Positions 1-34,231 of a stretch of 34,231 nucleotides of DNA are shown here, piece by piece; the first letter of the stretch is position 1; every line of letters begins with the position of its first letter. The DNA comes from Minisyncoccota bacterium (lineage in GTDB: Bacteria; Patescibacteriota; Minisyncoccia; Phycocordibacterales; UBA9973). The notes under the pieces were generated by a model that made no database searches, had not been told where the DNA came from, and worked only from the letters and a program-made list of their open reading frames with translations. Where the stretch lies: positions 1-34,231 of the forward strand of contig JAGOOZ010000003.1 in assembly GCA_017992215.1 (NCBI GenBank), written 5' to 3'. A program made the position numbers and the translations under genes.

Positions 1-310
1 CAAAATCTGTTGTCATCCAGTCCCCCTCTGCTGTTATGTATTTTTGGCCAATACTGACACCGTTTTCATCGAGAACTTCAATAGGAGCACTTGCTTCAAA
101 AAACCACGAACCTCGAGCCTGACCAGAAACACGAAGAGGATTTGAGATAACAGAGCCCTCAAGTGGTGAGTAAATAACAATATTTTCTTCAACAAAGGGC
201 TCTTTTATTGAATCTTCTGGAATGTTGGTGTCTTTTGTATATAAAGAAACAAAGAGAGCAGATAGTATCCCAAGAATACAAATGACAATATATACGACTT
301 TATTTTTCAT
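1..310 (-). CDS. Membrane-anchored Gmad2-domain protein, 3' end cut by window edge
   Basis: The gene reads leftward off the edge, with 103 codons visible. It starts with a short charged N-terminus and a hydrophobic segment (about residues 5-22), which anchors or exports the rest. About residues 44-103 carry the pattern of the Gmad2 immunoglobulin-like domain (named from bacterial spore-germination proteins): P-L-E-G-S, then V-S-G-x-A, then W-F-F-E-A, and finally an A-E-G-D-W-M-T segment. In Patescibacteria such domains usually sit on small extracellular proteins of unknown role. The ATG at 310-308 is chosen because a TGA-TATACT element ends exactly 6 nt upstream, predicting a leaderless mRNA. 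It follows yraN by 18 bp. The domain call rests on recognised motifs; the function is unknown. Confidence 0.75.
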   Translation of the reverse strand, partial: MKNKVVYIVICILGILSALFVSLYTKDTNIPEDSIKEPFVEENIVIYSPLEGSVISNPLRVSGQARGSWFFEASAPIEVLDENGVSIGQKYITAEGDWMTTDF

Positions 311-316
311 ATATAC

Positions 317-325
317 AGTATATCA
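317..325 (-). promoter_or_regulatory. Extended -10 promoter, leaderless start of the Gmad2 gene
   Basis: On the minus strand TGA-TATACT ends 6 nt before the ATG at 310. The element lies in the 18-bp gap after yraN, so the gene can be transcribed on its own. Start at or next to the A of ATG is inferred from spacing. Confidence 0.6.
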
Positions 326-328
326 CGA

Positions 329-745
329 TTAAAGGACGATATTTTCAATCCGTCTTACACGTGCCTTCTTTTCTAAGGGACATAAAAAGACAATAAGGGC
401 GTCAAATTGCCAGGGCGTGTTCCCCACCCTTTTGTGTATTAAATATGTCTCAATCGTCCGTGAAAGGCGTTTTAATTTTGAATAGTGAAGATTTTCTTCT
501 GGTCTAAATGTTTCTTTTACCCCACTATCCATATCTTCGTTATTGTTACACGTGAAATTAGTCGAAACAGACTTAACTTCAACAAAATATATTTTATTAT
601 CTTTTTTGGCAATAATATCAATCTCTCCCCATTTCTTTGTATAATTTCTTTCTTCAATAGAAAAACCTTTTCTTTCTAAATAAAGACATGCAATATCTTC
701 ACCCAACTTACCTGTTTTCTGGTTTTTTGATGTAAAATTTTTCAT
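329..745 (-). CDS. yraN: YraN/UPF0102 family nuclease-like protein
   Basis: 138 aa, the usual length for UPF0102. The restriction-endonuclease-like core is visible: G-E near residues 15-16 in a G-K-L-G-E-D-I-A helix, a G-E-I-D-I-I strand at 40-45, and V-E-V-K at 55-58. Together these give the E...D...ExK metal-binding nuclease signature. An acidic insert rich in N, E and D follows around residues 66-82. Family members are widespread and linked to DNA repair or processing in the cytoplasm, but the substrate is not settled. The ATG at 745 starts the conserved family N-terminus. The inverted repeat at 748-761 and the parS-like site at 771-786 lie directly upstream, so this is the first leftward gene next to the candidate origin. 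Confidence 0.92.
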   Translation of the reverse strand: MKNFTSKNQKTGKLGEDIACLYLERKGFSIEERNYTKKWGEIDIIAKKDNKIYFVEVKSVSTNFTCNNNEDMDSGVKETFRPEENLHYSKLKRLSRTIETYLIHKRVGNTPWQFDALIVFLCPLEKKARVRRIENIVL

Positions 746-747
746 TT

Positions 748-761
748 GTTACATGTGTAAC
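748..761. repeat. Short inverted repeat GTTACATGTGTAAC beside parS
   Basis: GTTACA-TG-TGTAAC is an inverted repeat 9 bp from parS. The same 15-mer (with a leading T) recurs in reverse orientation at 1639-1653 inside the CCA-enzyme gene. It could be a protein-binding site, but chance recurrence of a 15-mer in 34 kb is plausible. Confidence 0.4.
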
Positions 762-770
762 CCAATTATA

Positions 771-786
771 TGTTTCACGTGAAACT
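771..786. promoter_or_regulatory. parS: parS site (ParB/Spo0J binding centromere)
   Basis: TGTTTCACGTGAAACT matches the bacterial parS palindrome TGTTTCACGTGAAACA at 15 of 16 positions, including the central CACGTG and both TTTC/GAAA flanks. ParB loads at parS and spreads, and ParA then segregates the origin. parS sites cluster near oriC in most bacteria, which supports the origin call for this region. The match itself is seen directly; binding is inferred from the family. Confidence 0.85.
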
Positions 787-912
787 AAAATCAATAACAG
801 ACAAGATTTAAGTCTAAAAATATCGGTCTTGTAAATAAAGCATTACAATATAAGGATTTTTTAGATATGTCCTAATAAAAAATACAAATTCCGCCTGAAT
901 AAAAACTGTCTC

Positions 913-978
913 TTATCAACAATAACCACAGAGTTATCCACATAAACGTTATTTTTTAAAGGTTTTTTATGTGTATAA
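913..978. promoter_or_regulatory. DnaA-box cluster
   Basis: The cluster has TTATCAACA at 913-921, the consensus TTATCCACA at 934-942, and TGTGTATAA at 970-978 (reverse strand TTATACACA). A fourth, 8/9 match lies at 1025-1033. Two perfect matches to TTATNCACA in opposite orientations within 45 bp, in a gene-free AT-rich stretch, resemble a DnaA assembly site. Confidence 0.6.
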
Positions 979-1121
979 AAGACGAATAAAAGCCAAAAAT
1001 AAATCCCTTGTTACTTGTCTTTTTTTATGCACCTTGCTGACCAAGTCTATCTGATTAGAAACAATAATAGGACGAAACACCCAAAATCACTACCTAAATA
1101 AAGCAAGTAAACCATTTTGGT

Positions 1122-1309
1122 AAAAAACCATATTTTGTGCGAGATAGGAGAATCGGCTAGTACCTAGCCAGGTACTTTTCCACCTCGCTTCACCAGCCTA
1201 CGGCAGGCAAGCTCGTACGGAAAAGTCTTTCGATTCTCCTACACACACAAAGCAGTTTGTGTGTTATCCCGCACAAAAAAACCATATTTTGTGCGGGATA
1301 GGAGAATCG
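1122..1309. repeat. Duplicated and inverted tRNA-Gly 3' end with hairpin-rich core
   Basis: A 34-bp direct repeat (1122-1155 and 1276-1309, one mismatch at 1142/1296) copies the last ~18 nt of tRNA-Gly plus 16 nt of downstream sequence. Between the copies lies an inverted copy split in two: 1231-1240 pairs with 1146-1155, and 1265-1278 pairs with 1287-1300 (14 bp). The halves are separated by a perfect 9-bp hairpin (stem 1243-1251/1256-1264, loop GCAG). The core 1156-1230 has further hairpins: GGCTAG...CTAGCC, ACTTTTCC...GGAAAAGT and GCCT...AGGC. It resembles either a scar of integration at the tRNA 3' end or a palindromic small mobile repeat. No ORF is inside. Confidence 0.7.
1265..1300 (-). 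terminator. Hairpin at the 3' end of tRNA-Gly
   Basis: A 14-bp perfect stem (1265-1278/1287-1300) with an 8-nt loop. Reading leftward, the loop side holds a run of six Ts. One arm is the tRNA acceptor 3' strand itself, so forming this hairpin would compete with tRNA folding. It may act as terminator or be a relic of the inverted duplication. Confidence 0.4.
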
Positions 1310-1362
1310 AACTCCTGTCTCATCCTTGGCAAGGACGTGTTCTACCACTAAACCAATCCCGC
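1292..1362 (-). tRNA. tRNA-Gly (anticodon GCC)
   Basis: 71 nt including the discriminator A. The acceptor stem GCGGGAT pairs with ATCCCGC. The D-arm contains the GTTTAGTGGTAGAAC region. The anticodon stem CGTCC/GGATG (one G-T pair) closes the loop TTGCCAA with anticodon GCC. The T-arm stem AGGAG/CTCCT encloses TTCGATT. The base after the discriminator continues CAA, so CCA is not encoded and must be added after transcription. The downstream duplication reuses its 3' end. Confidence 0.95.
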
Positions 1363-1423
1363 ATTTGCCTTATATACACAAGGTAAAGCATAAAAACAAA
1401 TTACCGTACCATGTATGTAAAAT

Positions 1424-1452
1424 AGTATACTCATAATTTGACCAAATTGCAA
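1424..1452 (-). promoter_or_regulatory. Promoter of tRNA-Gly
   Basis: On the minus strand, TTGCAA (1447-1452), a 17-bp spacer and TATACT (1424-1429). It would start transcription about 55 nt upstream of the tRNA. Confidence 0.5.
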
Positions 1453-1458
1453 TATTCT

Positions 1459-1487
1459 TTTACAAACAGGATAATTAATGCTAGAAT
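1459..1487 (+). promoter_or_regulatory. Promoter of tRNA-Arg and probably cca
   Basis: TTTACA (1459-1464), a 17-bp spacer and TAGAAT (1482-1487), with an extended TGC directly before the -10. The predicted start near 1494 leaves a leader of about 15 nt before the tRNA. Confidence 0.6.
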
Positions 1488-1508
1488 ACCTTTGTATTCA
1501 TAACGTAT

Positions 1509-1580
1509 GCACCCATGGTGAAATGGATATCACGACGGTCTTCGGAACCGTTATTGGGGGTTCGAATCCCTCTGGGTGCA
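1509..1580 (+). tRNA. tRNA-Arg (anticodon UCG)
   Basis: 72 nt with discriminator A. The acceptor GCACCCA pairs with TGGGTGC. The anticodon stem ACGGT/ACCGT closes the loop CTTCGGA, anticodon TCG, reading CGA and probably other CGN codons, which are frequent in this window. The T-arm GGGGGTTCGAATCCCTC is standard. CCA is not encoded (A followed by CAA). The CCA-adding enzyme starts 13 nt after the tRNA, so both are likely on one transcript and the tRNA must be cut out. Confidence 0.95.
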
Positions 1581-1593
1581 CAAAAGCAACACA

Positions 1594-3153
1594 ATGAGTC
1601 AAAAGCTCACGATTGATGTATCAAAAATACCAACATTTGTTACACATGTAACATCAACCCTCGAAAAAGCAGGTTTTGAGGCATTTCTTGTTGGTGGATG
1701 CGTACGAGACCTTATTATGAATAGGGAACCAAAAGATTGGGATCTTACGACAAATGCCCTCCCCGAAGAGATTATTCTGCTTTTCGAAAAAACAGTCTAC
1801 GAAAACACTTTTGGGACAGTTGGTGTTTGTATTCCCATTGTTTCAGATGAAACGATAAGGGATGTTACACCCGCCGACGCTAAAGTTTTGGCAGTCAAAA
1901 ATGAAACAAAAGAAAGTGTTACACGGGAAACATACCATATTGTTGAGGTTACTCCATATAGAGTTGAGGCAAAATATAGTGATTTCAGGCATCCAGACGA
2001 AGTAAGATTTAGTAAAAACATAGAGGATGACCTAAAAAGACGTGACTTTACAATAAACGCCTTAGCCCTTAACACTAAAGGACAGATTATTGACCTTTAT
2101 AAAGGACAAGAATATATAAAGGACAAAGTAATACGAGCGGTGGGGAATCCCGGTGAACGATTCCAAGAAGATGCCCTTCGTATGCTCCGAGCTGTTAGAT
2201 TTGCTTCGCAACTTAATTTCGCCATCGATTATGATACTTTGCAGGCAATTGTGGATAACTCTCATTTATTAAAAAATATCTCAACAGAAAGAATTCATGA
2301 TGAATTTGTAAAAATTATTGAAACAGAGAAAGCTTCTACGGGGGTTGGTATGCTCTCAAAATTGGGATTATTACAATATATTATTCCTGAACTCGAAGAG
2401 GGAATCGGGTGTGAGCAAGGAGGTGCACATATATATGATGTATTTGAGCACTGTTTGCATGCCCTTGATCATGCAACTCGTAAAAACTTCTCAACAGAGA
2501 TACGCCTTTCAGCGCTCTTTCATGATATTGGTAAACCCCGTACCCGTAGAAAAGGGGAGAAAAAAGCATATACATTTTACGGGCATGAAGTTATCGGGGC
2601 CCGTATGACACAGAAAATCATGGAACGTTTAAAATTCCCACGAAAGACAACAGACCTTGTTGTATCAATGGTCAGAAATCATATGTTTTTCTCTGACACA
2701 GAACAGATAACCCTTTCTGCTGTTCGCCGTATTGTTCAAAAGGTAGGGAAGGATCATATTTGGGAATTAATGGATATTCGTGAATGCGATAGAGTTGGAA
2801 TGAAAAAAGCCGAAGCCCCGTATCGTCTCCGAAAATACCACGCAATGATTGATGAAGTTATGCGTGACCCGATATCAGTAGGACAACTTGCAATCGATGG
2901 GGAAGTGATGATAAAAGAATTAGGTATTAATCCAGGTCCTCGTATGGGGTGGATTCTCCACGCACTCCTCGAAGAAGTACTCGATGACCCACAGAAGAAC
3001 ACTCGAACATATCTCGATATTCGAACAAAAGAACTCAATGACTTATCTGATAGCGCACTAAAACAATACGGAGAAAAAGCAAAAAATATAAAAGAAAAAC
3101 TCGAAGAAGAAGCAGTGGCAAAAGTACACGCCAAGCATGGTGTAAAAAAGTAA
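1594..3153 (+). CDS. cca: CCA tRNA nucleotidyltransferase with HD domain
   Basis: 519 aa. It adds or repairs the 3' CCA of tRNAs. The class II nucleotidyltransferase head is clear: G-G-C-V-R-D at 34-39, catalytic D-W-D at 48-50, R-R-D-F-T-I-N-A-L-A at 149-158 and E-D-A-L-R-M-L-R-A-V-R-F-A at 192-204, followed by the RNA-binding neck/body. An HD phosphohydrolase domain follows, with H-D at 310-311 and further histidines at 286, 331 and 363. Residues 90-135 form an insert typical of the fused forms. A basic, Glu-rich tail ends the protein. The ATG at 1594 is preferred over an in-frame GTG at 1576, which lies inside the tRNA-Arg 3' end. The enzyme is essential here because both neighbouring tRNA genes lack CCA. 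Confidence 0.95.
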   Translation: MSQKLTIDVSKIPTFVTHVTSTLEKAGFEAFLVGGCVRDLIMNREPKDWDLTTNALPEEIILLFEKTVYENTFGTVGVCIPIVSDETIRDVTPADAKVLAVKNETKESVTRETYHIVEVTPYRVEAKYSDFRHPDEVRFSKNIEDDLKRRDFTINALALNTKGQIIDLYKGQEYIKDKVIRAVGNPGERFQEDALRMLRAVRFASQLNFAIDYDTLQAIVDNSHLLKNISTERIHDEFVKIIETEKASTGVGMLSKLGLLQYIIPELEEGIGCEQGGAHIYDVFEHCLHALDHATRKNFSTEIRLSALFHDIGKPRTRRKGEKKAYTFYGHEVIGARMTQKIMERLKFPRKTTDLVVSMVRNHMFFSDTEQITLSAVRRIVQKVGKDHIWELMDIRECDRVGMKKAEAPYRLRKYHAMIDEVMRDPISVGQLAIDGEVMIKELGINPGPRMGWILHALLEEVLDDPQKNTRTYLDIRTKELNDLSDSALKQYGEKAKNIKEKLEEEAVAKVHAKHGVKK

Positions 3154-3187
3154 AAAGCCGACCCCACGTCAAGGATCGGACTTTTTA
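3152..3187. terminator. Bidirectional terminator between cca and the small membrane gene
   Basis: AAAAAGCCGACCC pairs imperfectly with GGATCGGACTTTTT around a short loop. A-runs and T-runs flank both sides. It begins inside the cca stop codon and serves convergent transcription. Confidence 0.75.
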
Positions 3188-3200
3188 TACACAACCCCAA

Positions 3201-3458
3201 TTAGGGGTTATTTCTTAATTTACTACGTTGCTCTTTTGCTTTATCCCACAAAAGAATAGAGGTAACTAAAAATACCACGCATAACGCCATAAAAACATGA
3301 GCTTCAAAAGGAGCCGGGAATTGGTTCCACATTGAAGGAAACATAAAATTCTTTGGCGACAAAAAACGTGAATACAAACCCGAAAAAGCAAATAAACAGA
3401 AAAAGATACCTGAAAGGATTTTACATCCAACAATAGATAAAACTATTTTACGATTCAT
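3201..3458 (-). CDS. Small two-helix membrane protein, unknown
   Basis: 85 aa. Two hydrophobic helices are visible, at about residues 5-27 and 51-70, separated by a loop rich in F, P and N. A basic tail (K-E-Q-R-S-K-L-R) should face the cytoplasm. I do not recognise the family. It sits alone between cca (convergent, shared terminator) and xth (same strand, upstream). On the minus strand a TGG-TATTAT element about 30 nt upstream (near 3485-3490) is a plausible promoter. The stop codon lies in a small GGGG/CCCC hairpin at 3193-3210. Its length, terminator and promoter support a real gene. Confidence 0.7.
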   Translation of the reverse strand: MNRKIVLSIVGCKILSGIFFCLFAFSGLYSRFLSPKNFMFPSMWNQFPAPFEAHVFMALCVVFLVTSILLWDKAKEQRSKLRNNP

Positions 3459-3516
3459 ACGTGCGGTTGGTTTAATTTAAATAGATAATACCACACGAAC
3501 TTTAAAAAGCAAGTAT

Positions 3517-4290
3517 CTATGGTTTTGTTTCAAGTACAATAGGGCAATGATCTGAGCCGTAGTACTCGGCAAGCATCGATGTATTTTTTACAAAAGGAAT
3601 ATAATCAGAGGATACAAAAAAGTAATCAATACGCCAGCCAACATTGCGATCGCGAGAACGAGTCTTTTGGTCCCAATATGTATACACATCTTTCTTGGTA
3701 GGGTAGAAATGACGGAAAACATCAACATACCCTGCGCCAACAACTTCATCCATCCATGCACGCTCAATAGGAAGAAATCCTGTATTTCCCTCATTTGCTT
3801 TTGGTCGGGCAAGGTCTATGGCATCATGGGCAGTATTTACGTCACCACAAAAGATAATAGAATGATTCTTTTTACGTAAACCATCAATGAACGAAAGAAA
3901 TGCATCATAAAATTCAAGTTTATATGCCAATCTATCAGGACCACTACCACCATTTGGAAAATAACAATTCAATAACACAAAAGAATCATAAAATGCTACG
4001 ATTACTCGCCCTTCGTCATCAAACTTAGAGATACCCATACCGTAGAGTACAGAATTGGGTTCTTTTTTAGTATATATACCAACACCGCTGTACCCTTTTT
4101 TGTTTTTTGAGTGAGAAAAATAAGAATAATATCCTTTTATATTGCGAACATCATCAGGTAACTGATCAGCCTCAACTTTTGTTTCCTGTAAACACAGGAT
4201 ATCAGGATGGTGTATTTCAAAAAGGGGAGTAAGAAAACCTTGCTTTGCTGTAGCACGTAATCCATTTGTGTTCCAAGAAATAATTTTCAC
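3517..4290 (-). CDS. xth: Exodeoxyribonuclease III / AP endonuclease
   Basis: 257 aa, full length for the ExoIII/Ape1 family. It cuts DNA at abasic sites and trims 3' ends in base-excision repair. The Mg and catalytic residues are all visible: N7 in I-S-W-N-T-N-G, E36 in L-Q-E-T-K, Y110, D150 and N152 in C-G-D-V-N-T-A, D222 in G-W-R-I-D-Y-F-F, and the terminal pair D247-H248 in G-S-D-H-C-P. The first codon is GTG at 4290. A copy of the same 20 bases with an ATG instead lies 109 bp upstream (4379-4399), with a TGG-TATACT promoter in front of it. The gene's 5' end therefore seems to have been duplicated and the original start displaced. Confidence 0.95.
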   Translation of the reverse strand: MKIISWNTNGLRATAKQGFLTPLFEIHHPDILCLQETKVEADQLPDDVRNIKGYYSYFSHSKNKKGYSGVGIYTKKEPNSVLYGMGISKFDDEGRVIVAFYDSFVLLNCYFPNGGSGPDRLAYKLEFYDAFLSFIDGLRKKNHSIIFCGDVNTAHDAIDLARPKANEGNTGFLPIERAWMDEVVGAGYVDVFRHFYPTKKDVYTYWDQKTRSRDRNVGWRIDYFFVSSDYIPFVKNTSMLAEYYGSDHCPIVLETKP

Positions 4291-4398
4291 AGTAATATAT
4301 TTATATCGTTATGTAATAAATTAAAAAAATAAATATCTCTTCATCTCGCCCCGTAGGAAGCTTGGCTTTCCTTCTGGGGTTCCAAGAAATAATTTTCA
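4270..4398. repeat. 20-bp direct repeat duplicating the xth 5' end
   Basis: Identical 20-bp copies at 4270-4289 and 4379-4398 hold the first codons of xth. The 89 bp between them contain an AT-rich part and an imperfect hairpin (4349-4379: CCCC..AGGAAG with TTTCCT..GGGG). On the minus strand the upstream copy opens a frame of 32 codons from ATG 4399 that stops before the real gene. The layout suggests a small insertion with target duplication, or a tandem slip that later diverged. Confidence 0.8.
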
Positions 4399-4430
4399 TA
4401 TCAATATGGGTTAGTATACCATTAATACAA

Positions 4431-4462
4431 AAAAGCCTCGATGCGATTGCATCGAGGCTTTT
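4431..4462. terminator. Perfect 14-bp stem terminator
   Basis: AAAAGCCTCGATGC (4431-4444), loop GATT, and GCATCGAGGCTTTT (4449-4462). A/T flanks on both sides make it usable in either direction. It isolates the xth promoter region from the small ORF to the right. Confidence 0.85.
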
Positions 4463-4583
4463 AAATAAAAATTAATCACTCTTTTTGTCACCCTGACTCC
4501 TTTGGTCCGGAATCTTAATGTTAAAACATTTGACTAACCTATATAAATACGATATTGTTTGAACAAACCAATATACATGTACC

Positions 4584-4760
4584 ATGAAGACAAGACACGG
4601 ACAAAAAGATCCCTGGAAAATTATTCCATGGAAAACACTTGCTTGCATTGCTCTTCCAATCAAAGACTCTACGATTTGTGTAATGTCAAAAGAAGAACAT
4701 CAAACACTCTTCTGGAGAACAAAGAACACTGGAGCATGCCTTGCTGAATCACGAAACTAA
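4584..4760 (+). CDS. Small ORF of 58 aa bounded by terminators
   Basis: A start-to-stop frame ATG...TAA of 58 codons that common length cut-offs would skip. The product is basic and Trp-rich: W11, W16 and W44, cysteines at 21, 32 and 52, starting M-K-T-R-H-G-Q-K-D-P-W-K. No signal peptide or clear helix is seen. A TATACA box ends 6 nt before the ATG, the spacing seen at several other genes here. A perfect terminator begins 8 nt after the stop and another hairpin lies upstream. Codon choice (CGA, TCA, ACA) fits the neighbours. I do not recognise the family. An untranslated small RNA with the same limits is the alternative. Confidence 0.6.
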   Translation: MKTRHGQKDPWKIIPWKTLACIALPIKDSTICVMSKEEHQTLFWRTKNTGACLAESRN

Positions 4761-4767
4761 CATACAG

Positions 4768-4803
4768 AATCCGCCTTACACACGTAAGGCGGATTTATTT
4801 TTG
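4768..4803. terminator. Terminator between the 58-aa ORF and xerC/D
   Basis: AATCCGCCTTAC (4768-4779), loop ACAC, GTAAGGCGGATT (4784-4795), then TATTTTTG. The stop codon of the leftward recombinase gene (4795-4797) lies at the stem edge, so it may serve both strands. Confidence 0.85.
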
Positions 4804-5718
4804 TTTCGTCTTACTGTGATACTTCTTGTGAATATCACGCAACTGCGAATCAGTGATATGTGTATATATCTGAGTTGTTGCAATATTTGCATGACCGAGC
4901 ATTACCTGTACAGAACGAATATCCGCACCATTTGAGAGAAGGTCTGTTGCAAACGAGTGTCGAATAACGTGCGGTGTAACCTTTTTTGAAATACCTGCTT
5001 TGATTGCACAAAGAGAAACGATACGTTCTATTGAACGGGGGGTGAGTCTATTATTCTTTGAGCCATTATGAGAAAACTGCACAAAGAGAGGGGAGTCTAG
5101 GTCTGTACGAAGTGCAAGATATGTACGAATCGCTTTTCGTGCATCATCTGACAGAAAAACAACTCGCACCTTTTCTCCTTTTCCACGAATAGAAAATTCA
5201 TCTTTTGTAATATCAAGATCCCTATCAAGAGAACACAACTCAGAAAGACGTAATCCTGTTGAGAAAAAAAGTTCCAATATCGCTCTATCACGAGCACCTT
5301 TTAGATTGGTCGTATCAGGAGCGTTCAAGAGGCGATTTAATTCATCAACCGAAATAAGATCCAAAGATCGCTCTTTTACCTTTGCAAGCATAATACGATC
5401 AGGAGAGAGTGCGGGAATATCTCTTCGCATAAGATATTTCAAAAATGAACGGAGTGCTATCAGATGATAATTTTGTGTATTTTTTTTGAGTGTTGAAGCC
5501 TGTTGACCACGAATCTTTACTCCCGCCTGGCGATTTAAATACAACCGAAATTCTCGAATACAATCATCGGTAATATCACGCGGGTCTTTAATCTCTGCAA
5601 AAGAAATAAAACGTGAAAGATAGTGATCATAATTATTGACCGTTTTAAGACTGTTACCTTTTTCAATTTCTACATGCTCAAGAAATTCTCGTTTTAATTG
5701 TTCTATTCGTGATGACAT
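4795..5718 (-). CDS. xerD: XerC/XerD-family tyrosine recombinase
   Basis: 307 aa, the usual Xer length. The N-terminal SAM-like core-binding domain spans about 1-100 and the catalytic domain about 118-300. All catalytic residues are present: R157 in S-T-G-L-R-L-S-E-L, K182 in the R-G-K-G-E-K-V-R strand, H250 and R253 in H-V-I-R-H-S-F-A, H276 in L-G-H-A-N-I-A-T-T, and nucleophile Y285 in Q-I-Y-T-H. The family resolves chromosome dimers at dif. A single Xer rather than a C/D pair is plausible in a reduced genome, but only one is visible here. The ATG at 5718 gives the family N-terminus; the open frame extends upstream but lies beyond the promoter (5734-5742). XerC versus XerD cannot be settled from sequence alone. 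Confidence 0.93.
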   Translation of the reverse strand: MSSRIEQLKREFLEHVEIEKGNSLKTVNNYDHYLSRFISFAEIKDPRDITDDCIREFRLYLNRQAGVKIRGQQASTLKKNTQNYHLIALRSFLKYLMRRDIPALSPDRIMLAKVKERSLDLISVDELNRLLNAPDTTNLKGARDRAILELFFSTGLRLSELCSLDRDLDITKDEFSIRGKGEKVRVVFLSDDARKAIRTYLALRTDLDSPLFVQFSHNGSKNNRLTPRSIERIVSLCAIKAGISKKVTPHVIRHSFATDLLSNGADIRSVQVMLGHANIATTQIYTHITDSQLRDIHKKYHSKTKQK

Positions 5719-5733
5719 AGTCGTACAATATAT

Positions 5734-5742
5734 AGTATACCA
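5734..5742 (-). promoter_or_regulatory. Extended -10 promoter of the Xer gene
   Basis: TGG-TATACT on the minus strand, ending 15 nt before the ATG at 5718. It also argues against any start further upstream. Confidence 0.6.
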
Positions 5743-5798
5743 TCGTTGCTCGGGACAAAAGAGGGGCGTATACTTATATACAAAGAATACCTTAGTGT

Positions 5799-6176
5799 AT
5801 GAAAAAAATACTACACACCTTGTTACTCTTTTTCGTATGGTCAAACAACAATACACTTTACGCACAAGATGTCATACCAACACACACCGAGTACCTGATT
5901 GGATCCTGTCCGTATCGTGTCACACACACAGAAGAAGGAGATAAAATTTCCTACTTCAAAAATGGACAGTGGGTATTTATTAAAATATATTTCTGTCGCA
6001 CGAACACATGCACAGAAATACCCACGAGAGAGATTCAATTTTTTCTCTCTCTACGTATCCTGACAATCGAGTACTGCTATGACAACACTCCTCTGTGGTA
6101 TGAATTGTATCTTGCAAGTGATGGATCACCTGATTGGATCCTTACCAACAACGAAGAAGAGAGGCCTAGATATTGA
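5799..6176 (+). CDS. Secreted cysteine-containing protein, unknown
   Basis: 125 aa. M-K-K-I plus a hydrophobic stretch (about residues 5-15) and a small-residue site near Y-A-Q at 21-23 form a plausible signal peptide. The mature part has four cysteines (37, 66, 71, 93), many aromatic residues and no further helix, consistent with a small disulfide-bonded extracellular protein. I do not recognise the family. It is divergent from the Xer gene. A TATACT at 5769-5774, 24 nt upstream of the ATG, may drive it. The terminator hairpin starts within its last codons and its TGA stop lies in the stem, so gene and terminator are tightly fused. Confidence 0.7.
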   Translation: MKKILHTLLLFFVWSNNNTLYAQDVIPTHTEYLIGSCPYRVTHTEEGDKISYFKNGQWVFIKIYFCRTNTCTEIPTREIQFFLSLRILTIEYCYDNTPLWYELYLASDGSPDWILTNNEEERPRY

Positions 6177-6200
6177 GCACATCAATACCTAGGTCTTTTT
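6162..6200 (+). terminator. Terminator overlapping the end of the secreted-protein gene
   Basis: CCTAGATATTGA and TCAATACCTAGG pair with one mismatch around GCACA, followed by TCTTTTT. The stop codon 6174-6176 is inside the left arm. Confidence 0.85.
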
Positions 6201-6228
6201 CGTAAAAACACGAACACACCCTAAGGGC

Positions 6229-6257
6229 TTGCATTTTTTTATAATATGTGCTAGTAT
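6229..6257 (+). promoter_or_regulatory. rpsO promoter
   Basis: TTGCAT (6229-6234), 17-bp spacer, TAGTAT (6252-6257) with extended TGC. Only 9 nt separate the -10 from the rpsO ATG, so the mRNA would be leaderless or nearly so. Confidence 0.7.
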
Positions 6258-6266
6258 ATACACACG

Positions 6267-6530
6267 ATGTTAACGACAAAGAAAAAGCAAAATATTATAA
6301 AAAAGACTCAACTTCACGACAAAGATACAGGAAGTCCTGAAGTACAGATTGCTATTTTGAGCAAACGTATCGATGAGCTTGCAACACACTTGAAAGAACA
6401 CAAGAAAGATAATCACTCTCGTCGTGGACTTATCAAAATGGTTGCAGACCGACGAGGTCATCTCAAGTATCTCGAGAAGACAGACAAGGTTCGACACGGA
6501 CAAGCAACAAAAGCGATTAAGGATAAATAA
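6267..6530 (+). CDS. rpsO: 30S ribosomal protein S15
   Basis: 87 aa, two short of the E. coli protein. It is the primary binder that organises the central domain of 16S rRNA. The family signature is clear: [13 protein letters not shown] near 17-29, [14 protein letters not shown] near 42-55, and R-R-G-H-L-K-Y-L in the third helix. It stands as a single-gene unit between its own promoter and a strong terminator. The short or absent leader leaves little room for the translational autoregulation pseudoknot known for E. coli rpsO. Confidence 0.97.
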
Positions 6531-6531
6531 T

Positions 6532-6568
6532 AAAAATGTCTCAACGTCACGTTGAGACATTTTTATTT
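6532..6568 (+). terminator. rpsO terminator
   Basis: AAAAATGTCTCAACG (6532-6546), loop TCA, CGTTGAGACATTTTT (6550-6564), then ATTT. A perfect 15-bp inverted repeat directly after the stop codon. Confidence 0.9.
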
Positions 6569-6683
6569 GTCGGAGACATCGCACGTGACCTGTGTATTTT
6601 AGATAGGGTATACTTATAGAGGGTCGATAGGTAGATACACACACCTACACATGTTCACATTTTAATACGTAATAAAAAATACT

Positions 6684-7187
6684 ATGATTATAAAACACAA
6701 AGAACAACGCGTTGCGATTTTTATAGATACTGCAAATCTCTATCACAGCGCAAAACATTTATATAAACGAAAAGTAAACTTTGGGGCAGTTTTGAAAGAA
6801 GCCGTCGCTGGACGTAAACTCGTACGTGCGATTGCATATGTGATCACAAGCGAGGGGGGAGAAGAGAAGGGATTTTTTGATGCACTCACAAAACTTGGTA
6901 TCGAAACAAAAACAAAAGAACTTCAGGTATTCTCTGGTGGAGCAAAAAAGGGTGATTGGGATGTCGGCATCACCGTCGATGCAATCAAGATGTCACCAAG
7001 ACTCGATGCAGTGATACTCGTCGCCGGAGATGGAGATTTTATTCCACTCGTTGAACACTTGCGGACAACAACAGGAACACAGGTTGAGGTTGTTTCATTT
7101 GGAAAATCATCTTCAATGAAACTCAAAGAGGTTGCTGATGATTTCCTCGATCTCTCAGTCAACTCTCACAAATATCTCATGAGATAA
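6684..7187 (+). CDS. NYN-domain (LabA/DUF88-like) putative RNase
   Basis: 167 aa, essentially one NYN (PIN-like nuclease) domain. The acidic residues expected to bind metal are visible: D15 in I-F-I-D-T-A-N-L, D91/D93 and D99 in K-G-D-W-D-V-G-I-T-V-D, and D116/D118 in V-A-G-D-G-D-F. The N-terminus is basic. Family members are cytoplasmic and thought to cut RNA; the substrate here is unknown. It has its own region between the rpsO terminator and a very long hairpin. A TATACT at 6609-6614 could start a leader of about 65 nt, which would be unusually long for this window. No Shine-Dalgarno sequence precedes the ATG. Confidence 0.92.
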   Translation: MIIKHKEQRVAIFIDTANLYHSAKHLYKRKVNFGAVLKEAVAGRKLVRAIAYVITSEGGEEKGFFDALTKLGIETKTKELQVFSGGAKKGDWDVGITVDAIKMSPRLDAVILVAGDGDFIPLVEHLRTTTGTQVEVVSFGKSSSMKLKEVADDFLDLSVNSHKYLMR

Positions 7188-7465
7188 GCTCGTAGAGAGA
7201 TAGATTCTAACTATCTCATACCTGTTACACAAACTGTGTAACAGGTATGAGATAGAAAATTTCTATTTTTAAAAAATAGAAAAAACCAAAAAATACATAC
7301 AGAACAACGAGAATACTCACTCTTTTATTGTGAAACACGAAGGAAAAGAACACTCACCTCACACAAGAGTATGATGTATACCATTTCAGAGAAACTTTCT
7401 TTCTGGTATTCTTACAAAAGGAGGTATCAAAAATATTCTCAACCAAACATTTTAAACATTGCACA
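7188..7465. other. Intergenic region with hairpins and an orphan Shine-Dalgarno
   Basis: The region holds a 21-bp perfect hairpin (7211-7255), a second AT-rich hairpin (7260-7282), a TGG-TATTCT -10-like box at 7404-7412, and a strong AAGGAGG at 7418-7424 with no ATG, GTG or TTG at the normal distance. The next start is ATG 7466. No convincing gene is seen. Confidence 0.4.
7211..7255 (+). terminator. 21-bp perfect hairpin after the NYN gene
   Basis: The arms 7211-7231 and 7235-7255 pair without mismatch around AAC. No immediate T-run follows, but an AT-rich hairpin with TTTTT (7260-7282) does. The left arm's CTATCTC can instead pair with GAGATAG at 7197-7203, giving two exclusive structures. 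Confidence 0.6.
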
Positions 7466-8380
7466 ATGCCCGAACAATTACCACAAAAAAATATACACGG
7501 ACTTCGAACATACTCATCTGATATGGCAGATGAGATTCGAACAAATGAAACATCTGTCATTAAGATTGCACTTGCTGAGCAAAAAAAAAGAGAGAGCAAA
7601 ATACAAGAACAAAAAATCGAAGGAACAAAAACCTCTCGAGTGCTCTTTTTTATAGGAGGATTTATTTTTATTGCAGTAGCTATCGTACTTACTATCTACG
7701 CTCTCTATCAAAAAGAAATATCTGGTACCGCACCGGTTGTCACAAAAAAAGAAGGGGCACTTGTCTCGTATGATACGTCTCACACAATCACCGTATCTGA
7801 CACCACAACAAAAAAAGAATTACTCACACAGATAGAGGACGCGACAAGCACAACCAAAACAGCGGGGACTCTAACTGCATTATTTTTTACACAAAATAAT
7901 CAGACGCTTACACTCGGACACATCACATCACTTCTTGGAATTCGAATCGAGAGAGAATTGTTTCAATCACTCAATGCACCATACATGATTGGATCATACA
8001 CGTATACGCACGAGAGTGGTGCACCCACAGACGAGCGATTCATACTTCTTACGACAAAAGATTTTACAACAACATACGCATCGCTTCTTGATTTTGAGAA
8101 AACACTTATTGATGACACATGGGATTTTTTTGATGTCACACTTCTAAAAAACAATATCTCCCTCTCGAATACAGAGTGGGTTGATACTCGAATAAAAAAC
8201 AAAGACGCCCGAGTACTTTCCCATCCTGACGGAACACCAGCGCTTATCTATATGTTTATCGACAGGGAAACACTCATCATCACACCAAGTAGAGATGCGA
8301 TTAACGAAATACTTCTCCGCATCATGACAAAAAATGCAAAACCACTCTCATTGCAAAGAGTCCCGATGGTGATACAATAG
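7466..8380 (+). CDS. Single-pass membrane protein, unknown
   Basis: 304 aa. A charged, Lys/Glu-rich cytoplasmic N-terminus (about 1-57) is followed by one transmembrane helix (59-81) and an extracytoplasmic domain of about 220 residues rich in T, S and L with no cysteines. I do not recognise the family. The architecture (soluble N-terminus, one helix, extracellular domain) suggests an envelope-anchored protein. The start ATG has no Shine-Dalgarno at the right distance; an AAGGAGG lies 42 nt upstream. An in-frame ATA at 7433 at the proper distance from that motif is a remote alternative start. Its stop codon overlaps the -10 box of the following DksA-like gene. Confidence 0.75.
   Translation: MPEQLPQKNIHGLRTYSSDMADEIRTNETSVIKIALAEQKKRESKIQEQKIEGTKTSRVLFFIGGFIFIAVAIVLTIYALYQKEISGTAPVVTKKEGALVSYDTSHTITVSDTTTKKELLTQIEDATSTTKTAGTLTALFFTQNNQTLTLGHITSLLGIRIERELFQSLNAPYMIGSYTYTHESGAPTDERFILLTTKDFTTTYASLLDFEKTLIDDTWDFFDVTLLKNNISLSNTEWVDTRIKNKDARVLSHPDGTPALIYMFIDRETLIITPSRDAINEILLRIMTKNAKPLSLQRVPMVIQ
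8370..8378 (+). promoter_or_regulatory. Extended -10 promoter, leaderless start of the DksA-like gene
   Basis: TGA-TACAAT, ending 6 nt before ATG 8385 and overlapping the upstream stop codon (8378-8380). Confidence 0.65.
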
Positions 8381-8384
8381 TCGT

Positions 8385-8735
8385 ATGAATACAGATATAT
8401 ACAAGCAAAAATTAGAAGAAGAAAAAGTACTCCTTGAATCAGAACTTTCACGACTTGGACATTTTGATGCAAAAAGTGGAGACTGGGATGCAACACCAGA
8501 GAATCAAACACTCCCTGAAGCAGACGAAAATGATAAAGCAGATCGTGCAGAAGGCTACGAGGAACGAACAGCAATTCTAAACACTCTTGAAGTACGATAC
8601 AACGATGTCATCCTCGCACTCAAGAAAATAGAAGAAGGAACATACGGTACATGCGAAGTCTCTGGTGAGCCAATTGAAGAAGACAGACTCGATGCAAATC
8701 CTGCTGCTCGTACATCGAAAGCACACATGCAATAA
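8385..8735 (+). CDS. DksA/TraR-like regulator with degenerate zinc finger
   Basis: 116 aa. An N-terminal coiled coil (about 1-26 and 56-85) precedes the DksA/TraR C-terminal signature: E-E-G-T-Y-G-T-C at 83-90, G-E-P-I-E-E-D-R-L at 94-102, and N-P-A-A-R-T at 105-110. DksA-type proteins insert into the RNA polymerase secondary channel to tune transcription. Of the four zinc positions only C90 and H114 could bind; positions 93 and 111 are serine. Zinc binding is therefore doubtful, although some family members fold without it. It is a single-gene unit with its own leaderless promoter and a strong terminator. It may be a structural homologue rather than a functional DksA. Confidence 0.85.
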   Translation: MNTDIYKQKLEEEKVLLESELSRLGHFDAKSGDWDATPENQTLPEADENDKADRAEGYEERTAILNTLEVRYNDVILALKKIEEGTYGTCEVSGEPIEEDRLDANPAARTSKAHMQ

Positions 8736-8740
8736 TGCAG

Positions 8741-8773
8741 TTAAAAAATCTCCCCTTGTGGGAGATTTTTTAA
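8741..8773 (+). terminator. Terminator after the DksA-like gene
   Basis: TTAAAAAATCTCCC (8741-8754), loop CTTGT, GGGAGATTTTTTAA (8760-8773): a perfect 14-bp stem with a T-run. Confidence 0.9.
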
Positions 8774-8775
8774 CA

Positions 8776-8784
8776 TGGGATACT
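8776..8784 (+). promoter_or_regulatory. Extended -10 promoter, leaderless start of comM
   Basis: TGG-GATACT, ending 6 nt before ATG 8791, placed just after the preceding terminator. Confidence 0.6.
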
Positions 8785-8790
8785 TAGACC

Positions 8791-10356
8791 ATGTCATTCG
8801 CACGAGTATATTCGGCGCAAACACATCTCCTTCGAGGAGCTATTGTTACTGTTGAAGTTGATATCACAGAAAACACGCTTCATGCATTCACGCTTGTCGG
8901 ACTCCCTGACAAGGCAGTTGATGAATCAAAAGACCGCATGAGTTCAGCACTAAAGAATTCACTTTTCCCCTCACCGAAAAGCCAGAACCAAAAAATCGTC
9001 ATCTCTCTTTCTCCTGCGGACATCAAAAAAGAGGGACCATATTTCGACCTCGCAATTGCACTTGCATATCTTCTCTCTTCAAAAGAAATAGAATTTAATC
9101 CTGAAGGGAAAATTTTCCTTGGAGAACTTTCTCTCAATGGAGAATTACGACCAATCAAAGGAGTTCTTCCTCTTACCCAAGAAGCAAAAAAGCGAGGATT
9201 TACTGAAATATTTGTACCTGAAGCAAATGCAAAAGAAGCAGGGCTTGTCGAAGGTATCACGGTCTACGGAGCCCGCACACTCAGAGAGGTGACTGACCAT
9301 GTGCGAAATGTGAGAACAAATAAAAAGGGTGAGCCCACAGAAGAAGAACCTCTCCGTCTCATACCACAACCTCACACAGAGATAGAAACAGAAAATAAAA
9401 CACACCATATTGATTTTTCTGATATTCGTGGACAAGAAGGAGCAAAACGAGGACTTTTAATTGCTGCGTGTGGTGGTCACAATATTGCACTTTCGGGTCC
9501 ACCCGGAACAGGAAAGACAATGCTTGCTCGTGTGTTTTCACACATCCTTCCTCCTCTTTCACACGATGATATTCTCGAAGTCACAGGAATCCATTCTATT
9601 GTTGGTATTCTTGAAGATACACTCGTCACAGAACCCCCTTTTCGTACTCCTCATCACACAGCGAGTTATGTTTCACTTATCGGTGGTGGTGCCACAATAA
9701 AACCTGGAGAAGTAACACTCGCACACAAAGGAGTATTGTTTCTTGATGAATTTCCTGAATTTGAAAAACGAGTACTTGAATCACTCCGCCAACCACTCGA
9801 AGATAATGTTGTTTCAATTTCTCGAGCAAAAGGATCGGCACTATTTCCATCAAATTTTATTCTTATTGCAGCAATGAACCCCTGTCCATGTGGAAATAAA
9901 GGCAGTAAAACAAAGGAATGTATCTGCAAACCACTTGATATTGATAGATATGCACGCAAACTTTCTGGACCTATTATGGATCGTATTGATATGTGGGTCA
10001 CCGTCGGAAATGTTGACTATGAAGCCCTCAGTACTGACAAAAAAGAAGGTGAAGAGACCTCTTCTTTAAAAGAAAAAGTGTACCGCGTCCGAGATATCCA
10101 AAAGAAACGTTTTACCACTGCAACTCGTATTCTTCACACAAATAGTGAAATGAACGCAAAAGAATTACATCACTTTGCCCCTCTTGCACCCGAAGTGAAA
10201 CAACTCCTTAACCAAAGCGCTGAACGTCTTCAATTATCAGCTCGAGCATACCATCGAATTATCAAACTTGCCCGAACTATTGCAGACCTCGATGGTCATG
10301 AAGCAATACATGAATCACATATACTCGAAGCCTTGCAATATAGACCTAAAATATAA
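8791..10356 (+). CDS. comM: ComM/YifB-family AAA+ ATPase (Mg-chelatase-like)
   Basis: 521 aa, near the usual length. An N-terminal Lon-protease-like/ChlI domain (about 1-170) precedes the AAA+ module: Walker A G-P-P-G-T-G-K-T at 236-243, Walker B V-L-F-L-D-E at 315-320, and N-P-C-P-C-G at 363-368 followed by a C-x-C at 377-379, four cysteines that could bind metal. The C-terminal Mg-chelatase domain (about 425-521) ends with the A-R-A-Y-H-R-I-I-K-L-A-R-T-I-A-D-L helix. In competent bacteria ComM is a hexameric helicase that drives branch migration of incoming DNA, so this fits natural transformation. Uptake genes are not in the window. The unit is monocistronic, with its own promoter and terminator. 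Confidence 0.95.
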   Translation: MSFARVYSAQTHLLRGAIVTVEVDITENTLHAFTLVGLPDKAVDESKDRMSSALKNSLFPSPKSQNQKIVISLSPADIKKEGPYFDLAIALAYLLSSKEIEFNPEGKIFLGELSLNGELRPIKGVLPLTQEAKKRGFTEIFVPEANAKEAGLVEGITVYGARTLREVTDHVRNVRTNKKGEPTEEEPLRLIPQPHTEIETENKTHHIDFSDIRGQEGAKRGLLIAACGGHNIALSGPPGTGKTMLARVFSHILPPLSHDDILEVTGIHSIVGILEDTLVTEPPFRTPHHTASYVSLIGGGATIKPGEVTLAHKGVLFLDEFPEFEKRVLESLRQPLEDNVVSISRAKGSALFPSNFILIAAMNPCPCGNKGSKTKECICKPLDIDRYARKLSGPIMDRIDMWVTVGNVDYEALSTDKKEGEETSSLKEKVYRVRDIQKKRFTTATRILHTNSEMNAKELHHFAPLAPEVKQLLNQSAERLQLSARAYHRIIKLARTIADLDGHEAIHESHILEALQYRPKI

Positions 10357-10382
10357 AACACCTCCATCTGGAGGTGTTTTAT
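10353..10382. terminator. Bidirectional terminator comM / basic exported protein
   Basis: ATAAAACACCTCCA and TGGAGGTGTTTTAT form a perfect 14-bp stem with a 2-nt loop. It overlaps the ends of both convergent genes. Confidence 0.9.
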
Positions 10383-10687
10383 TATGTACTCTTTTTGGGT
10401 GATACGGGAGCTTTCTTAGCTGGTGTTGTTGTCTTCTTTTTTGTTGTTTTCTTTGCGACAGGTTTTGGTGAATGAGGAGCCGTTGCAAGGGTAATCTTTT
10501 TAGGATACATCGTTAGCTTTTCTTTCTTTACAGGTGCTTTCTTCTTGGTTGGTGCTTTTTTGACTGTCGTTTTCTTTACGGGTGCTTTTGAGGTCTGAGA
10601 TACTCCTTGACTAGCAGCAAAAACAGAGACAGGTTGTCCCACAAAAATCATACATGCAATAAAAATTGAAAGATATAGTTTAATCAT
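10382..10687 (-). CDS. Exported Lys/Pro/Ala/Thr-rich basic protein
   Basis: 101 aa. A signal peptide (about 1-24, ending V-F-A-A) is followed by a low-complexity tail made of K-K-x-P and K-K-T-T/A repeats, like histone H1 tails. The tail is strongly basic and almost without hydrophobic residues, so it is probably unfolded and may bind acidic polymers (cell-wall polymers, DNA or lipopolysaccharide). The start ATG overlaps the end of the upstream M23 peptidase gene by 8 bp, implying translational coupling and a shared role at the envelope. The repeat composition is seen; the binding role is inference. Not recognised as a named family. Confidence 0.8.
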   Translation of the reverse strand: MIKLYLSIFIACMIFVGQPVSVFAASQGVSQTSKAPVKKTTVKKAPTKKKAPVKKEKLTMYPKKITLATAPHSPKPVAKKTTKKKTTTPAKKAPVSPKKST

Positions 10688-11801
10688 GGTTTTCTAATTC
10701 TCTTGTATTAACTTTAAGACCGACATATGGATTACTCAATTCACCGTGGAAACCGATGTGAACATGGGGGCCTGTTGATTTACCCGTTGATCCAACAAGA
10801 CCAATAACTTGCCCTCGTCTTACAACATCACCGGCTTTCACTGAAACCTTACTCAAGTGGGCTAATATCGCTTGTCTACCATCAGTAAAATCAATTACCA
10901 CATAGAGACCATACCCTCCATTATATCCTGAATTACGAGCAATCAATACAGTACCGTCCTGAATTGCATAAAGTGGAGTACCGGGTGGAGCAGCGAAATC
11001 GTATGCCATATCAGAGTGTAAACCCTGAGAAATGCGACCAACACCAGCAGGGAATGGCCAAATATAGCCACCTTCAACTGTACCAACTGGTTTTTCTGCT
11101 ATTACGTTCTCAGAAAATTCCTGATGGGCTTCTTCTTCGTCATGATCATCTGATGTTTCTAAAACAGGAGGAGTGAGTATTTCATTAGGGGTTTTTTCTT
11201 TTACAGCAAGGGTATTCTCAACTTTTACAACCTTTTTAGGTTCTTCTTTTACGAGAGTTTTTGCATTTTGAACAGGAACTTGTTTTTCGGTCTTTTCAGC
11301 ACTTTCTTTCACTGGAACGACAGTAAGTACCTGCCCAACCTTGAGCGTGCTTGTCTTTTTAAGGTCTATGTTTGAAGCAAAGAGAGCAGCCCGAGATGTT
11401 TTGAATTTCTTTGCAATACCATCGATAGTATCTCCCTTTTTAACAGTATAAGAAACAATCTTAAGAGAAGAAGCAGAAGATGTAAGGTCAATATCAGCAT
11501 CAAGACCACCCCCCACAGACAAAAGACTTCCTTCCTCAACAATAGGAACAATAAATACTTCTGAACTGTTTTTTATGTCTGGATTAACCGATGACTCCAA
11601 AAGGGGAACTGTTTGAGAATTATGAATAACGACAGTATCCATTTCAGACGAAGCTTCAGTCTCTACGCCAAGCACTTTTGAGACAAAATTACCAAAAAAA
11701 CTTGCTTCTGACTGTACTGGAAACGCAAAAACAATACTATAGAGAAAAACAGAAAAACAAACCTTAATGATTGAAGGCTTGAAAAATAACGATATTTTCA
11801 T
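10680..11801 (-). CDS. LysM - M23 peptidoglycan endopeptidase (NlpD/MepM-like)
   Basis: 373 aa from the chosen start. A signal peptide (about 1-32) precedes a low-complexity region. One LysM repeat follows (about 115-165: S-Y-T-V-K-K-G-D-T to L-K-V-G-Q-V-L), then a Lys/Glu-rich linker and an M23 lysostaphin-like domain (about 245-355). Zn ligands are visible as H262 and D268 (H-S-D-M-A-Y-D) and H346/H348 (G-P-H-V-H-I). A supporting histidine lies at 315 (L-A-H-L-S). It is exported, binds peptidoglycan and probably cuts peptide cross-links, or activates another amidase. The open frame extends to ATG 11861 and TTG 11876, but M-K-I-S-L-F at 11801 gives the best signal peptide. The tail gene 10382-10687 overlaps its end. 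Confidence 0.9.
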   Translation of the reverse strand: MKISLFFKPSIIKVCFSVFLYSIVFAFPVQSEASFFGNFVSKVLGVETEASSEMDTVVIHNSQTVPLLESSVNPDIKNSSEVFIVPIVEEGSLLSVGGGLDADIDLTSSASSLKIVSYTVKKGDTIDGIAKKFKTSRAALFASNIDLKKTSTLKVGQVLTVVPVKESAEKTEKQVPVQNAKTLVKEEPKKVVKVENTLAVKEKTPNEILTPPVLETSDDHDEEEAHQEFSENVIAEKPVGTVEGGYIWPFPAGVGRISQGLHSDMAYDFAAPPGTPLYAIQDGTVLIARNSGYNGGYGLYVVIDFTDGRQAILAHLSKVSVKAGDVVRRGQVIGLVGSTGKSTGPHVHIGFHGELSNPYVGLKVNTRELENHD

Positions 11802-11998
11802 CAAAGGGCTGTTTCGAGAAGTCGATATGCCGTCTGAATCTGTATGAGTTTTTAAATACATAACAAAAGGGGTCAAGCGGTGTATCTGTCGTAATCTGAG
11901 ATAGGGAAATATTCGGGTAGTATAGGGTATCTATATATATGAACCCCTATCTATTAAGACTAGCCCGTGGTAGGTAAATAGTCAATAGAGTAATACAC

Positions 11999-12032
11999 AG
12001 GTAGTCCACAGGCGTGGGAATACCTTGTTTTT
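11999..12032 (+). terminator. Orphan terminator-like hairpin
   Basis: AGGTAGTCCAC and GTGGGAATACCT pair imperfectly around AGGC, followed by TGTTTTT. Its T-tract touches the -35 box of the next promoter. It may end a short RNA starting near 11930-11940. Confidence 0.45.
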
Positions 12033-12060
12033 GGACAGCACTGTCTATATATAGTATAAT
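12031..12060 (+). promoter_or_regulatory. Promoter of the 952-aa gene operon
   Basis: TTGGAC (12031-12036), 18-bp spacer, TATAAT (12055-12060). The predicted start near 12067 gives a leader of about 27 nt. Confidence 0.7.
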
Positions 12061-12093
12061 TTTATTGTATTTATTACTTCTTTTTTATATAAA

Positions 12094-14952
12094 ATGAAAC
12101 CAACACATATTGATGGCGCAAAAAGCCCCGAGGGTATAAATAAAGACCAAAAAAGCACCCTTGAGGCAGAGAAAATCCTTTCCCCAGAAGAACTTCTTGT
12201 CGAAGAAAATCGAGAGCGTTTTATCAAGGAAAGCCTTGCCTGCGACAAAGAGAAAAAGAGGCTCATCCTCATAGAAAAGACTCGTATTGCTACCTTCAAT
12301 ATCCTTGCTGGGGCAAAAAATATCTTTTCAAATAAAGACAATAAGATAGAAAAGGAAAAGCTCGACGAAGAACAGTTTCTCACAGAAGGATATAAGGAAT
12401 CTAAAAAGGCATACGACCACGCTCGCGTAGAACTCGGTAACACCCTCTTGAATACAAAAAGGGTAGAATTAAGAGATTCTGGCCTTGAGGGTGAAGAACT
12501 TGAAAAGGCACTCAAAGAATATAAAGCGACAGAAATTCTCAATAAAATCATCATTGAGGAGCGAGAAAAAATGATTCGTGCAAAAGCAGATAGTGACTCA
12601 CTCTCCAAACCTCACTGGAAAAAAGCAACTGACTGGTATCTTTCAAAACCTCGATGGGCACGCGTCGCTATGAGTACGGCATTTTTCCTACCAGCCGCCG
12701 CTGCTGGCACAGCGGGAGCATCTATTGTTGCCGGATACGGACTTGCCGGACTTGCAACAGTAAAGTTTGCTCAAAGTATGGCAACCGGTACACTTCTCGC
12801 ACAGGCAACAAAACTCATTGATGTAGCAAAACGCAAAAAAGATGCACTTTTTATTCAGAACCAAACAGAACAAAGAGCGAATCTTTCTTCTTTATATGCA
12901 AATAATTCAATTAGCCTTGAAGAATACGAACAGCGTGCATCTCTCATAGACAAAGAAGACAAGAAGCGTGAGCGGAATAGACTAATCCTCAAAGCTTCTG
13001 TGGGTATTTTACTTGGTGCAGGCGCGGGGGCTCTTACAACAGGTGCACTTACTGCTGGTGTATCTGAAACAAGCGTAGATGCAGTAGAACCACAAGCACC
13101 AAAAATGCCAGACGCAAGTGCACTTGTTGGAAAAGGAGAAGGGGTTACACACCCACTCTCTCGACAGATTGAAGCATTGCTTGAAAACAAAGAACAAGCA
13201 GAAAAACTTGGATTTACAGGTGGAGACGCACATGCATTTGCCATCAAAAAAGCAGCCGAACTCGCACACGAGTATGGATATATTCGCAACGATGGACTTG
13301 AGATTCGTCTCAACGAACAAGCAATCGGTCATACCGCATACGAAGTAACACTAAACCCAGATGGAACCCTCGCAATCCACGAATCATTTGATGGTGTGAC
13401 ACACGATGCAGGAACCCTTGATTCATACGAAACAATCAAAGAAACACAACACCCACCAAAACTAGTGCAGGCACAAGAACCAGTCCTCAAGGCTCCGGTC
13501 ACGCCAGACGATCTTGAACAAACACAAAATGGAGAGCAACACACAGAGGGAAGAGTAGGTGCACCACAAGAAAATACAACACTCGAACATACTCGTGATG
13601 TTTCAAGGAGTGAAATGGTTGGATCACTTAGTCGTGCAGAATTTGAACGTGAAGTAGAGCACTATCTTCGTCAGGTAAAAAATGCCTCATGGGAAACTAA
13701 AGCAAGTCACGATGCAGATATGTGGAAGTGGGAAAAATTTGGTGGGTTCGAACGAATACCACAGCCAGATGGTACATTCAAGCTCCACTTCATAGACCCA
13801 GAAAGTAATCCATACCTTGTTGCTGTACAAGGTAGTGGTGCGACCGCCGAAGATTTGATGATGGCAGACGCATCAAGTCCTCAGTTTGTTGTCGGAAAAG
13901 AATTAGTTGCACTTCGCGAAGAAGTTCTCCAGAAAACAGGAGTAGCGATTAACCCAAACCCTGGAGAATCTATGGATGCATATACAAAAAGAGCCTTCTC
14001 TGCACTCACAGGAGAAGTAGTACCCGGTCCTTCTTCTGTCACACCTCTTACAGAAACAGAACAACCTCGCGCATCACAAACAAATACAGAAACAACAGAA
14101 AATACAGCAGAAACAGCTGGGTCATTTAATCCATATAAATCTCGTGAATATATAGAAAACGGTAGAGATATAGAAAAAATGTCAGACGCACGAAGAATCT
14201 TTACCTCACAACCTCGAAATGTAGTGCTCAATACACCAGAGACAACAACACACGGAACAAGTCACTACAATTGGAATAAGGCAACTGAAAAAGTATTTGA
14301 AACTGAAAACGTATCGTTCTCATCATTTGATGAATTTGAAAAAGAACGAACACTCCAGAATCTTTTTGCACACAGTGAACAGCGGGAGGGAAATGCAATT
14401 GCGATGGATTATTTCCGAGAACAAAAAGATTGGAATACTATTCAAAAAATCCCCGCAGGAGCATTCATTGAAAACGATACTATTACACTCGCAAACGGAG
14501 AAGTCTATAAATTTGAAAACCGAGCACAATTACTCCGCCTTCGTGATGCATACATGAGTATTAATCCTCGAACAGCAAATCCATTCCCAAATGAAACAAT
14601 CGAACAATACGTTGGACGACTCACAAAGACAGTTCATCAGTCAACTGACGGAGTATTCTTTGCTCCCGGTAAAGATATAAAATACGAGCCCGTAACAACA
14701 AGAGGGCACGTTCCACAAGGAGCGCCTTCCCAGCGAGTACCTCTTCCACCATTTATGAATGAAGGGGGATCAATATCTCCAACACGTGGAATCTATAACA
14801 CTGGAGGGGTAGGACCAATACAGCAAAACACAGGAGGTGGTATGTGGAATGGTGGTGCATACCCTCCTGTCGCAACACAGGTTGCAAATATATTTATCAA
14901 TGAATTATTACGAAAAGTTGGGCTTGGGCGAGGAGGGACATATTGGAATTAA
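12094..14952 (+). CDS. Large membrane protein of unknown function
   Basis: 952 aa and the largest gene here. Residues 1-185 are Lys/Glu-rich and helical, likely coiled coil and cytoplasmic. Ala/Gly-rich hydrophobic segments follow at about 191-236 (room for two helices) and 297-323. The remainder, about 630 residues, has a conserved-looking module at 347-435 (starting G-K-G-E-G-V-T-H-P-L-S) and a Thr/Glu-rich linker near 650-690. Further mixed domains and a Gly/Pro/Asn-rich C-terminus end in G-R-G-G-T-Y-W-N. No enzyme motif is visible. It is followed 22 bp later by the 101-aa gene, then a terminator, so the two form an operon. It probably spans the membrane as an envelope scaffold, which is inference. 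Confidence 0.8.
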   Translation: MKPTHIDGAKSPEGINKDQKSTLEAEKILSPEELLVEENRERFIKESLACDKEKKRLILIEKTRIATFNILAGAKNIFSNKDNKIEKEKLDEEQFLTEGYKESKKAYDHARVELGNTLLNTKRVELRDSGLEGEELEKALKEYKATEILNKIIIEEREKMIRAKADSDSLSKPHWKKATDWYLSKPRWARVAMSTAFFLPAAAAGTAGASIVAGYGLAGLATVKFAQSMATGTLLAQATKLIDVAKRKKDALFIQNQTEQRANLSSLYANNSISLEEYEQRASLIDKEDKKRERNRLILKASVGILLGAGAGALTTGALTAGVSETSVDAVEPQAPKMPDASALVGKGEGVTHPLSRQIEALLENKEQAEKLGFTGGDAHAFAIKKAAELAHEYGYIRNDGLEIRLNEQAIGHTAYEVTLNPDGTLAIHESFDGVTHDAGTLDSYETIKETQHPPKLVQAQEPVLKAPVTPDDLEQTQNGEQHTEGRVGAPQENTTLEHTRDVSRSEMVGSLSRAEFEREVEHYLRQVKNASWETKASHDADMWKWEKFGGFERIPQPDGTFKLHFIDPESNPYLVAVQGSGATAEDLMMADASSPQFVVGKELVALREEVLQKTGVAINPNPGESMDAYTKRAFSALTGEVVPGPSSVTPLTETEQPRASQTNTETTENTAETAGSFNPYKSREYIENGRDIEKMSDARRIFTSQPRNVVLNTPETTTHGTSHYNWNKATEKVFETENVSFSSFDEFEKERTLQNLFAHSEQREGNAIAMDYFREQKDWNTIQKIPAGAFIENDTITLANGEVYKFENRAQLLRLRDAYMSINPRTANPFPNETIEQYVGRLTKTVHQSTDGVFFAPGKDIKYEPVTTRGHVPQGAPSQRVPLPPFMNEGGSISPTRGIYNTGGVGPIQQNTGGGMWNGGAYPPVATQVANIFINELLRKVGLGRGGTYWN

Positions 14953-14974
14953 TTACTCATAATCTTTTATATTT

Positions 14975-15280
14975 ATGTTACAAACACTTAACAACAACAT
15001 TATTAAAACACTTGGTATCGATTCACTACCAATTGAAAAACAAAAAGAAGCCATCGAGCGACTTGGTGCTATCGTATACCAAGAAACAATGCTTCGTGTT
15101 CTCGATATATTAAGTGAAGAAGATAAAGATGCATTCCAAGCACTTATTGAGAAAAATCCTGACCCAGAAACATTATTTTCTTTTCTTTCAGAAAAAGTTC
15201 CGACACTCGATACAATCGTAAACGAAGAAGCAGAGAAACTTCGAACAGAAGCAGGATCAATCATGGAACTCGTTGGATAA
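14975..15280 (+). CDS. Small acidic helical protein (DUF5663-like)
   Basis: 101 aa, acidic and almost fully helical, with no membrane segment. The order L-G-I-D-S-L-P-I-E-K-Q-K-E-A-I near the N-terminus, then E-T-M-L-R-V-L and L-S-E-E-D-K-D-A-F, resembles the DUF5663 family common in Patescibacteria; that name is from memory of the pattern. The function is unknown. It is the second gene of the operon with the 952-aa protein and ends at a strong terminator, so a chaperone or cytoplasmic partner of that protein is possible. The ATG lies 22 bp after the upstream stop, without a Shine-Dalgarno sequence. Confidence 0.8.
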   Translation: MLQTLNNNIIKTLGIDSLPIEKQKEAIERLGAIVYQETMLRVLDILSEEDKDAFQALIEKNPDPETLFSFLSEKVPTLDTIVNEEAEKLRTEAGSIMELVG

Positions 15281-15281
15281 A

Positions 15282-15316
15282 CAAAAACCCCCTCAATACG
15301 AGGGGGTTTGTTTTTT
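15282..15316 (+). terminator. Terminator after the 952/101-aa operon
   Basis: CAAAAACCCCCTC, loop AATAC, GAGGGGGTTTG, then TTTTTT. It is GC-rich, directly after the stop codon, and also lies just beyond the end of the leftward secreted-protein gene. Confidence 0.9.
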
Positions 15317-15327
15317 GAAACATGCAC

Positions 15328-16218
15328 TTACTTTTGTTTGGGTAATTTGAATTGATCAGCACCCTGTGGAGAGTTTGGAACTAAAGCATCAGGATTTTTT
15401 CGTGACGGTGTAGGGGGAAGATTTTTCCATGAATCAGTGGGGACGAAGCGAACTTTGTATATATCGCCCCAGTTAAACACTAAATCAAATGTTTTCTTCT
15501 TGTCCTTTTCATCACGTGACTCAACCCAACCATCTGCGGTCAACACCATTGGAGCGTAATCAATAAAAAATGCAAATGTCGGACTTAAAATCTTCTCATT
15601 CGTTTCATTCTTATTAATGTACACAACGCTTTTTGTAAACGTTGTCTTTCCGCCATCAACAGAAACTTTTGTAACGAGAAGCTGAAACATATCCTCTGAT
15701 ATCGTTTTTTTGACAAACGTACCTGTTTTGTAACGAGGAGAAACTTCAATCCGTACAATGTGATCCAATTGAATGTGCCCAAACTGCTGTAAATCAAGAA
15801 TTGAAGGAATGTGAAAAGGGGACCATGATCTGATCTGTCCCCATGCATACACAAGGGGGTACCCTTCATTTCCTTCAGCCAAAACCCAATCACCATTTTT
15901 AGCAATACGCTTTTGCGTATCAATCCAAAAAGGCTTTTTTTGGTTGAGAATCTCACGATTCGCAGGCGTAGCCGGTATGTATGCAACATGGTGTTTTTTA
16001 CCAACAGTATCAGCTTCATTTGAAGCATCAACTTCGGTAACCAACAACATCAGCATATCTATCGGACCGTCAGGGCCAGGAATTGTTTTGGGATATTCAG
16101 CAATATTGCCGAGCACCCTCATAAAACCAAATTCACCACGATCTTGTGCATGTAAAAGAACGGGTCGTACCATACTCCCCATAAGGAATAAGGCACACAA
16201 TAACATTTTTATTTTCAT
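15328..16218 (-). CDS. Secreted protein, unknown
   Basis: 296 aa. A clear signal peptide (about 1-25, ending L-H-A-Q) precedes a soluble mature protein rich in beta-type residues. Aromatic residues (F, W, Y) are frequent, with no cysteine after the signal and no further helix. The C-terminus is Pro/Lys-rich. No catalytic motif is recognised. It has the best canonical promoter of the window (16243-16271), suggesting solid expression. It is convergent with the 952-aa operon and divergent from uvrD, with no partner on its strand. Likely an extracytoplasmic protein; the family is not recognised. Confidence 0.8.
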   Translation of the reverse strand: MKIKMLLCALFLMGSMVRPVLLHAQDRGEFGFMRVLGNIAEYPKTIPGPDGPIDMLMLLVTEVDASNEADTVGKKHHVAYIPATPANREILNQKKPFWIDTQKRIAKNGDWVLAEGNEGYPLVYAWGQIRSWSPFHIPSILDLQQFGHIQLDHIVRIEVSPRYKTGTFVKKTISEDMFQLLVTKVSVDGGKTTFTKSVVYINKNETNEKILSPTFAFFIDYAPMVLTADGWVESRDEKDKKKTFDLVFNWGDIYKVRFVPTDSWKNLPPTPSRKNPDALVPNSPQGADQFKLPKQK

Positions 16219-16242
16219 TTCTGTATAAATTAATTTGTATGT

Positions 16243-16271
16243 ATTATATACCTTTTTTGTGGTTTTGTCAA
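16243..16271 (-). promoter_or_regulatory. Consensus sigma-70-type promoter of the secreted-protein gene
   Basis: On the minus strand TTGACA (16266-16271), 17-bp spacer, TATAAT (16243-16248): both boxes are perfect. The leader to ATG 16218 is about 20 nt. Confidence 0.85.
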
Positions 16272-16294
16272 GTCAAACGAGCCTTATAAAACCA

Positions 16295-16303
16295 TGCTAT
16301 GAT
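16295..16303 (+). promoter_or_regulatory. Extended -10 promoter of uvrD
   Basis: TGC-TATGAT, 8 nt before ATG 16312. The mRNA would have almost no leader. Confidence 0.6.
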
Positions 16304-16311
16304 AGGACAAT

Positions 16312-18243
16312 ATGCACTATTTGGAATCACTTAATGACAAGCAAAAAGAGGCTGTACTCTACACAGAAGGACCCCTTTTGATCGTAGCGGGGGCAGGGGC
16401 AGGAAAAACAAAAACAGTTACACACAGGATTATCCACCTTATCAACCTCGGTGTTTCCCCAGAATCTATTCTCGCTGTCACCTTTACAAATAAAGCCGCG
16501 AAAGAAATGCGGGAGCGAGTTATGTCACTGCTTGAATCATCATTTCATGGTGTTCCATCACACGAACAAGGACGTCAAGTACCACTTGTTTCAACATTTC
16601 ACTCACTTGGTGTTCGTATCATCAAAGAACATGCAACAAAACTTGGACTCACGAAACACTTCACGATTGCAGATGACCACGACACGATGGTGATCATCAA
16701 AGACGCAATGAAGAAACACGACATCGACCCCAAACAGCATGAGCCCCGAAAAATTCGAAGTATTATTTCAAAAGCAAAAGGAGATTTTATCACTGTTGAT
16801 GCATACAGAGCGGGTGTGACAAGTGGCCTCCAGTCAATCGTCGCCGTTATTTGGGGTGAATACGAGCGTGCACTCAAAAAAGAAAAAGCGCTTGATTTCG
16901 ATGATCTCCTCCTCGAGACAGTGCTCTTACTCAAAAAATATCCTGAAATAAAAAACGAGTACCGCACGACGTGGAACTATATTCATATTGATGAATACCA
17001 AGACACCAATGAAGTTCAATATGAACTTGTAAAATTACTTGTAGGACCAAAAGAAAATATTTGTGTTGTTGGTGATACCGACCAAAATATTTATTCATGG
17101 AGAGGAGCAAATATTAAAAATATGCTTCATTTTGAAAAAGACTATCCAGACGCAAAAATAATTCTTCTTGAGCAAAATTATCGTTCTACAAAAAATATTA
17201 TCGAAGCAGCCAATGCTGTCATAGAAAAAAACCAATATCGTGTTCCCAAAAATCTTTTCACAGAAAACACGACAGGGGAGCATATTAGCATCTACGAAGC
17301 GTACGATGAAGTACATGAAGCAGAATTTATCGCGACAACAATTCATGAACTCCTCAAACATACCCCCGCTGAAGAAATAGCAATACTCTATCGGGCAAAC
17401 TTTCAATCACGAGTACTTGAAGAATCTCTTCTTGGGCAAAATATTCCATACCAAGTGCTCGGTGTAAAATTCTTTGAACGTAAAGAAATCAAAGACGTAC
17501 TTTCCTATATCCGAGCAGCGTATAACAGAGAAAGTCTTTCTGATATTAAACGAATCATCAACACACCCACTCGTGGTATTGGAAAGGTAACACTTCTCAA
17601 ACTTTTTACAGACCAGATGAGTGAACTCCCCCTTGCGATGCAACAGAAAATAAACATGTTTTACAATACACTCGAAGAGATTCGTGTATTTGGAGAAACA
17701 CACACACCCTCAGAACTTATCAAGTTTGTTCTTGAAAAAAGTGGACTCGAAAAAGAACTCGCGCACGGAACAACAGACGAACAAGAACGTCTTGAAAATA
17801 TGCGTGAACTTGTAACACTTGCAACAAAATACGATACACTCGCCCCCGGAGAAGGACTTGAAAAACTTCTTGAAGATGCATCACTTGCAAGTGACCAAGA
17901 CACACTTCTCCATACAAAGGGAACTGGTGTGCGATTGATGACAGTACATGCATCAAAGGGACTTGAGTTTTCTCATGTCTTTATTGCAGGACTTGAACAA
18001 GATTTATTTCCACATGCAAATGGAAAAGCAACGAAAGAAGGACGCGAAGAAGAGCGACGACTTTTTTATGTAGCACTCACTCGAGCACGACACAAACTAT
18101 ATCTCTCGTACGCACAACTTCGTACTATTTATGGAATGAAACAAGTTACCACACCAAGTGAATTCATCTACGATATTCCTATGCATATCACCTACACAGA
18201 AGAAACACTTCCCCGTAACGGAGAGCGAATTATTTATATATAA
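16312..18243 (+). CDS. uvrD: UvrD/PcrA/Rep-family DNA helicase
   Basis: 643 aa, a superfamily 1A 3'-5' helicase for excision and recombination repair. Motif I is A-G-A-G-A-G-K-T at 26-33, motif II is D-E-Y-Q-D-T at 227-232, and motif III is G-D-T-D-Q-N-I-Y-S-W-R-G-A at 254-266. Motif IV (E-Q-N-Y-R-S-T), motif V (V-H-A-S-K-G-L-E-F) and motif VI (V-A-L-T-R-A-R) follow. It is shorter than UvrD/PcrA (about 720 aa): the C-terminal Tudor-like RNA-polymerase-binding tail is missing, and it ends soon after motif VI. Rep cannot be excluded. ksgA starts 7 bp downstream, so the two are likely cotranscribed. Confidence 0.95.
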   Translation: MHYLESLNDKQKEAVLYTEGPLLIVAGAGAGKTKTVTHRIIHLINLGVSPESILAVTFTNKAAKEMRERVMSLLESSFHGVPSHEQGRQVPLVSTFHSLGVRIIKEHATKLGLTKHFTIADDHDTMVIIKDAMKKHDIDPKQHEPRKIRSIISKAKGDFITVDAYRAGVTSGLQSIVAVIWGEYERALKKEKALDFDDLLLETVLLLKKYPEIKNEYRTTWNYIHIDEYQDTNEVQYELVKLLVGPKENICVVGDTDQNIYSWRGANIKNMLHFEKDYPDAKIILLEQNYRSTKNIIEAANAVIEKNQYRVPKNLFTENTTGEHISIYEAYDEVHEAEFIATTIHELLKHTPAEEIAILYRANFQSRVLEESLLGQNIPYQVLGVKFFERKEIKDVLSYIRAAYNRESLSDIKRIINTPTRGIGKVTLLKLFTDQMSELPLAMQQKINMFYNTLEEIRVFGETHTPSELIKFVLEKSGLEKELAHGTTDEQERLENMRELVTLATKYDTLAPGEGLEKLLEDASLASDQDTLLHTKGTGVRLMTVHASKGLEFSHVFIAGLEQDLFPHANGKATKEGREEERRLFYVALTRARHKLYLSYAQLRTIYGMKQVTTPSEFIYDIPMHITYTEETLPRNGERIIYI

Positions 18244-18250
18244 TAAAAAT

Positions 18251-19084
18251 ATGAAATCTCACCCACACTACGAGACGACAGAAACATCAGGTGTTTCATT
18301 TAAAAAGAAAAAATCTTTTGGGCAAAATTTTCTTAAATCAAAAGAAGCTCTTTTGATGATGTGCACAGCAGGGGAGATTGAAGCAAAAGATACCATTGTT
18401 GAAATTGGACCTGGTAAAGGTGTGCTTACAGAAAAACTACTCGAACGTGGAGAAAAAGTAATTGCAATCGAAAAAGACACTGATCTTATTCCATTTCTTT
18501 CTGAAAAATTTAATACTGAAATAAAAACAGGGAAACTCATCCTTGTACACGATGATATCCTATCATTTCAACCAGAGAAACATGCACTCACAGAAAATTC
18601 CTATAAAATCATCGCCAATATTCCGTACAATATTACAGGTGCCATTATTAAACGATTTCTTTCTGAAACAGAGAGACCTGAGAGAATGGTACTCCTTGTA
18701 CAGAAAGAAGTAGCCGAACGTATTGTCGCCCGTGACGGAAAAGAAAGCATCCTTTCGCTTTCGGTTAAAGCATATGGTACACCGACGTACAAAATGAAAG
18801 TAGGGAAGCGTTTTTTCTCACCAGCCCCAAAAGTTGATTCTGCTATCATTGCAATTACTGGTATAGGAATGCATCATTTCAAAACAAAAAAAGAAGAGGG
18901 TCACTTTTTTGATGTTATCAAGGCTGGTTTCTCACATAAACGCAAAGTTCTCCGGAAAAACCTTGAAGAAATAGCCCCTCTTGCTCGTATTGATAGTGTA
19001 TTCAAGGAACTCTCGCTTGATGAAAAGATACGAGCAGAAGATGTTCCGTTCACTACGTGGATACTTCTTGCGCGTGCAATCTAG
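18251..19084 (+). CDS. ksgA: 16S rRNA dimethyladenosine transferase
   Basis: 277 aa. The enzyme dimethylates two adjacent adenosines in the 3' terminal hairpin of 16S rRNA during 30S assembly. Visible motifs are K-S-F-G-Q-N-F-L at 21-28, SAM-binding E-I-G-P-G-K-G at 51-57, acidic E-K-D at 74-76, catalytic N-I-P-Y-N-I at 123-128 and F-F-S-P-A-P-K-V-D-S-A in the C-terminal part. The ATG at 18251 is chosen because upstream codons of the open frame lie inside uvrD and the family begins near here. It overlaps nothing, lacks a Shine-Dalgarno sequence and is presumably translated after uvrD. Confidence 0.95.
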   Translation: MKSHPHYETTETSGVSFKKKKSFGQNFLKSKEALLMMCTAGEIEAKDTIVEIGPGKGVLTEKLLERGEKVIAIEKDTDLIPFLSEKFNTEIKTGKLILVHDDILSFQPEKHALTENSYKIIANIPYNITGAIIKRFLSETERPERMVLLVQKEVAERIVARDGKESILSLSVKAYGTPTYKMKVGKRFFSPAPKVDSAIIAITGIGMHHFKTKKEEGHFFDVIKAGFSHKRKVLRKNLEEIAPLARIDSVFKELSLDEKIRAEDVPFTTWILLARAI

Positions 19085-19104
19085 GCTATTCTACACAAAA
19101 ATTG

Positions 19105-19110
19105 TATACT
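19105..19110 (+). promoter_or_regulatory. -10 box, leaderless start of the 146-aa exported protein
   Basis: TATACT ends 6 nt before ATG 19117. It is the first promoter of the secretion cluster. Confidence 0.6.
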
Positions 19111-19116
19111 TTATAC

Positions 19117-19554
19117 ATGAAACATATATCTACTTTTCTGTTTTTAGGTATGAGTGTTTTTCTTTTTGCATTTTCACCTGTCAATGTTTTTGCTGCATCG
19201 TACGGACTTACAAAATCATTTGGTGGACGAGTATATCTCGCACCAATCCCTGGTATTACATGCAATGGTGTTGGTACGCTTATGCTTTTAAATAGCAATG
19301 CGAACAGTGCCCTTCGAACACTCGGAAGTGCTGGTCAGTTAAATCAAAATAGCGCTCAAAAACTTGCTCAAAATGTCTACAGTGCAATCCCTACATACAC
19401 TACAGATGCACAAAAAAGCCCTCAACCAATGAAACAAATTCTCGGCAGACAAAACCTAACGCCAGATATGAATACGTGTTATATCCCAACACCAGCAGGT
19501 CCTGTCTATATACCCGTATTACGAACAACACCTAATTACAACGTCTCACGATAG
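19117..19554 (+). CDS. Exported 146-aa protein at the head of the secretion cluster
   Basis: A strong signal peptide (about 1-26, ending V-F-A-A) is followed by a soluble mature part of about 120 residues with two cysteines (I-T-C-N-G and N-T-C-Y-I-P), many N, Q, S and T, and Gly/Pro-rich turns. The cysteine pair suggests one disulfide after export. The ATG 19117 matches both the signal peptide and the 6-nt promoter spacing; an earlier in-frame start would lie inside ksgA. The next gene begins 2 bp after its stop, so it belongs to the cluster. I do not recognise the family. A small surface or pilus-associated subunit is possible but unproven. Confidence 0.8.
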   Translation: MKHISTFLFLGMSVFLFAFSPVNVFAASYGLTKSFGGRVYLAPIPGITCNGVGTLMLLNSNANSALRTLGSAGQLNQNSAQKLAQNVYSAIPTYTTDAQKSPQPMKQILGRQNLTPDMNTCYIPTPAGPVYIPVLRTTPNYNVSR

Positions 19555-19556
19555 TT

Positions 19557-20444
19557 ATGCATATCCCTCGAAAATATCTTCCTAGTGATCATTTTATTGC
19601 ACGAAGTATTATCATCGTGGTTATTGTTGTTGGTCTTTTTGGTGTATACCACCTTGGAAGATTTATTATTCGTTCAATCTGGGGGTCAGGTGATTCAAAA
19701 ATACTCATAAAAGAGCTTGTTGAACAAGATTCAAATAAAAATGGTATTGCAGATTGGGAGGAACGACTCTGGGGTCTTGATCCGACAAAACACGGAGATG
19801 CCAATAAAAAAGTTATTCTTGCAAAAAAGGAAGCCCTGGGCTCTCTAAACGCTGAAAACCAAGAACCTATCACCGAAAATGAAAAAATGGCTCGTGAATT
19901 TTTTGTACTTGTAACATCACTCACGCAAACAGGGAACCTTACCGATGAAGCTATTGCTGAAATAGCAGACTCTATCGGTAAACAAGCCGTCGCAGAACCA
20001 ATTCCTGATATTTACACAAAAGACTCAATAAAAACAAATACAACAACCCCTGCATCAATCCGTGCATACCATACTGCATTCACAAAACTTGCCGTAGCCT
20101 ACAGCACAAAAGATATTGGCAATGAATTGGGTTTTATCTCTCAAGCGATTGACCATAACGACCCTAAGGCCCTCTACGCTGCAATCACTGTAGGCCGAGA
20201 ATACAAGGCATTTGCAGAAGAACTCATAAAAATCCCAACCCCGACATCACTAGCAGTGACAACTGTCGCACTCGCAAATAATTATTACAAAACAGGCCTG
20301 TCTATTGATGAAATAGGAAAACTCATGGACGACCAACTCGCAGGCATGCGTGGTATTGTAAATTACAAAAAATACACTGATGGAATCATTGCAAATCTTG
20401 AAACAATGAAAACTTTTTTTGAAAGAAATGGTATACTAAAATAA
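19557..20444 (+). CDS. Anchored protein with dockerin/EF-hand-like calcium motif
   Basis: 295 aa. A short cytoplasmic tail is followed by one transmembrane helix (about 16-38), then extracellular. Directly after the helix lies a D-x-N-x-N-G-x-x-D-W-E-E loop at 58-69 followed by G-L-D-P-T-K, the pattern of thrombospondin-3/EF-hand-like calcium loops found on CPR surface proteins. The rest (about 100-295) is helical and without cysteine. It starts 2 bp after the preceding stop. The calcium motif next to the membrane suggests a Ca-stabilised stalk. Function unknown. Its last codons carry the -10 box for the next gene. Confidence 0.8.
   Translation: MHIPRKYLPSDHFIARSIIIVVIVVGLFGVYHLGRFIIRSIWGSGDSKILIKELVEQDSNKNGIADWEERLWGLDPTKHGDANKKVILAKKEALGSLNAENQEPITENEKMAREFFVLVTSLTQTGNLTDEAIAEIADSIGKQAVAEPIPDIYTKDSIKTNTTTPASIRAYHTAFTKLAVAYSTKDIGNELGFISQAIDHNDPKALYAAITVGREYKAFAEELIKIPTPTSLAVTTVALANNYYKTGLSIDEIGKLMDDQLAGMRGIVNYKKYTDGIIANLETMKTFFERNGILK
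20429..20437 (+). promoter_or_regulatory. Extended -10 box within the end of the 295-aa gene
   Basis: TGG-TATACT, 16 nt before ATG 20454. It can restart transcription inside the cluster. Confidence 0.5.
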
Positions 20445-20453
20445 CCATTCACT

Positions 20454-23075
20454 ATGAATTCGTTATCACCCACAAAAAAAATACTCAGAGCAACCCTAGT
20501 TTCATTTTCATTGTTTTCGTTCGTATATGATGCTTCTGCTGCAACAGAGGTTATAAACCCTCGTACAAACAACTGGACAACAAATACATCCTACAAACCA
20601 ACACTCGATACGATTACAAACTCGAGCATGTTTACCTCAGTTCCTGGTTGTACCAATATTACAAATAAAATCCAAAAATCAATTGGAAGTATTCTTACGA
20701 CAAGCCCTGATAAACTCATTGATATCTCAGAATCATCCAGAGATTCAATTGGTGATAATGTCACAACAACAGACAGGGATGTAGGGGACTCTCTCAAGAC
20801 AATACTTCGTGCGACAGAGGATCAGAAATTTCTAGCTGAGTGTATCGATGGTATTGGGTATCAACTCGCAAAAAAACAACTTTCAGACATTACACAAAAA
20901 ACACTCAACTGGACAGCAAAAGGATACGATGGTGACCCTCTCTTTGTTCGAAATCCAAGTGCATTTTATCAAGACATTTCAAACAAAGAAGTTCTTCAAT
21001 CAGCAAAACTCTATGGTGGACAAGGAAATAGCACTGATTACCCGTTTGGGAAAACATTTGCCCGATCAGCAGTTTCCGCAACAAAAGCAGAAAACAACGT
21101 AGAAGAATCACTTAAATCAGACCTCAGGCAATCACTCTCTGGCGGATCATCTCTTGATGAATACTCAAGAGACTTTTCTGTGGGTGGTTGGAATGGCTGG
21201 CTTGCGCTCACTCAAAAGCCACAAAATAATCCTCTTGGTTTTACAATGCTTGCAAGTCAATACACAGCAGAACAATCAGCCGAAAAAATCCAAAACCAAA
21301 AAGACGAACTCAATCAAAACAATGGCTTTCTCTCGCAGAAGCGATGTGTTGAATTATACCCAACTCCATCAAACCCAACAGGAGCTATCGGTGGGGCACA
21401 AGGTGCATACACAACAGGAAATGGTGCTTGTAAAACATACGAAACAATCACTCCAGGAAGTGTGATAGCAGAACAAGTTGTGACTGCGCTCACATCTCCA
21501 ATTCGACAACTCGAACTTGCTGACGGAGTAAATGAATCTCTTGGTGGTGTATTTAGTCGTCTTTTGAACCAACTTGGACTTCAAGGACTCGTAGGACTTT
21601 CATCATTTGGATCTGGTGGTGCAGGGTGGACAGATGAAGACACCATACTTTCTGTACAAAAAGGAGAGGGGTGGAGTGATAGCGATGATACATTTGACCT
21701 CACAAAAAACCTTGGCAATAGTTATATCAGAACAGAAGCAGAAAATCTTGGACCATGGGATGCAAAAAACAACAAGCCAGAACTTGTTGCTGGTGTAGGA
21801 ACTAAAAATACATATTATATTGTTTCAGTAGCAGGGAATACAGAACTCAGTGAACCCGCTGAGTGTTTCCCTGTGCAATATGCAGGTGGTGGTACCTCAA
21901 ACTGTTGGGGTCGTGGTGATGCTGTGTTTTTTGATGGTGAATCATGGATATCTGCAAAATATATCAATGGGGTAAATGCAAAATCAGGATTCAAAAACGC
22001 AAAAACAGGCAAGAAAATACAGGTAATCGACAAAAAGGGCGTTATTCAGATTCAACACGATTACATTAAAGCAGTAAAAGCATCACAAAAAGAACTTCCT
22101 AAAATCATGCCAGCTATTGGTGCTCTTGATTATTGTATTCCTGGTCCAAATCCAAGCTGGTATGAAAGTGCCGAACTCGCAGGAGAAGCACTCGCTGGAT
22201 ATATTGGTGGTATTTCACTTGATCCAAACACACTTCAAATTGTTGCCCCTGCACCAGGTCAATACAAAACACTATACTTCGGAACAAAACCATGGAAACA
22301 ATTAAGCCCCACAAAGTTTGAAAACCTATTTGAGACCTATTTTAGTATTGATCCCAACCAATTCGCCTCAGCATTCATGACTTCATTTAAAAGCAATGCG
22401 TTTGGTGGTGGTAGTAGCGGCTTTACGGGTGACATCGTTGGTGATATTGTTGGAAGTATTTTTGGTGGAAATAGTGGACCAAGTGCATCAGATATTGCAT
22501 TTCAACAAGCATTTGCTGAAGCACAAGGAATCCTTGAAGAACAAAAGGCAATTACCATCGATGGTATGATTAGTATTCTTGGTCAATACAAAGAAGCGAT
22601 TGATGCTGTCTATGGACAGGGAAGTCCTATGACCACAGAACTTCTTATCGACCCCGTAACTGAAAACGCAACAAAAAACCCAGCATACCTTCCAATGTCA
22701 CTTTCTGGAATAGCAATTACTAAAAATATTAGAATATACGACCTCAACATAGAACAAGCAGACAAAGACTACCGAGACCTTATCGATGAAGGTGTTTCAA
22801 ATATATACAAACTCAATATCATCAAAGAGCGTGTCGATAAAATCATCAAAGCCGCTCAAGCACGCAGAGCACGACAAGTAGGAGCACCTATTCCAATCGA
22901 ATGTCTCGCAAATGAAACGATAACGTATCTCTCAGACGGAACAAAGAGAACGACACTCGATGGATTCAATACAAACACAAGCGATGACACATGGAATGGA
23001 ATATTTGATGGCGTAACTGGTGGTGGGGTAACAGGAACACCAAACACAGGAGTTATTAATGGCGTAGCACAATAA
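20454..23075 (+). CDS. Large exported protein of the secretion cluster, unknown
   Basis: 873 aa. A signal peptide (about 1-30, ending A-S-A-A) precedes the mature protein. It is rich in N, T, S and Q, with scattered cysteines (for example A-E-C-F-P-V...N-C-W-G and D-Y-C-I-P-G-P-N-P-S-W) that could form disulfides. A Gly/Ser-rich flexible region lies near 645-690 (F-G-G-G-S-S-G-F), and a helical region follows at about 690-800. No enzyme motif was recognised. It lies between two anchored accessory proteins and upstream of the VirB6-like gene. It is therefore a candidate structural or adhesin component of the apparatus, which is inference from neighbourhood. Confidence 0.8.
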   Translation: MNSLSPTKKILRATLVSFSLFSFVYDASAATEVINPRTNNWTTNTSYKPTLDTITNSSMFTSVPGCTNITNKIQKSIGSILTTSPDKLIDISESSRDSIGDNVTTTDRDVGDSLKTILRATEDQKFLAECIDGIGYQLAKKQLSDITQKTLNWTAKGYDGDPLFVRNPSAFYQDISNKEVLQSAKLYGGQGNSTDYPFGKTFARSAVSATKAENNVEESLKSDLRQSLSGGSSLDEYSRDFSVGGWNGWLALTQKPQNNPLGFTMLASQYTAEQSAEKIQNQKDELNQNNGFLSQKRCVELYPTPSNPTGAIGGAQGAYTTGNGACKTYETITPGSVIAEQVVTALTSPIRQLELADGVNESLGGVFSRLLNQLGLQGLVGLSSFGSGGAGWTDEDTILSVQKGEGWSDSDDTFDLTKNLGNSYIRTEAENLGPWDAKNNKPELVAGVGTKNTYYIVSVAGNTELSEPAECFPVQYAGGGTSNCWGRGDAVFFDGESWISAKYINGVNAKSGFKNAKTGKKIQVIDKKGVIQIQHDYIKAVKASQKELPKIMPAIGALDYCIPGPNPSWYESAELAGEALAGYIGGISLDPNTLQIVAPAPGQYKTLYFGTKPWKQLSPTKFENLFETYFSIDPNQFASAFMTSFKSNAFGGGSSGFTGDIVGDIVGSIFGGNSGPSASDIAFQQAFAEAQGILEEQKAITIDGMISILGQYKEAIDAVYGQGSPMTTELLIDPVTENATKNPAYLPMSLSGIAITKNIRIYDLNIEQADKDYRDLIDEGVSNIYKLNIIKERVDKIIKAAQARRARQVGAPIPIECLANETITYLSDGTKRTTLDGFNTNTSDDTWNGIFDGVTGGGVTGTPNTGVINGVAQ

Positions 23076-23081
23076 CATACA

Positions 23082-24587
23082 ATGGATTCAATCAACCACA
23101 ACCCAAAACGAAGTAAGGCACTCATCATCACCGTGATTGCTGTTTGTGTATTACTTGTTGGTGCGTATTTTCTTTATACAAACAGAGCTCAAATTTTTGG
23201 AACAAAAGGTGATTCTGTTGAAGACAAATCTTTCTTTCCACTCCTTGGATCTTCTCGGAAGAAACCTGTTGATGTGATAAACCAACAAGAAACACCAACA
23301 CAAGAAGAAGAGATACAAACAGAAGAAGGGGGTATTCCTCTTTTTAAACCGATTCCAAACCCTGTCGGTAAACAGCCAATCGTATCACTCAGTGCAAATC
23401 CACAAATACTCACCGATGGTGGTGGTAAATTCAAACTGACGTGGAGAGGGGACAATGTTACTTCGTGTATTCCAAGTTGGACAAATAAGAAAACAACAGA
23501 AACGAGTGGTACTTCAAATGAACTCTCTCTTTCAAAATCAAAAGTATTTAGTATCGCATGTACTAACGGAGTAACAACAGTAAGTGCTCAAGCGGGAGTA
23601 ACTGTTATCGGAGGAGCAGCACTCGATGTATCAATCCGTGCACGACCAAGTGTGCTTGATGAGAGTGGCCCTGTTGTACTCTCGTGGGTCAGTAATTCCA
23701 ATGCACAATCCTGTACACTCGGATGGAATAATAAAAAAGTAGCAACAACAGGTGAAGTCACCGTATCCGTATCTTCACCAAAATCTTTTTCGGTAAGCTG
23801 TACAAATGGCACGCTTTCAGAAACAGCAGAGGTTGATGTGATTATTACTGGGTTCCGTTCAACACTCGCACAATGTAGAGATGGTATTGATAACGATGGA
23901 GATACGACCATTGATACACTCGATCCGAGTTGTCATACTGATTTTGATAGCACCGACGAGAGTACCTACAATCCAAATGAAAATAACGAAGCCCGAGTTA
24001 AAACTGTTACAACTGAAGATAATAAATGTAAGGTCGTCGATGACAACCCTCTTGTATTTACCGCAACAGAACAAAAAGAACTTGATACACTTCTCCGTCA
24101 ATTTTATCGAGTTGCACCACTTCTGAAGACAGAAGATGATGTTCTCGCTGAAACTCGTGCACGAATTGGATATATTGAACTCGTAAGAGAAGTAGAAAGT
24201 CTCACCAATAGATGCGTTGCCGAACAATACCCCAATACCGACGGGGGTAAGGCTCGTCTTTCAGCGGACGCAACAAAAGAATACACTGGCCCACGTCAAG
24301 TACGAACAAATCCATACTATCCACCAATTGGTACAACAGTATACGACGCGGGAACATATGTCAGCGAGTTTGATTACGTCACCAAGAGTCAGCAAAAAAT
24401 AATACAGAAACAACAGCAGGTTGTCGCATATTGGAATGCAAAAATAGCGACAGCAAAGAAACAGAGCCAGATACGACTCTATACACACGCACGAGACCAG
24501 CAAGTAAAAATGCTCGAGGCAGTCAAAGATTCAAAATCAATGACAAAACACTTCATGTTGCTCGAGAAAATGCTCGGTATTTGGTAA
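23082..24587 (+). CDS. Anchored protein with two Ig-like repeats and a calcium motif
   Basis: 501 aa. A short N-terminus, one transmembrane helix (13-33) and an acidic linker (60-90) are followed by two tandem Ig-like repeats (about 99-177 and 180-256). Each repeat has one cysteine pair (C129/C160 and C211/C240) and the same S-C-x-x-x-W-x-N-K-K core. A C-R-D-G-I-D-N-D-G-D and D-P-S-C-H-T-D-F-D calcium-type segment follows at 265-293. The C-terminal 190 residues are helical, ending in a Gln/Lys-rich coiled coil. It starts 6 bp after the preceding gene. Similar modular proteins decorate CPR surfaces. It probably projects from the membrane beside the secretion apparatus; the ligand is unknown. 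Confidence 0.85.
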   Translation: MDSINHNPKRSKALIITVIAVCVLLVGAYFLYTNRAQIFGTKGDSVEDKSFFPLLGSSRKKPVDVINQQETPTQEEEIQTEEGGIPLFKPIPNPVGKQPIVSLSANPQILTDGGGKFKLTWRGDNVTSCIPSWTNKKTTETSGTSNELSLSKSKVFSIACTNGVTTVSAQAGVTVIGGAALDVSIRARPSVLDESGPVVLSWVSNSNAQSCTLGWNNKKVATTGEVTVSVSSPKSFSVSCTNGTLSETAEVDVIITGFRSTLAQCRDGIDNDGDTTIDTLDPSCHTDFDSTDESTYNPNENNEARVKTVTTEDNKCKVVDDNPLVFTATEQKELDTLLRQFYRVAPLLKTEDDVLAETRARIGYIELVREVESLTNRCVAEQYPNTDGGKARLSADATKEYTGPRQVRTNPYYPPIGTTVYDAGTYVSEFDYVTKSQQKIIQKQQQVVAYWNAKIATAKKQSQIRLYTHARDQQVKMLEAVKDSKSMTKHFMLLEKMLGIW

Positions 24588-24634
24588 TACACAGAAAAAT
24601 GACAATTATAGTATAGGATTTTATCAAAAAAAAT

Positions 24635-24643
24635 TGGTATACT
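24635..24643 (+). promoter_or_regulatory. Extended -10 promoter, leaderless GTG start of the VirB6-like gene
   Basis: TGG-TATACT, ending 6 nt before GTG 24650. Confidence 0.65.
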
Positions 24644-24649
24644 ATATAT

Positions 24650-26872
24650 GTGAAAAACGTATCTTCATTTATTCTCTCGCTCATACTCATCGCGACTGTT
24701 TTCGCGCCTGTTGCGTTTAATCTAGGGACTGCACAATTTAGCACTCGTACTGTATACGCCCTCGACGGAAACGGGGGAGGTGATGCCAACCTTGATAGAT
24801 TCAACACCGCCCTTTCAGAAGAAAGACAAAATCAAGAACCGACCCCTCCAACACAACTCCCATCATGTGGCTTTGGTTCTATCTCTGGTTGTATCGCTCA
24901 GGTTATCTACTATCTTTTATTTGTTCCAACATCATACCTTTTTGCTCTTACTGGTATGTTTTTTGATTTTACTTTTGCCTACTCTATCAATGACGCTTCG
25001 TATCGAGTACCTTTTATTACCCAAGGATGGGCACTTCTCCGAGATGTCGTTAATATGTTTTTCATCTTTGTTCTTCTCTTTGTTGCTTTTCAGACAATTG
25101 TCGGGACGCATGGCGTAAAAACAAAAGAAACGATTAAAAACGTCATTGTGATTGGTATTCTTATCAACTTTAGCCTTTTTGCAACACAAATTATCGTTGA
25201 TACCTCAAATATTCTTGCTCGGGTATTTTACAATGATGATGCAATTACCATTACCAAAGGTGGGGCAAACGGTGTCACCGAAGCAACAATAGAAAAAGGA
25301 GCGTCAGGAGAAATACCACTTTCAGCAGCTCTCGTAAATGGTATCAACCCTCAAAACCTTATCCTTAACGCAGATAAAGTTTCTGATATTAAAACAGCGG
25401 GGAATGCAAATACCGCAACAGGTGGGGGTGCTGAATCTCTTAGTGCGGGAACATTTATACTCGTAACGATTCTTGCGATTATTATCAACATTGTTGGTAT
25501 GATCACATTTCTCTCTGTCGGACTTATTTTTATCTCTCGTGTTATTGGACTTTGGTTCGTGATGATTTTTGCTCCACTTGCTTTCTTTAGTTACACAGTA
25601 CCCTCAATGAGAAATAAACCAATTATCGGGTGGACACAGTGGTGGGAAGAACTCTTTAACCTTTCTGTCCTTGCTCCTATTTTCATCTTCTTCCTCTATC
25701 TTATTTTGCGATTTGTAAAAGAAGGGTTTAACTTTATCGACATCGAGAACCTCACTGGTATCGAATGGGTAATGGCTATCATGATTCCTTTTATATTTAT
25801 CATGATATTACTTCTCACCGCAAAAAAACTCGCAACAGAATACTCTGGCACAATAGGAAAAGCTGTTACGGGTGGTATCTCAGCACTTGGTGGTGTCGCC
25901 ATGGTGGCAGCGACCGGTGGTATTGCAGCAGCGGGCCGTGGTGTCGGTGGTGTTATGGCTCGTGCGTCACGAGGGGAGACACTCTCTCAGCGTTTTGCTG
26001 ACCCAGCAAAACGAAGCACAATGAGTATTCCACAAAAAGTCTTTGGTGGAATCGGAGCAGGACTTGGAGCAAATAAGATTTTTGGCAAAACAACAACCAC
26101 AGGTGGTAAGACAACAGTGACAAGCGGTGTTGGTAAAATTCTCAATGAAAAACAAAAGGGTGTTGAGAAAACAGACCACGCTCGTCACACCATCGATGAC
26201 GCAAAGAAAAAAGCTGGATTTGGAGATGTTTCATGGTCACGACTCTCTGCTCCTCAGATGGACAAAGTTCTTGCTGAATTTAAGAAAGGCAAAAAAGAAG
26301 ACCTTACAAAAGACATAAGGGAAGGCAGGGTGGCTGGTGTTGAAAGTGAGGTTGATTACAAAAAGAAACACTACCTAGCTGAAGAATCAAAATACAGGAC
26401 AGCATCAGGTGTAACAGGATCACTCTCAAAAAGAGACGAAGCTATTATCGAAAAGAATCTTTCAAACAATTATTCAAAAGATGTTATTTCTCCAAACATT
26501 GATATCCAAGTTCAAGCAAAATTCGATGCAGAGAAACAAGAGGCAGAAAAAACCGTTTCTCCAATCGACAGAGCAATCTCTCAAGCCAACACGGGAAGTT
26601 GGGATCCTCGAAATCTCTCATCTCTCACACAAGACAAAAGAGAAAGTTTTGCAACACGAGCACTTACTGGATTTACTTCGTTCTCAAGTGGACAAATTAG
26701 GGGTGCAATTAAAAACATTGGCTTTGACATGGGTACTGCACAAAAAGATTTTATTAAAGAATTAACAACATCCCTTGCTGAAGCACTCAAGCAAATACAG
26801 ATTGATGTAAAAGTAAAAGGAGGAGAAAAGAAAAAAGGAGGCGATGATCATGGAGGTGGAGCACATCACTAA
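24650..26872 (+). CDS. VirB6/TrbL-like polytopic membrane protein
   Basis: 740 aa, GTG start. A signal peptide (about 1-37, V-Y-A) is followed by at least seven hydrophobic segments within about 80-410 (for example 80-110, 131-152, 163-190, 268-310, 335-360, 380-400). A long basic, Gly-rich soluble C-terminal region ends in G-G-D-D-H-G-G-G-A-H-H. This layout matches VirB6/TrbL-type inner-membrane channel proteins of type IV secretion systems, and the PrgI and VirB4 genes lie just downstream. The alternative ATG at 24648 is in another frame and closes at once, so GTG is chosen. Family membership is by architecture, not by a motif. Confidence 0.8.
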   Translation: MKNVSSFILSLILIATVFAPVAFNLGTAQFSTRTVYALDGNGGGDANLDRFNTALSEERQNQEPTPPTQLPSCGFGSISGCIAQVIYYLLFVPTSYLFALTGMFFDFTFAYSINDASYRVPFITQGWALLRDVVNMFFIFVLLFVAFQTIVGTHGVKTKETIKNVIVIGILINFSLFATQIIVDTSNILARVFYNDDAITITKGGANGVTEATIEKGASGEIPLSAALVNGINPQNLILNADKVSDIKTAGNANTATGGGAESLSAGTFILVTILAIIINIVGMITFLSVGLIFISRVIGLWFVMIFAPLAFFSYTVPSMRNKPIIGWTQWWEELFNLSVLAPIFIFFLYLILRFVKEGFNFIDIENLTGIEWVMAIMIPFIFIMILLLTAKKLATEYSGTIGKAVTGGISALGGVAMVAATGGIAAAGRGVGGVMARASRGETLSQRFADPAKRSTMSIPQKVFGGIGAGLGANKIFGKTTTTGGKTTVTSGVGKILNEKQKGVEKTDHARHTIDDAKKKAGFGDVSWSRLSAPQMDKVLAEFKKGKKEDLTKDIREGRVAGVESEVDYKKKHYLAEESKYRTASGVTGSLSKRDEAIIEKNLSNNYSKDVISPNIDIQVQAKFDAEKQEAEKTVSPIDRAISQANTGSWDPRNLSSLTQDKRESFATRALTGFTSFSSGQIRGAIKNIGFDMGTAQKDFIKELTTSLAEALKQIQIDVKVKGGEKKKGGDDHGGGAHH

Positions 26873-26880
26873 TACACATT

Positions 26881-27876
26881 ATGGACAAAACACAATTACA
26901 ACAACTCATACAAGATAGATACAAAGCACTTTCGCCAAATGCGCAGCAGGTATTTAGTTCTATGGAGTGGGCAACTACACTCACTGAGATTGCACAAAAA
27001 TACGCTCTCAACGAGGCACAAATAGTACACCTTGGAACAGAAACAACCCTTGTGCTTCTTGGTATTATTTCTATTACTGAATATAGAACAACACTTGAAA
27101 AAGAACTCGCTCGACCAAAAGATATTTCAGAAAAAATACTTGCTGAGATAGAAAGTCGAATCACAAATCCTGTAGCACAAGACCTCCTTACTGCACACAA
27201 TGAATACACCGCAGGACCTCGTGAGACTACAAATACTCCCACCGAGCAACTCTCTCTCAGTGAAGCAACAACACAAGCACTCAAAGAATCAGACTACGGG
27301 GCAAAACTTGCTCGCATCGGACAAGAACAAGTAGTATCTCTTGCTGATATGAAAAAAATAGAAGATGCAACTATACTCTACCTCAAGGGAACTATGCCCT
27401 CACGCATTTTTGAACAAACGATAGCCGATATTCTCCCCCCAGAAAAAGCCCGTCTTGTTCTTCGTAGTATTAACGATATGATTCTCGCTCCGATGAGAAC
27501 ATACATACAGACACACACAACTCCGTCTATCCCCGTACCACCATATAAAACACAATCAAGTGTTCTTGCTACTGCTGGAATTGAAATGGTTGAATCAATA
27601 GATAAAGATACATCACAGGGAGGATTCGACAACGACAAGGGATCATTCTCAGAATCAGGCATTGCTGTTGTTGAAAAAAAAGAACAAGAAGATACTGAGC
27701 ATCTCTATGCAAGTAACGCAGTCCGAAAAAATGTCCTCGACGGAATAGAAAACCCACAAAAAACACGGTCTCTTGCTCAAGAGAAAATGGAGGGCATCAT
27801 CACTACAACAAAAAAAGACAGCGATTACTCAATACCAAAAATGACACCCGATGTGTATCGAGAACCAATCGGTTAA
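26881..27876 (+). CDS. Cytoplasmic protein with two tandem helical domains
   Basis: 331 aa, no signal peptide or membrane helix. Two helical regions align roughly with each other, about 20-100 and 130-210. Both carry a hydrophobic helix ending in L-x-x-I, a polar turn, then T-E/A-T-T/I-L-x-L-x-G, and a helix ending in P-x-x-A. They look like an internal duplication. The last 110 residues are acidic, Lys/Ser/Gln-rich and probably unfolded, ending in a Pro-rich P-D-V-Y-R-E-P-I-G. It starts 8 bp after the VirB6-like gene, so it is cotranscribed. Not recognised. It may dock the cytoplasmic face of the channel, which is inference. Confidence 0.75.
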   Translation: MDKTQLQQLIQDRYKALSPNAQQVFSSMEWATTLTEIAQKYALNEAQIVHLGTETTLVLLGIISITEYRTTLEKELARPKDISEKILAEIESRITNPVAQDLLTAHNEYTAGPRETTNTPTEQLSLSEATTQALKESDYGAKLARIGQEQVVSLADMKKIEDATILYLKGTMPSRIFEQTIADILPPEKARLVLRSINDMILAPMRTYIQTHTTPSIPVPPYKTQSSVLATAGIEMVESIDKDTSQGGFDNDKGSFSESGIAVVEKKEQEDTEHLYASNAVRKNVLDGIENPQKTRSLAQEKMEGIITTTKKDSDYSIPKMTPDVYREPIG

Positions 27877-27883
27877 TCTTTTG

Positions 27884-27892
27884 TGATACAAT
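27884..27892 (+). promoter_or_regulatory. Extended -10 promoter, leaderless start of the PrgI gene
   Basis: TGA-TACAAT, ending 6 nt before ATG 27899. The same hexamer and spacing are used at the DksA-like gene. Confidence 0.65.
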
Positions 27893-27898
27893 ATACTC

Positions 27899-28318
27899 AT
27901 GCAATTCAAGGTTCCACAATTTATCGATATCGAAGATAAACTGTTTGGCCCACTTACGTTTCGCCAATTTGCATACCTTGCAGGTGGGGGAGGTATGGTT
28001 TTTGTTATCTACAAACTACTTCCACTTTGGATAGGTATTTTTCTTATGCTCCCTATTGTTATTCTTGTACTAGCACTCGCATTCTACAAGATAAACAATC
28101 AGCCTTTTATCTATTATCTTCAAGCAAGTATTACGTATGCAATCACAAACAAACTCTATGTATGGAAACAGCGACTCGTAAAACCAAGCCTCAAAAAAGA
28201 AGAGCCCGAAAAAGAACAGACAATCAATCTCCCGCGAATGTCTGGAAATAAACTCTCAGACCTTGCATGGAGTCTCGACGTAGAAACAAAAGACACCTCA
28301 AACACAAATATTCAATAA
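27899..28318 (+). CDS. prgI: PrgI family protein (VirB3-like)
   Basis: 139 aa. The PrgI opening is clear: M-x-F-x-V-P-Q-F-I-D-I-E-D-K-L-F-G-P-L-T. Then R-Q-F leads into two adjacent transmembrane helices (about 24-42 and 44-63). A basic linker, A-S-I-T-Y-A-I-T-N-K-L-Y-V-W-K-Q-R, and a Lys/Glu tail follow. PrgI occurs next to VirB4-type ATPases in Gram-positive conjugation systems and takes the place of VirB3. Here the VirB4 N-terminal-like and VirB4 genes follow. It would sit in the cytoplasmic membrane as part of the VirB3/VirB4 base of the machine. Confidence 0.92.
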   Translation: MQFKVPQFIDIEDKLFGPLTFRQFAYLAGGGGMVFVIYKLLPLWIGIFLMLPIVILVLALAFYKINNQPFIYYLQASITYAITNKLYVWKQRLVKPSLKKEEPEKEQTINLPRMSGNKLSDLAWSLDVETKDTSNTNIQ

Positions 28319-28325
28319 TTAATTG

Positions 28326-28334
28326 TGATATACT
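28326..28334 (+). promoter_or_regulatory. Extended -10 promoter before the split VirB4 genes
   Basis: TGA-TATACT, ending 9 nt before ATG 28344. Confidence 0.55.
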
Positions 28335-28343
28335 AAAATTATT

Positions 28344-28988
28344 ATGGCCTTGAACGCTCGTGCCGCACAAGAATTTGTTTCAATCAAAGAAGTTCGAGAT
28401 GGAGTCATCATACTCAAAGATGGTGGTCTTCGTGCGGTACTTATCGCATCATCAATAAACCTGTCCCTCAAATCCTCAGATGAACAAATGGCAATTATTA
28501 ATCAATTCCAGAATTTCTTGAATGGACTTGATTTCCCAACACAAATCGTCATGCAATCACGAAGACATGATATCAGACCATACCTCATGATGCTTGAAGA
28601 CAGGATAAAAGAACAAACAGAACCCTTGATTAAAATCCAAACCCGAGAATACATCAACTTCATACAAACATTTACAGACCAAGTAAATATTATGACGAAA
28701 AGTTTTTTTGTTGTTGTTCCATATAGCCCTGCTCTCATACGTTCAAGTGGAAGTATCATTGAAACACTTCTCGATAGGGGGCAAAAAAAAGCATCCTCAT
28801 CAAAACAAGGTGAGGATACGGTTGCTTTTGAAGAAAAGAGATCTCAGCTTGACCAGCGAATAAATGTCATCACAAGTGGCCTCGGCGGGTTGGGGATTCG
28901 TAGCTCACAATTAAACACCGAAGAAGTTGTTGAACTTTTTTATAAAACATTTAACCCAGGTGATATCAGCCAGGGGATTCAATTATGA
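28344..28988 (+). CDS. VirB4/TraC N-terminal-domain-like protein
   Basis: 214 aa, soluble. It opens with A-Q-E-F-V-S-I-K-E-V-R-D-G-V-I-I-L-K-D-G-G-L-R, a fold typical of the first domain of TraC/VirB4 ATPases. Helical segments and a loop rich in S, K and G follow. It has no Walker motifs. Its TGA stop overlaps the ATG of the VirB4 gene by 4 bp (28985-28988), so translation is coupled and the products probably bind. The arrangement suggests that the N-terminal module of VirB4 is encoded as a separate subunit here. The module assignment is by pattern and needs a profile search; the overlap is seen directly. Confidence 0.75.
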   Translation: MALNARAAQEFVSIKEVRDGVIILKDGGLRAVLIASSINLSLKSSDEQMAIINQFQNFLNGLDFPTQIVMQSRRHDIRPYLMMLEDRIKEQTEPLIKIQTREYINFIQTFTDQVNIMTKSFFVVVPYSPALIRSSGSIIETLLDRGQKKASSSKQGEDTVAFEEKRSQLDQRINVITSGLGGLGIRSSQLNTEEVVELFYKTFNPGDISQGIQL

Positions 28989-30814
28989 GTATTTTTTCAT
29001 CATTCTTCAAAAAGAGCACCTCAGAAAAAGACACAAAGACGTCTGGTGTTTTACCTGTTCTTCCAACTGAAATATACAAAGCAGCAACACTTGAACTCCA
29101 AGATATTATTGCACCGTCTGCGCTTCAAATCACACCAAAATCACTTAACCTCGGAGATAAAATAACTCGAACCTTTTTTGTTATCTCATACCCTCGATAT
29201 CTTACTGATAATTGGTTCTCTCCTATTATCAATCTCGATAAAGTGTTTGATGTTTCAATTTTTATTCATCCAATAGAAACAGCAGATATCCTTCGTTCAT
29301 TTCAAAAAAAGGTTGCTGAAGTACAAAGTCAGATTTCAATTCGTGAATCAAAAGGTCTTGTTCGTGACCCAATGCTTGATACTGCATACAGAGACCTTGA
29401 GAATCTTCGAGATAGCCTCATGCAAGCACAAGAAAAGATGTTTAATGTTGGCCTGTACATCACAGTCTATGCAGATAATGACAGCGAGATTTTCAAAGTA
29501 GAAAGTGAGATAAAATCACTTCTTGAATCAAAGCTTGTATACCTCAAACCAGCTCTTTTCCAGCAAGATGAAGCATTTAAAAGTGTCATTCCACTTGGAA
29601 CAGACACTCTTGGTATTCACCAAAAACTCAACACTGAACCACTTTCAAGTCTCTTTCCATTTGTTTCATTTGACCTTACTTCAGACAAGGGGGTTCTCTA
29701 TGGAGTAAACAGACATAACTCAAGTTTAATTATGTTTGACCGTTTTTCTCTTCCAAACTACAATTCAATCACTTTTGCAACATCAGGTGCTGGTAAATCA
29801 TACGCAACAAAGCTCGAAGTGATTCGCACGCTTATGTTTGATACAGAAGTGATAGTGATTGACCCTGAACGAGAATATGAATACTTGGCAGAGGCAATGG
29901 GTGGCCGATATTTCAACATTGCTCTTTCTTCTGATCACCACATCAATCCTTTTGACCTCCCAATTCCAAGTGCCGATGAGACAGGTGCTGATGTTCTCCG
30001 GGCAAATACCATCAACCTTGTGGGGCTTTTCCGTATTATGCTTGGAGGATTAACACCTGAAGAGGATTCTATTATTGACCGAGCTATTACTGAAACCTAC
30101 GCAATGAAAGATATTACTGCTGATTCAAACTTTGCCAACATTGAGCCACCACTTCTCACTGACTTTGAAATGGTACTTGCCGGCATGGAGGGAAGTGAGT
30201 CAATTATTCAACGTCTCGCAAAATACACCCGTGGATCATGGGCATCATTCCTCAATCAACCTTCTAATGTCGATATCAATCGTAAGTTTGTTGTGTTTTC
30301 TGTTCGAGACATGGAAGACGAACTCAAGCCTGTCGCTATGTATATAGTGACACACTACATCTGGAACGCAGTCCGAAAAAACATCAAAAAACGCCTTCTT
30401 GTTGTCGATGAAGCGTGGTGGATGATGAAATCAGACGATACTGCGTCATTCCTTTATTCAATTGCAAAGCGAGGGCGAAAATATTACCTTGGCCTTGCGA
30501 CTATCACACAAGACGTCGGAGACTTTATGAAAAGCACCTATGGTATACCGATTGTGACCAACTCATCTATTCAACTCCTCCTCAAGCAATCCCCATCAAC
30601 TGTTGATACACTCCAAAAAACCTTTAATCTCACAGACGAAGAAAAATACCTTCTTCTTGAGGCAAACGTCGGGGAGGGAATATTCTTTGTGGGGCTTAAG
30701 CACGTCGCGATTAAAACAGTTGCTTCTTATACAGAAGACCAGATTATTACTTCTGACCCCTCACAGATCCTCGCAATTAAAAAAGCGAGAGAAGAGATCA
30801 CCACCAACCAGTAA
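28985..30814 (+). CDS. virB4: VirB4-family type IV secretion ATPase
   Basis: 609 aa. Residues 1-235 are a CagE/TraC-like N-terminal region. The RecA-type motor follows: Walker A T-S-G-A-G-K-S-Y at 266-273 and Walker B L-L-V-V-D-E-A-W-W at 471-479. An I-D-P-E-R-E-Y-E segment lies at 292-299. The R-G-R-K-Y-Y at 496-501 and T-Q-D at 508-510 are also standard for VirB4. It powers assembly of the pilus and secretion channel and probably acts with PrgI and the separate upstream N-terminal protein. A 4-bp overlap couples it to that gene. At 609 aa it is shorter than the typical 750-800, in keeping with the split. Confidence 0.95.
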   Translation: MSIFSSFFKKSTSEKDTKTSGVLPVLPTEIYKAATLELQDIIAPSALQITPKSLNLGDKITRTFFVISYPRYLTDNWFSPIINLDKVFDVSIFIHPIETADILRSFQKKVAEVQSQISIRESKGLVRDPMLDTAYRDLENLRDSLMQAQEKMFNVGLYITVYADNDSEIFKVESEIKSLLESKLVYLKPALFQQDEAFKSVIPLGTDTLGIHQKLNTEPLSSLFPFVSFDLTSDKGVLYGVNRHNSSLIMFDRFSLPNYNSITFATSGAGKSYATKLEVIRTLMFDTEVIVIDPEREYEYLAEAMGGRYFNIALSSDHHINPFDLPIPSADETGADVLRANTINLVGLFRIMLGGLTPEEDSIIDRAITETYAMKDITADSNFANIEPPLLTDFEMVLAGMEGSESIIQRLAKYTRGSWASFLNQPSNVDINRKFVVFSVRDMEDELKPVAMYIVTHYIWNAVRKNIKKRLLVVDEAWWMMKSDDTASFLYSIAKRGRKYYLGLATITQDVGDFMKSTYGIPIVTNSSIQLLLKQSPSTVDTLQKTFNLTDEEKYLLLEANVGEGIFFVGLKHVAIKTVASYTEDQIITSDPSQILAIKKAREEITTNQ

Positions 30815-30842
30815 CCGTATTGTTTAGCACACCGAGTTATCA

Positions 30843-30848
30843 TATAAT
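30843..30848 (+). promoter_or_regulatory. -10 box, leaderless GTG start of the Ig-like exported protein
   Basis: TATAAT ends 6 nt before GTG 30855. The intervening AGAGGA could also act as a weak Shine-Dalgarno only if a longer leader were made. Confidence 0.6.
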
Positions 30849-30854
30849 AGAGGA

Positions 30855-31844
30855 GTGAGTATTCTCCGTACAAAAATAGCATTCCCTGTGATTCTAGGAA
30901 TCATTTGTTTTTGTATTTCATCATATACACATGCTGCTATTGATATACAAGAAGATGATATTATCGTACAAGTATCACCATCTGCTCCACAATCATACCA
31001 AGACGTCACAATCACCCTCTCTAGTTATGCGACAAATCTCAACACTGCACAAATAGAATGGACAAAGAGTGGCATTGTTGTACTTACTGGATTTGGTAAA
31101 ACATCATATACATTTAAAACAGACGGCCCCGATATACCCTCAGATATAGGTATACAAATTGTGATTAACGGAATACCAGAACCTATCACCAAACAACTCG
31201 CCATTACACCTTCTGACGTCGAACTCCTCTGGGAGGCTGTTGATAGTTATACTCCACCATTTTACAAAGGAAAAGCACTTCCAACTCAAGAATCCACCGT
31301 ACGAGTAACAGCGATTCCAAGTACCAAACTCGGACAGGCTCGACTTGGTAATATTTCATACACCTGGAAGAAAAATGATACGACCCAATCAAGTGCATCT
31401 GGATATAAAAAAAATGTCTTTTCGTTTAAAAACGACATTATTGAAACACAAGAAAAAATATCAGTCGACGTAACCTCAATTGACAATACATACACCGCAA
31501 CAAAATCAATACGAATTCCTATTGTTCAACCAGAACTTTATTTTTATCAAAAAAATGAAGAGACGGGAATTCGCTATTCAGAAATCCTTCCATTTGAGAC
31601 ACCGGTCCTGAGTGATGAAATCACCATTGTTGCAGAACCTTATTTTCTTAATCTAAAAAACAAAACAACTACCTATACATACCAGTGGAAAATCAACGGG
31701 GAACGAATAGAAACACCACTCTACAAAAAAGAATTAACTATCAGACCCACAGAAAAGGGTGGGTATGCAACTATTTCTGTTATTATTGATGGAGTATCGT
31801 CACTCTACCAAAAAATACAGGGAACAATCAGACTAACGCTATAA
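30855..31844 (+). CDS. Exported Ig-like protein of the secretion cluster
   Basis: 329 aa, GTG start. A signal peptide (about 1-27, ending T-H-A-A) is followed by a mature region made of beta-strand-rich units. Repeated patterns such as S-x-V-x-V-S-P-x-x-P and Y-T-W-K-K-N suggest three Ig-like domains of about 90 residues. There is no other membrane helix and no cysteine outside the signal. It is 40 bp after virB4 and 4 bp before the pilin-VanY gene, so it is part of the cluster. It may coat or extend the pilus or bind the partner surface, which is inference. An alternative in-frame ATG further inside would remove the signal peptide, so GTG is preferred. Confidence 0.8.
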   Translation: MSILRTKIAFPVILGIICFCISSYTHAAIDIQEDDIIVQVSPSAPQSYQDVTITLSSYATNLNTAQIEWTKSGIVVLTGFGKTSYTFKTDGPDIPSDIGIQIVINGIPEPITKQLAITPSDVELLWEAVDSYTPPFYKGKALPTQESTVRVTAIPSTKLGQARLGNISYTWKKNDTTQSSASGYKKNVFSFKNDIIETQEKISVDVTSIDNTYTATKSIRIPIVQPELYFYQKNEETGIRYSEILPFETPVLSDEITIVAEPYFLNLKNKTTTYTYQWKINGERIETPLYKKELTIRPTEKGGYATISVIIDGVSSLYQKIQGTIRLTL

Positions 31845-31848
31845 ATAT

Positions 31849-33249
31849 ATGAAAAAAATACTTCTTACACTTTCATTCATAATAGTTCTCTTGTCTCCTC
31901 TTGGCATAAATACACCTACTGAGGCGGCGACAGAAGCATGTAAGGTTCTTTCTGGAAAATGGAGCCCTTCAGGGGATATGGACGACAACTGGTTCAAAGA
32001 AGGACGAACAACAGCAAACATGGTTATTAAAACCATTGGATGCGTAAACACAACACTTAACTTTAGTGTTTTTGAATCAGACTTGTGCGGCATTCTTGAA
32101 TGCGATGATGAACTTACAGGGCTCTACAGAAAGCCATTTATTGTTCCGTCTGATAATTTTACAATCAGTATCAACCTAGGAGAAGAAGAGTGTGAAACGA
32201 TTGGATATGATTGTCATCTTTTTTTCTACATACGAGACAATGCAAATGAACTCATTTTTAATTCATACAAAAACCCGAATGATCTTTTTTATGAATGTGA
32301 TGGTATTTGTGACACAAACCCATCTTTTATTCAAATAACACCAAATGGAAATACGAGTACGACCATTGACGCAGATGCGGTAAACCAAAGCGTGAGCAAG
32401 GACACCTACACACTCCTTGCTCCAATTGGGGGTCTTGAGTGTATTGAAAATGGGGAGGGAACCTCGAATCCAAACTGCACCAAGGGAAATGTGGGAACAT
32501 ATATCAATATTTTTTTTAAAATAGCAATTGGCCTTGCAGGAGCACTTGCGGTAATAATGATAGTCATTCACTCTGTCTCATATATGGGAGATGAGTCTGT
32601 CTTTGGTAAAACAGAAGCAAAAAGTAGTATTCTCTCTGCAATTGGTGGGCTTCTCCTCGCACTTGGAGCATGGGCACTTCTCAACACCATCGACCCCGCC
32701 CTGACCGGATCACGTGGAATTCAAATAGATGAAGTGGTTGTAGAACTTGATGAAGAACCTATCATCAAAGACGACCCCAATATAACAATACAAAAGGGAG
32801 CTATTGCTGGATGCCCTGAGGGTATTTCTAAAATCTCAACAAAGGGTGGTATCCTTTATGCGTGTAATAGTATTGCACCAAGAATTAAAGACATGATCAA
32901 TAAAGCATGGGCAGAGGGGATACAAATATCTGGTGGGGGATTTAGAACACGAGCAAAACAAGAAGCACTTCGCGCAAAAAACTGCGGAGGAAGCATGAAT
33001 ATATACAACAAAAAAGCTGTTTGCAACCCGCAAACAGCACCTCCGGGAACATCAATGCACGAAAGTGGTCTGGCTTTTGACCTCGCTTGTGAAGGAAAAC
33101 TCATAAACATAGGAACAGGAAAGAAAAATCGCTTCCAGATAAACACAAGTACACGAAAATGCTTCGATTGGCTCAGTAAAAACGCAAGTAATTTTGGACT
33201 AAAAAATCTTAAGGCAGAAAACTGGCACTGGTCAACGACAGGGGATTAA
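31849..33249 (+). CDS. T4SS pilin (VirB2-like) fused to a VanY-type peptidoglycan carboxypeptidase
   Basis: 466 aa. A signal peptide (about 1-27) precedes a cysteine-rich exported domain (about 28-180, cysteines at 31, 65, 80, 85, 115, 122, 150, 154). The T4SS_pilin/VirB2-like unit follows at 185-286. It has L-L-A-P-I-G-G-L, two helices (216-242, 258-280), the K-T-E-A-K-S-S-I-L-S-A-I loop between them and the A-L-L-N-T-I-D-P end. Residues 318-466 form a VanY (D-Ala-D-Ala carboxypeptidase) domain: S-G-G-G-F-R-T at 361-367 and Zn ligands H404 and D411 in S-M-H-E-S-G-L-A-F-D. The third ligand is H460 in E-N-W-H-W, with catalytic E457. The enzyme would trim peptidoglycan. It starts 4 bp after the Ig-like gene. 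Confidence 0.9.
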   Translation: MKKILLTLSFIIVLLSPLGINTPTEAATEACKVLSGKWSPSGDMDDNWFKEGRTTANMVIKTIGCVNTTLNFSVFESDLCGILECDDELTGLYRKPFIVPSDNFTISINLGEEECETIGYDCHLFFYIRDNANELIFNSYKNPNDLFYECDGICDTNPSFIQITPNGNTSTTIDADAVNQSVSKDTYTLLAPIGGLECIENGEGTSNPNCTKGNVGTYINIFFKIAIGLAGALAVIMIVIHSVSYMGDESVFGKTEAKSSILSAIGGLLLALGAWALLNTIDPALTGSRGIQIDEVVVELDEEPIIKDDPNITIQKGAIAGCPEGISKISTKGGILYACNSIAPRIKDMINKAWAEGIQISGGGFRTRAKQEALRAKNCGGSMNIYNKKAVCNPQTAPPGTSMHESGLAFDLACEGKLINIGTGKKNRFQINTSTRKCFDWLSKNASNFGLKNLKAENWHWSTTGD

Positions 33250-33254
33250 TCGTG

Positions 33255-33260
33255 TATACT
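33255..33260 (+). promoter_or_regulatory. -10 box before the last gene
   Basis: TATACT ends 10 nt before ATG 33271, close to the short-leader pattern. Confidence 0.5.
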
Positions 33261-33270
33261 AAAGAAAGCA

Positions 33271-34231
33271 ATGCAACGAAAAACACTCGTCATATTTATA
33301 ATCGTTTTTAGTCTTCTCGGAATAGGTATTTTTTTGATGTCTCGTCTTGTAACAACAAAAAAAGTAGCGGGTCCACAGGATACAGACACCTCAACCTATA
33401 GACAGTTCGAAAGCCTCTCGGGCGAACAAGAAGGTACACTCTCTGGTATTATCAACCGAACAATAGACTCTCTTACGGGAACACAAACAACAGAACCTTC
33501 TTTTTCACAAATAACAGATTTTCAGATAGCAGGTATGACATATCTCGAAGACACAAGACAAATCAAAACAGAAGATCCAACAGCAGAACAATACGAAATC
33601 GTTCCTTCACTTAGGTATGTAGAAAGAGCAACGGGATATATTCATCAGATATATCTTGATACAAAAAAACAGGGTGTTATTTCAAACGCATCTATCCCTG
33701 GCGTACAAGAAGTACTTTTTGGGAACAATGGGCAAACTGTTATGTATCGATATATCGATACCGAAGACAGGACAACAATAAACAGCTTTATTGCAACACT
33801 TGGTGGAGAAAAGGGTGAGTTTCTCCCTGATAATATTATCTCTGTTAATTTTTCACCAGAAAATAACAGTATCTTTTATATTGTAAAAGATACTGTTGGT
33901 GTTCGTGGAATTATAAAATCAATCACAGAAACAAAAACAAGTCAGCTTTGGACATCTCCATTTTCAGAGTGGACTTCAGAATGGCCAACACAAGGAACAA
34001 TTTTTCTTACAACAAAACCATCATGGAGAGTAGAGGGAAGCCTCTGGGGTCTCAATACAAAAACAGGTGTTCTTACAAAAATCCTTTCTGGTATCCCTGG
34101 GCTTACCACCCACACAAACAGAGATGCATCATATCTTATCTATAATACAACCACAACAAATGGCCCTCGTCTTAGTGTCTACTCAATGGCAAAAAACACA
34201 ACACTCGACCTTGGGGTGTATGGACTTCCTG
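33271..34231 (+). CDS. Membrane-anchored protein, 3' end cut by window edge
   Basis: 320 codons are visible and open to the right edge. M-Q-R-K-T is followed by one transmembrane helix (about 5-25), then an acidic, Thr/Ser/Gln-rich linker (30-75). A repetitive beta-rich region follows with strands ending in aromatic residues and patterns such as V-N-F-S-P-E-N-N-S-I-F-Y-I and A-S-Y-L-I-Y-N, like blades of a propeller. No cysteine or enzyme motif is seen. It starts 21 bp after the pilin-VanY gene. Such anchored propeller-like proteins accompany CPR secretion clusters; the role is unknown and the propeller call is by eye. Confidence 0.75.
   Translation, partial: MQRKTLVIFIIVFSLLGIGIFLMSRLVTTKKVAGPQDTDTSTYRQFESLSGEQEGTLSGIINRTIDSLTGTQTTEPSFSQITDFQIAGMTYLEDTRQIKTEDPTAEQYEIVPSLRYVERATGYIHQIYLDTKKQGVISNASIPGVQEVLFGNNGQTVMYRYIDTEDRTTINSFIATLGGEKGEFLPDNIISVNFSPENNSIFYIVKDTVGVRGIIKSITETKTSQLWTSPFSEWTSEWPTQGTIFLTTKPSWRVEGSLWGLNTKTGVLTKILSGIPGLTTHTNRDASYLIYNTTTTNGPRLSVYSMAKNTTLDLGVYGLP

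What the first reader, a model, noticed from the sequence alone, without database searches (positions are those of the whole stretch)
12094..15280. Unrecognised two-gene operon: 952-aa membrane protein plus 101-aa helical partner
The operon has its own near-consensus promoter and strong terminator and takes up 3.2 kb of a reduced genome. The large protein combines a coiled-coil front, Ala/Gly-rich membrane segments, at least one repeat-like module (347-435) and a Gly-rich tail. No known system matches it. A membrane complex specific to this lineage is likely.
Basis: inference. Interest (0 to 1): 0.55.

Follow-up and report, generated by a model that had tools for sequence, protein, structure and literature searches.

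The report
Undescribed partner pair near secretion genes
A tiny, probably host-dependent bacterium carries a conserved pair of genes, a large membrane protein and a small helical partner, that repeatedly sits beside the genes of its type IV secretion machine and may be an undescribed accessory of it.

Summary
The two-gene operon is real: a 952-aa gene (BIG) and, 22 nt later, a 101-aa gene (SMALL), with an 11/12 promoter match and a strong terminator. The genome is Patescibacteria. BIG passes no Pfam or NCBIfam cut-off, and 55 relatives scanned in Pfam gave one doubtful hit; SMALL is DUF5663-like, just under its cut-off. The pairing is conserved: of 285 genomes of the class, 50 have BIG's membrane domain and 45 of these have SMALL within 2.1 kb on the same strand. 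In this family the pair precedes UvrD, RsmA and a type IV secretion (T4SS) cluster; in other families 27 of 44 readable SMALL loci have a T4SS coupling-ATPase homologue within four genes. BIG's module 343-432 is also the C-terminal module of proteins beside T4SS-cluster genes (17 of 17). Best reading: an undescribed T4SS-associated membrane protein, coiled coil inside, large variable part outside, with a cytosolic acidic helical adaptor, perhaps linking host contact to substrate loading. The association is shown; topology and mechanism are inferred. Rivals: an effector with its chaperone, or a general envelope scaffold.

The parts
12032..12060 (+). promoter-like site TGGACA-17-TATAAT
   Evidence: 11 of 12 consensus positions
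12094..14952 (+). BIG, 952-aa membrane protein
   Evidence: relatives
12388..13029 (+). BIG residues 99-312: NT domain (coiled coil, Ala/Gly-rich hydrophobic stretch about 187-232, charged loop, start of the hydrophobic segment 297-315); the family-defining part
   Evidence: profile A9 finds it in 50 of 285 class genomes
13120..13389 (+). BIG residues 343-432: module A, shared with proteins encoded inside the T4SS cluster of relatives
14419..14640 (+). BIG residues 776-849: T39 module, at the C-terminus in most relatives that have it
14701..14949 (+). Gly-rich tail of BIG (about residues 870-952)
   Evidence: sequence; alignment
14975..15280 (+). SMALL, 101-aa acidic all-helical protein, DUF5663-like (21.4 bits, cut-off 23.7)
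15285..15309 (.). intrinsic terminator, both directions
16312..18243 (+). UvrD-like helicase; conserved downstream of the pair in the family
18158..19084 (+). RsmA/KsgA
19057..33249 (+). T4SS gene cluster: c8 19057, c2 19557 (one hydrophobic segment), c1 20454 (secreted-looking), c6 23082 (one hydrophobic segment), c4 24650 (10 hydrophobic segments; VirB6-like by topology only), c3 26881, PrgI 27899, TrsD-like 28344, VirB4/TraG ATPase 28985, 30855, VanY with T4SS_pilin 31849

Best explanation
BIG and SMALL are an undescribed accessory pair of the Patescibacterial type IV secretion system. BIG is anchored in the cytoplasmic membrane by an Ala/Gly-rich hydrophobic hairpin and a further segment; its N-terminal coiled coil and basic loops face the cytosol, and about 630 residues, including module A and the T39 module, face outside. 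SMALL is a cytosolic acidic helical adaptor for BIG's inner part. The most likely job is to join an outer, variable, host- or envelope-contacting part to the secretion ATPases inside, so that the channel is engaged or loaded at the contact site. Shown: the conserved pairing, the genomic link to T4SS and coupling-protein genes, the shared module. Inferred: topology, SMALL's binding site, the contact and loading role.
For: Conserved pairing: 45 of 50 NT-positive class genomes (of 285 searched) have SMALL on the same strand within 2.1 kb; in the family loci 43 of 49 SMALL genes touch a same-strand gene of 400 aa or more, 35 of these 43 with a BIG module. Position: 40 of 49 SMALL genes in family loci have UvrD downstream, with RsmA and T4SS genes beyond it in those whose sequence runs on far enough; five of the other nine stop at a contig end. 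In other families 27 of 44 readable SMALL loci have a coupling-protein homologue within four genes and 3 more have a T4SS-cluster gene in the locus; three such coupling homologues all pass Pfam TrwB_AAD_bind and two pass T4SS-DNA_transf. The same query has no hit in the family loci. Shared module: 17 of 17 proteins with module A at their C-terminus lie within three genes of c1 or c4 of the T4SS cluster; 14 of the 17 begin, judged by eye, with a signal-peptide-like segment, which places module A outside the cell. Basic flanks fit N-in, C-out (sequence). Outside the class, 6 of 11 NT-positive genomes have Pfam DUF5663 within 2 kb on the same strand; those genomes were not used to build the NT profile.
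Against: UvrD and RsmA separate the pair from the T4SS cluster in this family, so the order could be inherited without function. 17 of 44 loci in other families show no coupling protein within four genes, 14 of them no T4SS-cluster gene either. Some relatives keep c1/c2/c4 genes but lack the pair (L145, L152). DUF5663 relatives also lie beside translation genes (IF-2 confirmed for one locus), so SMALL's wider family is not T4SS-specific. BIG's model is unusable (mean pLDDT 39.4). If the hydrophobic stretch 187-232 spans once and not twice, the C-terminal part would be inside. The pairing count is partly circular. No experiment.
Confidence: 0.5

Rival explanations
1. BIG is a secreted T4SS effector and SMALL its cytosolic chaperone or adaptor; the C-terminal T39 module is the secretion signal read by the coupling protein.
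For: A small acidic helical gene directly beside a large variable gene; a coupling-ATPase homologue nearby in 27 of 44 loci; T39 ends within 25 aa of the C-terminus in 34 of 39 matches.
Against: T39 gives one match per genome in 52 of 56 positive genomes, so it is not a signal shared by several effectors; in the window it is internal, 103 aa from the end; no toxin or enzyme domain in the 56 of 59 BIG proteins scanned in Pfam, apart from one doubtful DUF763 hit; the widely conserved part is the membrane domain.
Confidence: 0.18
2. A general envelope or cytoskeletal scaffold pair of Patescibacteria, unrelated in function to secretion; its gene position is inherited.
For: Housekeeping genes lie between it and the T4SS; 17 of 44 loci elsewhere lack a coupling gene nearby; long coiled-coil segments.
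Against: Two different secretion contexts (VirB4 cluster in one family, coupling protein in others) and a module shared with proteins of the T4SS cluster; the NT profile finds the protein in only 50 of 285 class genomes, though a diverged copy could be missed.
Confidence: 0.22
3. A toxin-antitoxin or mobile-element pair that came to lie next to the T4SS.
For: Small acidic partner and variable large protein.
Against: Stable gene neighbourhood over many genomes, one copy of BIG in the own genome, no PHROG match, no relative of SMALL in the one viral-contig scan.
Confidence: 0.04

Closest known systems
DUF5663 (Pfam PF18908)
   Same: SMALL aligns over residues 22-92; a SMALL gene next to a coupling protein in another family passes the cut-off (L181, 37.4 bits)
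   Different: SMALL itself is below the cut-off (21.4 against 23.7); DUF5663 also occurs beside a translation gene
Patescibacterial MPF-FATA-type T4SS (PMC12102498)
   Same: The downstream cluster has PrgI, a TrsD-like protein, VirB4 and a T4SS_pilin match near RsmA/KsgA, all of which that paper reports for Patescibacteria
   Different: The parts of that paper that I read do not describe BIG or SMALL; they report no PrgB-type adhesin and few VirB8 homologues
PrgB-type adhesins of Gram-positive conjugation systems (recalled)
   Same: Possible analogue in role: a large surface protein encoded with a T4SS
   Different: No sequence match found; BIG has a coiled-coil and internal hydrophobic segments, and a small partner
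T4SS effector with chaperone, such as VirE2 with VirE1, or the Xanthomonadales T4SS effectors (recalled)
   Same: Large variable protein, small acidic neighbour, coupling protein nearby in other families
   Different: Candidate signal (T39) once per genome as a rule, no toxin domain found, conserved membrane domain

Membership tests
DUF5663 (PF18908) | score over Pfam's gathering cut-off of 23.7 bits | tested here: not met
   21.4 bits, E 3.8e-4; relative in L181 37.4 bits. So it is called DUF5663-like, not filed as a member
Any Pfam or NCBIfam family (BIG) | match over a curated cut-off | tested here: not met
   Pfam and NCBIfam for the window protein; Pfam for 56 of 59 NT-bearing proteins gave DUF763 in one (E 3.9e-4)
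T4SS structural component | sequence match to a known T4SS component profile | tested here: not met
   none for BIG or SMALL in Pfam or NCBIfam; CONJScan profiles were not at hand
T4SS structural component | encoded with VirB4 or the coupling protein in several lineages | tested here: met
   this shows association only
T4SS effector | secretion signal shared by several proteins of a genome | tested here: not met
   T39 once in 52 of 56 positive genomes; other kinds of signal not tested
T4SS effector | translocation into a target cell | not testable with these tools
   needs an experiment
PrgB-like adhesin | sequence or fold match | tested here: inconclusive
   no Pfam match; BIG model has mean pLDDT 39.4 and was not searched
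Known fold for SMALL | match to a solved structure | tested here: inconclusive
   Foldseek best E 1.6; VIA-align best Z 4.2, rmsd 4.3 over 86 residues, which is common for helical proteins

The most novel reading that the evidence does not exclude
BIG-SMALL is the missing contact-sensing and loading part of the episymbiont T4SS: one protein that binds the host or its envelope outside and, through SMALL, docks the coupling ATPase inside, with the outer part diversifying to follow the host.
Probability: 0.17. Interest if true: 0.78.

Novelty: new variant of a known kind. Interest (0 to 1): 0.5.

Why it matters
Patescibacteria are thought to live on other cells, and PMC12102498 states that T4SS genes were essential for host-dependent growth in the single experimental study of a T4SS in this phylum. 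How their T4SS meets the host and picks cargo is unknown; that paper found no PrgB-type adhesin and few VirB8 homologues. A conserved, unannotated pair tied to both the T4SS cluster and the coupling ATPase gives concrete proteins to test for that role.

Tried and rejected
Internal repeat in BIG: residues 610-637 resemble the T39 module at only 0.5 bits; not accepted. Homology of BIG to the window's own c6 (23082-24587): none by BLASTP, although proteins in the same place in other genera carry module A. My first guess that DUF5663 in other classes lies beside pilus ATPases was wrong: Pfam shows IF-2 at L187. My script label 'VirB6' was a mistake for c1 (20454-23075), a secreted-looking protein; the gene with 10 hydrophobic segments is c4. 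NT and T39 profiles are unrelated. Solved structures by sequence gave nothing I trust for BIG, SMALL, module A or T39. The viral-contig scan with SMALL found no relative. The genome-contig scan with whole BIG found none and with SMALL found five. BIG's model was too poor to search. VIA-align listed no chain with Z of 5 or more for SMALL. The paper search for DUF5663 found none in the held library. Of PMC12102498 I read the abstract, text parts 2 to 4 and passages; its supplementary tables could not be looked up, so the genes may be listed there.

Rows dropped: of 59 NT-bearing proteins three of the longest (L109, L118, L119) were left out of the Pfam scan to keep within its residue limit. Of 94 SMALL-positive genomes outside the family, I fetched 50, the higher-scoring ones (one, G366, was passed over); in 6 of the 50 loci my ORF picker lost SMALL and they were dropped (L218, L228, L233, L235, L236, L246), leaving 44. 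In one search a second, weaker NT match in G111 was left out. In one search the picker lost SMALL in several loci and in the window itself; these are not among the 49.

Full report
What is there. The window is contig C8 of a 533-kb genome in 50 contigs. Five loci with record titles that carry a SMALL relative are recorded as Candidatus Nomurabacteria (two), Candidatus Paceibacterota, Patescibacteria group bacterium and uncultured bacterium; that the window belongs to the class Paceibacteria is inferred from these. BIG (12094-14952) and SMALL (14975-15280) have relatives in many genomes and lie 22 nt apart. An 11/12 promoter match lies upstream and a strong terminator downstream. BIG has one match in its own genome.

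Anatomy of BIG. Iterated profile searches over the fetched loci mark three recurrent parts: a coiled-coil and membrane domain (NT, 99-312), module A (343-432) and the T39 module (776-849), with linkers and a Gly-rich tail. NT holds an Ala/Gly-rich hydrophobic stretch (about 187-232), basic flanks, a charged loop and the start of a second hydrophobic segment (297-315). If the first stretch is a hairpin, all basic flanks lie inside and the C-terminal 630 residues outside. This is inference from the positive-inside rule; a single span there would reverse it. The AlphaFold2 model, from six sequences, has mean pLDDT 39.4; only about 31-50, 101-160 and 251-290 are helices of moderate confidence. The 59 NT-bearing proteins found run from 510 to 1589 aa, some cut by contig ends.

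SMALL. It is acidic (net charge -10; -6 to -13 over 16 sequences) and is modelled as five helices at mean pLDDT 83.7. Pfam DUF5663 matches at 21.4 bits, under its cut-off of 23.7. No solved structure is a convincing match.

The pair is conserved. In the window's family 64 of 147 genomes have SMALL and 56 of 147 have T39; 35 have both against 24 expected (Fisher p 2.6e-4, which ignores relatedness). So each is also often found without the other. Of 49 SMALL genes in the family loci, 43 touch a same-strand gene of 400 aa or more (35 upstream, 8 downstream), and 35 of the 43 neighbours carry an NT, A or T39 match; the upstream gap is mostly between 2 and 52 nt. In 285 genomes drawn evenly from the class, 100 have SMALL and 50 have NT; 46 of the 50 have both, 45 on the same strand within 2.1 kb. 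That count is partly circular, since many NT sequences in the profile were collected beside SMALL. A freer check: outside the class, 11 genomes of the phylum sample of 286 have an NT match, several of them weak, and 6 of these 11 (G461, G477, G513, G537, G644, G662) have Pfam DUF5663 within 2 kb on the same strand. Pfam DUF5663 itself has matches in 68 of those 286 genomes and in none of 14 control genomes.

The link to type IV secretion, in this family. Downstream of the pair lie UvrD, RsmA and then genes with PrgI, TrsD-like, TraG/VirB4 and T4SS_pilin matches; the pilin match is just below its cut-off (25.7 against 26.6). Of 49 SMALL genes in the family loci, 40 have UvrD downstream, mostly as the next gene, in some after other genes. 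Of the other nine, five stop at a contig end (L105, L108, L115, L125, L128), three have other genes (L116, L141, L142), and L140 ends after two other genes. Twenty relatives without a SMALL hit were looked at: 17 had RsmA, 15 of the 17 fetched loci could be read, and in 10 of these 15 a same-strand gene of 600 aa or more lies just before UvrD or one or two short genes away, four of the ten with a module A or T39 match there; L145 and L152 have nothing between the M23 gene and UvrD.

In other families. I fetched 50 of the 94 SMALL-positive genomes that lie outside the family, the higher-scoring ones; 44 loci were readable. Of these 44, 26 have NT within two genes of SMALL, 27 have a coupling-protein homologue within four genes, and 3 others have a T4SS-cluster gene in the locus. 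The homologues were called with one query (L181) by phmmer. Three tested in Pfam all pass TrwB_AAD_bind and two pass T4SS-DNA_transf; a fourth (L224) passes TrwB_AAD_bind. A short gene of about 120 to 180 aa often lies between, and it matches part of the coupling protein itself in L208 and L224, as if fused. The same query has no hit in the family loci. With about five matches per genome in the window's genus, some of them pieces, and an assumed 750 genes, chance would give about 6% of loci; 27 of 44 is far beyond that, also at 12% (binomial). The null is rough, because gene orders are shared by descent.

The shared module. Module A occurs in 37 proteins of the loci searched. In 17 it is C-terminal, 26 to 29 aa from the end, and all 17 lie within three genes of c1 or c4 of the T4SS cluster. 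By eye 14 of the 17 start with a signal-peptide-like segment, two are cut by a contig end and one is unclear. Of five tested in Pfam, L067 has six Ig-type (He_PIG) stretches over the cut-off, L052 passes a purple-acid-phosphatase N-terminal model, and the rest have only sub-threshold fn3, CARDB or similar matches. So module A is probably an outer module used both by BIG and by a secreted protein of the cluster. It is mainly a feature of this family: 14 of 285 class genomes match, nine outside the family, seven of those nine weakly.

Mechanism. Shown: pairing, position, shared module. Inferred: N-in, C-out topology; SMALL bound to BIG's inner coiled coil; an outer part that contacts host or envelope; coupling to the ATPases. 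The effector reading is weakened because T39, the best candidate for a signal, gives one match in 52 of 56 genomes and no toxin domain was seen in 56 of the 59 BIG proteins. The unrelated-scaffold reading stays open: UvrD and RsmA intervene, 17 of 44 loci elsewhere lack a coupling gene nearby, and DUF5663 relatives in other classes lie in what looks like a translation gene cluster (IF-2 confirmed at L187 only).

Literature. PMC12102498 (abstract, text parts 2 to 4 and passages) describes the Patescibacterial T4SS and KsgA near virB4, and in those parts does not describe this pair. PMC10936435 (passages) reports highly expressed signal-peptide proteins with Ig-like folds and T4SS pilins in Paceibacteria. 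A search for DUF5663 found no paper in the held library. Other papers were seen as search listings only.

Noticed in passing
window 31849-33249 (+): One 466-aa protein has both a T4SS_pilin match (25.7 bits, just under the cut-off of 26.6) and a VanY D-Ala-D-Ala carboxypeptidase domain (43.3 bits): a possible pilin-peptidase fusion in the T4SS cluster.
   Followed up: no
window 28344-30814 (+): VirB4 appears split into a gene like its N-terminal part (TrsD-like) and a TraG/VirB4 ATPase gene.
   Followed up: partly
window 15328-16218 (-): A 296-aa gene with a signal-peptide-like start and a perfect 12/12 promoter match at 16271 lies on the other strand between SMALL and UvrD; in most family loci SMALL is followed directly by UvrD.
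   Followed up: no
L187-L194: Outside the class, DUF5663 relatives lie in a recurring gene order with genes of about 350 and 590 aa; at L187 the latter is IF-2 by Pfam.
   Followed up: partly
G000 against its genus: The long (about 910 aa) coupling-protein homologue seen in 20 of 24 genomes of the genus is not found in the window's own genome, which has only a shorter one on C15; the assembly is incomplete.
   Followed up: no
G063:C24:4916-5491: Two T39 matches in tandem in one 1314-aa open frame.
   Followed up: no
L208:9240-11975 (-), L224:8800-11523 (-): The short gene usually found between SMALL and the coupling protein appears fused to the coupling protein.
   Followed up: partly

Follow-up and report, generated by a model that had tools for sequence, protein, structure and literature searches.

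A VirB2-like pilin fused to a VanY-type peptidase in a Patescibacteria type IV secretion locus, and exchange of its C-terminal wall enzyme among relatives

The gene at positions 31849–33249 of this window (the whole 34,231-nucleotide stretch that was analysed) raises the question of why a type IV secretion system (T4SS) pilin should carry a cell wall enzyme. VirB2 pilins are normally small, processed proteins, and the 466-aa product of this gene lies well outside the small-pilin range of about 70–150 aa. The window makes up the entire contig G000:C8, which belongs to a draft genome of 533 kb and 92.7% completeness; its relatives are Nomurabacteria/Paceibacterota within Patescibacteria, and the source bacterium is a tiny and probably host-dependent member of this group.

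The gene was found to be one uninterrupted frame with 0 internal stops that encodes, on the + strand as do all features given below, a probable signal peptide (aa 1–26; 31849–31926) with a hydrophobic segment at aa 4–22, a cysteine-containing ectodomain (aa 27–205; 31927–32463), a VirB2-like T4SS_pilin unit forming a two-helix hairpin (aa 206–288; 32464–32712), a flexible linker (aa 289–316; 32713–32796) and a VanY/M15B zinc peptidase domain (Pfam aa 341–462; 32869–33234). Residues 1–205 contain 9 cysteines, and the ectodomain is beta-rich in the AlphaFold2 model, with strands at 32–140 predicted at low to middling confidence, and poorly conserved among relatives (median identity 27% within the window's genus). 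The PF18895 (T4SS_pilin) match at aa 214–281 was just below the cut-off of 26.6 bits in the protein scan (E 1.2e-5, 25.7 bits) and above it in the whole-genome scan (29.6 bits), while AlphaFold2 placed helices at 215–247 and 251–281 with pLDDT values of about 90–97. The VanY match (E 3.8e-11) retained zinc ligands H404, D411 and H460 together with catalytic E457, and this domain was modelled with pLDDT mostly between 84 and 95, the poorly predicted stretch being the low-pLDDT linker (approximately 287–320). The preliminary description of a single gene that joins a signal peptide, a cysteine-rich ectodomain, a pilin unit and VanY is therefore upheld by the frame, by Pfam and by the structure prediction that it had proposed, which returned a confident hairpin and VanY domain on either side of a flexible linker. 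Sequence searches found no solved-structure relative of the pilin unit and no match to it at E 0.01 in phage and plasmid collections, so that a phage or plasmid origin of this unit was dropped. Among phage families, the VanY domain matched a PHROG whose annotation is tape measure protein (E 2.6e-8).

The G+C content of the gene is even along its length and similar to that of the contig. A frameshift or assembly join within the gene, which the preliminary description had raised for residues 286–318, was rejected on the basis of the single frame and of relatives fused in one frame. Six further one-frame VanY-pilin fusions were identified (L092, L101, L199, L201, L208 and L211), thus homologues with both domains exist. 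An assembly or annotation artefact would draw on the metagenomic origin of the contigs and on the contig end 982 bases 3' of the gene; it is contradicted by these six relatives and by the many independent assemblies that have a fused gene in the same operon position, and can be regarded as highly improbable.

Structural comparison of the VanY model gave a VIA-align Z of 11.4 to VanYB (5hnm; 125 residues, rmsd 3.7), 10.8 to BaLdcB and 10.0 to Ply500, indicating a LAS fold and agreeing, together with the motif, with the earlier claim of a complete domain. Profile comparison with solved structures identified VanYB-type D,D-carboxypeptidases and LdcB L,D-carboxypeptidases and, more weakly, the Ply500 L-Ala-D-Glu peptidase. 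By motif and modelled fold the enzyme is clearly assigned to the M15-type peptidase class, and the bond that it would cut could be D,D, L,D or L-Ala-D-Glu because the VanYB, LdcB and Ply500 types all match nearly as well. The domain shares its fold and zinc site with VanY/LdcB/VanXY and Ply500-type (M15) peptidases but differs from them in being tethered to a pilin. Of the earlier label of a pilin joined to a carboxypeptidase, the fusion is thus real, but 'carboxypeptidase' is too specific a name for the enzyme, whose place is taken by unrelated wall-enzyme families in relatives.

Mapping of the surrounding operon identified a PrgI/VirB3-like protein (27899–28318; Pfam E 5.2e-12) and a VirB4-type T4SS ATPase (28985–30814; P-loop_TraG E 4.2e-25) in the same operon as the fusion gene, indicating that the pilin is encoded with other T4SS parts. 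Upstream of these are a polytopic membrane protein (24650–26872), termed VirB6/TrbL-like by position and hydrophobicity only as it has no Pfam match, which holds the same position in relatives, and a gene with no assigned function (26881–27876) that also precedes PrgI in many relatives. A conserved 214-aa gene (28344–28988) overlaps the VirB4 start by 4 bases and lies ahead of VirB4 in nearly all relatives, perhaps representing an N-terminal portion that was split from VirB4. A secreted protein with a weak Ig-like match (30855–31844; Ig_3 E 0.0067, below cut-off) lies between VirB4 and the fusion and is retained there by synteny, and directly 3' of the fusion is a membrane-anchored protein (33271–34230) that is conserved in relatives and truncated here by the contig end. 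Across the whole genome a profile search found VanY in single copy, no SLT protein above cut-off and no NlpC/P60 protein, this search having covered VanY, SLT and NlpC/P60 only. A weak SLT-like match (L172; G000:C20:7225-7323; E 0.017, below cut-off) within a 195-aa frame was the only other SLT candidate.

The preliminary description had also proposed a search for stand-alone pilins elsewhere in the genome, and these are present: contig C17 carries five further T4SS_pilin genes in tandem (L008; G000:C17:3098-4908), four small and stand-alone and one longer-tailed, and the small ones could be the bulk subunits. The 344-aa member of this tandem has a long C-terminal tail with a repeated motif and no recognised wall enzyme. 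Profiles built for such array pilins and for the pilins that occupy the position of the fusion gene in the VirB4 operon (hereafter the slot) separated the two types without error in held-out tests (91/91 and 65/65), and a tail of at least 60 aa was lacking in 91 of 94 pilin ORFs from array-type loci; the array set was selected by top Pfam score, a choice biased towards the array type. Therefore the slot pilin is, by its sequence profile, a dedicated subfamily separable from array pilins, and a minor subunit, with array pilins as bulk subunits, would fit such a dedicated type, the stoichiometry being inferred. Alternatively, the protein could be a precursor that is cleaved into a secreted enzyme and an ordinary small pilin, a possibility for which the flexible linker and the small, processed state usual for VirB2 pilins can be cited. 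The slot subfamily is however distinct from the small array pilins and no cleavage site was identified in the fusion protein, making a cleaved precursor unlikely.

Comparison with relatives of the same genus, family and order, whose VirB4 sequences were 65–89% identical to that of the window across the order, showed that gene order is kept and that the pilin gene stays in its slot while the C-terminal part of its product varies; the conserved neighbourhood that the preliminary description had suggested as a check is thus confirmed. The C-terminal part is an SLT domain in L042, NlpC/P60 in L043 and of other types in L044–L060, and overall the slot C-termini comprised SLT, NlpC/P60, Amidase_2, YkuD, M15, other LAS-type domains, regions without a recognised domain, or no tail. 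Of 80 named loci sampled by way of VirB4, 62 had a pilin gene in this slot, and most of the loci without it end soon after VirB4. Among 58 slot genes that were classified, 31 were of wall-enzyme type by Pfam or motif, 19 had no recognised enzyme and 8 proteins were tail-less. Pfam names in 73 slot proteins, where family counts can overlap on one protein, were NLPC_P60 (7), SLT (3), VanY (3) and Amidase_5 (2), with Amidase_2, Peptidase_M15_4, YkuD, SLT_2 and SLT_3 at one each, and the possibility that fusion is limited to VanY was rejected given these other families in the same slot. Nearly all of these relatives are metagenome assemblies.

Two further groups were defined by motif. The first (LAS1; 15 aligned sequences) has an invariant H, D and H, and its best structural matches were to Hedgehog, LdcB and a zinc DD-peptidase at only Z 4–7; the second (LAS2) is assigned as an enzyme by motif only. 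Profile comparison of VanY with LAS1 gave a short motif match only, and that of LAS1 with LAS2 gave nothing firm. Other classes of the phylum showed the same pattern of a slot pilin with varied enzymes. The SLT domain of one relative matches lytic tail fibre proteins of phages, and three pilin fusions (L202, L209 and L046) share an unassigned C-terminal domain bearing the motif NPGN.

On the tree of the whole order the enzyme labels required 46 changes compared with 51.8 when shuffled, with 0 of 200 shuffles as low, and close relatives therefore do sometimes share an enzyme type; for single enzyme classes on this tree, clustering was not beyond chance. Outside the window's genus, VirB4 was 97.7% identical between a LAS1 locus (L145) and a LAS2 locus (L059). 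A few species occur in both the order-level and the genus-level set, L092 and L206 for instance being one contig.

The genus set comprised 24 genomes, 21 with VirB4, which was 86–92% identical to that of the window, and at least five Pfam enzyme families occurred in the slot. The slot genes that were read encoded VanY (6), SLT (3), LAS1 (3, one truncated by the contig end), NlpC/P60 (1), YkuD (1) and Peptidase_M15_4 (1), in addition to two tails judged lysozyme-like by eye and two with no assigned type. With the SLT gene of L205 labelled separately, the resulting 9 labels required 12 changes on the VirB4 tree of 19 species, and a VanY locus (L208) and a LAS1 locus (L207) were 95.1% identical in VirB4. 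Distances for 17 species showed that the pilin unit follows VirB4 (r 0.55; 0 of 2000 permutations), as do the downstream gene (r 0.59) and the Ig-like gene (r 0.42), with a weak correlation for the ectodomain (r 0.19). For the same 17 species no correlation with VirB4 distances was found for the C-terminal domain (r -0.07, p 0.77) or for shared enzyme class (r 0.05, p 0.29), the class test being the cleaner of the two because identity between unrelated tails is noise. Within the genus the pilin unit tracks VirB4, therefore exchange concerns the C-terminal part, and replacement of the whole gene as its cause was rejected. As read from these sequence comparisons, the pilin unit and operon are inherited vertically with VirB4 while the C-terminal domain is exchanged.

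The position of the switch can be seen at three loci (L094, L102 and L059) with two slot-type genes of identical or nearly identical pilin DNA but different tails. The L094 copies share 758 identical bases and diverge 20 bases past the pilin unit into an NlpC/P60 tail in one and a tail judged lysozyme-like by eye in the other, and the L102 copies share 402 identical bases ahead of a tail judged lysozyme-like by eye and an Amidase_2 tail. At L059 the pilin units differ by 1 base in 252, with the second copy inverted and located at the opposite operon end, and the pilin units of L153 are 99% identical in protein. In these relatives the DNA identity of tandem copies stops about 20–40 bp past the pilin unit, a pattern resembling recombination about a constant pilin core, in draft genomes where assembly joins at repeats may contribute.

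These observations suggest a contact device with interchangeable wall-cutting heads, and we give a probability of roughly 0.6 to the reading that the fusion serves the Patescibacteria T4SS as a dedicated minor pilin with an exchangeable wall-active enzyme. Both ends of the protein would be placed outside the membrane by its signal peptide and hairpin, as is the case for VirB2-type hairpins prior to assembly, so that the enzyme would be turned towards the wall. The pilin unit would dock the protein into or beside the T4SS or its pilus, probably in few copies because an enzyme on every subunit is hard to pack, and the small array pilins would provide the bulk subunits. The C-terminal domain is predicted to cut or trim peptidoglycan where the machine meets the wall, as a VanY-type zinc peptidase here and, in sister species, as a lytic transglycosylase, an NlpC/P60 or amidase domain or an L,D-transpeptidase fold. 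Against this minor-pilin reading are the slot tails with no recognised enzyme and the tail-less proteins, which indicate that an enzyme is not always needed, the possible inclusion of assembly joins among tandem copies from metagenome assemblies, and the VanY family itself, which includes carboxypeptidases that trim walls and do not open them.

This last point also weighs against an own-wall assembly enzyme, that is, a VirB1 equivalent on a pilin-type membrane anchor that opens the producer's wall only, in which case any wall enzyme would suffice and types would drift neutrally, since a carboxypeptidase by itself does not open a wall. Such an enzyme is favoured by the genome having no SLT above cut-off and no NlpC/P60, and by passages of PMC12857230 according to which it is usually VirB1-like enzymes that open the wall for a T4SS, with a membrane anchor in Gram-positive systems. 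It is further favoured by another lineage in which VanY ends a 980–1140-residue protein directly after VirB4, lacking a pilin unit, at four of four loci (L047, L173, L174 and L175). A wall peptidase is thus tied to the Patescibacteria T4SS by two routes, one by pilin fusion and one by a non-pilin gene after VirB4, which supports a need for one there and, as this second route fits an ordinary assembly enzyme, counts against the minor-pilin reading. Exchange at many branches, even at 95–98% VirB4 identity, is however faster than expected of a housekeeping part, and bare tails and those without a recognised enzyme occur, leaving an own-wall function as a possible but distinctly less probable explanation.

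Alternatively, the enzyme-derived domains may mainly bind the peptidoglycan of a partner, with exchange setting the partner range. Tails without a recognised enzyme and cysteine-rich tails would fit an adhesin of this kind, and passages of PMC12857230 record a proposal that VirB1 homologues lacking activity serve as adhesins in some Gram-positive systems, but the VanY, LAS1 and NlpC/P60 groups retain their catalytic residues, and we consider this function doubtful. Within the preferred minor-pilin reading, judged from the exchange pattern by itself, the partner's wall appears the somewhat better candidate target, with the producer's own wall a substantial second. A more specific proposal, which we hold tentatively and at slightly below even odds, is that of a polymorphic pilin-borne arsenal, whereby the C-terminal wall enzyme would be exchanged by recombination between copies with an identical pilin core, fitting the contact device to the wall of the current host.

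Pilins and pilin arrays in Patescibacteria are described in passages of PMC12102498 and PMC10633639, which also report that most T4SSs of this phylum lack a relaxase and that the system was essential in the one cultured species tested. The fusion has in common with these T4SS_pilin (PF18895) proteins the domain, the phylum, the link to virB4 and prgI and the two-helix hairpin; it differs from them in its 466-aa length, in its enzyme and ectodomain and in belonging to a separable subfamily. Passages found in the main texts of these two papers make no mention of enzymes fused to pilins, and no pilin-wall enzyme fusion is described in those of PMC12102498, PMC12857230, PMC10633639, PMC10936435, PMC11452946 and PMC11665869 (main texts). 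A wider search of mostly open-access literature found no other description. PF18895 and the lysozyme-like PF18896 are neighbouring Pfam numbers, and curators may have noticed such fusions. A fast-changing wall enzyme on the pilin at the end of the VirB4 operon points to wall contact and opening. Enzyme type is moreover a countable trait, readable from sequence, and lends itself to comparison with the wall chemistry of hosts over many uncultured lineages.

In comparison with known systems, VirB1-type hydrolases (VirB1, PrgK, TraG and Orf14) likewise have a wall-active domain encoded with the T4SS, and their SLT and NlpC-like types recur in the relatives. The window's locus encodes such a domain (VanY; SLT, NlpC/P60 and Amidase_2 in relatives) with predicted activity, but on a pilin unit, of a type that varies between sister species, and not as a stand-alone SLT or CHAP homologue of VirB1. 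It is consequently not filed as VirB1 but may work like it: of the earlier suggestion that the protein replaces VirB1, the wall-active domain on a T4SS gene and the genome lacking SLT above cut-off and NlpC/P60 stand, and the role itself is a matter of fit. Phage tail-associated lysins are wall enzymes built into a contact device, as here, with a pilin in place of the tail protein. In the evolved VgrG effectors of the T6SS (PMC6899460) a structural component of a contact machine likewise bears an effector-type domain at its C-terminus, but the machine is a different one and there is no homology, leaving a functional analogy only. The quick change of chemistry on a retained docking unit resembles both these evolved spikes (PMC6899460) and phage tail lysins, and the locus may represent the T4SS equivalent of the spikes with which T6SS and phage tails carry enzymes, the best reading by this analogy being a protein that is VirB1-like in effect and arranged like the 'evolved' spikes of T6SS.
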